From: Goekera deserti
GTDB taxonomy: Bacteria; Actinomycetota; Actinomycetes; Mycobacteriales; Geodermatophilaceae
Direction of reading: 5' to 3'
Assembly: GCF_010685995.1 (NCBI RefSeq)
Contig: NZ_JAAGWK010000008.1
Coordinates: 1-64,000, forward strand
Length of the DNA stretch: 64,000 nucleotides
Positions 1 to 64,000 of the stretch are shown here, piece after piece. Within the stretch, counting starts at the first letter, position 1; every line of letters begins with the position of its first letter. The notes below the pieces were generated by a model. It saw only the letters and a program-made list of their open reading frames with translations, was not told the origin of the DNA and did no database searches. The position numbers and the translations under genes are program-made.

Positions 1-931
1 GGAGAGAAACTTCAAGGCCTACCAGGCCGACGAGGAAGACTTCGCCGTCACGGTGCAGCTGCCGACCGGCACCCTGCAGATCCCGGCAGGGATCGTCTCG
101 ATCGACACCGACGGCGCCGGCGGTGTCGACAGCTACGGCGACGGCCCGCGGGAGCCCAAGTTCTTCTCGATCAACCGCCAGTTCGCCCTCGGTGAGGACG
201 TGACCGCCAGCCTGCTCGCCGACGCCCCGCTGCTCGGTCTGGACCCCGCCGACATCACCCGGGTCACCCCGGGCCTGTCGGTCAGCGGCAACGCACCCGT
301 GCCCCAGGCCGGGGTGCTGTACGGGTTCGTCGACGACTGGCTGTCCGCCCAGGTGCAGCTGCGCTCCTTCGCCGACAGCGTGCAGGTGCTCTACGAGTTC
401 GAGGTGGACGTCTACCACAACCCCGCGATCGACCGGGTCCTCGTCGACGGCCGGATGCCGCTGGACCTCACCAGCCCACCCGACCGGGAAGCCCTGGCCT
501 TCCTGCCCGGCTACCGCTCGGCACTGGTGCCCACCCGCCCCGGCGACGTGTTCGTCATCGACGTCACCCTGCCGACCGGTGAGCTCAGCTGGGTCGCGGA
601 CGACCTCGGGGCCTGGGCCACCGGACCGGACGGCCCCCCCACCTCCGCCGAGGTCCACCAGTTCGGCAGTGAGGCCGAGACCCGCCAGCGCCTGGAGGCC
701 TCCGCCGCCCTGCTCGGGATCGACCCGGCCGAGGTCACCGCCACCCTCACTCCCTCGGCGAGCGGCACACCCAACCCCTGGGGCTCCCCCGGCTCCTCCG
801 GCGAGCGCGTCCAGCGGTCCTGGGACCGCCCGGTCGCACCCGGCGTCTCCATCGACGTGAGAGTCGACATGACCCTGGGCCAGGCCGGCCCGCACGCCGG
901 GTCTGTCCGCTACCAGCTCACCTTCGGCTGA
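1..931 (+). CDS. Hypothetical protein, 5'-truncated by the window edge
   Basis: The reading frame is open at the left edge (first complete codon at base 2), so the true start lies outside the window. The roughly 309 visible residues contain no motif I recognise. There is an internal duplication: the stretch around LLGLDPADIT (visible residues about 76-85) recurs as LLGIDPAEVT about 150 residues later, each copy preceded by an acidic, Gly-rich segment. The protein therefore looks like two copies of a beta-rich domain. Its stop overlaps the ATG of the next gene by one base, which indicates translational coupling and a shared process. The function is unknown; a partner of the following WXG-like protein is plausible. 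Confidence 0.8.
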   Translation, partial: ERNFKAYQADEEDFAVTVQLPTGTLQIPAGIVSIDTDGAGGVDSYGDGPREPKFFSINRQFALGEDVTASLLADAPLLGLDPADITRVTPGLSVSGNAPVPQAGVLYGFVDDWLSAQVQLRSFADSVQVLYEFEVDVYHNPAIDRVLVDGRMPLDLTSPPDREALAFLPGYRSALVPTRPGDVFVIDVTLPTGELSWVADDLGAWATGPDGPPTSAEVHQFGSEAETRQRLEASAALLGIDPAEVTATLTPSASGTPNPWGSPGSSGERVQRSWDRPVAPGVSIDVRVDMTLGQAGPHAGSVRYQLTFG

Positions 932-2685
932 TGCCGTTCGACCAGGCGTCGCTGACCGCCGCCGCCGGCATCGACCCGTGGGCGCTGACCGAGAAGCTGG
1001 CCAGTGGCGACCCGGCCCAGATCCAGACGCTGGCCACCGCGTTCTGGTCCGCCGCCGGCGACGCCGACGACGCCCGGGCCAGCCAGAGCCGGGCCGACGA
1101 GTACGTCGCTGAGGGCTACACCGTGGACGGCTCGTCCCCGGTGGACTTCCAGGCTCAGGCCCGCTCGCTGCAGAGCAGCCCGGAGGAACTGACCCAGATC
1201 GCCCGCATCCTGGACAGCGTCGCCGCCGACCTCGACCGGGGCACCGATGCCGCGCAGCTCGAGCTGGAGGGGCTCGTCGGCGACGTGAACGCGGTCATCG
1301 CGGCGTACAACTCCTTTCTCTCCGGTCTCGGCCGACAGCTGCCTCCGGAGGACAGGGACGCGGTCGAGGCCGGGTACGTCGCCGACGCCGTCGCCGCCGT
1401 CCAGGCGCGTGGTGCGGTGATCTCCGGGCTGGTCGTCGACTACGAGGTCGCCCTGATCGGCTACACGAAGAGCCTCTCCGACCTCGGCTACGTGGCCCTG
1501 GAGGAGCTCGACGAGGGCCCGAACGCGCTGGCCGCGGAGCTGGACAACGAGGACGGCCTGCATGCCGGCGGGCCCAGCACGCAGCTGCCGCTGGATGCGG
1601 ACCAGTTGCGCCGGCTGAAGCAAGCTGCGGAGGCGGCCGGCCTGCCCGCGGTGGACATGAAGCCCCTGCTGGCGCAGTACTACGCAGTGTTGGCCGCCGA
1701 CCGGGCCGGGATCGACCTCGCCACCTGGGATCCCGGCCTGGGCGTGGACGGCAACCCGGGCACCATCAACGCCGTCTACGACTACTACGGCGACCTGTTC
1801 GCCCAGCACCCGGAACTGCAGTGGCTGGGCTTCGCCAACATGGTGGGCCCCACGTTCGCCGCCGGCTTCCAGGACCTGGACATGCTGCGCGACCTGGCGC
1901 GGGAGGTCGGCGACCGGATCGAGGAGCTCCCGGAGCCGTTGCGGGAGGCACTGCCCAGCGAGGTCCGCGCCCTGGCCGCGCTCGCCGATGTCGGCGACGG
2001 CGAGCTGGCGTGGTTCGAGACCCAGTTCCTGGCCATGCAGAAGCACATCTTCATGGACCAGGGCGGCATGCACGAGGCGTACCTGGCCGACGGCACCGAC
2101 GGGATCGACACGATGGCCACCGCCGGGCTGGTCGACCGGAAGACCCAGCAGGCCTGGTCCGGCATCGAGTCCGGCGACCCGTCTCGGATCGCCGCCGCCA
2201 CCGTCCAGTTCTCCGACCGCGAACAGAACCAGATCATCGACAAGCAGTACAAGCAGATGCGCGACCACCACGGGCTGGTCGGCGAGGGGTTCACCTACGG
2301 GATGAGCGTCATCGGCTCGGCGTCGGTGCCGGGCACCCGCACCCCGGGCGAGTACTCACCGCTGGACTTCGGCGGCTCGGTCACGTTCCCGGGTCTGCTG
2401 GTGGACACGACGCTCAGCGCCGAGGTGACCACCCCGCTGCCGGACTTCAACGTCGCTGACCGGGAATCCCGCTGGGACTACATCACCCACGACGCGCTGC
2501 CCCGCTACCAGGAGCTGATCGCCCAGGACCCGGACACGGTGTCTCGGATCGTCGCCTCGCCGATCGACCAGCGGATCGCCGAGCAACGGATCCTGGTCCG
2601 GCTGCCGGAGATCACCGAGGACCTCGTGACCAACTGGGACGTCGACGCCGACGTCGACGTGCACGGCCTGCCCTGGCCGCGCTGA
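931..2685 (+). CDS. Hypothetical protein with WXG100-like N-terminus
   Basis: This 584-residue protein starts at an ATG overlapping the upstream stop codon. Residues 1-130 are helical and contain a WXG-like turn (FWSAAGD, about residues 39-45), as in type VII secretion substrates and polymorphic-toxin leaders. The central part carries WLGFANMVGPTFAAGFQDLD followed by a segment with WFETQ, which resembles conserved hypothetical proteins of mycobacteria (from memory, not checked). There is no signal peptide or transmembrane helix. The gene ends 3 nt from the convergent IclR gene. A secreted or type-VII-associated role is an inference, and no ESX machinery is visible in the window. Confidence 0.75.
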   Translation: MPFDQASLTAAAGIDPWALTEKLASGDPAQIQTLATAFWSAAGDADDARASQSRADEYVAEGYTVDGSSPVDFQAQARSLQSSPEELTQIARILDSVAADLDRGTDAAQLELEGLVGDVNAVIAAYNSFLSGLGRQLPPEDRDAVEAGYVADAVAAVQARGAVISGLVVDYEVALIGYTKSLSDLGYVALEELDEGPNALAAELDNEDGLHAGGPSTQLPLDADQLRRLKQAAEAAGLPAVDMKPLLAQYYAVLAADRAGIDLATWDPGLGVDGNPGTINAVYDYYGDLFAQHPELQWLGFANMVGPTFAAGFQDLDMLRDLAREVGDRIEELPEPLREALPSEVRALAALADVGDGELAWFETQFLAMQKHIFMDQGGMHEAYLADGTDGIDTMATAGLVDRKTQQAWSGIESGDPSRIAAATVQFSDREQNQIIDKQYKQMRDHHGLVGEGFTYGMSVIGSASVPGTRTPGEYSPLDFGGSVTFPGLLVDTTLSAEVTTPLPDFNVADRESRWDYITHDALPRYQELIAQDPDTVSRIVASPIDQRIAEQRILVRLPEITEDLVTNWDVDADVDVHGLPWPR

Positions 2686-2688
2686 CCC

Positions 2689-3462
2689 TCAGCGCACCGG
2701 GTCGCCGGCCTCCTCGCCCAGCTCGGCCGCCAGCGCGGCGGCCGCCTCGCTGAGCAGGGCGACGATGCGGGGCACGTCCGCCAGGGTGACGCGCCCCTCC
2801 GGCCCGCTCACCGACAGCGCGGTCATCAGCGGCCCCCCGGGCACGGGGACGGCGACGCAGCGCACCCCGGTCTCCTGCTCGCCGTCGTCCACTGCGTGCC
2901 CCTGGCCGGCGATGCCCGGCAGCTGGGCCAGCAACCGGTCGGGGTCGGTGACCGTGGCGGGCGTGCGGGCCGGCATGCCGCCGCGCACCAGCAGCTCGCG
3001 CGCCGTTGCCGGAGGCAGCTGGGCCAGCAGCACCTTCCCGACGCCGGTGCAGTGCAGGTGCACCCGCCGGCCGACCTCGGTGAACATCCGCATCGAGTGC
3101 CGGGAGGGCACCTGGGCGACGTAGACCACCCGGTCGCCGTCCAGCATGGCGAGGTTGGCGGTCTCCCCGGTGGAGTCCACCAGCCGGCTCAGGTGCGGCT
3201 GGGCCCAGGTGCTCAGCCGGCGCGCGGCGCTCTCGCCCAGGTGGACCAGCCGAGGGCCCAGCACGTAGCGCCGGGAGGGCAGCTGGCGCACGTAGCCGCG
3301 AGCCACCAGGGTGCGGACCAGCCGGTGGATCGTCGACAGCGGCAGGCCGCTCTCGGCCGCGAGCCGGGACAGCGCCACCTCGCCGCCGGCCTCGGCCATG
3401 AGCTCCAGCAGCAGGAAGGCACGCTCCAGGGACTGGACCCCGTCCGAGCCACCTCCGGGCAC
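2689..3462 (-). CDS. IclR-family transcriptional regulator
   Basis: The N-terminal winged helix (SLERAFLLLELMAEAGG, then LPLSTIHRLVRTLVARGYV) is followed by the IclR effector domain, with LHCTGVGKVLLAQLP and a C-terminal Gly-rich segment. I chose GTG 3462 (257 aa, usual family size) because AGGAG sits 5 nt upstream. The frame stays open to 3531, but the extra residues are low-complexity and would overlap the control region. The gene is divergent from aceB and next to glcDEF. IclR proteins commonly control glyoxylate-bypass genes, so it probably regulates aceB and perhaps glcDEF in response to a small acid such as glyoxylate. Confidence 0.9.
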   Translation of the reverse strand: MPGGGSDGVQSLERAFLLLELMAEAGGEVALSRLAAESGLPLSTIHRLVRTLVARGYVRQLPSRRYVLGPRLVHLGESAARRLSTWAQPHLSRLVDSTGETANLAMLDGDRVVYVAQVPSRHSMRMFTEVGRRVHLHCTGVGKVLLAQLPPATARELLVRGGMPARTPATVTDPDRLLAQLPGIAGQGHAVDDGEQETGVRCVAVPVPGGPLMTALSVSGPEGRVTLADVPRIVALLSEAAAALAAELGEEAGDPVR

Positions 3463-3493
3463 CACTGCTCCTGACGCGCACGACCCGGCGGTG

Positions 3494-3550
3494 TTGCCCG
3501 GTGTTGTGACGGAGGATACGGTTTCCACCAATCAGCGAGTCGTTTCCGCA
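3494..3550 (+). promoter_or_regulatory. aceB promoter candidate with IclR-type boxes
   Basis: TTGCCC (3494-3499), a 17-nt spacer and TACGGT (3517-3522) form a plausible principal-sigma promoter reading towards aceB. Two similar boxes, GGTTTCCACC at 3520 and CGTTTCCGCA at 3541, are 21 bp apart (two helical turns). The first overlaps the -10 element, so a bound regulator would block transcription. The adjacent IclR protein is the obvious candidate. This is inference from position and repeat structure. Confidence 0.45.
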
Positions 3551-3607
3551 TCGTGGGAGCGCACCAGATCGCCTGGTCGTCGACCGGCGAGCACACGAGG
3601 GAGAACG

Positions 3608-5209
3608 ATGAGCACGGTCGACGGTGTGGAGATCACCGGCCCGATGGGCCCCCGGTTCGAGGAGGTCCTCTCACCGCGTGCGCTGGAGCTGATCGCGCTG
3701 CTGCACCGGGAGCTCGGCGGCCGGCGCCGGGAGCGGCTGGAGGCCCGGCAGGAGCGCGTCCGGGCACTCGCCGCCGGCGGCACCCTGGACTTCCTGCCCG
3801 ACACCGCCCACATCCGGGACGACGACTCGTGGCGGGTGGCCGAGCCCGCGCCCGGCCTGGTCGACCGCCGGGTGGAGATGACCGGCCCGACGGACCGCAA
3901 GATGACCATCAACGCGCTGAACTCCGGCGCGAAGTGCTGGCTGGCCGACCAGGAGGACGCCAACTCCCCGCTGTGGGAGAACGTCGTGAACGGCCCGCTG
4001 AACCTGATGGACTCGATCGACCGCACCATCGACTTCACCAACGACGCCGGGAAGAGCTACACGCTCAAGCCCGACGACGAACTGCCGACGATCATCGTCC
4101 GGCCCCGCGGCTGGCACCTGCCGGAGAAGCACGTCACCGTCGACGGCGAGACGGCGTCCGGCAGCCTGGTCGACTTCGCGCTCTACCTGGTCAGCTGCGG
4201 GCAGAAGCAGATCGACCGCGGCCAGGGCCCCTACTTCTACCTGCCGAAGATGGAGAGCCACCTCGAGGCCCGGCTGTGGAACGACGCGTTCCTGCTGGCC
4301 CAGGACCACCTCGGCATCCCCCGCGGCACCATCCGGGCGACCTGCCTGATCGAGACCTACCCGGCCGCGTTCGAGATGGAGGAGATCCTCTACGAGCTGC
4401 GCGAGCACTCCTCGGGCCTCAACGCCGGCCGCTGGGACTACCTGTTCAGCGTGATCAAGACCTTCCGCACCCGGGGCGAGGACTTCACACTGCCCGACCG
4501 GAACTCGATCACCATGACGGTGCCGTTCATGCGGGCCTACACCGAGCTGCTGGTGCGCACCTGCCACAAGCGCGGCGCGCACGCGATGGGCGGCATGTCG
4601 GCGTTCATCCCGAGCAAGGACCCGGCGAAGAACGAGTTCGCGTACAACAAGATCACCGAGGACAAGACGCGCGAGGCCGGCGACGGCTTCGACGGCTCCT
4701 GGGTGGCCCATCCCGGCATGGTGCAGACCGCGATGGACGCCTTCGACGAGGTGCTCGGGGACGAGCCGAACCAGCTGGGCAAGCTGCGCGAGGACGTGCA
4801 CGTCACCGCCGCGGACCTGCTGAACGTGAAGGCCACGCCCGGTGAGGTCACCGAGGCCGGCCTGCGGGCCAACATCAGCGTCGGCGTCCAGTACGTCGAG
4901 TCGTGGCTGCGCGGGTCGGGTGCGGCCGGCATCAACGGCCTGATGGAGGACGCCGCCACCGCGGAGATCTCCCGCAGCCAGGTGTGGCAGTGGCTGAACA
5001 ACCAGGTCCGGCTGGCCGACGGGCAGGCCGTCACCCGCGAGCTGGTCGAGCGGCTGATCGAGGAGGAGATGGCGGTGATCGCCGACGCCAGGGGCGACGC
5101 CTTCGCCGGTGGCCGCTGGGACGACGCCCGGGCGCTGTTCACCGAGATGGCCCTCTCCGAGGAGTACCACGACTTCCTCACCGTCCCGGCGTACGAGCGC
5201 ATGCCCTGA
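3608..5209 (+). CDS. aceB: Malate synthase A
   Basis: This enzyme condenses glyoxylate and acetyl-CoA to malate in the cytosolic glyoxylate bypass. The ATG at 3608, with GGGAG upstream, gives 533 residues, the normal size of malate synthase A. The family signature is clear: EHSSGLNAGRWDYLFS around residue 260, and the GPTDRKMTINALNSGAKCWL region with the adjacent acidic DQEDAN segment that forms the glyoxylate/Mg site. It is divergent from an IclR regulator and upstream of glcDEF, whose product is glyoxylate. The three functions make a coherent glycolate/glyoxylate to malate route. Confidence 0.97.
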   Translation: MSTVDGVEITGPMGPRFEEVLSPRALELIALLHRELGGRRRERLEARQERVRALAAGGTLDFLPDTAHIRDDDSWRVAEPAPGLVDRRVEMTGPTDRKMTINALNSGAKCWLADQEDANSPLWENVVNGPLNLMDSIDRTIDFTNDAGKSYTLKPDDELPTIIVRPRGWHLPEKHVTVDGETASGSLVDFALYLVSCGQKQIDRGQGPYFYLPKMESHLEARLWNDAFLLAQDHLGIPRGTIRATCLIETYPAAFEMEEILYELREHSSGLNAGRWDYLFSVIKTFRTRGEDFTLPDRNSITMTVPFMRAYTELLVRTCHKRGAHAMGGMSAFIPSKDPAKNEFAYNKITEDKTREAGDGFDGSWVAHPGMVQTAMDAFDEVLGDEPNQLGKLREDVHVTAADLLNVKATPGEVTEAGLRANISVGVQYVESWLRGSGAAGINGLMEDAATAEISRSQVWQWLNNQVRLADGQAVTRELVERLIEEEMAVIADARGDAFAGGRWDDARALFTEMALSEEYHDFLTVPAYERMP

Positions 5210-5219
5210 CGTACCCCGC

Positions 5220-5249
5220 CGGCGGCCGGGACCCGCTCCCGGGCCGCCG
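5220..5249 (+). terminator. Hairpin after aceB
   Basis: CGGCGGCCGGG and CCCGGGCCGCCG form an 11-12 bp stem, with one bulge and a short loop, starting 11 nt after the aceB stop. No U-tract follows, which is usual for actinobacterial terminators. It separates aceB from glcD. Confidence 0.6.
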
Positions 5250-5292
5250 ACGGGCGCACACCCAGCAGGTCCGGCAGCGAAGGCGGAACCTC

Positions 5293-6849
5293 ATGAGCGT
5301 CACGCACGGCACCACGACCACGGCCGGCCCGGTGCCGGGCGACACCCCGCCCGAGGCCACCTCGGCCACGGGCGATGCCCACCGCCACAGCGCGGGCATC
5401 GAGGCGGTGGGTCGCGTGGCCCGCGCCGTCCTGCCGGTCACCGGAGTGCTGTCCGACCCCACCCAGCTGCGCACCTACGAGTGCGACGGCCTGGCCCACT
5501 ACCGGGTCACCCCCGCGCTGGTGGTGCTGCCGGAGACCACCGAGCAGCTGGCCGCCGTGGTGCGGGCCTGCGCCGCGCACGGCGTGCCGTTCGTGGCGCG
5601 CGGCTCCGGCACGGGGCTGTCCGGCGGGGCACTCCCCCGGGCCGACGGCGTGCTGGTGGTGACCTCCCGGATGCGCACGATCCGCGAGGTCCGCCGCGCC
5701 GACCAGCGCGCCGTCGTCGAGCCCGGCGTGATCAACCTGGCCGTCACCAGGGCCGTCACGGGCGAGGGCTACTACTACGCGCCCGACCCGAGCAGCCAGC
5801 AGATCTGCTCCATCGGCGGCAACCTCGCCGAGAACTCCGGCGGCGCGCACTGCCTGAAGTACGGGTTCACCAGCAACCACGTGCTGGGTGCGGAGCTGGT
5901 CACCCCGCAGGGCGACGTCGTCGCCCTCGGCGGCCTGGCCCCGGACTCCCCCGGCTACGACCTGCTCGGCACGGTCGTCGGCTCGGAGGGCACGCTCGGC
6001 ATCGCGACGACGGCGGTCGTCCGGCTGGTGCGACTGCCGGAGGAGGTGCGCACGCTGCTGGTCGGCTTCCGCTCCACCGACGACGCCGGCGCGGCCACCT
6101 CGGCGATCATCGGCGCGGGCATCGTGCCGGCCGCCATCGAGATGATGGACGCCCTGGCCATCGAGGCCGCCGAGGCCGCGGTGCACTGCGACTACCCCGC
6201 GGGTGCCGGCGCGGTGCTGGTCATCGAGCTGGACGGCGCCGCCGTGGAGGTGGAGCACGAGTACGCGCAGGTGGAGCGGTTCTGCACCGAGCACGGCGCC
6301 TTCGAGCTGCGGCCGGCCACCGACGCCGCCGAGCGCGCCCTGATCTGGAAGGGCCGCAAGAGCGCCTTCGCCGCGGTGGGCCGGATCAGCCCCGACTACA
6401 TCGTGCAGGACGGCGTCATCCCGCGGACCGCGCTGCCCGAGGTGCTGCGCGCGATCGCCGAGCTGTCGTCGTCCTCCGGGGTGCGGGTGGCCAACGTGTT
6501 CCACGCCGGCGACGGCAACCTCCACCCGCTGGTGCTCTTCGACGACGCGCAGCCCGGAGCCGGCAAGGCCGCCGAGCAGGTCAGCGGGGCGATCCTGGAC
6601 CTCTGCATCAACCACGGTGGGTCGATCACCGGCGAGCACGGCGTCGGCGTGGACAAGGCCGCGTACATGCCGAGGATGTTCAGCGACGACGACCTGGACA
6701 CCATGCAGCTGGTGCGCTGCGCGTTCGACCCGGACGGGATCAGCAACCCCGGCAAGCTCTTCCCGACGCCCCGGCTGTGCGGTGAGGTGCCCGGGAAGAG
6801 GAAGCACGCGCACCCGCTGGTCGAGGCGGGCCTGGCGGACGCGTTCTGA
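5293..6849 (+). CDS. glcD: Glycolate/lactate oxidase subunit, FAD-linked (GlcD)
   Basis: This is a PCMH-type FAD-linked oxidase of 518 residues. It has the FAD-binding ARGSGTGLSGGA (about residue 102) and a C-terminal FAD-oxidase domain with NVFHAGDGNLHP and SITGEHGVG, typical of GlcD. With GlcE and GlcF it would oxidise glycolate (or D-lactate) to glyoxylate (or pyruvate) and pass electrons to the membrane. The ATG at 5293 was chosen because sequence before it is intergenic and follows the aceB terminator. The stop overlaps the ATG of glcE by one base. Glycolate versus D-lactate cannot be decided from sequence alone; the malate synthase context favours glycolate. Confidence 0.92.
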   Translation: MSVTHGTTTTAGPVPGDTPPEATSATGDAHRHSAGIEAVGRVARAVLPVTGVLSDPTQLRTYECDGLAHYRVTPALVVLPETTEQLAAVVRACAAHGVPFVARGSGTGLSGGALPRADGVLVVTSRMRTIREVRRADQRAVVEPGVINLAVTRAVTGEGYYYAPDPSSQQICSIGGNLAENSGGAHCLKYGFTSNHVLGAELVTPQGDVVALGGLAPDSPGYDLLGTVVGSEGTLGIATTAVVRLVRLPEEVRTLLVGFRSTDDAGAATSAIIGAGIVPAAIEMMDALAIEAAEAAVHCDYPAGAGAVLVIELDGAAVEVEHEYAQVERFCTEHGAFELRPATDAAERALIWKGRKSAFAAVGRISPDYIVQDGVIPRTALPEVLRAIAELSSSSGVRVANVFHAGDGNLHPLVLFDDAQPGAGKAAEQVSGAILDLCINHGGSITGEHGVGVDKAAYMPRMFSDDDLDTMQLVRCAFDPDGISNPGKLFPTPRLCGEVPGKRKHAHPLVEAGLADAF

Positions 6850-8138
6850 TGGCCCCGACCGGCGACACGGTCAGCCTGGACGCCGCCCGGACCGCGCTGT
6901 CCGGCGCCTGCGACGACGTCCGGGAGGCGACCGCGGCCGACGCCGTCGACGGGGTGCCCGCCTCCCTGGTCGCCCGCCCGGCCAGCACCGCCGAGGTGGG
7001 CGAGGTGCTGCGCGCCGCGGCCGGGCACGAGCTCGCCGTCGTCCCGCGCGGCCGGGGCACGAAGAGCACGTGGGGCCGGGCGCCGGAGCGGGCCGACCTG
7101 GTGGTCGACCTCAGCCGGATGTCCGCGGTGCTCGACCACGCCGCCGGCGACCTCGTCGTCGAGACCCAGGCCGGCGCGCTGCTCGCCGACGTCCAGGCGG
7201 TCGTGGGCACCGCCGGGCAGCGGCTGGCGCTCGACGAGCCGGTGCCCGGGTCCAGCATCGGCGGCACCCTGGCCACCAACAGCAGCGGCCCGGGCCGGCT
7301 CGCCGTGGGCACCGCGCGCGACCTGCTCATCGGCGTCACCGTCGTGCGGGCCGACGGCGTCGTGGCCCGGGCCGGTGGCCGGGTGGTGAAGAACGTGGCC
7401 GGCTACGACCTGGGCAAGCTGGTCATCGGCTCGTTCGGCACGCTGGCCGTGGTCACCGAGGCCGTGTTCCGGCTGCACCCGGTCGCCCCCGCGCGGCAGT
7501 GGGTCACCGTCGGCGTCGACTCGGCCGGGCGCGCCCAGGAGCTCGCCCAGCGCGTGGTGCACTCCCAGCTCGTCCCGGCCGCCGTCGAGGTCGACTGGCC
7601 GGGCGACGGCGATGGTGGCGCGGGTTCGCTCGGCGTGCTGCTCGAGGGCACCCCCGCGGGCGTCGAGACCCGGACGGCCGCGCTGACCGGCCTGCTCGGC
7701 GGCGGCACCGCGGCCGGCACCGCCCCGGCCGGCTGGGGCCGGTACCCCTGGGACGACGACGGCGTGACCGGCCGCGCGACCGCGCTCAAGGCGACCGTGG
7801 CGCTGTCGGGGGTGGCCGGTGCGCTCGACGCCGGCCGGCGGGCCGCGACCGACGCCGGGACGACGCTGAGCTGGCGCGGGTCGGCCGGCGCGGGCGTGCT
7901 CTACGGCGCGCTGCCGGCCACCGCCGGCCCGGACGCCGTGGCCGCCGTCCTCGGCCCGCTGCGGGCGGCCTGCGCCGCGGCCGGCGGCGCGCTCGTCGTG
8001 CTGGACGCCGCACCGGAGGTCGAGGCCGCGGTGGACACCTGGGGCCCGGTCCCGGCGATCGACCTGATGCGCCGCGTGAAGGAACGGTTCGACCCGGAGC
8101 GCCGGCTGGCGCCCGGACGGTTCGTGGGAGGCATCTGA
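6849..8138 (+). CDS. glcE: Glycolate oxidase FAD-binding subunit GlcE
   Basis: This 429-residue protein has an N-terminal FAD PCMH domain (VPRGRGTKSTWG, then GSSIGGTLATNSSGPGRL) and a short C-terminal part ending in RVKERFDPERRLAPGRF, the typical end of GlcE. It is smaller than GlcD and has the role of the second flavin subunit of the GlcDEF complex. It overlaps glcD and glcF by one base at each end (TGATG junctions), so the three are translated as a coupled unit. GlcE is the subunit that usually separates glycolate oxidases from stand-alone D-lactate dehydrogenases. Confidence 0.9.
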   Translation: MAPTGDTVSLDAARTALSGACDDVREATAADAVDGVPASLVARPASTAEVGEVLRAAAGHELAVVPRGRGTKSTWGRAPERADLVVDLSRMSAVLDHAAGDLVVETQAGALLADVQAVVGTAGQRLALDEPVPGSSIGGTLATNSSGPGRLAVGTARDLLIGVTVVRADGVVARAGGRVVKNVAGYDLGKLVIGSFGTLAVVTEAVFRLHPVAPARQWVTVGVDSAGRAQELAQRVVHSQLVPAAVEVDWPGDGDGGAGSLGVLLEGTPAGVETRTAALTGLLGGGTAAGTAPAGWGRYPWDDDGVTGRATALKATVALSGVAGALDAGRRAATDAGTTLSWRGSAGAGVLYGALPATAGPDAVAAVLGPLRAACAAAGGALVVLDAAPEVEAAVDTWGPVPAIDLMRRVKERFDPERRLAPGRFVGGI

Positions 8139-9544
8139 TGGTCCACTCCACCGGGGAGACCCGGCAGCAGCTGCCCCCCGAGGAGCCCCCGGGCACCGGC
8201 GCCCAGGCGCACGGGCCGGTGCCGGTGGGCACGCCCGCGGTGCGTCCGGCGTTCGACACCGAGCACCCGCCGTCGGCCGCGCTGATCGGTGACTGCGTGC
8301 ACTGCGGGTTCTGCCTGCCCACCTGCCCCACGTACACGCTGTGGGGCGAGGAGATGGACTCCCCGCGCGGCCGGATCGACCTGATGAAGGCCGGGCTGGA
8401 GGGCGCGCCGCTGTCGGACACGATGGTGCAGCACTTCGACGCCTGCCTGGGCTGCATGGCCTGCGTGACCGCCTGCCCGTCCGGCGTGCAGTACGACGAG
8501 CTCATCGAGGCCACCCGGGTGCAGGTCGAGCGGCACCACCAGCGCCCGGCCGGCCAGCGGGCGCTGCGCGCGGCGATCTTCGCGCTGTTCCCCTACAAGC
8601 GGCGCCTGCGGGCGATGCGCGGGCCGCTGCGCGCCTACCAGGCCAGCGGGCTGTCCGGCATGCTGCGGCGGAGCAAGGTGCTGGACCGGCTCGCCCCGAC
8701 CCTGGCCGCGATGGAGGCCCTGGCACCGCCGCTGGAGAGGCGGGAGAAGCTGCCCGAGCGGGTGCCGGCGGTGGGCCAGCGGCGGGCCGTCGTCGGGATG
8801 CTCACCGGCTGCGTGCAGGGCGAGTTCTTCCCCGCCGTCAACGCCGCCACCGCCCGGGTGCTCGCCGCCGAGGGCTGCGACGTGCTGATCCCCCGCCGGC
8901 AGGGCTGCTGCGGGGCGCTGTCGGTGCACAACGGCCGCCAGGAGGAGGCCGAGCGCTTCGCCCGGGCCACCGTGGACGCCTTCGAGCGGGCCGGCGTGCA
9001 GACCGTGGTGGTCAACGCCGCCGGCTGCGGGTCCAGCATGAAGGAGTACGCCGACCTGCTGGCCGACGACCCCGCCTACGCCGAGCGGGCGGCCCGCTTC
9101 GCGGCCTCGGTGCGCGACGTGTCCGAGCTGCTCGCCGAGCTGGGCACCGTCGCCCCCCGGCACCCGGTCGACATGACCGTCGCCTACCACGACGCCTGCC
9201 ACCTGGCGCACGCCCAGGGCGTCCGCGCGCAGCCCCGCGCGCTGCTGCGGGAGATCCCGGGCCTGCAGCTGCGGGAGATCGCCGACCCGGAGATCTGCTG
9301 CGGCTCGGCCGGCATCTGGAACGTGCTCAACCCCGAGCCCGCCCGCGAGCTGGGCGACCGCAAGGCACGCACGATCGCCGACACCGGCGCCGAGCTGCTC
9401 GTCACGGCCAACCCGGGCTGTCTCATGCAGGTCGCGTCCTCGCTGGAGCGCCAGGGCACCCGCATCGGCCTGGCGCACACCGTCGAGGTGCTCGACGCGT
9501 CCATCCGCGGCATCCCCGTCCGGGGGCTGGGCATCCAGCGCTGA
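8138..9544 (+). CDS. glcF: Glycolate oxidase iron-sulfur subunit GlcF
   Basis: This 468-residue protein carries two 4Fe-4S motifs (CVHCGFCLPTCP near residue 54 and CLGCMACVTACP near residue 103) and then two CCG cysteine-rich domains (GCVQGEFFP with QGCCGALSVH; DACHLAHAQG with CCGSAGIW). It transfers electrons from GlcDE to the quinone pool. The start is the ATG overlapping the glcE stop. The N-terminal 45 residues are Pro/Gly-rich and poorly conserved in character. Sequence immediately downstream appears to be the remnant of a permease gene. Confidence 0.93.
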   Translation: MVHSTGETRQQLPPEEPPGTGAQAHGPVPVGTPAVRPAFDTEHPPSAALIGDCVHCGFCLPTCPTYTLWGEEMDSPRGRIDLMKAGLEGAPLSDTMVQHFDACLGCMACVTACPSGVQYDELIEATRVQVERHHQRPAGQRALRAAIFALFPYKRRLRAMRGPLRAYQASGLSGMLRRSKVLDRLAPTLAAMEALAPPLERREKLPERVPAVGQRRAVVGMLTGCVQGEFFPAVNAATARVLAAEGCDVLIPRRQGCCGALSVHNGRQEEAERFARATVDAFERAGVQTVVVNAAGCGSSMKEYADLLADDPAYAERAARFAASVRDVSELLAELGTVAPRHPVDMTVAYHDACHLAHAQGVRAQPRALLREIPGLQLREIADPEICCGSAGIWNVLNPEPARELGDRKARTIADTGAELLVTANPGCLMQVASSLERQGTRIGLAHTVEVLDASIRGIPVRGLGIQR

Positions 9545-9602
9545 GCGCGGCCCCCGCGCGGGCCGGCACCGGTGTCCCTGCGCACGACGAGGTGAGGAGC
9601 CG

Positions 9603-9727
9603 GTGGCCCTGGTCGCCGGGGTCCCTTCGCCGTCGCCCAGGTCGTCGCCGCCGACCACGTGCTGGCCACGTGCGTGATCGTGGTGCTGCAGTCGACCGCC
9701 GTCCTGGACTGGATGGTGCCCGGCTGA
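9603..9727 (+). pseudogene. Relic of lactate permease C-terminus (candidate)
   Basis: Between glcF and the marR-type gene, bases 9626-9727 translate as a hydrophobic tail ending in LQSTAVLDWMVPG and a stop codon. This resembles the end of LldP/GlcA lactate/glycolate permeases (from memory, their tail is close to LQAYVLTWMIP). The preceding codons (VALVAGVP from 9603) are in a different frame, and an in-frame stop lies at 9593-9595, so only about 34 codons of a roughly 550-codon gene remain. Position after glcDEF is where a lactate/glycolate permease is often encoded. Alternative: chance hydrophobic frame in GC-rich DNA. Confidence 0.5.
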
Positions 9728-9750
9728 CCGCTGCACGCACGGCCAGGGAC

Positions 9751-10287
9751 CTACCGGTCGCGGTGCAGGGCCCCGCCCGGGGCGTGCGCCGGGTCGGGGA
9801 CACCGCGCTCCTTCAGCTCCCGGGCCTCGCCGAGGCGGTTCAGCCGGCCCAGCAGCTCGGCCAGGGTGGCCACGTCGGAGGACGGCCAGTCCGACAGGTC
9901 GGCCTCCCAACGGGCACGCCGGGCGTCCCGGATCTCGCTGAGCCGCCGGTGGCCCTCGGGTGACGTCGACAGCACGTGGGCGCGGCCGTCGTCGGGGTCG
10001 GGCGCGCGGTCGACGAGGCCGGCAGCCACCAGCGAGGCGACCTGGCGGCTGACCGTGCTCTTGTCCAGGCCCAGCTTCGCCACCAGGTCGCTGGCCCGCA
10101 GCGGGCCGGAGTCGTCCAGCAGCACCAGCAGGCCGTAGGCGGCGCCGTCCAGCCCGCGGTGCAGCTCCCCGGCCAGGCGCGTGGTGATGGCCCGCGCCCG
10201 CCGCAGCAGCAGGGCGACTTCGCGTTCGAGGTCCACGTAGGCCGCCCGGGCCGGGACCGTCGTCGAGGTGGTCACGTCCTCTACCAC
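9751..10287 (-). CDS. MarR-family transcriptional regulator
   Basis: The 178-residue protein has the MarR winged-helix core: LRASDLVAKLGLDKSTVSRQVASL is the recognition region and LVDRAPDPDDGRAHVLSTSPEG the wing. The flanking helices would form the dimer interface. The GTG at 10287 is the longest start; a GTG 15 nt further in (MTTSTTVPAR) is equally possible. The gene lies downstream of hspR on the same strand with a 46-nt gap, so it may be read from the dnaK operon or its own promoter. No ligand can be inferred. Confidence 0.87.
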   Translation of the reverse strand: MVEDVTTSTTVPARAAYVDLEREVALLLRRARAITTRLAGELHRGLDGAAYGLLVLLDDSGPLRASDLVAKLGLDKSTVSRQVASLVAAGLVDRAPDPDDGRAHVLSTSPEGHRRLSEIRDARRARWEADLSDWPSSDVATLAELLGRLNRLGEARELKERGVPDPAHAPGGALHRDR

Positions 10288-10333
10288 GTGCGGTGGGCCT
10301 CACAGGTTCCGCGCCGTCCCCGTTCCGTGGGGG

Positions 10334-10777
10334 TCACCGGTCGGCGCGCGGCCGCCAGACGACGAGTGCCGAGCTCGACGCCACCCGTGGCACCAGGTCC
10401 CCGTGGTACCCCGACCGGACGGCGGCCTCGGCGGCGAACCGCAGGTGCTCGGACCGCTCGAGCTGGTCCAGCAGCTCGTGCACCCGGCTCTGCAGCGCCT
10501 CCACCTGCGACTCCAGCTCGATGATGCGCTTGATGCCGGCCAGGTTGACGCCGTCCTCCTGGCTGAGCCGCTGCACCTCCCGGAGCAGCGCGACGTCGCG
10601 CGGGCTGTAGCGCCGGCCGCCCCCGGCCGTGCGGCCCGGGCTGACCAGCCCGAGCCGGTCGTACTGCCGCAGCGTCTGCGCGTGCATGCCGGCCAGCTCC
10701 GCGGCCACGGAGATCACGAACACCGGCGCGTCCTCGGCGATGCTGCGCGGCGCCGACCGGTCGGCCGGGGCCGTCAC
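10334..10777 (-). CDS. hspR: Heat-shock repressor HspR (MerR family)
   Basis: The 147-residue MerR-type protein has an N-terminal recognition helix ([20 protein letters not shown]), a wing ([19 protein letters not shown]) and a coiled-coil dimerisation helix ([20 protein letters not shown]). It matches HspR in size and in its place as last gene of dnaK-grpE-dnaJ-hspR. HspR binds HAIR operators with DnaK as co-repressor and represses the chaperone operon in actinobacteria. Its ATG overlaps the dnaJ stop by 4 nt. A HAIR-like site lies before dnaK at 14708-14728. Confidence 0.94.
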
Positions 10778-11982
10778 GACCGGGTCCCTGCGACGACCGC
10801 TGCGGTGACCTCCGGCCGGGGGTCGTCGACGAGCTCGGCGGCGAGCGCCTCGACCGCCGCGCGGGCCGCGGGGCTCAACCGGGAGGGCACGGCGACCTCG
10901 ACGGTCACCAGCAGGTCACCGGCGTGCGACTTCGCCTGGACGCCGCGCCCGCGCACCCGGAAGGTGCGCCCGCTGGCCGTCCCGGCCGGGACCTTGAGCG
11001 ACACGACGCCGTCCAGGGTGGGCACCGTGAGGGTGGTGCCGAGCACCGCCTCCGGGTACGTCACCGGGACCGTGAGCAGCAGGTCGTCGCCCTTGCGCTC
11101 GAACAGGTCGTGGCCGGAGACGTGCACGACCACGAACAGGTCGCCCGCCGGGCCACCGCGACGGCCGGGCGCGCCCTTGCCGCCCAGCCGGATCCGCTGC
11201 CCGTCCTTCACCCCGGCCGGGATGCGCACCGTGATGGTGCGGGTCTGCGTGGTCACGCCGCTGCCCTTGCAGTCGCGGCACGGGTCGTCGACCACCGACC
11301 CGCTGCCGCGGCACTCGCGGCACGGCTCGGAGAAGGCGAACGCGCCCTGGCTGCGGCTGGTCACGCCGGCGCCCTGGCACACCGGGCAGGTGCGCGGGGA
11401 GGTGCCGGGGCGGGCGCCGTTGCCGTGGCAGGTCGGGCAGGTGCCGGGGCTCTCCATCCGCAGCGGGACGGTCACCCCGAGCGCGGCCTCGTCGAAGGAG
11501 AGCGTCGCCTCGGTCTCGACGTCCTGGCCGCGGGCCGGGCCGGACGCCGCCTGGCTCCGGCCGCGCGGGCCGCCCGCGGCACCGCCGCCGAACAGCCCGC
11601 CGAAGATGTCACCGATGCCGCCGGCGCCACCCGCCCGGCCGCCGGCACCGGCCTGGGTGAACAGGTCGCCGAGGTCGAAGGGCTGGCCGCCACCTGCCGC
11701 ACCGCCGGGGAAGCCGCCGGCGCCGCCCGGGCGGAAGCCGCCGGAGCCGAACAGCCGGCGCGCCTCGTCGTACTCGGCGCGCCGCTTGGCGTCGGACAGG
11801 ACGTCGTAGGCCTCCGACACGTCCTTGAAGCGCGCCTCGGCGGCCGCGTTGTCCGGGTTCTTGTCCGGGTGCAGGTCACGGGCGAGCGCGCGGTAGGCCT
11901 TCTTGATGGTCGCCGCGTCGGCGTCCTTGGCGACGCCCAACGCGGCGTAGTAGTCCTTCTCGATGAAGTCCCGGGTGCTCAT
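10774..11982 (-). CDS. dnaJ: Chaperone protein DnaJ (DnaJ1 type)
   Basis: This 402-residue co-chaperone stimulates the DnaK ATPase and delivers unfolded clients. The J-domain comes first ([20 protein letters not shown], with the invariant HPD at about residue 38). A Gly/Phe/Ala-rich linker follows, then the four zinc-binding repeats ([32 protein letters not shown]), then the C-terminal substrate-binding domain. It overlaps hspR by 4 nt and follows grpE, the standard actinobacterial order. Confidence 0.97.
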
Positions 11983-12064
11983 CGGGCGCCCCCTCTCGTG
12001 GTCGTGGGATGACGGTGGCCGGCCCGGGGGCCGGCCACCGGCCTGTCCGGTGCGGCGGAGCTGC

Positions 12065-12646
12065 TCAGCTCGTGCCGGCCGGGCCGGCGTCCGCCGGCTC
12101 GTCCGTCGCCGCGGCCACGGGGGGCTGGCCGTCGACCGACGGGGCCGGCTCCGCCGCCGCCGCCGGGGACTCCGGGTCGCTCACGCCGACCATCGCCGGG
12201 CGCAGCACCCGGTCCCCGCGCCGGAACCCCTGCCGGAGCACCGTCGTCGCGGTCGGGACCTGGACGTCGGGCGAGGTGCCGTGCATGACGGCCTCGTGGA
12301 ACGCCGGGTCGAACGGGTCGCCGGGGGCGCCGAAGCCCTCCACGCCCAGCCCGTCCAGCAGGCCCAGCACGCGGTCGGCGACGACCTTGAACGCACCGGT
12401 GAGGTCACCGTGCTCCCGGGCCCGCTCGATGTCGTCGACGACCGGGATCAGCTGGGCGGCGAACCGCTCGGCGGCCTGGTCGAGCACCAGCACGCGGTCG
12501 CGCTCGACGCGCCGCCGGTAGTTGGCGTACTCGGCCGACACCCGCTGCAGGTCCTCCGTGCGCTCGGCCAGCTGGCGGGCGCCGTCGTCCTCGGTCCCGG
12601 CGGTGGGGAGCTCGTCGCCCTCGGCCGGGATGTCCTGCTCGCTCAT
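12065..12646 (-). CDS. grpE: Nucleotide exchange factor GrpE
   Basis: The 193-residue protein has an acidic, low-complexity N-terminus, a long coiled coil ([19 protein letters not shown]), and a C-terminal beta domain with the GrpE signature region [16 protein letters not shown] followed by [20 protein letters not shown]. It releases ADP from DnaK. The last 30 residues (Ala/Pro/Glu-rich) are an unstructured tail. It is located between dnaK and dnaJ on the same strand with short gaps. Confidence 0.95.
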
Positions 12647-12734
12647 CTGCTCTCCTGTCAGGTGCTCAGCGAGGGAGTGCCGTGGCCGGCCCGGCCCGTC
12701 CCCTCACGGGGTGCGGGCCGGGCCGGCCGGGCGG

Positions 12735-14600
<1,866 letters not shown>

Positions 14601-14707
14601 GGGTGATGGCCTCTCTTCCGTGTGCGTGGTGGTGCTGGCCGGGGAGCTGGGCGGCCGGGGGCACTCCCCTGGGGTCCCGGGGCACTGCGACCCTGTCCCC
14701 AGGGCGC

Positions 14708-14728
14708 CTTGCGCCGACCGCGCTCAAC
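14708..14728 (-). promoter_or_regulatory. HAIR-like operator of dnaK
   Basis: On the + strand CTTGCGC, 7 nt, GCTCAAC. The established HspR operator (HAIR) is CTTGAGT-N7-ACTCAAG. The match is 5/7 in each half with exactly the required spacing, about 110 nt before the dnaK start, and hspR is the last gene of the same operon. It is the only such site I found here. Confidence 0.75.
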
Positions 14729-14987
14729 TTTCCTGCCCACCGTAACGGCATGCCCTGAAACCGTGTTCCCCGGGTCCGTGCCGTGGGCTGAGATCGCGGT
14801 CACATCTCTGGTTTCTTGCTCGCGCGGCCTGCCCAGCCGCCGGCCCCCAGGTCACCCGCTGTCAGCCCCCACCGGACCCACCGCCGCCGGCCGCGAGACC
14901 CCCGGGCGACGCTCACGAGGACCCCGGGCGACGTACCGGAACCGGGCGGTGCGGCGCGCCTCACAGGAAGTGCCCGGCACGAGGTGG

Positions 14988-15024
14988 TTACCGGTGAGTA
15001 ACCTGCTGGTCCGGTAGCTAGGGT
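14988..15024 (+). promoter_or_regulatory. TTAC-N6-GTAA operator and -10 of the EtfD-like gene
   Basis: TTACCGGTGAGTAA (14988-15001) is an inverted repeat inside the longer GGTTAC-N6-GTAACC. TAGGGT at 15019-15024 fits a -10 element, which would put the operator over the -35 region, the position of a repressor site. The same motif occurs twice in front of the fadE5 homologue at 44181-44217. The binding protein is not identified. Confidence 0.6.
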
Positions 15025-15078
15025 GCGCGGGAGGTGTGTGCGCGAACCCCCAGCGCGCTGCCAGTCGAGAGGAACACC

Positions 15079-17379
15079 GTGGGTCCCCTGCAGATCGTCC
15101 TGGGCACGTTGTGCGTGCTGCTGCTCGTCGTCGCGACCGCCATGGCCACCCTGGCGGTGCGCAAGATGCTGGCCGTCATCAAGACCGGCCAACCCGACAG
15201 CAGCCGCTCCGGCCCGGTCGGCACCCGGCTGAAGACCCTCGCGGTCGAGTCGCTCGGGCACACCCGGATGCTCAAGTGGTCGGCCATCGGTGCGGCGCAC
15301 TGGTTCGTGATGGTCGGCTTCTACGGGCTGTTCCTCACCCTGGTCGAGGCGTTCGGCGAGGTCTTCCACCCCGAGTTCCACCTGCCGCTGATCGGCAACT
15401 GGGGCGTCTGGAACCTGTTCGTCGACCTCATCGGCCTGGGCACGGTGCTCGGGATCGTCTACCTGATCATCCGGCGCCAGCAGGACCACCCGCGCCGCAC
15501 CGGGCGCAACGGGCGGTTCACCGGCTCCAACCAGGGTCGCGGCTACTTCGTCGAGGCCGTCGTCCTGGTGATCGGGCTCTGCATCCTGTCGATCCGCGCG
15601 GCCAAGATCGCCAGCGGCATCGACGACGCGCCGAGCTGGTCGCACCCGGTGTCCACGGCCCTGTCGAACCTGTTCCCGGACAACGCCGACCTGGTCAGCG
15701 TCATCGCCTTCGTCAAGATCGTGGTCAGCCTGGCCTGGCTGATCGTCATCTCGCGCACGCTCACCATGGGCGTGGCCTGGCACCGGTTCAGCGCCTTCTT
15801 CAACATCTACTTCAAGCGCGAGGCCGCCGGCGCCCCGGCGCTCGGCCCGCTGCAGCCGATGACCTCCGGTGGCAAGCCGATCGACTTCGAGGACCCCGAC
15901 GAGGACGCCGTCTTCGGCCGCGGCAAGATCGAGGACTTCACCTGGAAGGGCATGCTCGACTTCACGACCTGCACGGAGTGCGGTCGGTGCCAGAGCCAGT
16001 GCCCGGCGTGGAACACCGGCAAGCCGCTGTCGCCCAAGATGGTCGTGATGGACCTGCGGGACCACCTCTACGCCAAGGCCCCGTACCTGGTCGGCGCCCG
16101 CACCGTGGGCGACGGCAAGGGCGAGGACGCCGGCGGTGAGTCCACGATGCAGCCGGAGCAGCCGTCGGCCGAGCAGACCTGGTACTCCGGGTTCTCCCGC
16201 ATCCAGGGCACCAACGACGCGCAGGCCGAGCGGCCGCTGGTCGGCACGCTGGAGGAGGGCGGGGTCATCGACCCCGACGTGCTGTGGAGCTGCACCAGCT
16301 GCGGCGCCTGCGTCGAGCAGTGCCCGGTGGACATCGAGCACGTCGACCACATCATGGACATGCGCCGCTTCCAGGTGCTGATCGAGTCCAACTTCCCCTC
16401 TGAGGCCGGCGTGATGCTGCGCAACCTGGAGAACCGGGGCAACCCGTGGGGTGTGGGCGGCAGCGCCCGCGAGGACTGGATGAAGGACCTGGACTTCCCC
16501 GTCCGCAAGGTCGAGGGCGAGATCGACGACGACGTCGAGTACCTGTTCTGGGTCGGCTGCGCCGGCGCCATCGACGACCGCGCCAAGAAGGTCACCAAGG
16601 CCGTCGCCGAGCTGCTGCACATGGCCGGCGTCGAGTTCGCCGTCCTCGGCTCGGGCGAGACCTGCTCGGGCGACCCGGCCCGCCGGATGGGCAACGAGTT
16701 CGTGTTCCAGCAGCTCGCCATGGAGAACGTCGAGACGCTGAACACCGTCTTCGAGGGCCGCGAGCCCGGCCGCCGCAAGATCGTGGCCACCTGCCCGCAC
16801 TGCTTCAACTCGCTCAACCGCGAGTACCCGCAGGTCGGCGGCGACTACGACGTCGTGCACCACACGCAGCTGCTGGGTCAGCTGATCGAGGAGGGCCGGC
16901 TCACCCCGGTCACCCCGATCGACCGCAAGGTGACCTACCACGACCCCTGCTTCCTGGGCCGGCACAACAAGGTCTACACGCCCCCGCGGGAGATCCTGGA
17001 CTCCGTCAAGGGCCTGCGCACGCAGGAGATGCACCGCTGCAAGGACCGCGGTTTCTGCTGCGGCGCCGGCGGTGCCCGGATGTGGATGGAGGAGAAGATC
17101 GGGTCGCGGATCAACGTGAACCGCACCGAGGAGGCCCTCGAGCTGAACCCGGACGTCATCTCCACCGCCTGCCCGTTCTGCATCACGATGCTCAGCGACG
17201 CGGTGACCAGCAAGCAGCAGAAGGGCGAGGCCAGCGAGCACGTCGAGGTCCTGGACGTCAGCCAGATCCTGCTGCGCTCCATGGCAGGAGTCGGCACGCC
17301 CGGGACCGGGTCCGGCCCCGGCGTCGGCACCGAGCCCGACGACCCGGCCGGTGCCGGCTCCCCGCTCACCGAGCACTGA
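15079..17379 (+). CDS. etfD: EtfD-like membrane Fe-S reductase (ETF dehydrogenase)
   Basis: This 766-residue protein combines a membrane domain and a redox domain. Residues 1-250 hold about five hydrophobic helices in a cytochrome-b/NarI-like arrangement. Two 4Fe-4S motifs follow (CTECGRCQSQCP near 297, CTSCGACVEQCP near 405), then two CCG domains with DPCFLGRHN and CCGAGGARMW. This is the architecture of mycobacterial EtfD (Rv0338c type), which re-oxidises ETF loaded by acyl-CoA dehydrogenases and passes electrons to menaquinone. GTG 15079 was chosen because GAGAGGA precedes it. The shared operator with fadE5 supports the beta-oxidation role. The C-terminal 35 residues are Gly/Pro-rich and probably disordered. 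Confidence 0.88.
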   Translation: MGPLQIVLGTLCVLLLVVATAMATLAVRKMLAVIKTGQPDSSRSGPVGTRLKTLAVESLGHTRMLKWSAIGAAHWFVMVGFYGLFLTLVEAFGEVFHPEFHLPLIGNWGVWNLFVDLIGLGTVLGIVYLIIRRQQDHPRRTGRNGRFTGSNQGRGYFVEAVVLVIGLCILSIRAAKIASGIDDAPSWSHPVSTALSNLFPDNADLVSVIAFVKIVVSLAWLIVISRTLTMGVAWHRFSAFFNIYFKREAAGAPALGPLQPMTSGGKPIDFEDPDEDAVFGRGKIEDFTWKGMLDFTTCTECGRCQSQCPAWNTGKPLSPKMVVMDLRDHLYAKAPYLVGARTVGDGKGEDAGGESTMQPEQPSAEQTWYSGFSRIQGTNDAQAERPLVGTLEEGGVIDPDVLWSCTSCGACVEQCPVDIEHVDHIMDMRRFQVLIESNFPSEAGVMLRNLENRGNPWGVGGSAREDWMKDLDFPVRKVEGEIDDDVEYLFWVGCAGAIDDRAKKVTKAVAELLHMAGVEFAVLGSGETCSGDPARRMGNEFVFQQLAMENVETLNTVFEGREPGRRKIVATCPHCFNSLNREYPQVGGDYDVVHHTQLLGQLIEEGRLTPVTPIDRKVTYHDPCFLGRHNKVYTPPREILDSVKGLRTQEMHRCKDRGFCCGAGGARMWMEEKIGSRINVNRTEEALELNPDVISTACPFCITMLSDAVTSKQQKGEASEHVEVLDVSQILLRSMAGVGTPGTGSGPGVGTEPDDPAGAGSPLTEH

Positions 17380-17392
17380 GGGGTCGGGGCCC

Positions 17393-18235
17393 GTGTCCCC
17401 CTTCCTGCGCATCCCCCTCGGACTGGCGCTGGCGGCCGCCGGGCTCCTGGTCGCCGTGCTGGTCGACGACGACGCGGGGTGGGAGCTGGCCGTGGTGGCG
17501 GCGCTGCTCGTCCCCGGCGTCTACCTGCTGGTCTCGCCGTCGATCCCGCTGCTGCAGCGCCCGCCGGCGGCGGACCGGCAGCGGCCGCCGCTGGTCATCG
17601 GCCCCGTGGTGCGCGGGCGCTGGGAGGCGCTGAACAGCCCCACCAGCAAGGTGCCCAGCCACGGCACGCACGCCTTCGCCCAGACCTACGCCGTGGACCT
17701 GCTCGCCGAGGGTGACCTCCGGCGCCCGGGCCCGGCCCTGAGCCGGCCCGAGGACTTCGGCTCGTTCGGGACGCCGGTCTGCAGCCCGGTCGCCGGCACC
17801 GTCGTGCGCGCCCGCGACGGCCGGCGCGACCACCGCAACCGCCGCGGGCTGCTCGGCTTCGCCCTCTTCTTGCCGGAGTCGATGCTGCGCTCGGTCGCAG
17901 GGATGGACCGGGTCCTCGGCAACCACGTCATCGTCCGCGCGACCGACGAGGAGACGGGGGCACTGCCCGCCTGGGGGCGCCGCGGAGCCGGGTCACCGCA
18001 CGTGCTGGTGGCCCACCTGCAGCGCGGCAGCGTCACCGTCCGACCGGGCGACCAGGTCGGCCTCGGCGACCCGCTGGGCCGCTGCGGCAACTCTGGCAAC
18101 ACCACCCAGCCGCACGTGCACGTCCAGGCGATGGACGGCCCGGACCCGCGGCGGGCGACCGGCGTGGCCTTCCACGTCGACGGCGCCTCGGGCGTGGCCG
18201 AGCTGCCGGCCAACGGGGTCACCGGCGACTTCTGA
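17393..18235 (+). CDS. Membrane-anchored M23 family peptidase (copy 1)
   Basis: The 280-residue protein has two N-terminal hydrophobic helices (about 7-24 and 31-48) and then a LytM/M23 fold. Likely zinc ligands are His90/His93 and Asp102 in SHGTHAFAQTYAVDL and the HVH near the end of CGNSGNTTQPHVHVQ. Family members cut peptidoglycan cross-bridges or peptides, and the catalytic domain should face outside. GTG 17393 is preceded by GAGGGG. It is closely similar to a second M23 gene at 24437 inside the peptide cluster (blocks ALNSPTS, AQTYAVDL, LGRCGNSGN, QAM-GPDPR). It starts 13 nt after the etfD-like gene and could be transcribed with it. Confidence 0.82.
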   Translation: MSPFLRIPLGLALAAAGLLVAVLVDDDAGWELAVVAALLVPGVYLLVSPSIPLLQRPPAADRQRPPLVIGPVVRGRWEALNSPTSKVPSHGTHAFAQTYAVDLLAEGDLRRPGPALSRPEDFGSFGTPVCSPVAGTVVRARDGRRDHRNRRGLLGFALFLPESMLRSVAGMDRVLGNHVIVRATDEETGALPAWGRRGAGSPHVLVAHLQRGSVTVRPGDQVGLGDPLGRCGNSGNTTQPHVHVQAMDGPDPRRATGVAFHVDGASGVAELPANGVTGDF

Positions 18236-18300
18236 CACCACCGCACCGGTCGCTCCGCGGGACCCACCGGCACACCGCGCCGGGCACTCCAGAGGCCCGA

Positions 18301-18330
18301 CGGCGCCGGGCTCACCGGCGCCCGGCGCCG
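18301..18330 (+). terminator. Hairpin after M23 peptidase copy 1
   Basis: CGGCGCCGGG and CCCGGCGCCG are perfect 10-bp arms around a 10-nt loop, 66 nt past the peptidase stop. No U-tract. It probably insulates the upstream genes from the peptide cluster. Confidence 0.6.
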
Positions 18331-18383
18331 GGTGCGTCAGCCCGCCGGAGCTGCCCGGGCGCACACCCGCCGACCCCGCGCGC

Positions 18384-18415
18384 TCCGTCGGTGTCCGGGA
18401 CCGGACACCGACGGA
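18384..18415. promoter_or_regulatory. Long palindrome before peptide genes (site 1)
   Basis: Two perfect 15-bp arms flank a 2-nt centre (GA). The inner part reads GGTGTCCGG-GA-CCGGACACC. The inner sequence matches the GTGTCCGG half-site of the neighbouring 18423 site and of the 26301 site, so it reads as a regulator-binding site and not just a hairpin. The adjacent LuxR-type gene is the likely source of the binding protein. Confidence 0.6.
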
Positions 18416-18420
18416 CGGCC

Positions 18421-18436
18421 GTGTCCGGATCCGGAC
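18421..18436. promoter_or_regulatory. GTGTCCGGATCCGGAC operator (site 2)
   Basis: The 16-nt sequence contains the perfect 14-bp palindrome GTCCGGATCCGGAC (18423-18436). It is repeated exactly at 26300-26315, downstream of the LuxR-type regulator gene. It lies about 100 nt before the first peptide start, on the downstream side of site 1, which suggests cooperative binding. Confidence 0.6.
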
Positions 18437-18537
18437 GTCGACCGCCGTCCGCGTTGTCCGTGGGGTGTGTCCCCGTCCACAGTCGAGGTGACCGCAACGG
18501 TCGCGACGGACCCCGACTCGGAGACGGAGAAGGACAC

Positions 18538-18747
18538 ATGTTGCTGGACAAGGTGAACGCGGAGCCGGCCCTGAGCGCCGCACTCTCCCCCGCAACGGCC
18601 ACCGGCACCCTCGTGCCGGTCATGGCCACCCCGGCGGCGTTCGCCGCCATCGGTGCCGCGGGCGCGGCGAAGGCGGCCGGTGCCGTCGTCGGCGCGGGCG
18701 CGGTGACCGGTGCGGCCTACGTCGCCTACAAGGTCGCCACCGGCTGA
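18538..18747 (+). CDS. Putative exported peptide precursor 1
   Basis: The 69-residue product starts MLLDKVNAEPALSAAL and continues with PVMATPAAFAA and a Gly/Ala-rich, hydrophobic C-terminal half with glycine-zipper spacing that ends YVAYKVATG. It has no Cys. The following gene encodes a paralogue with the same start and the same PVMATPAAFAA block. Conserved start plus a small hydrophobic core is the pattern of ribosomally made exported peptides or bacteriocins. ATG 18538 has GGAGAAGGA just upstream. I recognise no named family; the context (SdpA/SdpB-like proteins, ABC exporter, peptidase) supports a secreted peptide, and its activity is unknown. Confidence 0.75.
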   Translation: MLLDKVNAEPALSAALSPATATGTLVPVMATPAAFAAIGAAGAAKAAGAVVGAGAVTGAAYVAYKVATG

Positions 18748-18829
18748 CCCCGGTCACGCCACCGCCGGGCCGGCGACCCGCCGGGCACCGGCACCCCCCT
18801 CCCGCACGGTCAGACACAGGAGCCCACAG

Positions 18830-19024
18830 ATGTTGCTGAACAAGGTCAACGCAGAGCCGTCCCTCCGCCGGTCCCTCTCCCCCGGCATCCCGGTCCTCAC
18901 CGCCTCGCCGGTGATGGCCACGCCGGCCGCCTTCGCCGCCGGCGTCGTGGCCGGCGCCAAGGCCAGCGCCATCCTCACCGGCGCGGCCGGTGTGGGTGTG
19001 GCGGTCAAGACCGCGCAGAAGTGA
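18830..19024 (+). CDS. Putative exported peptide precursor 2
   Basis: The 64-residue paralogue of the preceding gene starts MLLNKVNAEPSLRRSLSPG, shares SPVMATPAAFAAG, and ends in a Gly/Ala/Val helix followed by AVKTAQK. The identical residues are concentrated in the first ten positions and in the PVMATPAAFAA block, and the region between varies in length and sequence. ATG 18830 follows an AGGAG at usual spacing. An 82-nt gap separates it from precursor 1, and a strong hairpin follows 5 nt after its stop. A two-peptide system or a duplicated precursor is possible. Confidence 0.75.
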   Translation: MLLNKVNAEPSLRRSLSPGIPVLTASPVMATPAAFAAGVVAGAKASAILTGAAGVGVAVKTAQK

Positions 19025-19029
19025 CCCCC

Positions 19030-19065
19030 GGTGGTGGGTCCCCGACACCACGGGGACCCACCACC
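19030..19065 (+). terminator. Attenuator-like hairpin between peptides and biosynthetic genes
   Basis: GGTGGTGGGTCCCC and GGGGACCCACCACC are perfect 14-bp arms around an 8-nt loop, directly after the second peptide stop and 67 nt before the next gene on the same strand. A leaky terminator here would make more precursor mRNA than enzyme mRNA, as is common in bacteriocin operons. It may also stabilise the 3' end of the peptide transcript. Confidence 0.65.
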
Positions 19066-19132
19066 CCCGCACCCGCAGCCCCTCCCTCGCGGCCGACGGC
19101 GGCCGCCGGCACCGAAGAGCAGGAGAGACGAC

Positions 19133-19978
19133 GTGACGACCGTGTTGCAGCCGGCCCTCACCGCTGCCCGCACCGCATTCGACCAACCCCTGAGCACCGC
19201 CGAGCGACTGTCGGCCGTGACCCACCTGCTCTCCAGCGTGGAGTACATGGTCCGCCCGGAGGACCGCCGGCCCGGTGGGCTGAACGGGTGGGAGCACACC
19301 CGAGAGCAGGTGCGGTCCAAGACCCGCCTCGGCCAGGCCGTCCGCGACCTCGTGGCGCGGGAACCGGTCACCCAGGCGCTGCACGCCTCGCGGGTCGTCG
19401 CCGCCGGGGTGCTCGTCGCGCCGCGCCGGAGCAACCGGTCCCGGCTGCTGGCCAACGCCTGGCTGGTCGGAACGCAGCTGGTGCTCTACCCGCGGCACCT
19501 GTTCGGCACCGACGGCTCGGACCAGGTCTCGTTCCTCGTGCAGTCCGCGGCCACGCTGGGCCGGGCCGGGGGCAGCGACGCGACACGCTGGGCCGCGGTG
19601 CAGTTCATCGGCGCCCAGACCGTGCTCTCCTACGGCGCGTCCGGCTGGGCCAAGCTGCCCGGTGACGCGTGGCGGTCCGGGGAGGCCCTGCGCGGCATCA
19701 TGCGTACCCAGACCTACGGCGACCGGTGGCTGTTCGAGCAGCTGGACCGGCACCCTGCCGCGGCCCGCCTGCTGTGCCACAGCGTGCTGGCGATGGAGTG
19801 CGGCTTCCCGCTGCTGCTGCTCGGGCGGGGGCGGTTCATCGAGGCCGGCCTGGCCACCATGGGCCTGTTCCACCTGGCCAACGCGCGGTTCATGGGGCTG
19901 TCCCGCTTCGCCTGGGCGTTCCTCGCCACCTACCCGGCGGCCCGGGCCCTCGCCCGGCGGACGGGGGCGTCGGCATGA
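19133..19978 (+). CDS. SdpB/HTTM-like membrane protein
   Basis: The 281-residue protein is rich in hydrophobic helices, particularly after residue 100 (VAAGVLVAPRR, WAAVQFIGAQTVLSYGASGWAKL, FPLLLLGRGRFIEAGLATMG). The GASGWAKL...W...G followed by C/G-F-P-L pattern resembles the HTTM fold of SdpB and of bacterial vitamin-K-carboxylase-like proteins, which in Bacillus matures the SDP toxin with SdpA. GTG 19133 has AGGAG upstream. Its stop overlaps the next ATG by 4 nt. Assignment rests on pattern and on the SdpA-like partner two genes downstream, so a profile search is needed to confirm it. Confidence 0.65.
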   Translation: MTTVLQPALTAARTAFDQPLSTAERLSAVTHLLSSVEYMVRPEDRRPGGLNGWEHTREQVRSKTRLGQAVRDLVAREPVTQALHASRVVAAGVLVAPRRSNRSRLLANAWLVGTQLVLYPRHLFGTDGSDQVSFLVQSAATLGRAGGSDATRWAAVQFIGAQTVLSYGASGWAKLPGDAWRSGEALRGIMRTQTYGDRWLFEQLDRHPAAARLLCHSVLAMECGFPLLLLGRGRFIEAGLATMGLFHLANARFMGLSRFAWAFLATYPAARALARRTGASA

Positions 19979-20985
19979 CCGCGGCCACGTTCCCCGCGCT
20001 CACCGCCCTGGGCCTGGCCGGCAGCCTCGGCGCCGGCCTCGTGCACCACGCCTACGCCTCGGTGCGGCACCTCGCCGACCACCCGGGGTTCGAGCGGCAC
20101 GAGCGCCGCTGCGGCAGCGGCAACCTCGTCTCCTACCACGTGCGCCGCGGCCGGCCCGGCGGCGGGACCGTGGTCTGCGAGGCCGGTCTGATGAACACCT
20201 CGTCGGCCTGGTTGCTCGTCGCCGACCACGTCGACGCCGGCACGACCGTGGTGCTGGTCGACCGCGCCGGCTACCGGCGGTCGCTGCGCCGGTGCCCCGA
20301 GCGGTACTGCTTCCAGGAGTCCGTGGGCGACCTCGCCGAGGTGGTAGCCGAGGCCTCGGACCCGGCGGGGACGACGGTCCTCGCCGGCCACTCGATGGGC
20401 GGCTACCTGGCCCACCGGACGGCGGCCGGCATGCCCGGCCGGGTGCACGGCGTCGTCCTGGTCGACCCCACGCACCCGCGCGAGCTGCACCACTCGATGG
20501 CCCAGCGCTCGGGCTCGCGCGGCATGGACCTGACCCTCCGGCTCGGCCCGGGCTCGGCGGTGCTGGGCTGCGGCCTGCTGCTGGACAAGCGCAACCTGTT
20601 CGCCTACGCCGCGGACAACCCGCACCGGCGGGCGCTGCGCCTGGAGGTGTCCGCGTCGTCGACCTGGCGCGCGGCGCGGCGGGAGTGGGCCTACGCCTAC
20701 GCGTTCATGGTCGACGGCGGGCGCGAACTCCAGCAGCTCGACGTCCCGGTGGTGGTGGCCGCCGCCGAGTCGACGCTGCAGGGCACCCCCGAGCACCGCG
20801 ACCTCTACGACGAGTACGTCGCCAGCGGCTCCGGGGGTCACGTGCGCACGGTGCCGGGCAGCGACCACCTGTCGATCCTCGGCGCGGCAGCCCCGGCCGC
20901 GGCCACCGCGGCCGAGATCACCGCCCTGCTGGACCGGGCGAGCCGTGCCCGCCGTCCCCTCACCCCCGTCGGAGGTCGATCGTGA
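19975..20985 (+). CDS. Alpha/beta hydrolase, membrane-anchored
   Basis: The 336-residue protein has a short hydrophobic N-terminus (LTALGLAGSLGAGLV) and an alpha/beta-hydrolase fold. The nucleophile elbow is GHSMGG, an acidic residue is probably in the VVVAAAES strand, and the catalytic His is in GSDHLSIL. Possible roles are hydrolysis or proteolytic trimming of the peptide product, or release of an acyl group; the substrate cannot be read from sequence. It overlaps both neighbours by 4 nt (ATGA and GTGA), so it is an integral part of the operon. Confidence 0.85.
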   Translation: MTAATFPALTALGLAGSLGAGLVHHAYASVRHLADHPGFERHERRCGSGNLVSYHVRRGRPGGGTVVCEAGLMNTSSAWLLVADHVDAGTTVVLVDRAGYRRSLRRCPERYCFQESVGDLAEVVAEASDPAGTTVLAGHSMGGYLAHRTAAGMPGRVHGVVLVDPTHPRELHHSMAQRSGSRGMDLTLRLGPGSAVLGCGLLLDKRNLFAYAADNPHRRALRLEVSASSTWRAARREWAYAYAFMVDGGRELQQLDVPVVVAAAESTLQGTPEHRDLYDEYVASGSGGHVRTVPGSDHLSILGAAAPAAATAAEITALLDRASRARRPLTPVGGRS

Positions 20986-21563
20986 CGCTCACCCGCAGCA
21001 CCGTGCTGCAGCACGCAGTGCCCGCCGTCTTCGCCGGCTGGTTCGTGGCCAGCGTGCTGGGCCAGCACCCCGACCGCAGCTACGACCGGGTCCGCCGCCT
21101 GGACCGGACGGGCACCGGCGTGCTCATCCCCAACTGGCGGTTCTTCGCGCCGAACCCGGCCGTGGAGGACCAGCACTTCCTCTACCGGCTGGCCTCGGCC
21201 GACCTCACCGAGCACACCGAGTGGCGCGAGGTCTTCACCAGCGCCCCCCGCCAGCTGACGCACGCCTTCTGGTTCCCCGGACGGCGCACGGAGAAGGCCG
21301 TCTTCGACGTCGCCGCCGCCCTGGTGAACGGCCCGGAGAAGACGGCGAAGGGCGCCACGGCCGCCGCCGCCGCCCGGGACCTGATCTGCGACTTCGTGCG
21401 GTACCGGCTCACCCCCGAGCCGGGCTACCCGCTGTTCCAGGTGCTGCTGGTCCGCTACGCCGGCTACGACCACAGCGAGGACCCCAAGTACGACATGGTC
21501 TTCGACTACCGGCCGGTCGCCGGCGACGGCGCCACCGCGGCCCGGCTGCGGGGTGCGGCATGA
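20982..21563 (+). CDS. SdpA-like peptide maturation protein
   Basis: The 193-residue protein has a single N-terminal hydrophobic segment (VPAVFAGWFVASVLG) and then the motif NWRFFAPNP around residue 44. A Trp-x-Phe-Phe-x-x-(D/N)-Pro motif right after a membrane anchor is typical of SdpA-type proteins, which work with SdpB to process SDP-type toxins in Bacillus. The rest (DQHFLYRL, FVRYRLTPEPGYPLFQVLLV) looks like a small extracytoplasmic domain. GTG 20982 with GGAGG upstream overlaps the hydrolase stop. The similarity is by recollection of the family motif, not a search. Confidence 0.6.
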   Translation: MTLTRSTVLQHAVPAVFAGWFVASVLGQHPDRSYDRVRRLDRTGTGVLIPNWRFFAPNPAVEDQHFLYRLASADLTEHTEWREVFTSAPRQLTHAFWFPGRRTEKAVFDVAAALVNGPEKTAKGATAAAAARDLICDFVRYRLTPEPGYPLFQVLLVRYAGYDHSEDPKYDMVFDYRPVAGDGATAARLRGAA

Positions 21564-22315
21564 CCGCCGACGTGCAGTACGGGCCCGAGGTGGCCTCGGT
21601 CTACGACTGGTTCATCTCCCGGAACATACCGGTCGGCCCCACCCTGGAACGGCTGCGCCCGGCCGTCACCGGTGCGCGGGTGCTGGAGCTCGGGGTCGGC
21701 ACCGGCCGGGTGGCCCTGCCGGTGGCAGCACTGGCCGAGCGCGTGGTCGGCCTGGACAACTCACCGGCCATGCTGGCCCGGCTGCGGGCCAAGGAGCTGC
21801 CCGCGAATCTGGACCTGGTGGAGGCCGACGTCCGCCACCGGCTCCCGCTCACCGGCCGCTTCCAGGCGGCGTACGCCACGCTGGGGTCACTGGCCTGCGT
21901 CCGGTCCCGCGCCGAGCTCGGCGCGGCACTGGCCCACGTCCGGCAGGTGCTCGAGCCGGGTGCGGCCTTCTGCTTCGACCTCTACTCGGTGCCGCTGTAC
22001 CGGCAGCTGGCCGACCTGGGCCCGGTCACCATCCCCACCGAGGACCCTGCGGGCACCGCCACCTGCACCGTGGACGTCGACGGCGACCGGCTCACCACCG
22101 GGACCACCGTCGACCCGCTCGACGCACCGTCCGTGCACTTCAGCGAGCAGGTCCTGCTGATCGCACCCGACGAGGTGCGTGCCCTGCTCGCCGAGGCCGG
22201 CTTCACCGACGTGCACGTCGAGCCGGCCGGCCCGCACGAGCCCTACGACTGGTACCGCTGCCGCGCCGGGAGCGGTGCTGCCCCCACCGACCGCACTGGA
22301 GGACTGCCGTGCTGA
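21560..22315 (+). CDS. Class I SAM-dependent methyltransferase
   Basis: The 251-residue protein has the Rossmann methyltransferase motifs: VLELGVGTGRVALPVA (motif I), VVGLDNSPAMLARL (motif post-I) and LVEADVRH (motif II), then a C-terminal part with HFSEQVLLIAPDEVRALLAEAGF. It overlaps the SdpA-like gene by 4 nt and the next small gene by 7 nt. It could N- or C-methylate the peptide product or modify a lipid; no substrate motif is visible. Confidence 0.85.
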   Translation: MTADVQYGPEVASVYDWFISRNIPVGPTLERLRPAVTGARVLELGVGTGRVALPVAALAERVVGLDNSPAMLARLRAKELPANLDLVEADVRHRLPLTGRFQAAYATLGSLACVRSRAELGAALAHVRQVLEPGAAFCFDLYSVPLYRQLADLGPVTIPTEDPAGTATCTVDVDGDRLTTGTTVDPLDAPSVHFSEQVLLIAPDEVRALLAEAGFTDVHVEPAGPHEPYDWYRCRAGSGAAPTDRTGGLPC

Positions 22316-22485
22316 CCCGCCGACGCTCGACCTCGTTCGTGGTCGCGTTCTTCTTCGCCCTGCCCGTGCTGGCCGTCGTCCTCCGGGACGAGTCCAGCGG
22401 TGCCGTGCCGGTGACGGCCGTGCTGGGTGCGCTCGGCGTCGCCGTGGTGCTCGCCGCGGGGCTGGGCGGACAGGAGCGGTCATGA
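22309..22485 (+). CDS. Small two-helix membrane protein
   Basis: The 58-residue product starts MLTRRRSTSF and has two hydrophobic helices (VVAFFFALPVLAVVL and VTAVLGALGVAVVLAAG) joined by a short polar loop with a short charged tail. GTG 22309 has GGAGG upstream. It overlaps the methyltransferase and the ABC transporter genes. Small double-helix proteins next to bacteriocin exporters are often immunity factors or transporter accessories, so that is the best guess here. Confidence 0.7.
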   Translation: MLTRRRSTSFVVAFFFALPVLAVVLRDESSGAVPVTAVLGALGVAVVLAAGLGGQERS

Positions 22486-24206
22486 GGATCCGGGCCGTCG
22501 CCGCCCGGCAGAAGGGCCTGCTCGCCGCCGGGGTGCTGGTCGGCCTGGCCGGGACGGCGGCGATGCTGCTGCAGCCGGTGCTGCTCGGCCGGCTCATCGC
22601 GAACGTGAGCGCCGGGGAGTCAGCGACCGGCCCGGTGGTCGGCATCGCCCTGCTGTTCGTGGCCGACGCCGTGCTGGCCACCCTGAACGTGTACCTGATC
22701 GGCCTGGCCGGCGAGAACATGGTGCTGGACATGCGCACCACGCTGACCGGCCGGTTGCTGCGCTCCCGGCTGGAGGCGTTCCGGCGCCTGGAGCACGGCG
22801 ACGTGATGAACAGGACCCTGGCCGACACCTCGCTGGCCCGCCTCGCGCTGTCCTCGTCGGTGGCCCAGATGGTCACCTCCGCGTTCACCGTGGTCGGCTG
22901 CGTGGTGGCCATGGCCTGGATCGACTGGCGGCTGCTGCTGGCGGCGCTGGCTTGCCTGGGCCTCGCGGCCGGGGCCGGGCTGCTGCTGGCCGGGGCGGTG
23001 CGCCGGGCCGCCACCTGCAACCGCGAGGACACCAGCGCCTACGGGTCCGGCCTGCTGCGGGTGCTCGGGGCGCTCACCACCGTGAAGGCCTCGCGCGCCG
23101 AGGACCGGGAGGGCGAGCACCTCGCTGAGCTGGCCGGCAACGCCCGGCGCAGCGGCATCCGGGTGACCCGGCTGTCGGCGATGTTCCTGCCGGCGATCAA
23201 CGTCGGCACCCAGCTGTCCCTCGCCGTGGTCATCACCTGGGGCATCGCCCGGACGGCGACCGGCACGCTGCAGCTGGCCGACCTCACCGCGTTCGTGATG
23301 TACCTGTTCTACCTGGTGTCCCCGCTGGTGCTCTTCTTCATGGGGCTGGGCGAGGTGCAGCAGGGCCGGGCGGCCATCGCGCGGGTGGTCGAGCTCGCCG
23401 ACCTCGAGCAGGAGGAGGACGACGGCCGTACCGCGATCGCCGGCCACCCCCGGGCCGGCGCGCCGGCCGTCGAGTTCCGCGACGTCGGGTTCCGGTACGA
23501 GGGCGCCGCGACCCCGGCCGTCGACGGGGTGTCCTTCACCCTGCCGGCCACCGGGGTGACCGCCGTCGTCGGGCCCTCCGGGGCGGGCAAGTCCACGGTG
23601 TTCCAGCTGGTCGAGCGGTTCATGGCCCCCGACCAGGGCAGCGTCCGGCTGCTCGGCCAGGACGCCGGGGACGTGTCGCTCGCGCAGTGGCGGTCGCGGA
23701 TCGCCCTCGTCGAGCAGGACTGCCCGCTGATGCGCGGCACGCTCCGGGAGAACCTGGTCTACGCCTGCCCGGACGCCGACGACGAGCAGGTCCGGGACGC
23801 CGTCCGCGCCGCCCACCTGGAGGACGTCGTCGCGGCGCTGCCCGACGGGCTGGACACCCGCCTCGGCGAGGCCGGCGTCGGCCTGTCCGGTGGCCAGCGG
23901 CAGCGGCTGGCCGTGGCCCGTGCGCTGCTGACCCGGCCCAGCGTGCTGCTGCTGGACGAAGCCACCTCCCAGCTGGACTCCGACAGCGAACGGGCGCTGC
24001 GGGAGACCGTCACGTCACTCGGCGACCGCTGCCAGGTGATCACCGTCGCGCACCGCATGTCCACCGCCATGAGCGCCGACCACATCCTGGTCATGGAGGG
24101 CGGCCGGCTGCGGGCACAGGGCCCGCACGCCCGGCTGATGGACGACGACGAACTGTACCGGCGGCTGGCCGACCAGCAGCTGAGCCCGGTCGCACTCGCC
24201 GGCTGA
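22482..24206 (+). CDS. ABC exporter (fused permease-ATPase)
   Basis: The 574-residue half-transporter has six predicted membrane helices in residues 1-310 and a nucleotide-binding domain with Walker A GPSGAGKST (about 365), signature LSGGQRQRL, Walker B VLLLDEAT and the switch His in TVAHRMS. It lacks the N-terminal C39 peptidase found in many bacteriocin exporters, so any leader removal must be done by another protein. It presumably forms a homodimer that exports the mature peptides. ATG 22482 overlaps the previous stop by 4 nt. Confidence 0.92.
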   Translation: MRIRAVAARQKGLLAAGVLVGLAGTAAMLLQPVLLGRLIANVSAGESATGPVVGIALLFVADAVLATLNVYLIGLAGENMVLDMRTTLTGRLLRSRLEAFRRLEHGDVMNRTLADTSLARLALSSSVAQMVTSAFTVVGCVVAMAWIDWRLLLAALACLGLAAGAGLLLAGAVRRAATCNREDTSAYGSGLLRVLGALTTVKASRAEDREGEHLAELAGNARRSGIRVTRLSAMFLPAINVGTQLSLAVVITWGIARTATGTLQLADLTAFVMYLFYLVSPLVLFFMGLGEVQQGRAAIARVVELADLEQEEDDGRTAIAGHPRAGAPAVEFRDVGFRYEGAATPAVDGVSFTLPATGVTAVVGPSGAGKSTVFQLVERFMAPDQGSVRLLGQDAGDVSLAQWRSRIALVEQDCPLMRGTLRENLVYACPDADDEQVRDAVRAAHLEDVVAALPDGLDTRLGEAGVGLSGGQRQRLAVARALLTRPSVLLLDEATSQLDSDSERALRETVTSLGDRCQVITVAHRMSTAMSADHILVMEGGRLRAQGPHARLMDDDELYRRLADQQLSPVALAG

Positions 24207-24287
24207 CCAGCCCACCGACCGGCCCGCTCCACCGATCCGGCCGCTCCGTCGAGCGGCGACCGCAGGACACCACCGAGGAGGAAGCAC

Positions 24288-24440
24288 GTGCCCACCATCG
24301 ACACCGCCGACCTGGACGACGCCATCAGCAGCGCCTTCCAGGAGCTGCGCACGGCCATGCGCTCGTTCAACCGGGACAGCATCCAGCTCTACAGCGCGGC
24401 CCTGGAGGCACTGGTCAAGCTGCGTCAGGTCACCCCGTGA
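24288..24440 (+). CDS. Small helical protein of the peptide cluster
   Basis: The 50-residue product starts MPTIDTADLDDAISSAFQEL and is predicted to be one long amphipathic helix without Cys or a membrane segment. GTG 24288 is preceded by GAGGAGG. Its TGA overlaps the GTG of the M23 peptidase gene (GTGA), so it is translationally coupled to it. It could be an adaptor, an antitoxin/immunity-type protein or another structural peptide. I recognise no family. Confidence 0.7.
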   Translation: MPTIDTADLDDAISSAFQELRTAMRSFNRDSIQLYSAALEALVKLRQVTP

Positions 24441-25294
24441 CCACGGCGCGGGACCAGATGACGACGCCCGCGGTGGACGTCCCGGTGCCCAGCGCGGGCA
24501 CCGGGCCCGGCCGGCCGGCCGTCGGGGCGCTGCTGCTCGTGGCCGCGGTGGTGGCGGCCCTGCTGCTGCCCGACGCCGCCTGGCGGACGGCCGCGGTCCT
24601 GGCGCTGGGCGCCCCGGGGTCGTACCTGCTGGGTGCCGGGCTGACCGACAGGCTGTCCGGACGCCGGCCGCCCGCCGCGGGCCTGACCTCCACCGGCCTG
24701 GCCCCGGTCGCGGCCGGCCGGTGGACCGCGCTGAACAGCCCGACCAGCGCGGTGCCCAGCCACGGACTGCACACCTACGCGCAGACCTACGCCGTGGACC
24801 TCGCCCGCAGCGAGGACCTCGACCACCCCGGGGGCGGGCCGTTCGCCCGGCCCGAGCGCTTCGTCACCTTCGGCGCACCGCTGCTGAGCCCGGTGGACGG
24901 CGAGGTGGTCACAGTGGTCGACGGGATGCGCGACCACCGGGCCCGCTGCGGGCTGACCGGGGCGGCGTACCTGCTGGTGGAGGCGGCCCTGCGCAGCCTC
25001 GGCGGGATCCGCCGCGTGGTCGGCAACCACGTGGTGGTGCGCGGTGCGGACGGGGTGCACGTCCTGCTGGCCCACGTGCAGCGAGGGTCGGCCACCGTCG
25101 CACCCGGGCAGCGCGTACCGGCCGGTGCCGTGCTCGGCCGGTGCGGGAACTCCGGCAACTCCAGCCAGCCGCACCTGCACCTGCAGGCCATGTCCGGGCC
25201 CGACCCGCGATCCGCCCACGGCCTGCCGTTCCACTTTCTGCTCGACGGCCGCGCCGTCCCGCTGCCCCCGGACCGGGCCGAGCTGGACTTCTAG
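24437..25294 (+). CDS. Membrane-anchored M23 family peptidase (copy 2)
   Basis: This 285-residue paralogue of the 17393 gene has two N-terminal hydrophobic helices and a LytM/M23 domain. Probable zinc ligands are the His residues of SHGLHTYAQTYAVDL with its Asp, and HLH in CGNSGNSSQPHLHLQ. The core blocks are nearly identical to copy 1, while the membrane part has diverged. It may process the exported peptide at the outer face of the membrane or remodel the wall for export or self-protection. It overlaps the 50-residue gene by 4 nt and is the last gene of the operon before the regulator. Confidence 0.83.
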   Translation: MTTARDQMTTPAVDVPVPSAGTGPGRPAVGALLLVAAVVAALLLPDAAWRTAAVLALGAPGSYLLGAGLTDRLSGRRPPAAGLTSTGLAPVAAGRWTALNSPTSAVPSHGLHTYAQTYAVDLARSEDLDHPGGGPFARPERFVTFGAPLLSPVDGEVVTVVDGMRDHRARCGLTGAAYLLVEAALRSLGGIRRVVGNHVVVRGADGVHVLLAHVQRGSATVAPGQRVPAGAVLGRCGNSGNSSQPHLHLQAMSGPDPRSAHGLPFHFLLDGRAVPLPPDRAELDF

Positions 25295-25321
25295 TCCACC
25301 GGGCGGTGCACACTGGCCCGC

Positions 25322-26290
25322 GTGGCCGCCCTGCACGAGCTGACGCCCTCGACGGTCCAGCTGTTCGAACGGCTGCTCAGCGCCGGGGAGCTCGAGGCCG
25401 GGGCGCTGCAGCGCTCGCTGGCCACCGCGCCCGGGGGCCCGGCGGCGCTCACCTCGCTGGTGCAGCTCGGGCTGGCCCGGCTCACCACCGGCCCGGACGG
25501 TGCGGCACTCGTCGGGCTGGGCAGCACCGCGACGCTGCGCCGGCTGGCCGAGGCACCCGGCACGGCCGCGGCGCAGCGGCTGCTGCGTGCCCGGCTGGCG
25601 CTCTCCGGCAGCCTGGAGCAGCAGCGCGGGCCGTCCGGGACGTCGGTGACCGTCGCCGACCGGGCGGAGCTGACCGAGCGGCTGCAGCGGCTGGGCCGCG
25701 AGGTCGGCGAGGAACTGGTCTCACTGCACGCCGGGGCCGTCCCCGAGGGGCCGGCGCTGGACGCGCACCTGGCCTCGGACCTGGAGCTGGTGGCCCGCGG
25801 CGTCCGGGTGCGCGTCGTGTACTCCGCCGAGGCCGCGTCCAGTCCGCAGCTGCGCACCTACGCCGCCGCGCTGGCCGCGGTGGGCGCGGAGATCCGCGTC
25901 GCCGGCGGGGTCCCGCACCGCCTGGTGGTCGCCGACGCCCGGGAGGCGGTGGTGCCGGTGGACAACGCCTCCCTCGCGGCGGGGGCCGTGTTCACCACCG
26001 ACCCCACGCTGGTGCGCCGCCTGCACCGGCTGGCGGACACCCTGTTCGACAACGCCAGCCCGCTGGACGAGGCTCCGTCGGCGGCGGTGCCCGGGGTGCG
26101 ACCGCCGACGCCGCTGGAACGCCGGGTGCTGCACCTGATGAGCTCCGGGGTCACCGACGAGGTCGCGGCCAGCAGGCTGGGCGTCACCGACCGCACGTTC
26201 CGGCGCTACGTGTCCTCGATCCTGAAGCACCTGGGCGCCACCAGCCGTTTCCAGGCCGGCCTGCGCGCCATCGAGCACGGCTGGCTCTGA
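25322..26290 (+). CDS. LuxR-type HTH regulator with TrmB-like sensor part
   Basis: The 322-residue protein ends in a LuxR/GerE helix-turn-helix (PLERRVLHLMSSGVTDEVAA, then VTDRTFRRYVSSILKHLG, about 255-320). There is no response-regulator receiver. The N-terminal 80 residues look like a degenerate winged helix, and residues 150-250 (RVRVVYSAEAAS, AVGAEIRVAGGVPHRLVVAD, VFTTDPTLVRRLHRLADTLF) resemble a TrmB/PLD-like sensor fold. Such regulators often sit beside peptide natural-product clusters in actinobacteria. It follows the M23 gene by 27 nt. It is the best candidate to bind the GTGTCCGG palindromes at both ends of the cluster. Confidence 0.83.
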   Translation: MAALHELTPSTVQLFERLLSAGELEAGALQRSLATAPGGPAALTSLVQLGLARLTTGPDGAALVGLGSTATLRRLAEAPGTAAAQRLLRARLALSGSLEQQRGPSGTSVTVADRAELTERLQRLGREVGEELVSLHAGAVPEGPALDAHLASDLELVARGVRVRVVYSAEAASSPQLRTYAAALAAVGAEIRVAGGVPHRLVVADAREAVVPVDNASLAAGAVFTTDPTLVRRLHRLADTLFDNASPLDEAPSAAVPGVRPPTPLERRVLHLMSSGVTDEVAASRLGVTDRTFRRYVSSILKHLGATSRFQAGLRAIEHGWL

Positions 26291-26299
26291 GCACGGGGC

Positions 26300-26316
26300 G
26301 TGTCCGGATCCGGACA
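26300..26316. promoter_or_regulatory. GTGTCCGGATCCGGAC operator (site 3)
   Basis: TGTCCGGATCCGGACA (26301-26316) is a perfect 16-bp palindrome, and with the preceding G it repeats exactly the 16-nt sequence at 18421-18436. It sits 10 nt after the LuxR-type gene stop and about 118 nt before the next small gene, similar to the distance of site 2 from the first peptide gene. Confidence 0.6.
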
Positions 26317-26433
26317 TCCCAGGTCCTCCCGCTGGCAGCACCCGGCAGCCCCACTGAGACTGGGGCCGTCGGGAGCTCCACCTGGGGCGAGGGGCCCGGC
26401 CGGCGGCCGGGACGGACGAGGAGGACGGGTTCG

Positions 26434-26634
26434 ATGAGCAGGACGGCGATGCTGCTGGTGAGCGGGCTGGGCGCCGGGGTGCTGGGCCTGACCGGGGAGC
26501 TGCGCCCGGAGACCGCGCAGCACTCCTCCAGCGCGGCGGTGGTCACCAGCGCGGCCCCGGCCGCGCCGGGTGTGCCGCCCGCCGCGCCGCGTCTCGCGCC
26601 GGCCAGGCAGCTGTGCCTGGTGTGCTGGCTCTGA
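26434..26634 (+). CDS. Small membrane peptide with C-terminal CxxC
   Basis: The 66-residue product has a hydrophobic N-terminal helix (AMLLVSGLGAGVLGLTG), a Ser/Ala/Pro-rich linker and a C-terminus reading ARQLCLVCWL, so two Cys separated by two residues lie at the extreme end. ATG 26434 is preceded by GAGGAGG. It has its own copy of the cluster operator upstream, which places it in the same regulon. It may be another exported peptide or an accessory. I know no family with this tail. Confidence 0.6.
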   Translation: MSRTAMLLVSGLGAGVLGLTGELRPETAQHSSSAAVVTSAAPAAPGVPPAAPRLAPARQLCLVCWL

Positions 26635-26710
26635 GGATGCCTGGAACGGTCCGGGCACACCGTCGCCCGGACCGGGCACCACCGGCCGGGGCCGGGGGGA
26701 CACTGGGCCG

Positions 26711-27274
26711 GTGAGCTTCATCTTCGGCGGGGTGCGCGGCCGGGAGGACCCCGAGCTGCGGTCCGCCAACCGGCGCTCGCGCATGCACATCGCCCGGGAC
26801 ATCAACGACGAGCGCACCCTGGCCTCCGACGACCGGGAGCCGATCCGCCGGGGCAACCACTGGGTGTGGCTCGCCGTGGCGATCGTGGCGTTCGGTGTGC
26901 TGGCGCTGGTGAACGGCCGCGGCACCGGCGACGTCCCGCTCACCGCCGACTGCACCACGCCGGGCATCGCGGCCCAGCCCGACCCGGTGGAGCCGGGTGC
27001 GGTCCTGCAGTACCGGCTCACCGGACCGGACGGCGTCCGGTACGTGGTCACCCTGGACGGCGAGCCGGTGCGCGGCGACGCCGGCAGCACGGTGCAGTAC
27101 CAGAGCACCGACAGCGGCCCCGCGCTGCAGCTGACGCAGTGCGTGAGCCCCTCGCTGGTGCTCGCCGCCCCGGCCGCCGAGGGGCCGCACGAGCTCGTCC
27201 TGCTGCGGCTGGCCGACGACGGCAGCGCCACGCCCGTGGCCCGCCGCACGGTCACCGTCAGCTCGCCGGGGTGA
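26711..27274 (+). CDS. Single-pass membrane protein of unknown function
   Basis: The 187-residue protein has a charged N-terminal 45 residues (MSFIFGGVRGREDPELR, then arginine-rich), one transmembrane helix (HWVWLAVAIVAFGVLALV) and an extracytoplasmic domain of about 110 residues with two Cys that could form a disulfide, ending in a beta-rich segment (HELVLLRLADDG). GTG 26711 was chosen because upstream sequence is intergenic. I recognise no family. Confidence 0.7.
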   Translation: MSFIFGGVRGREDPELRSANRRSRMHIARDINDERTLASDDREPIRRGNHWVWLAVAIVAFGVLALVNGRGTGDVPLTADCTTPGIAAQPDPVEPGAVLQYRLTGPDGVRYVVTLDGEPVRGDAGSTVQYQSTDSGPALQLTQCVSPSLVLAAPAAEGPHELVLLRLADDGSATPVARRTVTVSSPG

Positions 27275-27326
27275 CGGCGCAGCCGGCGTCTCCCGGCCGG
27301 GCGGCACGATCCGGCACAGTGACGGC

Positions 27327-28295
27327 ATGCTGCTCCACCTGCGGGTCACCGTGCCCACCGACCGGTCCGAGGCCGTGCGGGAGCTGTTCGCCGCCGACTG
27401 CGGCTGCGCGCACCTGGCGATCGTGCCCGGCGGCTCGATCCAGCCGCCCGGCGACCTGTTCCTCGTCGACGTCGCCCGGGAGTCCGCCGACGGGCTGATC
27501 GCCGCGCTGCGCGGGCTCGGGGTGGACGAGGACGGCGGCATCGCCATCGAGGCGGTGGACGCCGCGGTGTCCCGCCCGGCCGAGCGGGCCGAGGAGCAGG
27601 CCCCCGGCGACGGTGCGGACGCCGTCGTCTGGGAGCAGGTGGTGCGCACCACCGACGCCGACTCCAGCCTGTCCGGCTCCTACCTGGCGTTCCTCACCAT
27701 CGCCACGCTGCTCGCCGGGGTGGCGATCGTCAACGACTCGGCGATCCTGGTGATCGGTGCGATGGTGCTGGGCCCGGAGTTCGCGCCGCTGGCCGCGCTG
27801 GCCGTGTCCGCGGTGGCCCGGCGGCCCAACACCGCCCGCCGTGCGGCGGTCACGCTGTTCGCCGGGTTCGCGGCGGCGATCGTCGTGACCACCGTGGTCG
27901 CACTGCTGGGGCGGTGGCTGGGCTGGTACGGCCCCGAGCTGCTGGACGCCGCCCGGCCGGCCACCGGCTTCATCACCCGGCCCGACCGCTGGTCGTGGGT
28001 GGTGGCGGTGCTGGCCGGTGTCGCCGGCGTGCTGTCGCTGACGTCGTCGAAGTCCGGTGCGCTGGTCGGGGTGTTCATCTCCGTCACCACCGTCCCGGCG
28101 GCCGCGGACATGGCGCTGTCGCTGGCCCTGGGCGGGGCCGGCGAGTTCTGGGCGGCCACCGCGCAGCTGGCCATCAACCTGGTCGGCATCCTCGTGGCGG
28201 CGTACCTGACCCTGTCGGTGCAGCGGCTGGTCTGGCACCGCGTCCCGCGGGCCACCCCGCGGGCGGACCGGGTCGGTGGGCCTCTCGCCACCTGA
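27327..28295 (+). CDS. DUF389 family membrane protein
   Basis: The 322-residue protein begins with a small ACT-like domain (MLLHLRVTVPTDRSEAVREL) and then has about six membrane helices containing the DUF389 hallmark NDSAILVIGAMVLGPEFAPL and, later, SLTSSKSGALVGVFISVTTVPA. The family (formerly YhhE/TIGR00271-like) is widespread in actinobacteria; its transport substrate or other function is not established. It lies upstream of an MFS transporter on the same strand. Confidence 0.88.
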   Translation: MLLHLRVTVPTDRSEAVRELFAADCGCAHLAIVPGGSIQPPGDLFLVDVARESADGLIAALRGLGVDEDGGIAIEAVDAAVSRPAERAEEQAPGDGADAVVWEQVVRTTDADSSLSGSYLAFLTIATLLAGVAIVNDSAILVIGAMVLGPEFAPLAALAVSAVARRPNTARRAAVTLFAGFAAAIVVTTVVALLGRWLGWYGPELLDAARPATGFITRPDRWSWVVAVLAGVAGVLSLTSSKSGALVGVFISVTTVPAAADMALSLALGGAGEFWAATAQLAINLVGILVAAYLTLSVQRLVWHRVPRATPRADRVGGPLAT

Positions 28296-28352
28296 GGGCG
28301 GGCGCCCGACCCACCGCACGACCGGTCGCGCGCGGGAGGGACCATCGACGCC

Positions 28353-29591
28353 GTGACCGCACCCGCACCCACCACCACCACCGGCACCGCCGGCCGCGGC
28401 CTGGTGCTGATCGGCGTGGCGATCGTGCTGACCGGGCTGAACCTGCGCTCGGCGGTCACCAGCGTCGGCCCGGTGCTGGACGAGGTGGAGCAGGGGCTGG
28501 GCATCTCCAGCGGTGCGGCCGGGGTGATCACCAGCCTGCCGGTGCTCTGCTTCGCCCTCATCGGGTTCACCGGCCCGGCGCTGGCCGCGCGCTTCCGCGA
28601 CTCCCACGTGCTGGCCGCCGCCCTGCTGTCCATGACCGCCGGGCTGCTGCTGCGGGCGCTCTCCGACTCGTTCGGCGTCTTCGTGGTGGGCACGGTGGGC
28701 GCGATGGTGGGCGGTGCGCTGGGCAACGTACTGCTGCCCGGGCTGGTGAAGCGCCACTTCCCCACCCGGGTCGGGCTGCTGGTCGGCGCGTACAGCACCG
28801 CGATGACCGTGGGCGGCGCGTCCGCGGCGATCAGCACGGCGCCGGTGGCCGGCAGCCTGGGCGCCGACGGGTGGCGCTGGGCGCTGGGCATCTGGGCGGT
28901 GCCGGCCCTGGTCGCGGCGGTGGGCTGGCTCGCCGTCCGGGCGCGGCCGGGGGCGTCCCGGCAGGGGCACACGGCGGTGCGCATGCGGATGCTGTTCCGC
29001 AGCCGGCTGGCCTGGGCCATGGTGGTCTTCTTCGGCGTCCAGGCGATGGAGGCCTACATCGTCATCGGCTGGACGGCGCAGTACCTGCGCGACCAGGGCA
29101 TGGCCGCCTCGACGGCCGGGCTCCTGCTCGGCGTCAACTCGATCGCCAGCATCCCGCTGAACGCCGTGGTCGCCGCGCTCACCGTGCGCCAGCGCCTGCA
29201 GCGGCCGATGCTCGCGGTGTTCCTGTGCTGCTACGTCGCCGGTTTCACCGGCCTGATGGTGGCCCCGCTGACGGCGACCGTGGTGTGGATGCTGCTGCTC
29301 GCCGTGGCCATGAGCACCTTCGCGATGATGCTGGCGCTGCTCGCGTTGCGGGCCCGCACCCCGGAGTCGACCGCGGCGCTGTCCACGATGACCCAGAGCT
29401 GGGGGTACCTGCTCGCCGCCGGCGGCCCGCTGCTGGTCGGCGTCGCCCGGGGGATCACCGGCGGCTACGAGGGCATGTTCGCGCTGTGCCTGGGCGGCGT
29501 CGCCGTCCTGGCGGTGGCGGGGTGGGTGGCCTGCCGCGAGCGCTACGTCGACGACGAGCTGTCGGAGCCGGCCGGCCGGCTGCGGGACTGA
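28353..29591 (+). CDS. MFS transporter, CynX/NimT type
   Basis: This 412-residue protein has about twelve membrane helices. The N-terminal GLNLRSAVTSVGPVLDEVE is typical of the cyanate/nitroimidazole (CynX/NimT) branch of the major facilitator superfamily. The middle loop carries Arg-rich sequence before SRLAWAMVVFFGVQAMEAY. The substrate is unknown. GTG 28353 is the first start after the DUF389 gene. Its stop lies 1 nt from the end of the convergent dcd gene. Confidence 0.87.
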   Translation: MTAPAPTTTTGTAGRGLVLIGVAIVLTGLNLRSAVTSVGPVLDEVEQGLGISSGAAGVITSLPVLCFALIGFTGPALAARFRDSHVLAAALLSMTAGLLLRALSDSFGVFVVGTVGAMVGGALGNVLLPGLVKRHFPTRVGLLVGAYSTAMTVGGASAAISTAPVAGSLGADGWRWALGIWAVPALVAAVGWLAVRARPGASRQGHTAVRMRMLFRSRLAWAMVVFFGVQAMEAYIVIGWTAQYLRDQGMAASTAGLLLGVNSIASIPLNAVVAALTVRQRLQRPMLAVFLCCYVAGFTGLMVAPLTATVVWMLLLAVAMSTFAMMLALLALRARTPESTAALSTMTQSWGYLLAAGGPLLVGVARGITGGYEGMFALCLGGVAVLAVAGWVACRERYVDDELSEPAGRLRD

Positions 29592-29592
29592 C

Positions 29593-30189
29593 TCAGACGG
29601 GCGGGGCCGGGCGGCGCGTCTCGGCGCGGGAGAAGTTCCGGAACGACCGGGACGGCGTGGGGCCGCGCTGGTCCTGGTAGCGGGAGCCGTAGACCGACGA
29701 GCCGTACGGGTGCTCCGCCGGGCTGGACAGCCGGAACAGGCACAGCTGCCCGATCTTCATGCCCGGCCACAGGGTGATCGGCAGGTTCGCCACGTTCGAC
29801 AGCTCGAGGGTGATGTGACCGGTGAACCCGGGGTCGACGAAGCCCGCGGTGGAGTGGGTGAGCAGCCCCAGCCGGCCCAGCGAGCTCTTGCCCTCCAGCC
29901 GGGCTGCCAGGTCGTCGGGGATGCGCACCACCTCGAGGGTGGACCCGAGCACGAACTCCCCCGGGTGCAGCACGAACGGCTCGTCGCCGTCGGGCTCCAC
30001 CAGGCTGGTCAGGTCGTCCTGCTGCAGCGCCGGGTCGATGTGGGTGTACCGCGCGTTGTTGAACACCCGGAAGAACCGGTCGAGCCGCACGTCGATGCTC
30101 GAGGGCTGGACCAGCCCGGCGTCGAAGGGCTCGATGCCCAGCCGGCCCTCCGCGATCGCGGCCGAGATGTCGCGGTCGGACAGCAGCAT
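29593..30189 (-). CDS. dcd: dCTP deaminase
   Basis: The 198-residue protein starts [19 protein letters not shown] and contains [20 protein letters not shown] and HITLELSN, which include the active-site Ser/Arg and Glu of the Dcd/dUTPase trimer family. It makes dUTP, or in the bifunctional mycobacterial type dUMP directly, for dTMP synthesis. Which type this is cannot be settled by eye. The C-terminal [16 protein letters not shown] is the usual lid segment; a short Pro/Ala tail follows. Confidence 0.95.
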
Positions 30190-30238
30190 GGCGCGGAGCC
30201 TACTGACGCCCGCGGTGGGCCACGGCCGGGGTCACCCG

Positions 30239-30267
30239 CACATCCGCCTCTCATCCCCGGCTCATCC
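30239..30267. promoter_or_regulatory. Three 11-bp-phased CTCATCC-type boxes
   Basis: CACATCC (30239), CTCATCC (30250) and CTCATCC (30261) recur at exactly 11 bp, the arrangement bound by OmpR/PhoB-type response regulators on one DNA face. The boxes lie 21-49 nt before the start at 30288, and the same CTCATC element occurs at 31550-31591 and 34681-34702 around the nearby two-component system. Confidence 0.55.
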
Positions 30268-30287
30268 GGCGCGGGCAGCGTGGTGGG

Positions 30288-31535
30288 GTGACCACCAGCC
30301 TGCTCGCCCCCGCCGCGTCCCCCGCGCTCGCCGCCGGGTGGCCGCCGTCCCTGCAGCTGCTGCTCGGCGAGGCCGCGGTCGACCTCTGGTCGGCGGCGCT
30401 GGCGCCCACCGGAGCCGGCCTGCGGTCGCTGCGCGCCACCTCGGTCACCCTGCAGCCCGACGGCGCGGCCATCGTGCAGTACGCGGCGTCGCTGGTCACC
30501 GCCGACGGCCGGCCCGCGCGGGACACCCTGGCGGCCACCACCGGCAGCCGCATCCCGGACGGCGCCGCGGTGCTGGCCGGGGACGTGTCGGGGACCACCG
30601 TCGAGGTCGGCCTGTGGCGGTGGCCGCACGACCCCGCGCTGCCGGCGCTGGCCTGGGCGACGTCGGCCGCGGCGGTGCGCGCTCGGCTGCCCGGGCTCGG
30701 CGTGCCCGCCGAGGACGCCCGGCTGCGGCTGCGGGCCTACCGGCCCGGCCGCCGTGCCGTCGTCGAGGTGACCTCCGCCCGCGGCACCTGGTACCTCAAG
30801 GTGGTGCGGCCCCGGGCCGCCGCGCCGCTGGCCGAACGGCACGCCGTGCTCGGCAGCGGCGCCCCTGTGCCGCCGGTGCTGGCCGGTACCCCCGACGGGG
30901 TGCTGGTGCTCCCGGGCCTGCCGGGCACGCCGATGCGTGCGCTGCTGGCCGGCGACGGCGCCGGGCTGCCCGACCTGGCCGCGGTGGACGCCGTCCTCGA
31001 CGCGCTGCCGGCCGCTGCGCTGGACCTGCCGGCCCCGGGTCGGCACGCCCCCGGCGACGCGCTCGGCCGGGCCCGCGGGCACGCCGCGGTGCTCGGCATG
31101 GTGGCGCCGCACCTGCGCCCGCGGCTGGACCGGCTCTGCGCGGCGCTGGAGGGCGTGGACCCCGGCCGGCACGAGCGGGTGCCCGTGCACGGCGACCTGT
31201 ACGAGGCCCAGCTGCTGGTCACCGACGGCGCGGTGACCGGCCTGCTGGACGTGGACACCGCCGGGGCCGGGCACCGGGTGGACGACTGGGCGACGCTGCT
31301 GGCGCACCTGGCCGTGCTGGAGCAGCTGCTGCCGGACCCGGCGACGGTGATCCGCACCCGGGCCGCCTGGACCGCCGAGCTGGCCGGCCGCTGGCCCGAC
31401 GACGCACTGCGGGCCCGGGTCGCCGCCGTGCTGCTGGGCCTGGCGACCGGGCCGTTCCGGGTGCAGCAGGCCGGCTGGCCGGCTCGCACCGAGGCCCGGC
31501 TGGCCCTGGCCGAGGCCGCGCTGACCGGCGGCTGA
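30288..31535 (+). CDS. Aminoglycoside phosphotransferase-like kinase-fold protein
   Basis: The 415-residue protein has an APH/choline-kinase fold in its second half: a Lys strand (GTWYLKVVRP), the catalytic loop VHGDLYEAQLLV and the metal-binding LLDVDTAGAGHRVDDWA. The usual catalytic-loop Asn (HGDxxxxN) is replaced by Gln, and DxD replaces DFE/DWE. It may still bind ATP; catalysis is uncertain. The first 140 residues resemble no domain I know. It has OmpR-type boxes in its promoter. True drug resistance is not implied. Confidence 0.75.
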   Translation: MTTSLLAPAASPALAAGWPPSLQLLLGEAAVDLWSAALAPTGAGLRSLRATSVTLQPDGAAIVQYAASLVTADGRPARDTLAATTGSRIPDGAAVLAGDVSGTTVEVGLWRWPHDPALPALAWATSAAAVRARLPGLGVPAEDARLRLRAYRPGRRAVVEVTSARGTWYLKVVRPRAAAPLAERHAVLGSGAPVPPVLAGTPDGVLVLPGLPGTPMRALLAGDGAGLPDLAAVDAVLDALPAAALDLPAPGRHAPGDALGRARGHAAVLGMVAPHLRPRLDRLCAALEGVDPGRHERVPVHGDLYEAQLLVTDGAVTGLLDVDTAGAGHRVDDWATLLAHLAVLEQLLPDPATVIRTRAAWTAELAGRWPDDALRARVAAVLLGLATGPFRVQQAGWPARTEARLALAEAALTGG

Positions 31536-31549
31536 GCAGCGCGGACGAG

Positions 31550-31591
31550 CGATGAGAGAGCACTCATCGAGCTCTCCCTCCCGGCTCACCC
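31550..31591. promoter_or_regulatory. CGATGAG/CTCATCG palindrome with phased half-sites
   Basis: CGATGAG-N6-CTCATCG (31550-31569) is an inverted repeat. From its right half, CTCATCG (31563), CTCCCTC (31574) and CTCACCC (31585) continue at 11-bp steps, the same geometry as at 30239-30267. It is about 55-95 nt before the small acidic protein gene. Confidence 0.55.
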
Positions 31592-31643
31592 GCGGCGCCG
31601 AACCTGGTTCCTGTCAGCACGACCACCGAGGAGAGGAACCCCC

Positions 31644-31997
31644 GTGAACGCCCGCCCCGCCACCTGGAAGATCGTCACCTTCGGCGCCGCCCTCACCGGG
31701 CTCGGCCTGGCCGGCACCGGTGTCGCGCTCGCCGACGACGACCGCACCGGCTCGCAGCCGTCGATCTCGGTGACCGACGCCCCGGCCGACGCGGGACCCG
31801 GCGCCGGCCCGGCCGACGCCTCCCCGGAGTCCGCGGACTCCCCCGCGGAGAGCGCGGTCGACTCGGCCGACGACGCCAGCCCGGACACCGCCAGCCCGGA
31901 CGACGCGAGCCCGGACACCACCACCCCCGACACCGCGACCGCGGACGACGCCACCCCCGACGACGCCACCCCGGACGACACGACGCCCGACGACTGA
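31644..31997 (+). CDS. Small secreted acidic Asp/Thr/Pro-repeat protein
   Basis: The 117-residue protein has a clear signal peptide (TWKIVTFGAALTGLGLAGTGVALA, cleavage probably after ALA near residue 30). The rest is a disordered acidic chain; the end is a near-perfect repeat of (S/T)PDDA and TPDT units. GTG/ATG choice: the GTG at 31644 follows GAGAGGA. Such tails can bind divalent cations or coat the wall. It lies beside an OmpR-type two-component system, and another acidic-tail protein lies on the other side of that system. Confidence 0.75.
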   Translation: MNARPATWKIVTFGAALTGLGLAGTGVALADDDRTGSQPSISVTDAPADAGPGAGPADASPESADSPAESAVDSADDASPDTASPDDASPDTTTPDTATADDATPDDATPDDTTPDD

Positions 31998-32059
31998 CCG
32001 CCCGGCCCGCAGCCCCCGCCCCCGCCGTACGGGGGTGGGGGCCGCGGCGTGCGCGGCGG

Positions 32060-32722
32060 TCAGCCGGCCAGCCGGTAGCCCATCCCGCGGACCGTCTCGA
32101 TCCGGTGCGCACCCAGCTTCTTGCGCAGGTAGCGCACGTACACGTCCACCACGTTGGACCCCGGGTCGAAGTCGTAGCCCCACACGTGGCTGAGCAGCTG
32201 CTCCCGGGCCAGCACCTGCCCGGGGTGGCGCAGGAAGGTCTCGGTGAGGGCGAACTCGCGGGCCGACAGGTCGATGGTCCGCTCACCCACCCGGGCCCGC
32301 CGGGTGCGCAGGTCCAGCGACAGGTCGCCGGCGGCGAGCACGGTCAGCTCGGCCACCTGCCGGTCCGGGGCCAGTCGCAGCCGCACCCGGGCCAGCAGCT
32401 CCTCGAAGCGGAACGGCTTGGCCATGTAGTCGTCGGCCCCGCCCTCCAGCCCGGCGACGGTGTCCTGCACGCTGTCCCGCGCGGTGAGCACCACCACCGG
32501 GATGGTGCTGCGCTCGGCCCGCAGCGCCCGCAGCACGGAGAAGCCGTCGAGCACCGGCAGCCCGATGTCCAGCAGCAGCAGGTCGAACTCGCCGGTGCGG
32601 GCGCGGTCCAGCGCGGTCAGGCCGTCGCCGACGACGCTGGTGCTGAAGCCGTTGGCCCGCAGCCCCTTCTCCACGAACGAGGCGATCCGGGGTTCGTCCT
32701 CGGCGATCAGGATCCTGCTCAC
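32060..32722 (-). CDS. OmpR/PhoB-type response regulator
   Basis: The 220-residue protein has a receiver domain (ILIAEDEPRI, phospho-Asp in LLLLDIGLPVLDGF, Thr in VVVLTAR, Lys in MAKPF) and a C-terminal winged helix (LSAREFALTETFLRHPGQVL, WGYDFDPGSNVVDVYVRYLR, VRGMGYRLA). GTG 32722 gives a normal-length protein; upstream in-frame sequence overlaps the histidine kinase. It is 10 nt downstream of the kinase gene. Likely targets are the 11-bp-phased CTCATCC elements nearby. Confidence 0.95.
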   Translation of the reverse strand: MSRILIAEDEPRIASFVEKGLRANGFSTSVVGDGLTALDRARTGEFDLLLLDIGLPVLDGFSVLRALRAERSTIPVVVLTARDSVQDTVAGLEGGADDYMAKPFRFEELLARVRLRLAPDRQVAELTVLAAGDLSLDLRTRRARVGERTIDLSAREFALTETFLRHPGQVLAREQLLSHVWGYDFDPGSNVVDVYVRYLRKKLGAHRIETVRGMGYRLAG

Positions 32723-32732
32723 AGTCCTGTGG

Positions 32733-34253
32733 TCACAGCGTGCCTCCGACGGGTTCGGGGACGTCCGCGGTCGCGGTGGCGTCGTCGACGGTGTCGCTGC
32801 TGTCGCCCGCCGGTGGGGCGAGGTCGGCCGGCAGCACGAGGGTGAAGGTGGCGCCGCGGCCGGGCACGCTGTCCAGCACGACGCGGCCGCCGTGGGCGCC
32901 GGCGATGGCGGTGACGATGGACAGGCCCAGGCCGGCGCCGTCGGAGCGGCGGGCACCGGACCGGCCCCGGGCGAAGCGCTCGAAGACGCGCTCGCGGTCG
33001 CCGGCGTCGACGCCGGGTCCGCTGTCGGCCACCCAGAACCGCAGGTCGTCCGCGGACAGCCGGCTGCCGAGCGCGATCCGCCCGCCGGCGTCGGTGTACC
33101 GGGCGGCGTTGTCGGCCAGCGCCACCAGCGCCTGGGTGACCCGCTGCGGGTCCAGCACAGCGTCCACCTGGGCGACGTCCTCCAGCACCCACGCGTGGTC
33201 GCCCAGCCGGCGCACCTTGTCGAACACGTCCGCGGTGAGGGCCGCCACGTCGACCGGCTGCGGCCGCACGAACGCCGGCTGCTCGGCCCGGGCCAGCAGC
33301 AGCAGGTCGCTGACGATGCGGTTCATCCGGTCCAGCTCGTCGTCGACCAGCGCCACGGTCTCCCGGACGTCGGCCGGGTCGGCCGGGTCGAGCACGTCGA
33401 GGTGGCCGCGCACGATGGTGATCGGGGTGCGCAGCTCGTGGCCGGCGTCGTCGAGGAAGCGCCGCTGGGCGGCGACCCCGGTCTCCACCCGGTCGAGCAT
33501 GGCGTTCACCGAGTGCGCCAGGTCGGTGAGCTCGTCGGAGGCCCGGCCCTCGACGGGGATGCGGCCGGACAGGTCCGTCTCGGTGATCCCCTGCGCGGTG
33601 GTGGCGACGTCGCGCACCGGCCGGAGGATGCGCCCGGCCACCACCCAGGCGCCGCCGGCCGCGGCCAGCGTGGTCAGCGCCCCGACGCCGAGCATCAGCC
33701 GGGCGGTCTGCGCCGCGGGCTCGCGTTCCTGGTCGGCGAAGTAGGCCACCACGACGACGCCGCGCTGCGGGTCGCCCTGCAGGGACACCGGGACGGCGAG
33801 GTACAGCACCTCACCGGCGCCGCTGTCGTAGCTGCCGGCCTGCGTGCTGGTCACCGACCCCACCAGCCGGGTGAAGGCGGCGTCCTCGCTGAGCAGCACC
33901 GGGGCCTCGATCCGGCTCTGGAACCGGTAGGTGCCGTCGACGTAGCCGAGGAACTTCTCGTTCGGGCGGGCCAGGTTGTAGGTGATCACCGACCGCAGCA
34001 CGGCGTCGACCCCGGTGAACGGCTGCCCGGTGAGCGGGTCGAAGCCGGACAGGGTGAGGGCGGAGAACTCGGTGACCTCGGCGCGCAGCGCGGCGTCCAT
34101 CCGCTCGTCGGTGGCTCGGATGAGCAGCCGCCAGGTGACGAAGGTGACCACGGCCAGCGACAGCATGACCAGCAGCAGGACCCAGCCGATGATCCGCGTC
34201 CGGGCAGCACGGGGCGCCCACCGCCGACGGCTCCCCTGCTGGACTGCGCTCAC
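32733..34253 (-). CDS. Sensor histidine kinase
   Basis: The 506-residue kinase has an N-terminal transmembrane helix (IIGWVLLLVMLSLAVVTFVTW), an extracytoplasmic sensor of about 150 residues, a second helix (LMLGVGALTTLAAAGGAWVVAG), a HAMP segment, the H-box DDAGHELRTPITIVRGH, and the N/G boxes (ADNAARYTDAGG, DSGPGV, GAGLGLSIV). GTG 34253 starts just before the first helix. It is transcribed between the acidic-tail gene and its response regulator. The sensor domain does not tell me the signal; the acidic secreted neighbours suggest cations or envelope stress. Confidence 0.93.
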   Translation of the reverse strand: MSAVQQGSRRRWAPRAARTRIIGWVLLLVMLSLAVVTFVTWRLLIRATDERMDAALRAEVTEFSALTLSGFDPLTGQPFTGVDAVLRSVITYNLARPNEKFLGYVDGTYRFQSRIEAPVLLSEDAAFTRLVGSVTSTQAGSYDSGAGEVLYLAVPVSLQGDPQRGVVVVAYFADQEREPAAQTARLMLGVGALTTLAAAGGAWVVAGRILRPVRDVATTAQGITETDLSGRIPVEGRASDELTDLAHSVNAMLDRVETGVAAQRRFLDDAGHELRTPITIVRGHLDVLDPADPADVRETVALVDDELDRMNRIVSDLLLLARAEQPAFVRPQPVDVAALTADVFDKVRRLGDHAWVLEDVAQVDAVLDPQRVTQALVALADNAARYTDAGGRIALGSRLSADDLRFWVADSGPGVDAGDRERVFERFARGRSGARRSDGAGLGLSIVTAIAGAHGGRVVLDSVPGRGATFTLVLPADLAPPAGDSSDTVDDATATADVPEPVGGTL

Positions 34254-34290
34254 CGGCTGCCCAACGTCGCGCGGGCCGGTGGTGTCCCCG

Positions 34291-34638
34291 TCACCCGTCG
34301 TCGTCCTCACCCGTGTCGTCGTCCGCGTCGTCGTCGTCGCCGTCGCCGTCGTCGTCGACCGGGGGCGGCTGCACCACGCCGCCGGATCCGGCCGACCCGC
34401 CGGGTGCCGACCCGCCGGGTGGGGGCCCGGCGGTGGGGGCGCCGGGACCCGCGCTGGGCCGGGGGACACCGACCTCGCCGGGGCCGCCGGGCGTGCCCGC
34501 CGGGGCCGGCACCGTGATGGGCGCGGGCGACGGCCCCCGCTCGACCGACGCCGGGCGCAGCGCCCCCACGCCGACGACGAGCACGGCCACGAGCAGCACC
34601 GCACCGGCCAGCCAGGTGGCGAGGCGGCGTGGGGTCAC
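34291..34638 (-). CDS. Membrane-anchored protein with poly-Asp tail
   Basis: The 115-residue protein (GTG 34638) has an N-terminal membrane anchor (LATWLAGAVLLVAVLVVGVG), a Gly/Pro-rich linker and a C-terminus of almost pure Asp/Gly/Glu (DDDGDGDDDDADDDTGEDDDG is the type, positions about 94-115). An ATG at 34674 gives a 127-residue version but would sit 7 nt from the palindrome. It precedes the kinase by 37 nt. Together with the 31644 protein it gives a two-component system bracketed by acidic exported proteins. Confidence 0.65.
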   Translation of the reverse strand: MTPRRLATWLAGAVLLVAVLVVGVGALRPASVERGPSPAPITVPAPAGTPGGPGEVGVPRPSAGPGAPTAGPPPGGSAPGGSAGSGGVVQPPPVDDDGDGDDDDADDDTGEDDDG

Positions 34639-34680
34639 GCGACCAGCGTGGACGGCCGGCACGCCCGGCCGCATGACATC

Positions 34681-34702
34681 CGGATGAGAGTCCTCTCATC
34701 CG
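34681..34702. promoter_or_regulatory. GGATGAGAG/CTCTCATCC palindrome
   Basis: CGGATGAGAG, a 2-nt centre and CTCTCATCCG form a perfect 10-bp-arm palindrome directly upstream of the acidic-tail/kinase/regulator operon. It shares the GATGAG/CTCATC element with the sites at 30239 and 31550, so it is a candidate autoregulatory site of the response regulator. It could also affect the divergent dienelactone hydrolase gene. Confidence 0.55.
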
Positions 34703-34843
34703 CCGGTTTCGTCGGGCGCGTGGTGCCTGGGGGCACGCACCTGCCGGGGCCGAGGCCGGTCGGCCCGCGCACCGGGTCACGCCCGCCGTGACGCCGCACA
34801 CAGTCCGTTGGCGCCGAGGCCCACGGGGAGGCAGGGTCCGGAC

Positions 34844-35581
34844 GTGACCACCGACCCCCAGGACGTGACCGTGCCCCTCGCCGGGGGCCGCGCGCTGCAC
34901 GCGCAGCTGCTGCTGCCGGCGGGTGAGCCCCCGGCGGGCGGCTGGCCGGCGGTGGTCGTGGTGCACGAGGCGTTCGGGCTGACGCCGGAGATCACCACCG
35001 TGGGGCGGAGCTTCGCCGATCGCGACTGGGTGGCGATCGTGCCCGACCTGTTCAGCGCCGGGGTGAAGGTCGGCTGCCTGGTGCGGTCGATGCGGGAGAT
35101 GCTGGCCGGGGCACCGGGCGCGGTGACCGACGACCTGCTCGCCGTCCAGCAGTGGGTGCGCTCGCGCAGCGAGGTCGACGCCGACCGCACCGCCGCGATC
35201 GGCTTCTGCATGGGCGGGGCGTTCGCGCTGCTGCTCGGCTCGCTGGGGCCGGCCGGGCTGCGCGCGGTGAGCGACAACTACGGCCGGCTGCCCGCCCAGC
35301 GCGTCGACCTGACCCGCTGCCCACCGGTGATCGGGTCCTTCGGGGCCGAGGACACCGTCCTGCCCGGCGCCGGCGACGCCCTCGCGGCCCGGCTGACCGT
35401 CGCCGACGTCGAGCACGACGTGCGCAGCTACGACGGGGCGGGGCACTCCTTCCTCACCGGTGACCACAAGCTGTTCGGCGTGGTGCCGCTGGGTGCGAAC
35501 TTCGCCTACTCCGCCTCCGCCGCCGGCGAGGCGTGGCCCCGCATCCTCGACTTCCTGGAGCGACACACCGCGGTGCGGTGA
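34844..35581 (+). CDS. Dienelactone hydrolase family protein
   Basis: The 245-residue alpha/beta hydrolase has the Cys nucleophile elbow GFCMGG typical of dienelactone hydrolases, with Asp in GSFGAEDTVLPG and His in YDGAGHSFL completing the triad. GTG 34844 was chosen because GGGGAGG lies about 12 nt upstream. The family opens lactone rings in aromatic degradation but many members are generalist carboxyl esterases; no aromatic pathway genes are nearby, so the substrate is open. Confidence 0.88.
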   Translation: MTTDPQDVTVPLAGGRALHAQLLLPAGEPPAGGWPAVVVVHEAFGLTPEITTVGRSFADRDWVAIVPDLFSAGVKVGCLVRSMREMLAGAPGAVTDDLLAVQQWVRSRSEVDADRTAAIGFCMGGAFALLLGSLGPAGLRAVSDNYGRLPAQRVDLTRCPPVIGSFGAEDTVLPGAGDALAARLTVADVEHDVRSYDGAGHSFLTGDHKLFGVVPLGANFAYSASAAGEAWPRILDFLERHTAVR

Positions 35582-35585
35582 ACGC

Positions 35586-36233
35586 TCAGCGGGCCGTCGC
35601 GGTCACCGCGTAGAGCGGGTCGCCCTCGCCCGGCATGGTGCGCAGCTCGATGAGCGGCTCGCTGAAGCCGCCGGTGCGGCGCAGCAGCTCGGCGACGACG
35701 GTGCCGTGCTGCTGGTCATCGGTGGCCAGCCAGCCGTGCACGGCCTTGGTGGGGAAGCAGCGGTTGGAGAAGGTGATCGCCACGGTGCCGCCGGGCCGGA
35801 GCACCCGGGCGACCTCGCCGAGCACCTCGATCGGGTGCACCAGGTAGTCGATCGACACGCAGCAGACGACGCCGTCGACGTCGTCGTCGGGCAGCGGGAT
35901 GCGGGTGTCGGTGTTCAGGTCCTGCACGATCCGCTCGGTGGCGGCGGGGTTGGCGGCCAGCTCGGTCTCGTTGATGCCGAGCACGACCAGCTCGGCCGGC
36001 GGCTCGTGGAAGTGCGAGACCCACGACGACATCAGGTCCAGCACGCGGCGCGGCGCGGGCGCCCGGCCGTCCAGGCCCAGCTCGGCGTACAGGTCGCCGA
36101 CGGCCTCGATGGCCGGCTCGTCGATGTGGGTCACGAAGCGCGCGCTGGCGTAGAACTCGGTGTCCGGGGACGGGTCGTCCCGGTCGAAGAACCCGGGCGG
36201 GAAACCGGCGTAGCGGTCGGTGGGATCGCTCAT
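35586..36233 (-). CDS. SAM-dependent methyltransferase-like protein
   Basis: The 215-residue protein has a class I methyltransferase arrangement: RRVLDLMSSWVSHF replaces the usual Gly-rich motif I, ELVVLGINETELAANPA is motif II, and VLRPGGTVAITFSNR is the standard later motif. The loss of the GxGxG loop means SAM binding is uncertain. The family is found in actinobacteria and cyanobacteria without a known substrate. It is convergent with the hydrolase gene (4-nt gap). Confidence 0.75.
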   Translation of the reverse strand: MSDPTDRYAGFPPGFFDRDDPSPDTEFYASARFVTHIDEPAIEAVGDLYAELGLDGRAPAPRRVLDLMSSWVSHFHEPPAELVVLGINETELAANPAATERIVQDLNTDTRIPLPDDDVDGVVCCVSIDYLVHPIEVLGEVARVLRPGGTVAITFSNRCFPTKAVHGWLATDDQQHGTVVAELLRRTGGFSEPLIELRTMPGEGDPLYAVTATAR

Positions 36234-36321
36234 CCCCGGAGTCTGCCGGGAGCCGGACGGAGGGCGTCACCGGGGTCGCGGGGGGCTTGCTAGAGTGCTC
36301 CATGCAGGCTCACGAGCCGCC

Positions 36322-36392
36322 GCGGGTGTAGTTCAATGGTAGAACATCAGCTTCCCAAGCTGACAGTGCGAGTTCGATTCTCGTCACCCGCT
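36322..36392 (+). tRNA. tRNA-Gly (anticodon CCC)
   Basis: GCGGGTG (36322-36328) pairs with CACCCGC (36385-36391). The D-arm GTTCAATGGTAGAAC, anticodon stem TCAGC/GCTGA with loop TTCCCAA (anticodon CCC), and T-arm CGAGTTCGATTCTCG fold as a normal tRNA. The discriminator base is T and CCA is not encoded. It reads GGG glycine codons, frequent in this GC-rich genome. Confidence 0.96.
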
Positions 36393-36566
36393 CTCCCCTG
36401 ACAGGCCCGTCCCGGACGCAGTACCGCGTCCCGGCCGGGCCTTCGTCGTCTCCGCACCACTGTGCGGTCCCGGCCAGCTGAACGAGACGACACGGTGACG
36501 CACAGGCAACACGCCGTCCCTACCGTCCCCCGGCACGAGCAGGTACCGCCGGCCAGGGGGACAGCG

Positions 36567-38237
36567 ATGACGCAGAGCGAGACACGACCGACCGCGGACA
36601 CCGGCACACCGGCAGTGCGGTCGGTCGACGCCGCCACCCGGGAGACGCTGGAGGACTACACCCTCCGCTTCGCCCCGCGCAGCTACCGCACGTGGTCGAC
36701 CAGCGTCGTCGCCGTGTCCGCCCTCGGCGGCATCGCCTACCTGGCCGACTTCGCCATCGGGGCGAACATCGGCATCAGCTACGGCACCACCAACGCCCTG
36801 TGGGGCATCGCGCTGTTCGCGGTGGTGATCATCCTGACCGGCTTCCCGCTGGCCTACTACGCGGCCCGGTACAACCTCGACCTCGACCTGATCACCCGCG
36901 GCAGCGGCTTCGGCTACTACGGCTCGGTGGTCACCAACGTCATCTTCGCGACGTTCACCTTCATCTTCTTCGCCCTCGAGGGCTCGATCATGGCCCAGGG
37001 GTTGGAGCTGGGGCTCGGCGTCCCGCTGTGGCTCGGGTACGCCGTCTCCACGATCATCATCTTCCCGCTGGTCATCTACGGCATGAAGGTGCTCACCAAG
37101 CTCCAGACCTGGACGACGCCGCTGTGGCTGGTGCTCATGGTGCTGCCCTTCGGCTACCTGGTGGTCACCAACCCCGAGTCGATCGACGACTTCTTCGCCT
37201 ACCAGGGCGAGAGCGGGAACGGCGGCACCGACGTCGGCTCGATCCTGCTCGCGGCCGGGGTGTGCCTGTCGCTCATCGCCCAGATCGCCGAGCAGATCGA
37301 CTACCTGCGCTTCATGCCGCCGAAGACACCGGAGAACTCCCGGCGCTGGTGGACCGCCGTGGTGCTGGCCGGGCCCGGCTGGGTGCTGTTCGGCGCGGTG
37401 AAGCAGGTCGTCGGGCTCTTCCTGGCCGTCTACATCATCGCCAACGTCACCGACGGGGCCGACATCGCCAACCAGCCGGTGCAGCAGTTCCTGGAGACCT
37501 ACGAGAACATGATGCCGAGCTGGCTGGCGCTCACCCTGGCCGTCGTCCTCGTGGTGATCAGCCAGGTGAAGATCAACGTCACCAACGCCTACTCCGGCTC
37601 GCTGGCCTGGACGAACTCCTGGACCCGGGTCACCCGCACCTACCCGGGCCGGCTGGTGTTCCTCGGCGTCAACCTGGCCATCGCGCTGGTGCTGATGGAG
37701 GCGGACATGTTCGACTTCCTCAACACCATCCTGGGCTTCTACGCCAACTGCGGCATCGCCTGGGTGGTCGTGGTCGCCAGCGACATCGCGATCAACAAGT
37801 ACCTGCTGGGCATCTCGCCCGAGCAGCCGGAGTTCCGCCGCGGCATGCTCTACGCGGTCAACCCGGTCGGTTTCGTGTCGATGCTCGTCGCCGCCGGGGT
37901 CTCGATCCTGGTGTTCTTCGGCGGCCTGGGCGAGACGATCGCGCCGTACTCCCCGCTGGTGGCCATCGGCCTGGCGCTGGTGCTGCCGCCGGTCATCGCC
38001 GTCGCCACGAAGGGGCGGTACTACCTGCGCCGCACCGACGACGGCATCGACGCCCCGATGCTCGACGGAGACGGCAACCCCTCGGCCCTGGTGCTGCACT
38101 GCCACGTCTGCGACCAGGACTACGAGCGCCCGGACATGGCCGCCTGCCAGACGCACGGCGCCCACGTCTGCTCGCTGTGCCTGAGCACCGACAAGGTCGG
38201 CGACCACATCCTGCCGGCGCAGCCTGCACGCGCCTGA
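36567..38237 (+). CDS. NCS1-type permease with C-terminal zinc-finger-like domain
   Basis: This 556-residue protein has about twelve membrane helices in residues 45-480 and resembles NCS1 (purine/cytosine/allantoin) permeases: GANIGISYG, a polar ...QIAEQIDYLRFMPP segment and NVTNAYSGSLAWTNSW. The last 60 residues are unusual: HCHVC (from 511), then CQTHGAHVCSLC make an HCxxC...CxxH...CxxC zinc-binding pattern in the cytosol. ATG 36567 was chosen because longer starts run into the tRNA leader. Substrate unknown. Confidence 0.88.
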   Translation: MTQSETRPTADTGTPAVRSVDAATRETLEDYTLRFAPRSYRTWSTSVVAVSALGGIAYLADFAIGANIGISYGTTNALWGIALFAVVIILTGFPLAYYAARYNLDLDLITRGSGFGYYGSVVTNVIFATFTFIFFALEGSIMAQGLELGLGVPLWLGYAVSTIIIFPLVIYGMKVLTKLQTWTTPLWLVLMVLPFGYLVVTNPESIDDFFAYQGESGNGGTDVGSILLAAGVCLSLIAQIAEQIDYLRFMPPKTPENSRRWWTAVVLAGPGWVLFGAVKQVVGLFLAVYIIANVTDGADIANQPVQQFLETYENMMPSWLALTLAVVLVVISQVKINVTNAYSGSLAWTNSWTRVTRTYPGRLVFLGVNLAIALVLMEADMFDFLNTILGFYANCGIAWVVVVASDIAINKYLLGISPEQPEFRRGMLYAVNPVGFVSMLVAAGVSILVFFGGLGETIAPYSPLVAIGLALVLPPVIAVATKGRYYLRRTDDGIDAPMLDGDGNPSALVLHCHVCDQDYERPDMAACQTHGAHVCSLCLSTDKVGDHILPAQPARA

Positions 38238-38297
38238 CCTGCACGGGGCTGGTGCGCCGAGTCGTCGGGCGACTCGGCGCACCACCTCAGCGGAGCG

Positions 38298-39326
38298 TCA
38301 GGCAGGCAGCAGCAGGGCCGCGTACAAGGTCAGCCCCGGCCCGAACGCCATGACCACGACCGGGCCGTCGACGTCGCCCAGCTCCTCCAGGACCAGCAGC
38401 ACGGTGGCCGAGCTGCAGTTGCCGTGGGTGGCCAGGGTCCGCCGGGACGGGCCCATCTGCTCCTCGGCCAGCCCCAGGCCGTCCCGGACGACGTCCAGGA
38501 TGCGCGGACCACCCGGGTGCACCGCCCAGCCGGCGACGTCCTCCACCCGCAGGCCGGCGCCCTGCAGCAGCTCGTCCACCACGTCACCCACGTGCCGGGA
38601 CAGCACGTCGGGCACCCGCGGGGACAGGCCCATCCGGAAGCCGAGGTCGGTGACGTCCCACGTCATGTGGTCCGACGTCGAGGCGTCGGTGCGGGCGACC
38701 ACCCCGGCCAGCCGGCGGCCGCGGCCGGCACCGGGCTCCAGCACCACGGCGGCCGCGGCGTCGCTGAACAGCGCGTGCGAGACGACCTGCTCGAGCTCGG
38801 CCCGGGCCGGCTGAACGTGCAGGCTGGTCAGCTCCACGCAGAGCAGCACCGCCGGCCGGGACCGGGCCGTGACGAAGTCACCGACGGCGGCCAGGCCCGG
38901 GATCGCGGCGTAGCAGCCCATGTGGCCGACCAGCAGCCGCTGCAGGTCCGACGGCATGCCCAGGTCGCTCGCCAGCCGGATGTCCAGGCCGGGCGTCGCG
39001 TAGCCGGTACAGGTGACCACGCCGAACAGCCCGACGTCCCCGGGGGCGAGGCCGGCGGCGTCGAGCGCTCCGGCCACGGCCTGCTTGCCCAGCGGCAGCG
39101 CCTCCGGCAGGTAGCGCCGCATCCGGGCGCCGGTGCTCCAGTCGGAGATGTCCTCGTCGATCGGGTTGACCACGGCGTGCCGGGTGCGCACCCCGGCGCC
39201 CATGAACACGCGCTCGGCTGCGCGCACCCCCGCGTAGTGCCCGGCGAAGTAGCCGTCCCACATCACCCGCTGCTCCGCGGCGGCCGGGAGTGCGTGCCCG
39301 GCGCCGGTGACGACGGCCGTGCTCAT
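38298..39326 (-). CDS. Type III polyketide synthase
   Basis: The 342-residue thiolase-fold enzyme has the type III PKS triad: Cys138 in GHMGCYAAIPGL, His270 in WAVHPGGPRIL and Asn303 in HGNCSSATVL. Actinobacterial members extend fatty-acyl-CoA or aromatic starters with malonyl-CoA to give alkylresorcinols or pyrones. The methyltransferase gene just upstream would fit O-methylation of such a phenolic lipid or quinone. A possible 22-codon ORF ends in an ATGA overlap with this start. Confidence 0.9.
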   Translation of the reverse strand: MSTAVVTGAGHALPAAAEQRVMWDGYFAGHYAGVRAAERVFMGAGVRTRHAVVNPIDEDISDWSTGARMRRYLPEALPLGKQAVAGALDAAGLAPGDVGLFGVVTCTGYATPGLDIRLASDLGMPSDLQRLLVGHMGCYAAIPGLAAVGDFVTARSRPAVLLCVELTSLHVQPARAELEQVVSHALFSDAAAAVVLEPGAGRGRRLAGVVARTDASTSDHMTWDVTDLGFRMGLSPRVPDVLSRHVGDVVDELLQGAGLRVEDVAGWAVHPGGPRILDVVRDGLGLAEEQMGPSRRTLATHGNCSSATVLLVLEELGDVDGPVVVMAFGPGLTLYAALLLPA

Positions 39327-39391
39327 GCCGGGCCGCCGGCGGGCGGGGTGCTGGCCGTGCGCCGGGCGTCGCGGCGGTCGTGGTCGCTCAC
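39323..39391 (-). CDS. Possible 22-codon leader ORF coupled to the PKS gene
   Basis: GTG 39391 with GGGAGGA upstream starts MSDHDRRDARRTASTPPAGG and ends in TGA overlapping the PKS ATG (ATGA). The good ribosome-binding site and the overlap suggest it is translated and couples expression of the PKS. The product is short, polar and Arg-rich and may have no function of its own. Confidence 0.35.
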   Translation of the reverse strand: MSDHDRRDARRTASTPPAGGPA

Positions 39392-39467
39392 GTGCGGTCC
39401 TCCCGGACGGAAGCTGGGACGGGGGGTCACGGGCACGACCGTACGTGCGGGCGCCCCGGTGTGCTGG

Positions 39468-40202
39468 TCAGCGCCGGTGCCCGTACCCGGCGAAGAGCAC
39501 GCCGGAGTAGCGCATCGGCCGCATCCGGACGACGTCGCGCCGACCGCGGCGCCAGGCCACGAGGTCCCGGACCGAGGGCCGGATGCCGGTCAGCCGGAGC
39601 TCCAGGCCGACCCGGTCGGCGGCCGCGAGCAGCGCGGCGCGGTCGACGAACAGCGCCGGGTCGTGGATGCCGGGGGGCGGTCCACCCGGGAGCTTCTCGG
39701 CGATCCGGACCGCGACGACGTCCGCGGTGCGGGTGCGGGCGATCGAGTCGAGCACCAGGGTGCCGCCGGGCCGCAGCAGCCGGGCGCACTCGGCGAGCAC
39801 CGTGGCCGGGTCCGGCACGTGCTCCAGCACCTCGCCGGCGAGCACCACGTCCGCGCACCCGTCGGCCAGCGGCACCGCCAGCACCGAACCCCGGACGGCG
39901 GCCACCCCGTGCGCCTGCGCCTGCCGCAGGCCCGCCGCCCCGATGTCCACGCCGACGTGCGTGTAGCCCAGCCGCTGCACGTGCGGGGCCATCAACCCGC
40001 CACCGCAGGCCAGGTCCACCAGCAGCGCGCCGGGGTGCGGCGCCGGTGGCAGGTGCTCGGCCCGGGAGGCGGCCAGCCAGTGCAGCATCGCGAACCCACC
40101 GGTGGGGGTCCACCACTGGTCGTCCAGCTGCTCGTACTGCCGGGGGTCGTTGCGGGGCAGCGGCGTCGGGCCGGCCGGCTCGGGACGGGGCACCGCCAGC
40201 AC
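39468..40202 (-). CDS. UbiG-like SAM-dependent methyltransferase
   Basis: The 244-residue protein has motif I VDLACGGGLMAPHVQ, post-I HVGVDIGAAGL, motif II DVVLAGEVLEHVPDP and motif III LLRPGGTLVLDSI. The N-terminal YEQLDDQWWTPTGGFAMLH is characteristic of UbiG/3-demethylubiquinone O-methyltransferases. It probably O-methylates the type III PKS product (alkylresorcinol-type). It precedes the PKS gene on the same strand. Confidence 0.85.
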   Translation of the reverse strand: MLAVPRPEPAGPTPLPRNDPRQYEQLDDQWWTPTGGFAMLHWLAASRAEHLPPAPHPGALLVDLACGGGLMAPHVQRLGYTHVGVDIGAAGLRQAQAHGVAAVRGSVLAVPLADGCADVVLAGEVLEHVPDPATVLAECARLLRPGGTLVLDSIARTRTADVVAVRIAEKLPGGPPPGIHDPALFVDRAALLAAADRVGLELRLTGIRPSVRDLVAWRRGRRDVVRMRPMRYSGVLFAGYGHRR

Positions 40203-40203
40203 G

Positions 40204-40557
40204 TTACGTCCGCGAGCCCTGCTTCAGCGGGTCGTGGCCCCAGTTCATCAACGAGTAGCGCCACTTGGAGGTCTCGACGTCCTCGTGGCTGGGCTCCTGG
40301 GCCAGGTGCCGCTTCACGTAGCCGGTGACCTTCCGCATGTGCGCGAGGTCGTCCTCGGTGAGGTCGGCCTTCTTGGTGTGCAGCAGCTGCACGATGCGCC
40401 GGCCCGACTCGTGGCCGGTCGACTCCCCCGACCCGCCGGACTTCTGCCCGACGGCCTGCGACTGCTCGGTCTCCAACCACTTCTCCAGCTCGCCCGCGGT
40501 CATGTTGACCGCCTCGCCGAACTCGCTGCGCGTCTCGTCCGGGTCGTGCTGTGCCAT
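40204..40557 (-). CDS. DUF3140-type protein
   Basis: The 117-residue protein is charged and helical: EAVNMTAGELEKWLETEQS, an HESGRRIVQLLHTKKADLT region, and HMRKVTGYVKRHLAQ followed by TSKWRYSLMNWGHDPLK. This matches the DUF3140 type common in actinobacteria and sometimes annotated DNA-binding. Function unknown. It is 1 nt from the end of the methyltransferase gene. Confidence 0.8.
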   Translation of the reverse strand: MAQHDPDETRSEFGEAVNMTAGELEKWLETEQSQAVGQKSGGSGESTGHESGRRIVQLLHTKKADLTEDDLAHMRKVTGYVKRHLAQEPSHEDVETSKWRYSLMNWGHDPLKQGSRT

Positions 40558-40665
40558 CGCCCTGCCTCTCGACTGGTGCGCCGACGGGTGTGCGCCGGCC
40601 AGGGGGCGGTACCGCGGGATGCCGACCGGGAAACCGCACGTCGTCGCCCGGCCGGGCCGGGGGAC

Positions 40666-41370
40666 TCAGCGCTGGCGGCGCTGGCTGAGCGCGATCATCA
40701 CCTGGTGCAGACGCTGGTCGTCCAGCGGGCCGACGGCCAGTGGCGTCGCCGCGGGGCGGTGCGCACGCAGGCCGTCCAGGACCACGCCCAGGTACCGCCG
40801 CCACAGGACCGGGTCCTGGCCGCCGCAGGACAGCGAGGAGACCAGCAGGCTGAGCACCGGGATGTCCTCGGCGGTCACGTCCGGCCGCAGGTCCCCGGCG
40901 GCCTGGGCCCGTTCCACCATCCCCCGCAGTGCCCCGCCGAGACGCTCGTGCACCTCCGCGAAGCGCTCCGCCGACGTCGCCGCCTCGGCGATCACCTGGC
41001 GCAGGCCGCGGTCGGCGACCTGGAGGGCGGCGAGCTCCTCGATGAACGTGCACAGCGACGCCCAGGCGTCCTCGCCTCGGGCCAGCCGCTCGGCCGACGC
41101 GACCACCTCGGCCGCGCGCTGCTCGAACAGGGCGGCCACCAGGTCGTCCCGGTCGGGGAAGCGACGGTAGACGGTGCCCACCCCGACCCCGGCCCGTCGG
41201 GCGATCTCGTCGAAGCCCGCGTCCAGCCCGCGCTCGGCGAAGACCTCCGCCGCCACGCGCAGGATCACCTGGCGGTTGCGTTCGGCGTCGCGGCGCAGCG
41301 GCCGGCAGCGGGCCGCCGACTCCGGAGCACCACCCTCGATCCCCACGACGTCGTGGTCACCGATCGACAT
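40666..41370 (-). CDS. TetR-family regulator
   Basis: The 234-residue protein has an N-terminal TetR helix-turn-helix (AAEVFAERGLDAGFDEIARRA, GVGVGTVYRRFPDRDDLVAALF) after about 30 extra residues, and a C-terminal ligand domain with FIEELAALQVADRGLRQVI. ATG 41370 was chosen; in-frame sequence further upstream is low-complexity. Ligand and targets unknown; DUF3140 and PKS genes lie downstream on the same strand but after a 108-nt gap. Confidence 0.88.
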   Translation of the reverse strand: MSIGDHDVVGIEGGAPESAARCRPLRRDAERNRQVILRVAAEVFAERGLDAGFDEIARRAGVGVGTVYRRFPDRDDLVAALFEQRAAEVVASAERLARGEDAWASLCTFIEELAALQVADRGLRQVIAEAATSAERFAEVHERLGGALRGMVERAQAAGDLRPDVTAEDIPVLSLLVSSLSCGGQDPVLWRRYLGVVLDGLRAHRPAATPLAVGPLDDQRLHQVMIALSQRRQR

Positions 41371-41580
41371 GCACACGTCCTCCGCGCGGCCCCGGGGCCG
41401 GCCGGCCCCCTCCCGGCCCGGCCGGGAGATGGGGGACGAGGCTACACACCGGGGTGCCCCCAGGTGGGCCCTCGCTCCGCCCCCCCGTCCTGGGAGACCG
41501 TGATCGACGTCTCGGGTGCCGGCGGACACGACCCCCCGCGGGGGGTGGTCCTCGGCGGCCGCTGCGGGCAGTGTGTGCAC

Positions 41581-41712
41581 ATGCCCGACACCCAGCGCGA
41601 GGTAGAGACCGCCACCCGCTCCGCCGACGGCGAGACGGCGTCGTCGAACGAGAGCTCCTCCGGCACCACGGCCCGTTCGCTCGCCAACCCCCGCCGGATC
41701 CGCCGCACCTGA
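41581..41712 (+). CDS. Possible small polar protein, 43 aa
   Basis: An ATG-started frame gives a Ser/Thr/Glu-rich peptide starting MPDTQREVETATRSADGE and ending in a basic SLANPRRIRRT. The polar composition with an acidic body and basic end could be a real small protein, but no ribosome-binding site is clear and codon evidence is weak. Confidence 0.3.
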   Translation: MPDTQREVETATRSADGETASSNESSSGTTARSLANPRRIRRT

Positions 41713-41833
41713 CCGCCGGGCGGACGCGGGCAAGCCCCGTCCCCCACCCGCCGAGCACCGGGCGCCGGGCAGCGGACGAGCCGGTCCCACCCGTCCCGGA
41801 CACCTCCGCCGCACCCCGCGACCCCCTGGTCGC

Positions 41834-41855
41834 ACACGACGCTGCGCCGTCGTGT
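41834..41855. promoter_or_regulatory. ACACGACG-N6-CGTCGTGT inverted repeat
   Basis: Perfect 8-bp arms and a 6-nt spacer, 36 nt before the 41892 start. The size fits a TetR-type operator, so autoregulation by the second TetR protein is likely. Confidence 0.5.
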
Positions 41856-41891
41856 AGTCACCGGCGCGCCGTGGACTGATCCGTCACGGCG

Positions 41892-42539
41892 GTGCTGCAC
41901 GATCGCCCCGTGACTGCCGCTGCGCTCCCCCTCGACCCGTCCGACGACGGACCCACGCCGATCCGCCGTTCCCGCGAGGAGCGTCAGGCGATCGTGCTGG
42001 ACACCGCCGAGCGACTGTTCGCCTCGCGCAGCTCGCGCAGCGTGGGCATGGACGAGCTCGTCCGGGAGACCGGCCTGGGCAAGATGACCGTCTACCGGCT
42101 GTTCAAGAGCAAGGACGACCTCGTCGGGGCCTACCTCTCCCGCAAGGCCGCCACCGTGCTCGCCTTCATCGACGCCGAGCTGCACCGGCTGGACGGCGAC
42201 CCCCGGGCCGCACTGCTGTCCGTCGTGGACGCCGTGGAGTCCGACGTCACCCGCACCGGCTTCCGCGGCTGCCCGTTCACCAACGTCAGCAGCGAGTACG
42301 ACGACCCCCAGCACCCCGCCCGCAGCGCCGCCGCCGACTACAAGTACGAGCTGCACGAGCGGCTGCTCGGCCTGGCCGGCGAGCTCGTGCCGGCCCGGGC
42401 GGAGGACCTCGCCGCGCAGGTGCACCTGATCATCGACGGCATGTACCTCTCCGGCGGGCTGCTGGGCCCCGACGGCCCGGCCTCGCACGGCCGGGACCTC
42501 GCCGAGCGCCTCGTCGACGCGGCGGTCGCCGGCACCTGA
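41892..42539 (+). CDS. TetR-family regulator
   Basis: The 215-residue protein has a TetR helix-turn-helix (DTAERLFASRSSRSVGMDELV, TGLGKMTVYRLFKSKDDLV) and a C-terminal domain with GCPFTNVSSEYDDPQHPAR, a signature seen in the TetR_C branch of LfrR/YxaF-like regulators. GTG 41892 or GTG 41910 could start it. An inverted repeat before it suggests autoregulation. Target genes are not evident. Confidence 0.88.
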   Translation: MLHDRPVTAAALPLDPSDDGPTPIRRSREERQAIVLDTAERLFASRSSRSVGMDELVRETGLGKMTVYRLFKSKDDLVGAYLSRKAATVLAFIDAELHRLDGDPRAALLSVVDAVESDVTRTGFRGCPFTNVSSEYDDPQHPARSAAADYKYELHERLLGLAGELVPARAEDLAAQVHLIIDGMYLSGGLLGPDGPASHGRDLAERLVDAAVAGT

Positions 42540-42604
42540 GCCGGTCGCCCGCGACCGTGGTGGGAGCCACGGACCGGCAGGTTTGCCCGGTGGCCGCGGC
42601 GGAG

Positions 42605-43039
42605 ATGACCCACCCCGTGACCGACCGATCCCGCCCCGACCTCGACGACACCACCGTGGAGGGCCTCGGCAAGCTGTCCGAGGCCCTGGAGACCGTGGAG
42701 CAGGCCCGCGGCCAGCTCTACGGCTTCCACCAGCACAGCGGCAAGGCCGACCTGCTCCTGCAGGACGCCGTGGAGCTGTTCCGCAAGGCCGGCCAGGACG
42801 CCCTGGCCGACGACCTGGAGCGTGACCTCGTGGGCCGCAACGTGATCGCCGACCGGTGGACCTTCCAGATCGTCGAGGACTACGACGCCACCTACTGGAG
42901 CACCTTCCGGGCCTTCGACGAGCGGGCCCGCCAGGAGCTCGCCGGCGGCGACCGGCACGTGTTCGAGGCGCGGATGAAGCAGCGCGAGCGCACCGCCGGG
43001 CACCCCGACCACCAGGCCGGCCCCGCCCTGGACGACTGA
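42605..43039 (+). CDS. Conserved actinobacterial hypothetical protein
   Basis: The 144-residue protein is helical, with LSEALETVEQARGQLYGFHQ, a FRKAGQDALADDLERDLVGR segment and WTFQIVEDYDATYWSTFRAF. No signal peptide, membrane helix or Cys. I recognise it only as a type of small cytosolic protein frequent in actinobacteria. ATG 42605 was chosen; a GTG at 42591 is also possible. Confidence 0.7.
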   Translation: MTHPVTDRSRPDLDDTTVEGLGKLSEALETVEQARGQLYGFHQHSGKADLLLQDAVELFRKAGQDALADDLERDLVGRNVIADRWTFQIVEDYDATYWSTFRAFDERARQELAGGDRHVFEARMKQRERTAGHPDHQAGPALDD

Positions 43040-43123
43040 GCGGACGGTCGCCCCCGGCCGGGCCGGGTCCGGGCGACGGACGGGGCCGCCCGAGAGCGGT
43101 GAGGCCGGTCCGACACGCCGCCG

Positions 43124-43153
43124 GACCGTGGGCCCCACCGGGGGCCCACGGTC
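43124..43153 (-). terminator. Hairpin between convergent genes
   Basis: GACCGTGGGCCCC and GGGGCCCACGGTC are perfect 13-bp arms with a 4-nt loop, 6 nt past the OsmC stop and 84 nt past the convergent hypothetical gene. It probably terminates both transcripts. Confidence 0.7.
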
Positions 43154-43159
43154 AGCTGG

Positions 43160-43639
43160 TCAGCCGGCCAGCGGAGTCGCCGTCCAGGTGCTCTCGTACA
43201 CCAGGCCGCTGCGGCGGAACAGCTGGGTGACCGGGCACCGCCGCTCGGTCTCGGCGACCAGCCGGTCGAACTGCTCGGGGGTGGCGTCGGTCTGCACGCG
43301 CACCACCAGGCGGACGGAGTCGAAGTTGGCGTTGCCGTCGGCACCGGAGACCAGGACGGCGGTGTCGAGGTCGCCGCCGACCTCGAAGGACCACGCGCCC
43401 AGCGCGACGCCCAGCTCGCCCGCCACGATGCTGGCGGTGATCTGGTTGCAGCTGCTCAGCGCGGCGAGCACGTAGGACAGCGGGCTCGGGGCGGCGTCCT
43501 GCCCGCCGAAGGCCGGGTGGGTGTCGACGTCGACGACGTGCCCGGCGTCCCCGCCGACGGTGACGCGCTGGGCCACCCCGGTGCCGGTCGCGGTGTGGGT
43601 GAACGGGACGACGGTGGGCTTGGTGCGGGTGCTGGTCAT
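43160..43639 (-). CDS. OsmC/Ohr-family peroxiredoxin
   Basis: The 159-residue protein has the two family cysteines, Cys64 in LSSCNQIT and Cys135 in TERRCPVTQLF, and the expected size. It reduces organic hydroperoxides in the cytosol. The spacing matches OsmC/YhfA-like members more than Ohr. A beta-carbonic anhydrase pseudogene lies directly upstream on the same strand. Confidence 0.9.
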   Translation of the reverse strand: MTSTRTKPTVVPFTHTATGTGVAQRVTVGGDAGHVVDVDTHPAFGGQDAAPSPLSYVLAALSSCNQITASIVAGELGVALGAWSFEVGGDLDTAVLVSGADGNANFDSVRLVVRVQTDATPEQFDRLVAETERRCPVTQLFRRSGLVYESTWTATPLAG

Positions 43640-43661
43640 GGTGGGCTCCTGGCGATGGGGG

Positions 43662-43841
43662 TCAGACGACCTCGGCCAGGCGGCCGGTCGCGACGTCGAA
43701 GACGAATCCGCGGACGCTGTCGATCCGCGCGTCCATGCAGGCGACGACGGCGACGCGCTTGGCCGGGGGCAGGGGCAGCGGGCCGGTGGAGGTGGCGGCG
43801 TAACGGGCGTTGTGGGCGACGAGCGCGTCGGTGACGGACGT
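43662..43841 (-). pseudogene. Beta-carbonic anhydrase remnant with internal deletion
   Basis: Codons from 43841 down read SVTDALVAHNARYAA, then PLPLPPAKRVAVVACMDARID, which is the start of class-D beta-carbonic anhydrases including the first Zn-ligand Cys and the CxDxR dyad. It is then joined directly to SVRGFVFDVATGRLAEVV, the C-terminus of the same family (Rv1284 type, from memory). About 100 middle residues, including the His-x-x-Cys zinc ligands, are missing without a frameshift. The start codon position is ACG where ATG is expected (T-S-V-T-D for M-S-V-T-D). It cannot be an active anhydrase. Reading frame continues open upstream but not as recognisable sequence. Confidence 0.8.
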
Positions 43842-44253
43842 ACGGGTGCTCCGGGGGACGGCGGGGACGTGCGGACGGTCCCGGTGGCCGCACTCCCCGC
43901 AGACGTGCACCGGCGCCGGCCGAGCCCGGGACGTCAGGGCTCGACCGGTGGCTCCGGCGCGGGGCGTGCGGCCGCCCGACAGAGGCCGTCGAAGGCGTCG
44001 AGCCGTCGGCCGGGCCAGAAGGGCTCCAGGTCGGCACGGCTCACGACGCCGAGAGTGCCCCACCCGTGGCCGCTCCGCCAGGGTCCGGCAGCAGATACCT
44101 CAGTGATCTGGTCGACATGGTGGAGAAGCTGTGCGACGTGCGGGGCACCCCCTGTTCGAGTCGATGCCCCTTGCTGCCGCTTACCAGTGGGTAATATCGT
44201 TTGTTACTGGCGAGTAAGTCACCCGCCTCGTCTGCTGCCGGGAGCCTTTCCAC
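43842..44253. other. Region between CA relic and fadE5
   Basis: It contains a possible 36-codon frame on the minus strand (43934-44044, GTG, starting MSRADLEPFWPGRRLDAFDG) and a stretch encoding VHVCGECGHRDRPH in the frame of the CA relic. Both look like gene debris. The fadE5 control region occupies 44170-44253. Nothing else is convincing. Confidence 0.5.
44171..44217 (+). promoter_or_regulatory. fadE5 promoter with two TTAC-N6-GTAA operators
   Basis: TTACCAGTGGGTAA (44181-44194) and TTACTGGCGAGTAA (44204-44217) are tandem, 23 bp centre to centre. TAATAT (44192-44197) with TTGCTG (44171-44176) is a -10/-35 candidate with a short, 15-nt spacer that overlaps the first site. The motif matches the one before the EtfD-like gene (14988-15001). 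A repressor of the TetR or GntR type responding to acyl-CoA is the likely binder; it is not identified here. Confidence 0.65.
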
Positions 44254-46098
44254 ATGAGCCACTACACCGCCAACCTGCGCGACCTCGAGTTCAACCTGTT
44301 CGAGTTCCTCGACACCAAGGACCGGTTCGGCACGGGCCCGTTCGAACAGATGGACGTCGAGACCGCCCGGGGCGTGCTGGCCGAGATCCGCCGCATGTCG
44401 GAGGGGCCGGTCGCGGAGTCGTTCGCCGACGCCGACCGCAACCCGCCGGTGTTCGACCCCGCGACCAACTCGGTGACGCTGCCCGAGTCGTTCAAGAAGT
44501 CCTACCAGGCGATCATGGACGGCGACTGGTTCCGCCTGGAGCTCCCCGAGGAGCTCGGTGGCTTCGGTGCCCCGGTCAGCATGCGGTGGGCCGCCTACGA
44601 GATGATGCTCGGCGCCAACCCGGCCGCGTTCATGTACGGCTCCGGGCCGTCGTTCGCCGCCACGCTGTACGAGATGGGCAACGACGAGCAGAAGAAGTTC
44701 GCCCAGCTGATGATCGACCGCGGCTGGGGCGCCACCATGGTGCTGACCGAGCCCGACGCCGGGTCGGACGTGGGCGCCGGCCGCACGCGGGCCGTGCAGC
44801 AGGAGGACGGCTCCTGGCACCTGTTCGGCGTGAAGCGCTTCATCACCTCGGCCGACCACGACCTGACGGACAACATCGTCCACCTGGTGCTGGCCCGCCC
44901 CGAGGGCGCGCGGGCGGGCACCAAGGGCCTGTCGCTGTTCGTGCTGCCCAAGTTCCACGTGGACGCCGAGACCGGCGAGCTGGGCGAGCGCAACGGCGTC
45001 TACGTCACCAACGTGGAGAAGAAGATGGGCCTCAAGGTCTCCGCGACCTGCGAGGTCACCTTCGGCGAGGGCCCGGTGCCGGCCAAGGGCTGGCTCGTCG
45101 GCGACGTGCACGAGGGCATCGCCCAGATGTTCCGGATCATCGAGCACGCCCGCATGTTCGTCGGCACCAAGGCCATCGCCACCCTGTCCGCCGGGTACCT
45201 GGTGGCCCTGGAGTACGCCAAGACCCGGGTGCAGGGCGCCGACCTCACCGCGACCACGAAGGACGCCCCGCGGGTGACCATCACCCACCACCCCGACGTG
45301 CGGCGCTCGCTGATGCTGCAGAAGAGCTACACCGAGGGCATGCGCGCGCTGTACCTGTACGCGGCCTCCTTCCGCGACCAGGTGCTGGAGGAGGAGGCCG
45401 CGGGCCGCGGTGACAGCGACGCCGCGAAGCTGGCGGCCAAGGTCAACGACCTGCTGCTGCCGATCGTGAAGGGCTACGGTTCCGAGCGGGCCAGCCAGCT
45501 GCTCTCGGCCGAGTCGCTGCAGACCCTCGGCGGTTCGGGGTACCTGCAGGACTACCCGATCGAGCAGTACGTGCGGGACGCCAAGATCGACACCCTCTAC
45601 GAGGGCACCACGGCCATCCAGGGCCAGGACTTCTTCTTCCGGAAGATCGTCAAGGACGGCGGCGTCGCCCTCACCTGGCTGGCCGAGCAGATCCAGGCCA
45701 CCCTGGACTCCGAGGCGGGCAACGGCCGGCTCAAGGTCGAGCGCGCGCTGCTGGGCACCGCACTGGCCGACGTGCAGGCGATGCTGTCGGCGATGTTCAC
45801 CCAGCTCGGCGGCGCCACCGACGACATGAAGGCTCTCTACCTGGTCGCCCAGAACACCTCCCGGCTGCTGCTGGCCACCGGTGACCTGGTGACCGGCTGG
45901 CTGCTGGTCCGGCAGGCCGAGGTGGCGCTGACCGCGCTGGCCGGCGAGGTCACCGAGAAGGACCGGCTGTTCTACGAGGGCAAGCTCGCCGCCACCCGGT
46001 TCTTCACCTCCCAGGTGCTGCCCAAGATCACCAGCGAGCGGCAGATCGTCGAGACCACGGACAACTCCCTCATGGAGGTCGACGAGGCCGCCTTCTGA
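44254..46098 (+). CDS. fadE5: Acyl-CoA dehydrogenase, FadE5 type
   Basis: This 614-residue dehydrogenase begins [20 protein letters not shown], as mycobacterial FadE5 does. It contains the acyl-CoA dehydrogenase blocks [15 protein letters not shown]-like (here [16 protein letters not shown]), [20 protein letters not shown], and [23 protein letters not shown] with the [17 protein letters not shown]-terminal signature. It oxidises acyl-CoA to enoyl-CoA with FAD and reduces ETF. ATG 44254. The two operator sites upstream tie it to the EtfD-like reductase at 15079, the enzyme that would re-oxidise its electron acceptor. Confidence 0.95.
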
Positions 46099-46115
46099 GC
46101 CGGCCGCAGCGCGTC

Positions 46116-46149
46116 ACGGCGCCGTCTCCCCCCGGGGAGGCGGCGCCGT
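46116..46149 (+). terminator. Hairpin after fadE5
   Basis: ACGGCGCCG(T)CTCCCC and its complement form a stem of up to 16 bp with a 2-nt loop (one G-U pair), 17 nt after the fadE5 stop. It is one of the strongest hairpins in the window. Confidence 0.75.
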
Positions 46150-46206
46150 CGTGTTCGAGGGGGCCGGTGGCGGGGCAGGACCGGGGCCCCACCCCCGAGG
46201 AGACCC

Positions 46207-46386
46207 ATGAGCGAGAGCACCGGCTACGGCGAGTCCCCCGACACGGCCGACGCCGAGGAGGACCTGGTCGACGGTCGCACCGGCGACAACCGGAGCGACG
46301 GCAGCGAGCGGGACGTCACGCTCACCACCGACGACGACGCCCAGGACGACGACTCGGTCGTCCGGTCGGGCAACAGCTCCGGCTGA
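46207..46386 (+). CDS. Small acidic hypothetical protein
   Basis: The 59-residue product starts MSESTGYGESPDTADAEEDL and is rich in Asp, Ser and Gly with TTDDDAQDDDSVVRSGNSSG at the end; it is predicted disordered, with no membrane helix. ATG 46207 has GAGGAG upstream, which supports translation. It is convergent with the response regulator gene. Function unknown. Confidence 0.65.
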   Translation: MSESTGYGESPDTADAEEDLVDGRTGDNRSDGSERDVTLTTDDDAQDDDSVVRSGNSSG

Positions 46387-46425
46387 GGCGGGCGCTCCCC
46401 GCCGGGCGCTCCCCCGCCGGACCGC

Positions 46426-47052
46426 CTAGATCCAGCCGTGCCGGCGCGCGGTCTCCACGGCCGCGTGCCGGTTCGGCGCGCCCAGCTTCGTGGCGGCCGC
46501 GGACAGGTAGTTGCGCACCGTGCCCGCCGACAGGTGCGCCCGGGCGGCGATCTCCTCCACCGGGGCACCGCCGGCCGCGAGCTCCAGCACGTCGGCCTCC
46601 CGCGGGGTCAGCGGGCTCTCCCCGGCACTGATCGCCTCCGCGGCGAGCTCCGGGTCGACGTAGCGGCCGCCGCGGTGCACGGTCCGGACGACGTCGGCGA
46701 GCACCGCGGCGTTGACCGTCTTGGGCAGGAACCCGCGCACGCCGGCCTCCAGCGCCCGCTTGAGGTGCCCGGCACGGCCGTGGCCGGTCACGATGACCAC
46801 CGCGCAGCCCGGCACGACGGTGGCCAGCTCCCCGGCCACGCTGATGCCGTCACGGTCGGGCATCTGGAGGTCCAGGACGCAGACGTCGGGGGTGTGCGCC
46901 CGGGCCATCGCCAGCGCCTCGGCACCCGAGGCCGCCTGGGCGACCACCTCGACGTCGTCCTCCAGGGTCAGCAGGGCGGCCAGCGCGGAGCGGATGAGGT
47001 TCTCGTCGTCGGCCAGCACGACCCGGATCGGCCCGGCACCCGGGGCGTTCAC
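46426..47052 (-). CDS. NarL/DesR-type response regulator
   Basis: The 208-residue protein has a receiver (VVLADDENLIRSAL, phospho-Asp in CVLDLQMPDRDG, Lys in GFLPKTV) and a LuxR-type helix-turn-helix (LTPREADVLELAAGGAPVEE, AHLSAGTVRNYLSAAATKLG). It overlaps the kinase gene by 4 nt. Together with the exporter genes upstream, it resembles DesKR-like systems that control their adjacent ABC transporter. Confidence 0.94.
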   Translation of the reverse strand: MNAPGAGPIRVVLADDENLIRSALAALLTLEDDVEVVAQAASGAEALAMARAHTPDVCVLDLQMPDRDGISVAGELATVVPGCAVVIVTGHGRAGHLKRALEAGVRGFLPKTVNAAVLADVVRTVHRGGRYVDPELAAEAISAGESPLTPREADVLELAAGGAPVEEIAARAHLSAGTVRNYLSAAATKLGAPNRHAAVETARRHGWI

Positions 47053-48287
47053 GCGGAGACCCGGGCGGTGAGGGCGTACCAGCCGCCCCCGGCGCTGGTG
47101 CGCAGCCGGTCACGGCTGCCCAGCCGCTCGGCCAGCCCGGTCAGGCCGTTGCCGTGGGTGGCCGGCGCCCCCTCGGGTGCCCCGTCGTTGCGCACGGTCA
47201 GCTCCGCCTCCCCGGCCTCGCGCTGCAGCACGATCGTGCAGGTCGTGGCCCGACTGTGCCGCAGCACGTTGGTCACCGCCTCCCGCACCACCCACGCGAG
47301 CGCCGTCTGCGCCTCGTCGGGCAGCGTGCCACCGACGTCCTCACCGGTGACGGTGCAGCTCACCCCGGCGGCACGGAGCACCGAGCGGGCGCCGGTCAGC
47401 TCGCTGGTCAGGTCGGTGCTGCGGTACCCGCGCACCACCTCGCGCACCTCGCGCAGCGACTCCTCGGCGATCCGGCTGATGTCGGCGACCTCCTCGGCAG
47501 CGCCCTCGCGGCCCCGGCGGACCAGCTGCTCGGCCAGCTGCCCCTTCACCGCGATCGCGGACAGGTTGCGGCCCATGACGTCGTGCAGGTCGCGAGCGAA
47601 GCGCAGCCGCTCCTCGGCGACCGCCAGCCGCAGCTGCACGCCCCGGCTGCGCTCCATCTCCAGCACCACGTCCAGCAGCCACACGGTGAACCGGAACGAC
47701 GCCGCCAGGAACATCGCGGTCACCCCCAGCACGACGCCCTGCAGCAGCGCCTGCGGAGCCGGGTCGCCGAGCAGCAGCACCGCCGTCCCGGCCAGCACGC
47801 CGACCGGGACGGCGGCGAGGACCAGCCGCCGGGTCTCCCACACGGTCGCCAGGACGCAGAGCACCGACAGCGGTGCCAGCACGGTGGCCCACAGCAGCGC
47901 CTGGCTGTCACCCCGGGGTTCGAAGCGCAGGGTGGCCAGCGCCACGCCGGAGGTGAGCAGGGCGGCGGCACAGGCCCCGGTCACCAGCCGTGCGTCGACC
48001 CGGGCCCCGGACTCGCGGGTGGCCAGCCCGGCGCGGGTCAGCACCCAGCAGAGCACCGCGGTGACCGCCACGCAGCCCAGGTAGGGCACGACGTCGACGA
48101 CGCTGCTCGGCCCGGTGGCGGCGAGCACCAGCAGGGCCAGCAGCGGCATGCCCCAGGCGAAGCTGTAGAACGACGAGCGGGTGTACAGCTCGATCCGCTG
48201 CGGGTCGGTGCGGCTGCTCCACCAGCGCGAGACGGTCGGCACGGCAGCCATGCTGCCGTACCGACCGGAGCGGGTGGCGCTGGTCAC
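47049..48287 (-). CDS. Histidine kinase, HisKA_3/DesK type
   Basis: The 412-residue kinase has five or six N-terminal membrane helices (residues about 40-200) with no large extracytoplasmic domain, then the HisKA_3 motif RFARDLHDVMGRNLSAIAVKG and a C-terminal ATPase with REAVTNVLRHSRAT and GNGLTGLAERLG. It starts at GTG 48287, overlapping the permease stop (GTGA). The signal is probably sensed within the membrane, as in DesK. Confidence 0.93.
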   Translation of the reverse strand: MTSATRSGRYGSMAAVPTVSRWWSSRTDPQRIELYTRSSFYSFAWGMPLLALLVLAATGPSSVVDVVPYLGCVAVTAVLCWVLTRAGLATRESGARVDARLVTGACAAALLTSGVALATLRFEPRGDSQALLWATVLAPLSVLCVLATVWETRRLVLAAVPVGVLAGTAVLLLGDPAPQALLQGVVLGVTAMFLAASFRFTVWLLDVVLEMERSRGVQLRLAVAEERLRFARDLHDVMGRNLSAIAVKGQLAEQLVRRGREGAAEEVADISRIAEESLREVREVVRGYRSTDLTSELTGARSVLRAAGVSCTVTGEDVGGTLPDEAQTALAWVVREAVTNVLRHSRATTCTIVLQREAGEAELTVRNDGAPEGAPATHGNGLTGLAERLGSRDRLRTSAGGGWYALTARVSA

Positions 48288-49102
48288 CGACGGGGCGCCC
48301 AGCGGAACCAGCGGCGCGCGGCCAGCGACCCGAGCAGCAGCCAGGCGACCAGCACGCCCAGCGGCTGCAGGCCGGCAGCCCAGGCCCCGGCGGCGTCCAC
48401 CGTGGCGCCGTCCCAGGCCTGGCCGGCCAGGCCCAGCCGGAGCAGCTCCACCACCGGGGTCATCGGCAACAGCCGGGCCACCTGGGCGAGCTGGTCGGGC
48501 ATCGAGGCCAGCGGGATCATCAGCCCGGACAGCAGCAGCGCGATCATCACGAAGGGGAACGTGGTCACCTGGGCGCTCTCCGGCGTCCGGGTGAAGGCGG
48601 TGCTCACCGCACCCAGCAGGACGACGAGCACCGCGCCGGCGAACAGGGCGACCAGCGGCAGCACGTACTCCGTGGGGGCCTCCCACCGGCCGATGGCCAG
48701 CACGCCGACCCCGGTCAGGAGCACCTGCCCGAGGGCGATGAGCACGCTGGGCGCAGCAGTGGCGACCAGGACCTCCAGGCCGGTGAGCTCGCCGGTGCGC
48801 ATGCGCTGCAGGGTGAGGTCCTCGCGGCGGGCCACGAACGTCGTCACGGTGTTGTAGTAGACGAGGAACACCAGGGCGACCGCGGCGCCGCTGATCACCA
48901 GCGTCGGGCCGAAGCCGGCGATGTCCTCCCCGATGCCGAGGAACGGGATCGCGGCGACGAGCAGCAGCGGCAGCAGCACGGAGTTCACCACCGCGGTGCG
49001 GTTGCGCAGCAGCAGGCGGGTCTCCGCGGTGGCCAGCGCGCGGACGCGGGAGGCGCGGCTGGGACCGCGCTGGTCGGTGGGGGTGGTCAGGGTGGCGGTC
49101 AT
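48284..49102 (-). CDS. ABC-2 type transporter permease
   Basis: The 272-residue protein has six membrane helices and the ABC-2 permease pattern (RNRTAVVNSVLLPLLLVAAIP, FLVYYNTVTTFVARREDLTLQR, then PFVMIALLLSGLMIPLASMPD). It pairs with the ATPase gene immediately upstream. ATG 49102 has AGGAG 6 nt upstream. Exporters of this type with a DesKR-like system often move drugs, lipids or peptides; the substrate is unknown. Confidence 0.93.
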   Translation of the reverse strand: MTATLTTPTDQRGPSRASRVRALATAETRLLLRNRTAVVNSVLLPLLLVAAIPFLGIGEDIAGFGPTLVISGAAVALVFLVYYNTVTTFVARREDLTLQRMRTGELTGLEVLVATAAPSVLIALGQVLLTGVGVLAIGRWEAPTEYVLPLVALFAGAVLVVLLGAVSTAFTRTPESAQVTTFPFVMIALLLSGLMIPLASMPDQLAQVARLLPMTPVVELLRLGLAGQAWDGATVDAAGAWAAGLQPLGVLVAWLLLGSLAARRWFRWAPRR

Positions 49103-49134
49103 CTCTGCTCCTGGGGTCTGCGGGGTGGGGGGGG

Positions 49135-50091
49135 TCAGGCGGCGTCGTGCGTGCCGTCGGCGACGGCGAGGAAGGCCTGCTCCAGCGAGGCGGCGCGGGC
49201 GTGCAGGGCGTGCAGCACGACGCCGTGCCGGGCGGCCCAGCCGAGCAGGTCGGCGAGCACGGGCTGCAGGGCGCGGGTGTGCCACTCCACGCGGGGCGCG
49301 GTGGACACCACCTGGACGCCGGCCGGCTGCGGCGGCAGCGGGGCGCCCTCGTCCAGGGTGAAGCGGATGGTGGCCGGCTGGGTCTCGGCGATCTCGGCCT
49401 GGGTGCCGCTGAGCACGATCTGCCCGGCCTTGAGCACGGCGACCCGGTCGGCCAGCTCCTCGGCCTCCTCCAGGTGGTGCGTGGTGAGCACGACGGCGGC
49501 GCCGCCGGCGACCATGTCCTGCACGAGCCGCCACACCTGACGGCGGCTCTCCGGGTCCAGCCCGGTGGTCGGCTCGTCCAGCACCACGACGCTCGGCCGG
49601 CCGAGCAGGGCCAGGGCCAGGTCCAGCCGGCGGCGCTCACCACCGGACAGACTGCGCACCCGCACGTCGGCCCGGCCGGTGAGCCCCACCTGGTCCAGTG
49701 CCTCGTCGACCGGGCGGGGTGCGGTGAGCGTCCGGCCCCAGGTGCGCACCGTCTCGGCCACCGTCAGGTCGCCGGGCAGCCCGCTGGACTGCAGCAGCAC
49801 GCCCAGGTGCGGGCGCACGCGGGCCCGCTCGGCGACCGGGTCGGCGCCCAGCACGCGCACGCTGCCACCGTCGGGGTCGGCCAGGCCCTCGAGCACCTCC
49901 AGCGCCGAGGTCTTCCCGGCCCCGTTGACGCCGAGCAGGGCGAAGACCTCCCCGGGGTGGACCTCGAAGGAGATGCCCCGGACGGCGGTGAAGTCGCCGT
50001 AGCGCCGCTGCAGGTCGACCACCTCGACGGCGGGCGCGGTGCTGCGGGCGGTGCCCGCGGGGGCCGGTGCGGGTGCGGTGGGTACGGCCAC
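49135..50091 (-). CDS. ABC transporter ATP-binding protein
   Basis: The 318-residue ATPase has Walker A LLGVNGAGKTSALE, signature SLSGGERRRLDLAL, Walker B VVVLDEPTTGLDP and the switch His TTHHLEEAEEL, followed by a C-terminal DrrA-type extension. GTG 50091 was chosen over upstream starts because GAGGAGG precedes it at the right distance. It is the first gene of the ATPase-permease-kinase-regulator operon. Confidence 0.94.
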   Translation of the reverse strand: MAVPTAPAPAPAGTARSTAPAVEVVDLQRRYGDFTAVRGISFEVHPGEVFALLGVNGAGKTSALEVLEGLADPDGGSVRVLGADPVAERARVRPHLGVLLQSSGLPGDLTVAETVRTWGRTLTAPRPVDEALDQVGLTGRADVRVRSLSGGERRRLDLALALLGRPSVVVLDEPTTGLDPESRRQVWRLVQDMVAGGAAVVLTTHHLEEAEELADRVAVLKAGQIVLSGTQAEIAETQPATIRFTLDEGAPLPPQPAGVQVVSTAPRVEWHTRALQPVLADLLGWAARHGVVLHALHARAASLEQAFLAVADGTHDAA

Positions 50092-50212
50092 GACAGCCTC
50101 CTCGTCGCGTCCGGCGGCCCCGGTCGGGCCGTCTGTTCGAACGCACCTCCGACGATGCCGCCGGATCGGCCCCGGCACAGGTGCGTGGCCTCACCAGCTG
50201 CCCGGGCAACCG

Positions 50213-50250
50213 CACGGGTGGGGCATGACAGACCTCATGCCCCACCCGTG
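50213..50250. repeat. Perfect 16-bp inverted repeat between divergent genes
   Basis: CACGGGTGGGGCATGA, a 6-nt loop and TCATGCCCCACCCGTG. Perfect and very long. It lies between the divergent starts of the ABC ATPase (50091) and gntP (50318), where a transcription terminator is not expected, so it may be an operator, a DNA cruciform or an mRNA leader structure. Confidence 0.65.
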
Positions 50251-50279
50251 ACCGGCAGCGTGCGCGCAGCTCGCCCACG

Positions 50280-50296
50280 GGTTGCTGGCAGCAACC
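50280..50296. promoter_or_regulatory. GGTTGCTG-G-CAGCAACC palindrome before gntP
   Basis: Perfect 8-bp arms with a single central base, 22 nt before the gntP start. Likely regulator site for the permease gene. Confidence 0.5.
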
Positions 50297-50317
50297 ACCC
50301 GGTCGACACTGCCGGTC

Positions 50318-51787
50318 ATGACGCTGCTCGCGGCCGCCCGGCCGACCGTCCTCGCCGCCGAGGTGGACCACACCGGCAGCTCCGCCCTGCTGGTCACGGC
50401 GGCCCTCGTCGGCATCGCCGTGGTGGTCGTGCTGATCACCGTGCTGAAGGTGCACCCGTTCCTGGCACTGATCCTCGGCTCGGCGGCCCTCGGCGCGCTG
50501 GCCGGCGTGGCCCCGGCCGACATCGTCACCAGCTTCACCGCCGGGGTCGGCTCCACGGTCGGCAGCGTGGGCCTGCTCATCGCGCTGGGCGCCATGATCG
50601 GCGGGCTGCTCACCGCCTCCGGCGGCGCCGACCGGGTGGTGACGGCGATCGTGGACCGGGTCGGCCCGCGGGCGCTGCCCTGGGCGATGGGCGGGGTGGC
50701 GGCGCTGATCGGCATCCCGCTGTTCTTCGAGATCGGCGTGGTGCTGCTCATCCCGATCGTGCTGCTGGTGGCCCGGCGCAGCGGCCAGCCGGTGCTCACG
50801 GTCGGCATCCCGGCGCTGGCGGGCCTGTCGGTGCTGCACGGCTTCGTCCCGCCGCACCCAGGCCCACTGGTGGCCATCGACGCCCTGGGCGCGGACCTCG
50901 GGCTGGTGCTGCTGTTCGGGCTGGTCCTGTCCGTGCCCGCCGTCGTGATCGCCGGGCCGCTGTTCGGCAGCTTCATCGCCGACCGGGTGCACGTGGCCAC
51001 GCCGCGGGCCCTGGTCGGCGCCGCGGCCGGCACCCGGGAGACCGGGACCGCGGGCGCCGGCGGCAGCGACGAGCAGGACCTCGGCGACACCGGCGAGCCG
51101 GTCGACGAGCACCCCCGTCGCCAGCCCGGCTTCGGCGCGACCGTGGCCACGGTGCTGCTGCCGGTGGTGCTGATGATGCTCGGCGCCGTCGGTGAGCTGA
51201 CCCTGGACGAGGGCGGCGCCCTGCGGTCGGTCGCCGACGTGCTCGGCACCCCGGTGATCGCCCTGCTCATCGGCCTGCTGGTGGCCATGGTGACGCTGGG
51301 GACGGCGGTCGGCTTCGGCCGGGAGAAGGTCTCGGACACCGTCGGCGGGGCGCTGCCGGCGATCGCCGGCATCCTGCTCATCGTGGCCGCCGGCGGCGGG
51401 TTCAAGCAGCTGCTGGTCGACTCGGGCATCAGCGGGCTGATCGCCGACGCCGCCGAGGGCGCGTCGCTGTCCCCGCTGGTGCTGGGCTGGCTGGTGGCGG
51501 TGGCCATCCGGCTGGCCACCGGCTCGGCCACGGTGGCCACCATCACCGCCGCCGGCATCGTCGCGCCGCTGGCCGAGGGCCTCGACCAGCCCACCGTGGC
51601 GCTGCTGGCGCTGGCCGTGGGCGCCGGCTCGCTGTTCTTCTCCCACGTGAACGACGCCGGGTTCTGGCTGGTGAAGGAGTACTTCGGCATGACGGTCGGC
51701 GAGACGATCCGCACCTGGTCGGTGATGGAGACGCTGATCTCGGTGGTCGGCCTGGCCGGCGTCCTGCTGCTGTCGCTGGTCGTCTGA
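50318..51787 (+). CDS. GntP family permease
   Basis: The 489-residue protein has about twelve to fourteen membrane helices. GGLLTASGGADRVVTAI, ALIGIPLFFEIGVVLLIPI, LHGFVPPHPGPLVAIDALGAD, and ITAAGIVAPLAEG with FFSHVNDAGFWLVKEYFGMT are typical of GntP (gluconate/ketogluconate/hydroxybutyrate:H+ symport). ATG 50318. There is no gluconate kinase adjacent, so the true substrate may be another hydroxy acid. A 70-residue loop near the middle (TRETGTAGAGGSDEQDL) is charged and disordered. Confidence 0.93.
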   Translation: MTLLAAARPTVLAAEVDHTGSSALLVTAALVGIAVVVVLITVLKVHPFLALILGSAALGALAGVAPADIVTSFTAGVGSTVGSVGLLIALGAMIGGLLTASGGADRVVTAIVDRVGPRALPWAMGGVAALIGIPLFFEIGVVLLIPIVLLVARRSGQPVLTVGIPALAGLSVLHGFVPPHPGPLVAIDALGADLGLVLLFGLVLSVPAVVIAGPLFGSFIADRVHVATPRALVGAAAGTRETGTAGAGGSDEQDLGDTGEPVDEHPRRQPGFGATVATVLLPVVLMMLGAVGELTLDEGGALRSVADVLGTPVIALLIGLLVAMVTLGTAVGFGREKVSDTVGGALPAIAGILLIVAAGGGFKQLLVDSGISGLIADAAEGASLSPLVLGWLVAVAIRLATGSATVATITAAGIVAPLAEGLDQPTVALLALAVGAGSLFFSHVNDAGFWLVKEYFGMTVGETIRTWSVMETLISVVGLAGVLLLSLVV

Positions 51788-51817
51788 GGTCACCGGTCCC
51801 ATCAGGACCGGACACCT
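51787..51817 (+). terminator. Hairpin after gntP
   Basis: AGGTCACCGGTCC and GGACCGGACACCT form a 13-bp stem with two mismatches and a 5-nt loop, starting on the last base of the gntP stop. It separates gntP from the phosphatase gene. Confidence 0.55.
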
Positions 51818-51848
51818 GCCGTCCACCTGGGCGACGTAGGTTCGGGTG

Positions 51849-52688
51849 GTGACGCAGCAGACCGGCACCGACCGCTGGACCCCGCTCGACGGGACGACGA
51901 ACACCCGCGACCTGGGTGGCCTGCCGACCACCGACGGCGGCACGACCGTCAGCGGACGGGTGCTGCGCAGCGACAACCTGCAGACGCTGTCCGAGGCCGA
52001 CGTGCGCCGGCTGGTCGACGAGCTGGACCTGCGCCAGGTGATCGACCTGCGCACCACGGCCGAGGTGCTGCTGGAGGGCCGCGGGCCGCTGCGGGAGGTG
52101 CCCTCGGTGGTGCACCGGCACTTCACGCTGCTGCCCGAGCGGGGGGAGCGCACCGACGTGTTCGCCGCCGAGGAGCCGGACGCCCCGGCACCCGAGCTGA
52201 CGACGGGCTGGGCGGAGTCGCTGCTGCCGCGCCAGGTCGCCGAGGGCACCGAGCAGGAGCACCCGGCGGTGCGCGCCTACCTGGGCTACCTGGTGGACGG
52301 GCGGGACAACGTGCTCGGCGCGCTGCGGGCACTGGCCTCCGGGGAGGGCGCCGCGGTGGTGCACTGCGCCGCGGGCAAGGACCGCACCGGCGTCGTCGTC
52401 GCCCTGGCCCTGGCGGTGGCCGGGGTGGAGCGGGAGGCGATCGTCGCCGACTACGCCCAGACCGCCGAGGTCATCGACGCCCTGGTGGCCAAGCTGGCCA
52501 CCAGCCCCACCTACGCCCAGGACATGGCCTCCCGGGACGTGGCCAGTCACACCCCGCAGGCCGGGACGATGCGCCGGGTGCTCGAGGTGCTCGACGAGCT
52601 GCACGGCGGGCCGGTCGGCTGGCTGACCGAGCACGGCTTCGGCCCCGACGAGCAGGCCGCGCTGCGCGCCCGGCTCCGCGAGGCCTGA
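51849..52688 (+). CDS. Protein-tyrosine phosphatase, PtpB-like
   Basis: The 279-residue protein has the P-loop VHCAAGKDRTGVVVALAL near residue 172; HCxxGKDRTG with a Lys and Asp is typical of the actinobacterial PtpB (Rv0153c) family that can dephosphorylate phosphotyrosine and phosphoinositides. The N-terminus DGTTNTRDLGGLPTTDGGTT and IDLRTTAEV fit the family. Two adjacent GTG codons at 51846/51849 may start it. No signal peptide; mycobacterial PtpB is secreted by an unknown path. It stands alone after gntP. Confidence 0.92.
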   Translation: MTQQTGTDRWTPLDGTTNTRDLGGLPTTDGGTTVSGRVLRSDNLQTLSEADVRRLVDELDLRQVIDLRTTAEVLLEGRGPLREVPSVVHRHFTLLPERGERTDVFAAEEPDAPAPELTTGWAESLLPRQVAEGTEQEHPAVRAYLGYLVDGRDNVLGALRALASGEGAAVVHCAAGKDRTGVVVALALAVAGVEREAIVADYAQTAEVIDALVAKLATSPTYAQDMASRDVASHTPQAGTMRRVLEVLDELHGGPVGWLTEHGFGPDEQAALRARLREA

Positions 52689-52829
52689 GTCCCCGGCCGG
52701 TCCGCGCGTCCGGCCCCCCTACCGGCCCCGGACAGCAGTCGACCCCGGTCCTCCCGCGGGGGGAGGACACCGGGGTCGGTGTGCGGCCACGTCCCGAGGG
52801 GGGACGACGGCGTCAGTGCCGGCGCTGGG

Positions 52830-52985
52830 TCAGCGCACGTACATCGACGGCAGACTGCCGTTGGCCAGGGTCAGCAGGTCGTCACGCATGGCGGGGCTGC
52901 TGGTGCGGGCCAGGGCGCGGTCGATGGCGCGGCGGGTACGGGCGGCCTGCCGACGCTGACGCCAGCTGGAGGTCACGCTGCTCAT
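52830..52985 (-). CDS. Small basic hypothetical protein, 51 aa
   Basis: ATG 52985 with AGGA upstream opens MSSVTSSWRQRRQAARTRRA, continuing IDRALARTSSPAMRDDLLTL and ending ANGSLPSMYVR. It is Arg-rich and helical, without Cys or a membrane segment. Its upstream 120 nt hold several inverted repeats. It follows ptsI on the same strand after a terminator, so it should have its own promoter. The type is common in actinobacteria but has no name I know. Confidence 0.7.
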   Translation of the reverse strand: MSSVTSSWRQRRQAARTRRAIDRALARTSSPAMRDDLLTLANGSLPSMYVR

Positions 52986-53022
52986 CTCGGTCCTGCTCTC
53001 TGTTCTCTGTGCGGTGTGGTGC

Positions 53023-53104
53023 CACCTGACTCAACCCAGGTGACAGCTCCTATGTTCCTACGGAACACAGGTCACATCGGTAGGTGACCATCGGAACTTC
53101 ACCT
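53023..53104. promoter_or_regulatory. Cluster of inverted repeats before the 51-aa gene
   Basis: Within 82 nt: CACCTG-N8-CAGGTG (53023-53042), TGTTCC-TAC-GGAACA (53053-53067), GGTCAC-N8-GTGACC (53070-53089) and AGGTGA-N11-TCACCT (53082-53104). AGGTGAC recurs at 53038 and 53082, 44 bp (four turns) apart. This density suggests binding of more than one regulator molecule. Regulators not identified. Confidence 0.5.
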
Positions 53105-53230
53105 GATGGACGCAGAAACAGTCCCGAAGTGACGCACCCCACCCACCGTTCACCCCGATCGGGTGAGGCTCCCGGCCGCAGGCGCCGACCCCGGTGACCC
53201 ACGCCTCACCGCCCACCCCGCAGACGCCGA

Positions 53231-53262
53231 CGGCCCGCTCCCCCGGTGGGGTGAGCGGGCCG
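53231..53262 (-). terminator. Hairpin after ptsI
   Basis: CGGCCCGCTC and GAGCGGGCCG are perfect 10-bp arms around a 12-nt loop that can itself pair (CCCC/GGGG), 18 nt past the ptsI stop on the minus strand. Confidence 0.7.
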
Positions 53263-53280
53263 CATGGCGAGCCGGTGTGG

Positions 53281-55002
53281 TCAGCCGGCGAGCACCGCGC
53301 GCACGGCCTCACGGGCCTCAGCGGGGTCGGCCGCGGCCAGCGCCACCTCGGCGGCGCGCCGGCAGGTGGCCAGGTCCACGGTCGCCAGCTTCGCGCCCAC
53401 CCCGGACACCGAGGACGCCGCGCAGGACAGCGAGGTGATGCCCAGACCCACCAGCACGCAGGCCAGCGCCGGGTCCGCCGCCGCCTCACCACAGACGCCC
53501 ACCGGCTTGCCGGCCCGCTGCCCGGCCGCGGCGGTGGCCGCCACGAGGGCCAGCAGAGCCGGCTGCCACGGGTCGGTCAGGTCGGCCAGGTCGGCCGACA
53601 GCCGGTCGGCGGCCAGCGTGTACTGGGACAGGTCGTTCGTGCCGATCGACAGGAAGTCCAGGTGCTCCAGGAACCGGTCGGCCAGCACGGCCACCGACGG
53701 CACCTCCACCATCACCCCGGGCACCAGGCCGCGCTCGCGCACCGCGGCGGCGAAGTCGGCGGCCTCGGCGACGGTGGCCACCATGGGCGCCATCACCCAC
53801 GGCGTGGACCCGGTGGCCCGCGCCGCCTGGGCGACGGCGTCCAGCTGGCGGGTGAGCAGGCCCGGGTCGCGGCGGGCGATGCGCAGGCCACGCACGCCGA
53901 GCGCGGGGTTGGCCTCGTCCGGCGGGGTGGCGAAGGCCAGCGGCTTGTCCGACCCGGCGTCGAGGGTGCGCAGCACCACCTTCTGGCCCGGGAACGCCTC
54001 GAACACCGCGGCGTAGCCCTGCGCCTGCTCGTCGACCGTCGGCTCCTCGGCGCGACCGAGGAACGCCAGCTCCGTGCGCAGCAGCCCGACCCCCTCGGCG
54101 TGCGCGGCCGCGGCGGCCTGCGCGCCGGCGCCGTCCTGCACGTTGGCCAGGACCGCCACGGCGTGCCCGTCCCGGGTGCGCGCCGGGCCCCGGTAGGTGG
54201 CCAGCGCGGCCGCCACCTCGGCGGCCTCGGCCACCCGGGCCTGCGCCCGGGCCGGGTCAGGGTCGACGGTGACCGTGCCCTGCTCGCCGTCGACCAGCAC
54301 GGTCGCGCCCACCGGGACGTCGTCCAGACCGCCCACACCGACCACGCAGGGCAGGCCGAGCTGGCGGGCGATGATCGCGGTGTGGCTGGTGGAGCCGCCC
54401 AGCCGGGTGGCCAGCGCGACCACCAGCGTCGGGTCCAGGCCCGCGGTGTCGGCGGGTGCGAGGTCGTCGGCGAGCAGCACCGAGGGCACGTCCGGGTTCG
54501 GCACGCCGGGCTCCCGCTGGCCGGTCAGCTCGGCGACCACGCGGTCCCGGATGTCCAGCACGTCGGTGACCCGCTCGGCCATCAGCCCGCCGAGGCTGGT
54601 GAACAGGTCGGCGAACTGGGTGGCCGCGGCGACGGTGGCGACGGGCGCCGACGCGCCGGCGTCGATGCGCTGCTCGACCGCGGACAGCAGGCCGCGGTCC
54701 CGGGCCAGGCCCGCGGTGGTGGCCAGCACCGCGGCGCTCACCCCGGTGGTCGCGGCGGCACGGTCGGCCAGCCGGCCCGCGACGAGCTCGGCGGCAGCGG
54801 CGAACCGGGCCTTCTCGGCCGGGCGCGCGTCCTCGGCGACCGGGCTCTCGTCGTCCCCGGGCAGCTGGACGGCGCCGGCCGGGCGGATCACCGGGCCCAG
54901 TGCGACCCCGGGCACGACCGGCGTGCCGGCGAGCACGACCGGCGTGCCGCCGTCCGCGGTGTTGCCCGACGTGGTGCCCCGGACCGGACTGGTGATCGAC
55001 AT
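53281..55002 (-). CDS. ptsI: PTS enzyme I
   Basis: The 573-residue enzyme phosphorylates HPr from phosphoenolpyruvate. The phospho-His is His207 in LGGSTSHTAIIARQLGLP; the C-terminal PEP-binding domain shows GVGLLRTELAFLGR, TLDAGSDKPLAF, NPALGVRGLRIA and the end block FLSIGTNDLSQYTLAADR with VCGEAAADP. ATG 55002 has GAGGAG upstream; the earlier in-frame start would add 26 poorly conserved residues. It is divergent from fruR-fruK-fruA-ptsH and together with it forms a complete fructose PTS. Confidence 0.96.
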   Translation of the reverse strand: MSITSPVRGTTSGNTADGGTPVVLAGTPVVPGVALGPVIRPAGAVQLPGDDESPVAEDARPAEKARFAAAAELVAGRLADRAAATTGVSAAVLATTAGLARDRGLLSAVEQRIDAGASAPVATVAAATQFADLFTSLGGLMAERVTDVLDIRDRVVAELTGQREPGVPNPDVPSVLLADDLAPADTAGLDPTLVVALATRLGGSTSHTAIIARQLGLPCVVGVGGLDDVPVGATVLVDGEQGTVTVDPDPARAQARVAEAAEVAAALATYRGPARTRDGHAVAVLANVQDGAGAQAAAAAHAEGVGLLRTELAFLGRAEEPTVDEQAQGYAAVFEAFPGQKVVLRTLDAGSDKPLAFATPPDEANPALGVRGLRIARRDPGLLTRQLDAVAQAARATGSTPWVMAPMVATVAEAADFAAAVRERGLVPGVMVEVPSVAVLADRFLEHLDFLSIGTNDLSQYTLAADRLSADLADLTDPWQPALLALVAATAAAGQRAGKPVGVCGEAAADPALACVLVGLGITSLSCAASSVSGVGAKLATVDLATCRRAAEVALAAADPAEAREAVRAVLAG

Positions 55003-55389
55003 CGTGTTCTCGCTCCTCGCTCGCGGTGGACGCCTGGCGCCTGCGACGTCGGCGGCGCTGGTCGGTGACGACGGCGGCACTGCTGGGTGTGGCGCCGGTC
55101 ATGCCTGGTGAGCATCGTGCTCCTCCGCCCCCGCCGCCGCCACCCACCCGGCCCGGATGTGCAACCCGGGCTCACGACGAGCAGGCTGTGACCGTCCCGG
55201 TGACCCGGATCACCGATACCTCTTGACGATCCCACCAGATCCCACGTAGAACAACACAAGCGGGCACCGAAAACCACACACCCGGCACTCCACCTGCCGG
55301 ACGTCCGCACGACTCCGGACCACGCACGGTGGACCAGGTCGACGATCCGCACTTTTTCGGGCTCGAGTCAGGTGACGGGAGGAGACGGG
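55003..55389. other. Control region between ptsI and fruR
   Basis: This 387-nt divergent region includes a promoter for the fru operon (below). The sequence GAACAACACAAGC (55250-55262) resembles DeoR/FruR target half-sites. Sequence at 55020-55200 is GC-rich without features I can identify. Confidence 0.5.
55223..55252 (+). promoter_or_regulatory. fruR-fruK-fruA-ptsH promoter candidate
   Basis: TTGACG (55223-55228), an 18-nt spacer and TAGAAC (55247-55252) make a good principal-sigma promoter reading towards fruR, about 137 nt before its start. The GAACAACAC right after it would be a natural FruR site. Confidence 0.5.
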
Positions 55390-56157
55390 GTGTACGCCGA
55401 GGAACGTCAGCACGCGATCGCCGGACTGGTCTCCCAGCGCGGCCGGGTCGCCGTCACCGCCGTCGCCGAGCGGTTCGGGGTGACGACCGAGACGGTCCGC
55501 CGCGACCTCGCCGTGCTCGAGCGGGCCGGGATGCTGCGCCGGGTGCACGGCGGCGCGGTGCCCACCGCGGCGCTGAGCGTGACCGAGCCCGGGCTGGCCG
55601 AGCGGCGCGGCAGCCACCCCGCCCAGAAGCTGGCCATCGCCACGCTGGCGCTGTCGCTGGTGCCCGAGGCGGGGGGCAGCATCGTGCTGGACGGGGGCAG
55701 CTCGACCGCGGCCCTGGCCGGCCTGCTGCCCGGCGACCGCGACCTGCTCGCCGTCACCAACTCCGTGCCGATCGCCACCCGGGTGGCCGCGTCGCCGGGG
55801 ATCGGCCTGCACGTGCTGGGCGGCCGGGTCCGCGGGGTCACCCAGACCGCCGTCGGCAGCACCACCGAGGCCGCGCTGCGCGAGCTGCGGGTCGACGTCA
55901 CCTTCCTCGGCACCAACGGGCTGACGCCGGACCACGGCTTCACCACGCCCGACGAGGCCGAGGCCGCCGTCAAGCGGGCCATGGTCCGCGCCGGCCAGCG
56001 CGTCGTCGTGCTGGCCGACTCCACCAAGCTCGGCCGGGAGCACCTGGTGCGTTTCGCGTCGGCCGAGGACGTCGACGTCCTGGTCACCGACGCGGGCGCC
56101 GACCCGGAGACCGTGACCGAACTCGAGAACCAGGGGATCGAGGTGCTCGTCGCATGA
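55390..56157 (+). CDS. fruR: DeoR-family fructose operon regulator
   Basis: The 255-residue protein has an N-terminal DeoR helix-turn-helix (VAVTAVAERFGVTTETVRRDL, RRVHGGAV) and a C-terminal sugar-phosphate-binding domain (IVLDGGSSTAALA, FLGTNGLTPDHGFTTPDE, VLADSTKLGREH). GTG 55390 was chosen because GGAGGAG precedes it. It overlaps fruK by 4 nt; DeoR proteins with fruK/fruA sense fructose 1-phosphate. Confidence 0.93.
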   Translation: MYAEERQHAIAGLVSQRGRVAVTAVAERFGVTTETVRRDLAVLERAGMLRRVHGGAVPTAALSVTEPGLAERRGSHPAQKLAIATLALSLVPEAGGSIVLDGGSSTAALAGLLPGDRDLLAVTNSVPIATRVAASPGIGLHVLGGRVRGVTQTAVGSTTEAALRELRVDVTFLGTNGLTPDHGFTTPDEAEAAVKRAMVRAGQRVVVLADSTKLGREHLVRFASAEDVDVLVTDAGADPETVTELENQGIEVLVA

Positions 56158-57173
56158 GCCAGATGGTCACGCTGACCGCCAACCCGAGCCTGGACCGCAC
56201 CCTGGTGCTGCCCGGGCCGCTGGACCGCGGCAGCGTCGCCCGCCTCGGGGTGAGCAGCACCGAGCCCGGCGGCAAGGGCGTCAACGTGTCGCGCGCGGTC
56301 GCCGCGGCCGGGGCCGACGTCGTCTCGGTGCTGCCGGCCGCGGCCGACGACCCGATCGTCACCGCGCTGCACGGGCTGGGCCTGCGACTGGCCACCGTGC
56401 CGGTGGCCGGGGCGGTGCGCACCAACTACACGCTGGTCGAGCCGGACGGCACCACCACCAAGCTCAACGAACCCGGCAACGCCCTGGACGCCGAGACGCG
56501 CGCCGCCCTCACCGAGGCCCTGCGCGGCCACGCCGCCGGCGCCCGCTGGGTGGTCCTCTCCGGCTCGCTGCCGGCCGGCACGCCGGTCGACTGGTACGCC
56601 ACGCTCGTCCGGGCGCTGCGCGACACCGGTGCCCGGATCGCGGTGGACACCTCCGAGGCGCCCCTGCTGGCCCTGCTCGCCGCCGGCCGGGACGCCGTCC
56701 CGGACCTGCTGAAGCCGAACACCGAGGAGCTGGCCCAGCTGGCCGGCGTCCCGGAGGCCGAGGTCGTGGCCGACCCGGCCGCCGCGCTGGCCGCGGTCGC
56801 CACCCTGCACGAGCGGGGCGTGCACTCGGTGCTGCTGACCCTCGGCGGGGACGGCGCGATGCTGTCCACCGCCGACGGCGGCCTGTGGTCGGCCACGCCC
56901 CCGCCGGTCACCGTGCGCAGCACCGTGGGCGCCGGGGACTGCAGCCTGGCCGGCTACCTGCTGGCCGACCTGGCCGGCGCGGCCCCGGACGAGCGGCTGC
57001 GCAACGCCGTCGCCTACGGGTCGGCCAGTGCCTCGCTGCCCGGCTCCGCGGTGCCCACCCCCGACCAGGTGGACGGCTCGCTCGTCCGCGTCGTCCCGGG
57101 CCCCCCGATCACCACGGTCGAGCACCCGGCCGTCCCCGTCCCCGTCCCGGCCGCCGGCCGCGACGACCGCTGA
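56154..57173 (+). CDS. fruK: 1-Phosphofructokinase
   Basis: The 339-residue PfkB-family sugar kinase converts fructose 1-phosphate to fructose 1,6-bisphosphate. N-terminal VTLTANPSLDRTL, GGKGVNVSRAVAAAGADV and C-terminal STVGAGDCSLAGYLLADL with the catalytic Asp are the family signatures. ATG 56154 overlaps the fruR stop. A 35-residue Pro/Val-rich C-terminal tail is an oddity. Confidence 0.95.
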   Translation: MSQMVTLTANPSLDRTLVLPGPLDRGSVARLGVSSTEPGGKGVNVSRAVAAAGADVVSVLPAAADDPIVTALHGLGLRLATVPVAGAVRTNYTLVEPDGTTTKLNEPGNALDAETRAALTEALRGHAAGARWVVLSGSLPAGTPVDWYATLVRALRDTGARIAVDTSEAPLLALLAAGRDAVPDLLKPNTEELAQLAGVPEAEVVADPAAALAAVATLHERGVHSVLLTLGGDGAMLSTADGGLWSATPPPVTVRSTVGAGDCSLAGYLLADLAGAAPDERLRNAVAYGSASASLPGSAVPTPDQVDGSLVRVVPGPPITTVEHPAVPVPVPAAGRDDR

Positions 57174-57198
57174 ACCACCGACGCCGGAGGAACCACCC

Positions 57199-59352
57199 AT
57201 GTCCGAACTCATCACCACCGAACTGGTCGCGCTCGACGCCGACCTCGGTGCCGACAAGGGCAGCGTCATCCGGCGCCTGGCGACCCTCGTCGCCGACGCC
57301 GGCCGTGCCACCGGCGCCGAGGGGCTGTACGGCGACGCGATGGACCGCGAGTCCAAGGCGGCCACCGGCCTGCCCGGCGGCATCGCCATCCCGCACTGCC
57401 GCTCCGCCGCGGTCACCCAGGCATCACTCGCCTTCGGCCGGCTGCGCCCGGCGGTCGACTTCGGCGCCCCGGACGGCCCGGCCGAGCTGGTCTTCCTCAT
57501 CGCCGCCCCCGAGCACGGCGACGCCGACCACCTGACGCTGCTCACCGCCCTGGCCCGCGCCCTGGTGCGCTCGGAGTTCACCGACTCGCTGCGCGCGGCG
57601 ACGACGCCGGCCGAGATCGTGCAGCTGGTGCAGGACGTCGTCTCCCCGCCGCCGGCGCCCGCGGACGCCGCCCCGGGTGGCGCCGCGGCCGGTGCCACCG
57701 CTGCGGCAGCCGCCGCGCCGGCCGCGGCGAACACCGCCTCGGCCGGGGCGGGCCGCTCGCTGGTCGCGGTCAGCGCCTGCCCGACCGGCATCGCGCACAC
57801 CTACATGGCCGCCGACAAGCTGACCGCGGCCGCGAAGGAGATGGGCGTCGAGCTGCACGTGGAGACGCAGGGCTCCTCGGGCTCCACCCCGCTGGACCCG
57901 GCGGTGATCCGCAATGCGGCCGCCGTCATCTTCGCCGTCGACGTGGGCGTCAAGGACAAGGAGCGGTTCACCGGCAAGCCGGTGATCCAGTCGGGCACCA
58001 AGCGGGCGATGAACGAGCCCCAGGTGATGATCCGCGAGGCGCTGGCCGCCGCGGACGACCCGAACGCCCGCCGCGTCGAGGGCGGCGGGGGCGGGGACGC
58101 CGCGGCCGCGAACGCCGGCGGCAAGCCGGGCACCGGCACCGAGATCCGCCGCTGGCTGCTCACCGGCGTCAGCTACATGATCCCGTTCGTCGCCGCGGGT
58201 GGGCTGCTGATCGCGCTGGGCTTCCTGTTCGGCGGGTACCAGATCGTGAACCCCGACCCGAGCTCCGCCGACGGGGCCAGCTACGCGGCCAACTGGGCAC
58301 TGAACAACACCCTCTTCAACCTGCCCAGCGCCGCTCCGCTCGAGGGCCTGAACGACGGGCTGCTCGGCTACCTCGGCGCCCTGTGCACCGTGCTCGGCCA
58401 AGCGGCCTTCGGCTTCCTCGTCCCGGCGCTCGCGGGGTACATCGCCTACGCGATCGCCGACCGGCCCGGCATCGTGCCGGGCTTCGTCGTCGGCGCAGTC
58501 TCGCTGACCGTGGGCGCAGGCTTCCTCGGTGGTCTGGTCGGCGGCATCATCGCCGGCTTCGCGGCGAAGTGGATCGCCGGGTGGAAGCTGCCCACGTGGG
58601 CTCGCGGGCTGCAGCCCGTGGTGATCATCCCGCTGCTGGCCACGCTGATCTCCAGCGGGCTCATGGTCGTCCTCCTCGGTCGCCCGCTGGCCGCCGCGCT
58701 CACCGGTCTGGGAGACTTCCTCAACGGCCTGACCGGCACCTCGGCGATCCTCCTCGGGATCATCCTCGGCCTGATGATGTGCTTCGACCTGGGTGGCCCG
58801 GTCAACAAGGCCGCCTACGTCTTCGCCACCACCGGGCTCACGGCCGCGGCCACCAGCGGCCCCCTCGTCATCATGGCGACGGTGATGGCCGCCGGCATGG
58901 TGCCCCCGCTGGCGATGGCCATCTCCAGCACCATCCTGCGGCCGAAGCTGTACACCGCGGCCGAGCGCGACAACGGCAAGGCCGCCTGGCTGCTCGGCGC
59001 CTCCTTCATCTCCGAGGGAGCCATCCCGTTCGCGGCCGCCGACCCCCTGCGGGTCATCCCATCGATGATGCTGGGTGGGGCCACCACCGGTGCCATCGTG
59101 GCCGGCCTCGGGCTGGAGCTGCGAGCGCCGCACGGCGGCGTGTTCGTCTTCTTCGCGATGAGCAACGCCGTGCTGTTCATCCTCGCCGTCCTCATCGGTG
59201 CGCTGGTGGGTGGCGTGGCCGTGACGATCGCCAAGAGCGTCGGTCGCGGCAAGGCCGGTGACGACGCAGCCGTCGCCGCCGGCGACCCCCGCGCCGAGGC
59301 CGTGCAGCCCACTCGGCAGGACACTCCCGCTGTGGCCCGCAGCCAGAGCTGA
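57199..59352 (+). CDS. fruA: PTS fructose transporter, EIIABC fusion
   Basis: The 717-residue transporter is a single chain. EIIA comes first (phospho-His66 in GIAIPHCRSA), then an Ala/Gly-rich linker, EIIB (phospho-Cys194 in VSACPTGIAHTYMAADKL), a second linker and the EIIC membrane domain (from about 315: LLTGVSYMIPFVAAGGLLIA). It imports fructose as fructose 1-phosphate. It follows fruK by 25 nt. Confidence 0.96.
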   Translation: MSELITTELVALDADLGADKGSVIRRLATLVADAGRATGAEGLYGDAMDRESKAATGLPGGIAIPHCRSAAVTQASLAFGRLRPAVDFGAPDGPAELVFLIAAPEHGDADHLTLLTALARALVRSEFTDSLRAATTPAEIVQLVQDVVSPPPAPADAAPGGAAAGATAAAAAAPAAANTASAGAGRSLVAVSACPTGIAHTYMAADKLTAAAKEMGVELHVETQGSSGSTPLDPAVIRNAAAVIFAVDVGVKDKERFTGKPVIQSGTKRAMNEPQVMIREALAAADDPNARRVEGGGGGDAAAANAGGKPGTGTEIRRWLLTGVSYMIPFVAAGGLLIALGFLFGGYQIVNPDPSSADGASYAANWALNNTLFNLPSAAPLEGLNDGLLGYLGALCTVLGQAAFGFLVPALAGYIAYAIADRPGIVPGFVVGAVSLTVGAGFLGGLVGGIIAGFAAKWIAGWKLPTWARGLQPVVIIPLLATLISSGLMVVLLGRPLAAALTGLGDFLNGLTGTSAILLGIILGLMMCFDLGGPVNKAAYVFATTGLTAAATSGPLVIMATVMAAGMVPPLAMAISSTILRPKLYTAAERDNGKAAWLLGASFISEGAIPFAAADPLRVIPSMMLGGATTGAIVAGLGLELRAPHGGVFVFFAMSNAVLFILAVLIGALVGGVAVTIAKSVGRGKAGDDAAVAAGDPRAEAVQPTRQDTPAVARSQS

Positions 59353-59397
59353 CACGATCACCCTGAGATCCGTCCCACACGACGAGAGAGAGGCCCC

Positions 59398-59658
59398 ATG
59401 CCCAGCCAGACCGTGACCGTCGGCAGCGCCGTCGGTCTGCACGCCCGCCCTGCCGCCCTGATCGCAGAGGCGGTGAGCAAGTCCGGTGTGCCGGTCACGC
59501 TGTCCACGCCCGGCGGCAACCCGGTCGACGCCGGCTCGCCGCTGATGATCATGACGTTGGGCGCCAAGTCGGGCACCGACGTCACCGTCACGAGCGACGA
59601 CGAGACCGTCCTGGCCCAGATCGCCGAGATGGTCGCCAAGGACCTCGACGCCGAGTGA
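59398..59658 (+). CDS. ptsH: Phosphocarrier protein HPr
   Basis: The 86-residue carrier has the active-site His15 in VGLHARPAALI and the Ser region LGAKSGTD (near residue 58; the regulatory Ser46 position is Ser47 here, in GSPLMIM, and its use in regulation is not implied). It transfers phosphate from PtsI to FruA. It follows fruA by 45 nt with GAGAGAGG upstream. Confidence 0.95.
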   Translation: MPSQTVTVGSAVGLHARPAALIAEAVSKSGVPVTLSTPGGNPVDAGSPLMIMTLGAKSGTDVTVTSDDETVLAQIAEMVAKDLDAE

Positions 59659-59698
59659 CGGCCTGACCGCACCACCGGCTCGACGGACCACCAGAACC

Positions 59699-59746
59699 GA
59701 CACGAACCGCCCGCCGAGATGGCCATCTTGGCGGGCGGTTCGTGTC
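59699..59746. terminator. Bidirectional terminator hairpin
   Basis: Arms of 24 nt (GACACGAACCGCCCGCC at the base, GGCC at the centre) with one G-T mismatch form a fully double-stranded palindrome between the convergent ptsH and E2 genes, the expected place for a shared terminator. Confidence 0.8.
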
Positions 59747-59788
59747 ACATGTGGACCGCGCAGGGTCGCGCGGGTCAGGTCGCGCGGG

Positions 59789-61342
59789 TCAGAAGGCCAG
59801 CGCCGTCCCCGGGTCGTGCAGCAGGGCGCCGACGTCGGCGAGGAAGCGGGAGCCCAGCTCGCCGTCGACGATGCGGTGGTCGAAGGACAGCGCCAGCTGC
59901 GTCACCTGCCGGACGGCGATCTTCCCCCTGTGCACCCACGGCATCTCGCGCACCGCGCCGAAGGCGAGGATCACCGACTCGCCGGGGTTGAGGATCGGCG
60001 TGCCGGTGTCGACGCCGAACACGCCGACGTTGGTGATCGTCATGGTGCCGCCGGTCATGTCCGCCGGCGCCGTCCGCCCGGCCCGCGCGGTCGCGGTGAG
60101 GTCGGCCAGCGCGCCGGCCAGCCCGGCCAGGGGCAGCGAGCCGGCGTCCTTGATGTTCGGCACGACCAGCCCCCGCGGCGTGGCGGCCGCGATGCCCAGG
60201 TTGACCTGCCCGTGCACCACGATCTCCTGCGCCGCCTCGTCCCAGGAGCTGTTCACCATCGGGTGCCGCCGGGCCGCGAGCAGCACCGCCCTGGCCACGA
60301 ACAGCAGCGGGCTGACCTTCACGCCGGCGAGCTCGGGCCGGGCGGCCAGCCGGGTGCGCAGCTTCATCGTGCGGGTGACGTCCACGGTGAGGAACTCGGT
60401 GACGTGCGGTGCGGTGAACGCGCTGGCCACCATCGCCGCAGCCGTGTGCTTGCGCACGCCCTTGACCGGGATCCGCTGCTCCCCCGCCGTCCCCCGGACG
60501 ACCGCACCCTCCTGACGTGAGCCCGGAGAAGTCAGGGGTGACGACGGCGACGACGAGGACGGCGCGGTGGCGGCGTCGACGTCCTCGCGGGTGATCACCC
60601 CGCCGGGGCCGGAACCGGTCAGGGTGGCGAGGTCGACGCCGAGGTCCTTGGCGTACTTGCGCACCGGCGGCTTGGCCAGCGGGCGCGGGGCGCCCCGGCC
60701 GGGGGCGGCCCGGCGGGAGGTGGGGGCCAGCTCGTCGCGGGCGTTGGCCTCGGTCTGCCGGCCCACCTCCAGCCCGCCGTGCCGGACCGGCTTGACGGTC
60801 ATGTCCGGCGCGGTGGCCAGCAGGGGGGCGCGCTGGGGCTGGTCGGGCAGCAGCGCGGGCTTCTCGGCCACGCCGGTGCCGTAGTCGGCGCCGGGCAGCA
60901 CCTGCGGGGCGGTGGCCCGGGCTGCGGCGGCCGACCCGGTGACCCGGGGACGCCGCTTGGCCTCGGTGTTCCGGGGGCCGTAGCCGACCAGCACCGAGGT
61001 GCGGCCACCCGGCGCGGGGCCACCGATCAGGCCGGCCTCGACCTCCGGTTCGTCGCCGGCCGCAGGGTCGGGCACCGGGGCGACATCGACCTTCCCGCCG
61101 CTGGTGTCGATGGTGATGATCGGCGAGCCGACGTCGACCGTCGTCCCCACCTCGTAGAGCAGCTCGGTGACCGTGCCGGCGAACGGGGAGGGCAGCTCGA
61201 CGGCGGCCTTCGCCGTCTCCACCTCGCACAGCGGCTGGTTGACCACCACGGTGTCGCCGACGGCGACGAGCCACTGGAGGATCTCGCCCTCGGTGAGGCC
61301 CTCCCCGACGTCCGGGAGCCTGAACTGGCGCAGCGATGTCAT
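59789..61342 (-). CDS. bkdC: 2-Oxoacid dehydrogenase E2 (branched-chain type)
   Basis: The 517-residue acyltransferase has one lipoyl domain (EVETAKAAVELPSPF, lipoyl Lys near residue 45), a peripheral-subunit-binding domain (PPVRKYAKDLGVDLATLTGSGPGG) and the catalytic domain with the His-x-x-x-Asp motif SFDHRIVDGELGSRF. With E1alpha and E1beta upstream it makes branched-chain acyl-CoA for fatty-acid synthesis or Val/Leu/Ile catabolism. The linker between 75 and 215 is long and Pro/Ala-rich. Confidence 0.92.
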   Translation of the reverse strand: MTSLRQFRLPDVGEGLTEGEILQWLVAVGDTVVVNQPLCEVETAKAAVELPSPFAGTVTELLYEVGTTVDVGSPIITIDTSGGKVDVAPVPDPAAGDEPEVEAGLIGGPAPGGRTSVLVGYGPRNTEAKRRPRVTGSAAAARATAPQVLPGADYGTGVAEKPALLPDQPQRAPLLATAPDMTVKPVRHGGLEVGRQTEANARDELAPTSRRAAPGRGAPRPLAKPPVRKYAKDLGVDLATLTGSGPGGVITREDVDAATAPSSSSPSSPLTSPGSRQEGAVVRGTAGEQRIPVKGVRKHTAAAMVASAFTAPHVTEFLTVDVTRTMKLRTRLAARPELAGVKVSPLLFVARAVLLAARRHPMVNSSWDEAAQEIVVHGQVNLGIAAATPRGLVVPNIKDAGSLPLAGLAGALADLTATARAGRTAPADMTGGTMTITNVGVFGVDTGTPILNPGESVILAFGAVREMPWVHRGKIAVRQVTQLALSFDHRIVDGELGSRFLADVGALLHDPGTALAF

Positions 61343-61346
61343 GGCG

Positions 61347-62321
61347 TCAGAACCCCATCGACCGGTCGACGGCGTCCAGGACGCGGTCGAGGTCGGGGAG
61401 GTAGTCCTCCTCCAGCTTCGAGGGTGGGTAGGGGGTGTCGTAGCCGCCGACGCGCAGCACCGGGGCCTCCAGGGAGTGGAAGCAGGTCTCGGTGACCCGG
61501 GCGGCGATCTCCGCGCCGAGCCCCAGGGTGGTGGGGGCCTCGTGCACGACCACGCAGCGGCCGGTGCGGCGCACGGACTCGTAGACGGCGTCCAGGTCCA
61601 GCGGGGACAGGGTGCGCAGGTCGACGACCTCGATCGAGCGGCCCTCGTCCTCGGCCGCGGTGGCGGCCTGCAGCGCCGTCTTCACCATCGGCCCGTAGGC
61701 CAGCAGGGTGAGGTCGTCACCGGCGCGCAGCACCCGGGAGCGGAACAGCGGGTCGGGCGTGGCGTCGGTGTCGACGTCGGCCTTCTCCCAGTAGCGCCGC
61801 TTGGGCTCCAGGAACACGATCGGGTCGGGGCTGGCGATGGCCTGCTGGATGCCGAAGTAGGCGTCGGCCGGGGTGGCCACGGCGACGACCTTGAGGCCCG
61901 CGGTGTGCGCGAAGTAGGCCTCCGGGCTCTCGCTGTGGTGCTCGACCGCCCCGATGCCGCCGCCGAAGGGGATGCGGATGACGATCGGCATCGGCAGCCG
62001 GCCCCGGGAGCGGGCGTGGATCTTGGCGACCTGGGTGACGATCTGGTTGTAGGCGGGGAACACGAACCCGTCGAACTGGATCTCGCACACCGGCCGGTAG
62101 CCGCGCATCGCCAGGCCCACCGCGGTGCCCAGGATGCCGGCCTCGGCCAGCGGGGTGTCCACGACGCGGTCCTCGCCGAAGTCCTTCTGCAGACCGTCGG
62201 TGATCCGGAAGACACCGCCGAGCTTGCCGATGTCCTCCCCCATGAGCACGACCTTCGGGTCGTCCTCCATGGCCTTGCGCAGGCCCATGTTCAGGGCCTT
62301 GCCCAGGGTCAGCGTGGTCAC
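61347..62321 (-). CDS. bkdB: 2-Oxoacid dehydrogenase E1 beta
   Basis: The 324-residue protein starts MTTLTLGKALNMGLRKAMED and shows VVLMGEDIGKLGGVF, DTPLAEAGILGTAVGLAMRG and RIPFGGGIGAVEHHSESPEAY, the transketolase-like thiamine-site features of E1beta. It overlaps the E1alpha gene by 4 nt and lies 4 nt before E2. Confidence 0.94.
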   Translation of the reverse strand: MTTLTLGKALNMGLRKAMEDDPKVVLMGEDIGKLGGVFRITDGLQKDFGEDRVVDTPLAEAGILGTAVGLAMRGYRPVCEIQFDGFVFPAYNQIVTQVAKIHARSRGRLPMPIVIRIPFGGGIGAVEHHSESPEAYFAHTAGLKVVAVATPADAYFGIQQAIASPDPIVFLEPKRRYWEKADVDTDATPDPLFRSRVLRAGDDLTLLAYGPMVKTALQAATAAEDEGRSIEVVDLRTLSPLDLDAVYESVRRTGRCVVVHEAPTTLGLGAEIAARVTETCFHSLEAPVLRVGGYDTPYPPSKLEEDYLPDLDRVLDAVDRSMGF

Positions 62322-63466
62322 TTCTCCCCCTCGAAGCTGGCGTGGTAGGCCACGAACTCGGCCCGCTGGCGCTCCAGGTCGGGGGTCTGCTCGGCGTAGA
62401 CGTGGTCGAAGATCTCGGTGCCGGCCGGGTCGGTCATCTCCAGCGTCCCGGTGCGGATGCGCACGGCGAGCTCGTCACCCTCGGCGTCCACGGCGTCGAA
62501 GAAGGCGGCGTCGGCGATGCCCGCGCGGGCCAGGTGCGCCTTGAGCCGGGCGATCGGGTCGCGCAGCTTCCACTCCTCCAGCTCGCTGGCCATGCGGTAG
62601 CGGGTGGGGTCGTCGGACGTGGTGTGCGCGCCCATCCGGTAGGTGAACGCCTCGATGAACGTGGGCCCGGAGCCCTCCCGGGCCCGGGCGAGCGCGGCCC
62701 GGGTCACCGCGAGGACGGCGAGGACGTCGTTGCCGTCGACCCGGACGCCGGGGAAGCCGAAGCCCGACGCCCGCTGGTAGAGCGGCACCCGGGACTGGCG
62801 CTCGATCGGCACGCTGATCGCGTACTGGTTGTTCTGGCAGAAGAAGACCACCGGCGCGGACAGCGACGCGGCCCAGATCAGCGCCTCGTTCACCTCGCCC
62901 TGGCTGGTGGCGCCGTCGCCGAGGAAGGCCAGCGCGGCGGCGTCGGCGCCGTCGCGCTGCAGGCCCATGGCGTAGCCGGTGGCGTGCAGGGTCTGCGCGC
63001 CGATGACCACCGTGTAGAGGTTCACGCCGGTGGCGACGGGGTCCCAGCCGCCCATGTCGTTGCCGCGGAACAGGCTCATCACGTGCAGCGGGTCGACGCC
63101 GCGGGTCCAGGCGACGCCGTGCTCCCGATAGGTCGGGAAGGCCATGTCGTCCGGCGCCAGCGCCCGGCCGGCGCCGACCTGCGCGGCCTCCTGACCCAGC
63201 AGGGATGCCCAGATGCCGAGCTCGCCCTGCCGCTGCAGCGCGGTGGCCTCGACGTCCCAGCGGCGCACCAGGGCGAGGTCGCGGTACAGCGAGCGCAGTT
63301 CCTCGTCGGTGACGTCGATGGCGTAGTCGGGGTGCTCGACCCGCTCGCCCTCCGGGGTCAGCAGCTGGACGAACTCCGGGCCGCTGTCGGGCTGCTCGGG
63401 CAGGTGCGGCGCCCCGGTGCCGGGCACCGGGTCGACCACCTCGGTGGCGTGCTCCAACGCGGTCAC
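62318..63466 (-). CDS. bkdA: 2-Oxoacid dehydrogenase E1 alpha
   Basis: The 382-residue protein carries the thiamine-diphosphate motif FLGDGATSQGEVNEALIWAA, then PVVFFCQNNQYAISVP, and the phosphoserine-loop-like YRMGAHTTSDDPTRYR. GTG 63466 was chosen (GGGAG 7 nt upstream) over the longer frame to 63553. It heads the E1alpha-E1beta-E2 operon. No dedicated E3 gene is in the window. Confidence 0.94.
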   Translation of the reverse strand: MTALEHATEVVDPVPGTGAPHLPEQPDSGPEFVQLLTPEGERVEHPDYAIDVTDEELRSLYRDLALVRRWDVEATALQRQGELGIWASLLGQEAAQVGAGRALAPDDMAFPTYREHGVAWTRGVDPLHVMSLFRGNDMGGWDPVATGVNLYTVVIGAQTLHATGYAMGLQRDGADAAALAFLGDGATSQGEVNEALIWAASLSAPVVFFCQNNQYAISVPIERQSRVPLYQRASGFGFPGVRVDGNDVLAVLAVTRAALARAREGSGPTFIEAFTYRMGAHTTSDDPTRYRMASELEEWKLRDPIARLKAHLARAGIADAAFFDAVDAEGDELAVRIRTGTLEMTDPAGTEIFDHVYAEQTPDLERQRAEFVAYHASFEGEK

Positions 63467-63672
63467 GGCTGGCTCCCTACCTCTGGTGTGCTGCCCGGGG
63501 TCGCCGGTGAGCACGGTCAGACGGACGTCGACGCCGGGTGTGGCGCCACTCACATGGTGCCACGCTCAGCGCACCGGAGCAGACCACTCCGCCACTTTCT
63601 GCGCAACACCCGCCGTCCAGAGTGAGCACAGAGATCAGTCCGGGCGGTTTATGGCGTGGCACACTGAGCAGC

Positions 63673-64000
63673 GTGCCCGCTGTCGACGCCACCGACGCCC
63701 GACTGCTGCTCGCGCTGTCCGCCGACCCGCGCGCCACGGTGCTGGCCCTGTCCCAGCAGCTCGGGCTGGCCCGCAACACCGTGCAGGCGCGGCTCGGCCG
63801 GCTGGAGACCAGCGGCGTGCTCGACCCGTTCGAGCGCCGCGTGCGCCCGGAGGCGCTGGGGTACCCGCTGGGCGCCTACGTCACCGTGACCGTGGTGCAG
63901 CGCAGCCTGGCCGACGTCAGCGCCGCGCTGGCCGACATCCCCGAGGTGCTCGAGGTGACCGGGCTGTCCGGCGTCGCCGACCTGCTCGTGCAGGTGGTCG
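63673..64000 (+). CDS. Lrp/AsnC-family regulator, 3'-truncated by the window
   Basis: The visible 109 residues show an AsnC-type helix-turn-helix (ALSADPRATVLALSQQLGL, ARNTVQARLGRLETSGVL) and the start of the RAM ligand domain (GAYVTVTVVQRSLADVSAAL, VLEVTGLSGVADLLVQVV). GTG 63673 follows a 206-nt gap from E1alpha, to which it is divergent. By analogy with BkdR it probably controls the 2-oxoacid dehydrogenase operon in response to branched-chain amino acids. The C-terminus is beyond the window. Confidence 0.9.
   Translation, partial: MPAVDATDARLLLALSADPRATVLALSQQLGLARNTVQARLGRLETSGVLDPFERRVRPEALGYPLGAYVTVTVVQRSLADVSAALADIPEVLEVTGLSGVADLLVQVV

What the first reader, a model, noticed from the sequence alone, without database searches (positions are those of the whole stretch)
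18384..26634. SDP-like exported peptide cluster with two paralogous precursors
Two small genes with a common MLL(D/N)KVNAEP start and Gly/Ala-rich hydrophobic ends precede a coupled operon. The operon encodes an SdpB/HTTM-like membrane protein, an alpha/beta hydrolase, an SdpA-like protein with WRFFAPNP, a methyltransferase, a two-helix membrane peptide, an ABC exporter without a peptidase domain, a 50-residue protein and an M23 peptidase. A LuxR-type regulator follows. The pairing of SdpA and SdpB with small precursors is known for the Bacillus SDP toxin; adding methyltransferase, hydrolase and M23 peptidase to 64-69-residue Cys-free peptides is not a described class to my knowledge. A bacteriocin or signalling peptide system is the inference.
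Basis: partly seen in the sequence, partly recalled or inferred. Interest (0 to 1): 0.88.

Follow-up and report, generated by a model that had tools for sequence, protein, structure and literature searches.

The report
Threonine-poor two-peptide linaridin gene cluster
This is a gene cluster that most likely makes a pair of modified small peptides of the known linaridin family, but with unusually little threonine, and one of its enzymes looks like the vitamin K enzyme of blood clotting, which suggests how such peptides may be altered.

Summary
The genes are real and in the order described, but the best name is a linaridin-type RiPP cluster, not an SDP cluster. Both precursors carry the linaridin leader/core boundary PxxxTP (PVMATP). 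The "SdpB" is LinG (HTTM), the hydrolase LinE, the "SdpA" LinL, the methyltransferase LinM (PDB relatives include the cypemycin N-methyltransferase), the exporter LinT. The same LinL search reached Streptomyces griseus with a cypemycin/grisemycin-type precursor beside it. Seven further actinobacterial clusters, plus one on a Streptomyces globosus plasmid, share gene order and two paralogous precursors; cores are under purifying selection and more conserved than leaders. Unusual: cores hold only 0-1 Ser and 0-5 Thr, although dehydrated Thr is the linaridin hallmark, and two or three precursors recur. LinG's predicted structure matches human vitamin K gamma-carboxylase (Z 15.3, 231 residues), with an invariant Lys near the position of catalytic Lys218. 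I infer that LinG/LinL/LinE deprotonate C-alpha, mainly epimerising Ala/Val-rich cores, that LinM methylates the new N-terminus, and that LinT exports a membrane-active pair. No product data exist. New variant of a known kind.

The parts
18538..18747 (+). LinA1 precursor, 69 aa; leader MLLDKVNAEP...VPVMATP, core AAFAAIGAAGAAKAAGAVVGAGAVTGAAYVAYKVATG
   Evidence: PxxxTP motif, homologue in 7 of 7 syntenic relatives, core dN/dS 0.21
18830..19024 (+). LinA2 precursor, 64 aa; core AAFAAGVVAGAKASAILTGAAGVGVAVKTAQK
   Evidence: PxxxTP motif, homologue in 7 of 7 syntenic relatives, core dN/dS 0.39
19133..19978 (+). LinG, HTTM membrane protein (the 'SdpB-like' protein)
   Evidence: HTTM E 0.0025, below the curated score; AF2 pLDDT 93; PDB match vitamin K gamma-carboxylase Z 15.3 over 231 residues; K174 invariant in 37 of 37
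19975..20985 (+). LinE, alpha/beta hydrolase; candidate leader peptidase or partner of LinG (fused to it in other linaridin clusters)
   Evidence: Abhydrolase_6 4.7e-15; S140, D164, E237, H298 invariant in 42 of 42; fused HTTM-hydrolase e.g. in L074
20982..21563 (+). LinL (the 'SdpA-like' protein), one N-terminal hydrophobic segment
   Evidence: 68-74% identical in L028-L034, related to the LinL beside the S. griseus CLVC precursor; DUF5819 E 1.7e-4, under the curated cut-off
21560..22315 (+). LinM, SAM-dependent alpha-N-methyltransferase (predicted)
   Evidence: PDB matches led by YunM 7wzf E 1.2e-13, cypemycin N-terminal methyltransferase 7wzg E 3.3e-9 fifth of 15; daptide MTase model 4.5e-17, below its cut-off
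22309..22485 (+). 58-aa two-helix membrane peptide, possibly immunity
   Evidence: two hydrophobic segments; 36% match in L031 only, 1 of 80; a similar small ORF in L033
22482..24206 (+). LinT, ABC exporter (MsbA type, no peptidase domain)
   Evidence: ABC_membrane + ABC_tran; 65-70% identical in 7 of 7 syntenic relatives
24288..24440 (+). 50-aa conserved protein of this linaridin subgroup
   Evidence: homologue in 7 of 80 loci, the same seven that carry the two precursors; similar ORF on the S. globosus plasmid
24437..25294 (+). membrane-anchored M23-family protein, overlapping the end of the 50-aa gene
   Evidence: Peptidase_M23 1.2e-12; homologue after the exporter in Mycetocola L035 only, 1 of 80 loci
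25322..26290 (+). LuxR-type (GerE) regulator, possible cluster regulator
   Evidence: GerE 1.5e-5
17351..18235 (+). second M23 paralogue upstream of the precursors, possible cluster member
   Evidence: 54% identical to the other over 238 aa; these are the only two in the genome at E<=1e-10

Best explanation
A linaridin-type RiPP cluster with separate LinG and LinE (type-B-like), making two Thr-poor, Ala/Gly/Val-rich, cationic peptides. Shown by sequence: precursors with the PxxxTP boundary; LinG, LinE, LinL, LinM and LinT; conserved synteny and purifying selection. Inferred: the KVN-type leader is bound by a membrane complex LinG-LinL-LinE. LinG, built like the quinone-binding half of vitamin K gamma-carboxylase, removes C-alpha protons of core residues, so that Ala/Val residues are epimerised and any accessible Thr/Ser may lose water. 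LinE (intact Ser/His hydrolase) or the complex cuts after TP. LinM dimethylates the freed N-terminal Ala. LinT exports the pair, which acts together on membranes of related bacteria or serves as a signal. Each inferred step is unproven here; I hold the class assignment at about 0.9 or more and the full chain of steps far lower.
For: PVMATP in both precursors and in all 14 A and B precursors of the seven relatives. The LinL-based scan (80 loci) reached cypemycin/grisemycin-type precursors ending STICL[VI]C in 11 of the 52 loci scanned for them, including S. griseus L074. A second sample drawn with LinG: PxxxTP precursors in 8 of 12 stretches with a LinE match and 0 of 8 without; leaving out five repeats of earlier genomes, 6 of 7 and 0 of 8. 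LinM's PDB relatives include the cypemycin methyltransferase. Corynaridin cluster of the same gene kinds (PMC9927463). LinG fold match to GGCX, Z 15.3 against 9.2 for the best unrelated row. LinE catalytic residues invariant in 42 of 42. All eight A and all eight B cores start with Ala.
Against: Cores hold only 0-1 Ser and 0-5 Thr, so the dehydrated Thr that marks known linaridins may be absent. Cores more conserved than leaders are unlike a fast-evolving antibiotic. An FAD oxidoreductase gene of several relatives is missing from the window cluster. Window LinG and LinL hit HTTM and DUF5819 only below curated cut-offs. 16 of the 41 loci with a LinE match gave no PxxxTP precursor (grouping), one of them (L035) having a contig that starts at LinG. 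Foldseek alone gives GGCX no E below 0.001. LinM's second-best PDB match, CcbJ, is not named as a linaridin enzyme. No product data exist; epimerisation rests on literature about grisemycin (PMC10373908, passage seen).
Confidence: 0.85

Rival explanations
1. An SDP-like toxin system: SdpA/SdpB homologues process a precursor into an unmodified, proteolytically matured membrane toxin.
For: 20 of 37 LinG relatives match the SdpB model TIGR04033; pairs of HTTM and LinL-like genes without a hydrolase match exist in Bacteroidota and Nitrosomonadaceae, with the small gene first, an order I recall for sdpA-sdpB.
Against: Window LinG does not hit TIGR04033; 0 of 58 LinL relatives hit Pfam's SdpA; the precursors have a PxxxTP leader; 26 of 28 rows labelled pair without hydrolase fall together in the LinL tree, away from the window (not rooted), and 8 of 8 stretches without a LinE match had no PxxxTP precursor.
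Confidence: 0.06
2. A two-peptide signalling (pheromone) linaridin: the conserved cores are sensed, with LuxR or a two-component system as receiver, and are not antimicrobial.
For: Cores are more conserved than leaders (A core dN/dS 0.21, leader 0.49; B 0.39 and 0.50); regulators flank clusters: a sigma factor on the S. globosus plasmid (annotated) and what reads as a histidine kinase and response regulator upstream in L031 and L034 (sequence reading only).
Against: The flanking regulators differ between loci; ABC ATPase/permease genes of the kind often used for self-immunity flank the S. globosus cluster (annotated) and, by sequence reading, an ABC ATPase gene flanks L028, L031, L033 and L034.
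Confidence: 0.2
3. A daptide-like or other N-methylated helical RiPP in which LinM is the only modifying enzyme and LinG/L/E serve cleavage and export.
For: LinM matches the daptide methyltransferase model (E 4.5e-17, below cut-off); hydrophobic cationic cores.
Against: None of the ten scanned cluster proteins is an aminotransferase or alcohol dehydrogenase or RRE-peptidase, which mark daptides (PMC10036551, passages seen); neither core ends in Thr.
Confidence: 0.12

Closest known systems
Type-B linaridins (corynaridin, legonaridin)
   Same: LinA with PxxxTP, HTTM LinG, a/b hydrolase LinE, LinL, ABC LinT; methylation in legonaridin; no decarboxylase, no C-terminal Cys
   Different: corynaridin precursor has seven Thr in its C-terminal part (PMC9927463, section 5) where these cores have 0-5; two precursors here; no SDR gene here; M23 and 50-aa genes extra
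Type-A linaridins (cypemycin, grisemycin)
   Same: PxxxTP boundary (PAMATP in L074), LinL, HTTM and hydrolase (fused as one 585-aa protein in L074), a related N-terminal methyltransferase (cypemycin)
   Different: type A ends in CLVC and forms AviCys (PMC10373908 passage, for cypemycin); window cores are Cys-free, and HTTM and hydrolase are separate
Thr-poor PxxxTP clusters found here (e.g. L043, L046, L051, L117, L120, L121)
   Same: same enzymes, two or three precursors, Ala/Gly/Val-rich cores with few Ser/Thr
   Different: LinG and LinE fused in L043, L046, L051, LinL only 36-40% identical, no match to the 50-aa gene
Bacillus SDP (SdpABC)
   Same: HTTM superfamily membrane protein next to a small partner protein and a peptide gene
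   Different: no SdpA profile match, has PxxxTP leader, methyltransferase and own exporter
Vitamin K gamma-glutamyl carboxylase (GGCX)
   Same: predicted fold of LinG residues 17-273 matches GGCX 61-313
   Different: LinG is 281 aa and lacks the rest of the GGCX chains (up to 698 residues); no counterpart of H160 was identified; carboxylation not implied

Membership tests
linaridin | LinL homologue (typically used to identify linaridin clusters, PMC9927463) | tested here: met
   the LinL scan links the window to S. griseus L074 with a CLVC precursor (39% over residues 21-114, E 2e-14); same side of an unrooted quick tree as type A, fork support 94, long branches warned of
linaridin | PxxxTP leader/core boundary | tested here: met
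   PVMATP in both window precursors and in 14 of 14 A and B precursors of 7 relatives
linaridin | HTTM protein and a/b hydrolase in the cluster | tested here: met
   HTTM below the curated score for the window protein, but the fold match is strong
linaridin | Thr-rich core with dehydrated Thr (dehydrobutyrine) | tested here: inconclusive
   core is Thr-poor: 2 Thr in each window core; whether they are dehydrated needs mass spectrometry
linaridin | alpha-N-methyltransferase (most but not all members) | tested here: met
   cypemycin N-terminal methyltransferase and YunM among PDB matches; activity not tested
SDP (SdpABC) | SdpA (PF17418) | tested here: not met
   0 of 58 relatives match at E<=0.01; best match in the genome E 0.43, elsewhere, below cut-off
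SDP (SdpABC) | SdpB (TIGR04033) | tested here: inconclusive
   window protein does not match, 20 of 37 relatives do
SDP (SdpABC) | SdpC-like precursor | tested here: inconclusive
   precursors of 64-69 aa pass no Pfam or NCBIfam cut-off and carry PxxxTP leaders; not compared with SdpC directly
daptide | aminotransferase, alcohol dehydrogenase, RRE-peptidase, C-terminal Thr | tested here: not met
   none among the ten cluster proteins scanned; cores end in G and K
HTTM/vitamin K-type enzyme (works like) | catalytic Lys218 and quinone pocket residues of GGCX | tested here: inconclusive
   invariant K174, W180, F246, M254, F259 (37 of 37) fall within about 3 positions of GGCX K218, W223, F286, F294, F299 by the end-point offsets; V210 would fall at Ser166; no counterpart of H160 seen; the tool shows no residue pairs

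The most novel reading that the evidence does not exclude
LinG/SdpB-type HTTM proteins are menaquinol-dependent peptide deprotonases: like GGCX, the conserved Lys activates a reduced quinone whose oxygenated base pulls the C-alpha proton from core residues held by LinL and LinE. One chemistry would then explain both hallmark linaridin changes, dehydration of Thr (C-alpha deprotonation, loss of water) and D-residues (reprotonation), and the Thr-poor two-peptide subgroup would be its nearly pure epimerisation branch, giving D-residue-rich pairs.
Probability: 0.25. Interest if true: 0.85.

Novelty: new variant of a known kind. Interest (0 to 1): 0.52.

Why it matters
How linaridins are dehydrated and epimerised is open: the corynaridin paper calls the mechanism of the HTTM protein and hydrolase unclear (PMC9927463). 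A conserved, Ser/Thr-poor pair made with the full LinG/LinE/LinL set largely separates the two activities and gives a clean substrate to test whether epimerisation is the core function. The predicted structural tie of LinG to the vitamin K carboxylase offers named residues and a cofactor to test. If right, it would also bear on SdpB and other HTTM proteins.

Tried and rejected
SDP membership: rejected as above. Daptide: considered because LinM hits the daptide methyltransferase model; rejected because the other daptide genes are absent. Family-wide search with the 69-aa precursor: 43 of 108 genomes gave matches at E<=0.1, but apart from the window's own two precursors the best is 9e-4, and I judge them low-complexity Ala/Gly hits; not used. 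PDB sequence searches with the LinG profile and two single relatives gave no hit, so the GGCX tie rests on predicted fold only. The LinL model (pLDDT 87) has no usable PDB match (best E 0.26). The L006/L067 Modestobacter cluster has LinH- and LinL-like genes, but I found no credible PxxxTP precursor there and its small Cys-containing peptide lacks the motif; not counted as the same kind. The relatives' FAD oxidoreductase has a 49% homologue in the window's genome on another contig, C15; none of the 12 query proteins matches C15:1-12000 at E<=1e-3; left open.

Rows dropped or not seen. One search scanned 52 of the 73 loci other than L028-L034; I set aside nine rows as spurious (two in L043, two in L044, one in L087, two in L096, one in L097, one in L104) and did not class one ORF in L045, which may be real. 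In one search three rows were set aside (L116 9245, L119 16174, L120 16569). Five of its 20 stretches repeat genomes (contig lengths equal to L031, L036, L037, L041, L057). 'No LinE match' is a tblastn result: type-A loci with a fused protein of about 490-594 aa also often lack one, and L132, counted among the 8 without, comes from a 604-aa open frame, so it may hold an unseen fused hydrolase. One search scored at most 6 candidates per genome. The scan left pepA out because of its length filter. One search covered 4 of the 7 relatives. The dN/dS values are pooled Nei-Gojobori pairs on short GC-rich genes and are rough. The tree is a quick one with long branches. Literature: Georgiou 2020 is not held; Xiao 2022 and Ma and Zhang 2020 I know only as references or by recall; whether they describe this subgroup was not tested.
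Full report
What is there. The window holds, all on the + strand, two paralogous precursor genes (18538-18747, 18830-19024), then a tightly packed operon 19133-25294 and a LuxR-type gene. Six of seven junctions overlap by 4-7 bases; the gap before the 50-aa gene is 81 bases. The window's genome is 4.84 Mb; of 112 genomes of its family 4, its own included, have a LinL homologue at E<=1e-6.

What it is. The two precursors share PVMATPAAFAA. PxxxTP is the conserved hexapeptide cleavage motif of linaridins (PMC9927463, section 5). The same section lists for corynaridin an HTTM protein, an alpha/beta hydrolase, LinL, an SDR and an ABC transporter; methylation is known for legonaridin. The window has all of these kinds but the SDR, in one operon. 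That the 'SdpA-like' protein is LinL was tested by scanning genome contigs (84,980 species genomes) with a four-sequence alignment: 98 relatives, 80 kept. Among 52 of these loci scanned for PxxxTP ORFs, 11 carry precursors that end STICL[VI]C, cypemycin/grisemycin style, including Streptomyces griseus L074, where LinL follows the fused HTTM-hydrolase gene beside the precursor. That this is the grisemycin cluster itself is recalled from the organism and sequence. The methyltransferase's PDB matches are led by YunM (which I recall as a type-B linaridin methyltransferase) and include 'Cypemycin N-terminal methyltransferase', fifth of 15.

Relatives. Seven loci (L028-L034: five Streptomyces, a Micromonospora, Paractinoplanes bogorensis) have LinG 71-75%, LinL 68-74%, LinT 65-70% identical, in the same order, plus a homologue of the 50-aa gene, found in these 7 of 80 loci only. 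All seven hold an A precursor (66 aa) and a B precursor (59 aa); three also hold a third kind. The Streptomyces globosus plasmid NZ_CP030864 has the same cluster with three precursors, all annotated as hypothetical. Mycetocola reblochoni L035 joins this clade (support 99, quick SH-aLRT tree) and is the one other locus of 80 with the M23 gene. Differences: L031, L033, L034 and the plasmid have a further gene after the exporter that is annotated on the plasmid as an FAD-dependent oxidoreductase; the window has none there, and has M23 instead.

Selection. Over 28 pairs of eight sequences, dN/dS is 0.34 (A) and 0.44 (B); the cores (0.21, 0.39) are more constrained than the leaders (0.49, 0.50). 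That suits a pair whose two members must fit each other or a receptor better than a fast-changing antibiotic. The A core has 2 Thr in the window and in L034 and 3-5 in the other six; B cores have 0-2 Thr and 0-1 Ser; three of eight B cores have one Cys, the window's none; every A and B core starts with Ala. One B position is Ser or Thr in 8 of 8, and two A positions are Thr in 7 of 8, so limited dehydration remains possible.

Second co-occurrence test. A LinG search of 397 genomes of the order found 21 with matches (26 places). In 20 stretches covering the 23 places not already seen in the family, a LinL match lay in the same stretch in 20 of 20 (up to about 9 kb away), a LinE match in 12. PxxxTP precursors were found in 8 of those 12 and in 0 of the other 8. 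Five of the 20 repeat genomes of the first scan; without them it is 6 of 7 and 0 of 8. One of the 8 (L132) may hide a fused hydrolase. Many of these precursors are also Thr-poor and come in pairs, several with a leader start like M..L..[KR][VI]N, so the window belongs to a broader Thr-poor branch. Against a perfect link: of 41 loci of the first scan with a LinE match, 16 gave no precursor (grouping).

Mechanism. LinG: AlphaFold model with pLDDT 93. Foldseek's six best PDB chains are all vitamin K gamma-carboxylase (GGCX), probability 1.00, but with E 3e-3 to 8e-3, none under 0.001. VIA-align gives Z 15.3 over 231 residues at 3.7 A, model 17-273 on GGCX 61-313, with the best unrelated row at 9.2; the tool warns that helical models can reach chance Z near 13-14. 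LinG K174 is invariant in 37 of 37 relatives, as are W180, F246, M254 and F259. With end-point offsets of 44 and 40 these lie at or within about 3 positions of GGCX K218 (the base that deprotonates vitamin K hydroquinone) and the quinone-pocket residues W223, F286, F294, F299 named in PMC12589487 (passages seen). Two further pocket residues do not fit so well: V210 would fall at Ser166, and I saw no counterpart of H160. The tool does not print residue pairs and sequence searches gave nothing, so this stays an inference. LinE keeps S140, D164, E237 and H298 in 42 of 42, so it looks like a working serine hydrolase; apart from the M23 proteins the window cluster shows no other protease family over its cut-off, and the corynaridin paper notes that its cluster, like other linaridin clusters, has no leader protease gene. 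grmL of grisemycin is reported as indispensable and a possible epimerase (PMC10373908, passage). Putting this together, the complex most likely acts on C-alpha protons, and with so little Ser/Thr the main outcome would be D-residues. LinM would methylate the N-terminal Ala after cleavage, LinT export.

SDP question. LinG and SdpB share the HTTM superfamily (20 of 37 relatives match TIGR04033, the window protein not), and pairs of HTTM with a LinL-like partner and no hydrolase match occur in Bacteroidota, Nitrosomonadaceae and others. So 'SDP-like' describes a distant kinship of one protein, not the system. If LinG's chemistry is solved, it may inform SdpB too.

Known or not. Ten paper searches listed no title or abstract start on a two-peptide or Thr-poor linaridin, nor one tying LinG to vitamin K chemistry. 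I saw listings only (40 listed of 132 papers with the word linaridin) and passages or one section of four papers, and the library lacks main linaridin surveys, which may have listed such clusters. I therefore call it a new variant of a known kind, with its interest in the open chemistry and not in the existence of the cluster.

Noticed in passing
window 26434-26634 +: A 66-aa ORF with a likely ribosome site, a hydrophobic start and the end QLCLVCWL, reminiscent of the CLVC end of type-A linaridins but not terminal and without PxxxTP; probably coincidence.
   Followed up: partly
window 17351-18235 and 24437-25294 +: Two M23-family paralogues (54% identical, the only two in the genome at E<=1e-10) bracket the cluster; both keep HxH and share SHGxHxxAQTYAVD where a plain HxxxD motif would be expected.
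   Followed up: partly
L006 / L067 (Modestobacter), L006 7942-15786: A cluster with fused HTTM-hydrolase, LinL-like protein, ABC genes, what reads as an LLM-type oxidoreductase and a small acidic peptide ending SIDNTFDHWC without PxxxTP; may be another RiPP kind.
   Followed up: partly
L110 (Streptomyces californicus plasmid) 63-7564: Two linaridin-like gene sets back to back on opposite strands, one with a long and one with a separate hydrolase gene, near type I-E CRISPR genes; one small ORF has PIMATF in place of PxxxTP.
   Followed up: no
L058, L061, L064, L085, L093, L105 and others: HTTM + LinL-like pairs without a hydrolase match in Bacteroidota, Nitrosomonadaceae, Chloroflexota and Acidobacteriota; their substrates are unknown.
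   Followed up: no
L048, L050, L125, L128: Loci (Amycolatopsis, Prauserella and the like) with two kinds of PxxxTP precursor with long cores of about 50-54 aa, kilobases apart in one locus.
   Followed up: no
window 10774-14600 -: DnaJ and DnaK (HSP70) genes lie upstream on the other strand, so the cluster sits near a housekeeping heat-shock locus.
   Followed up: no
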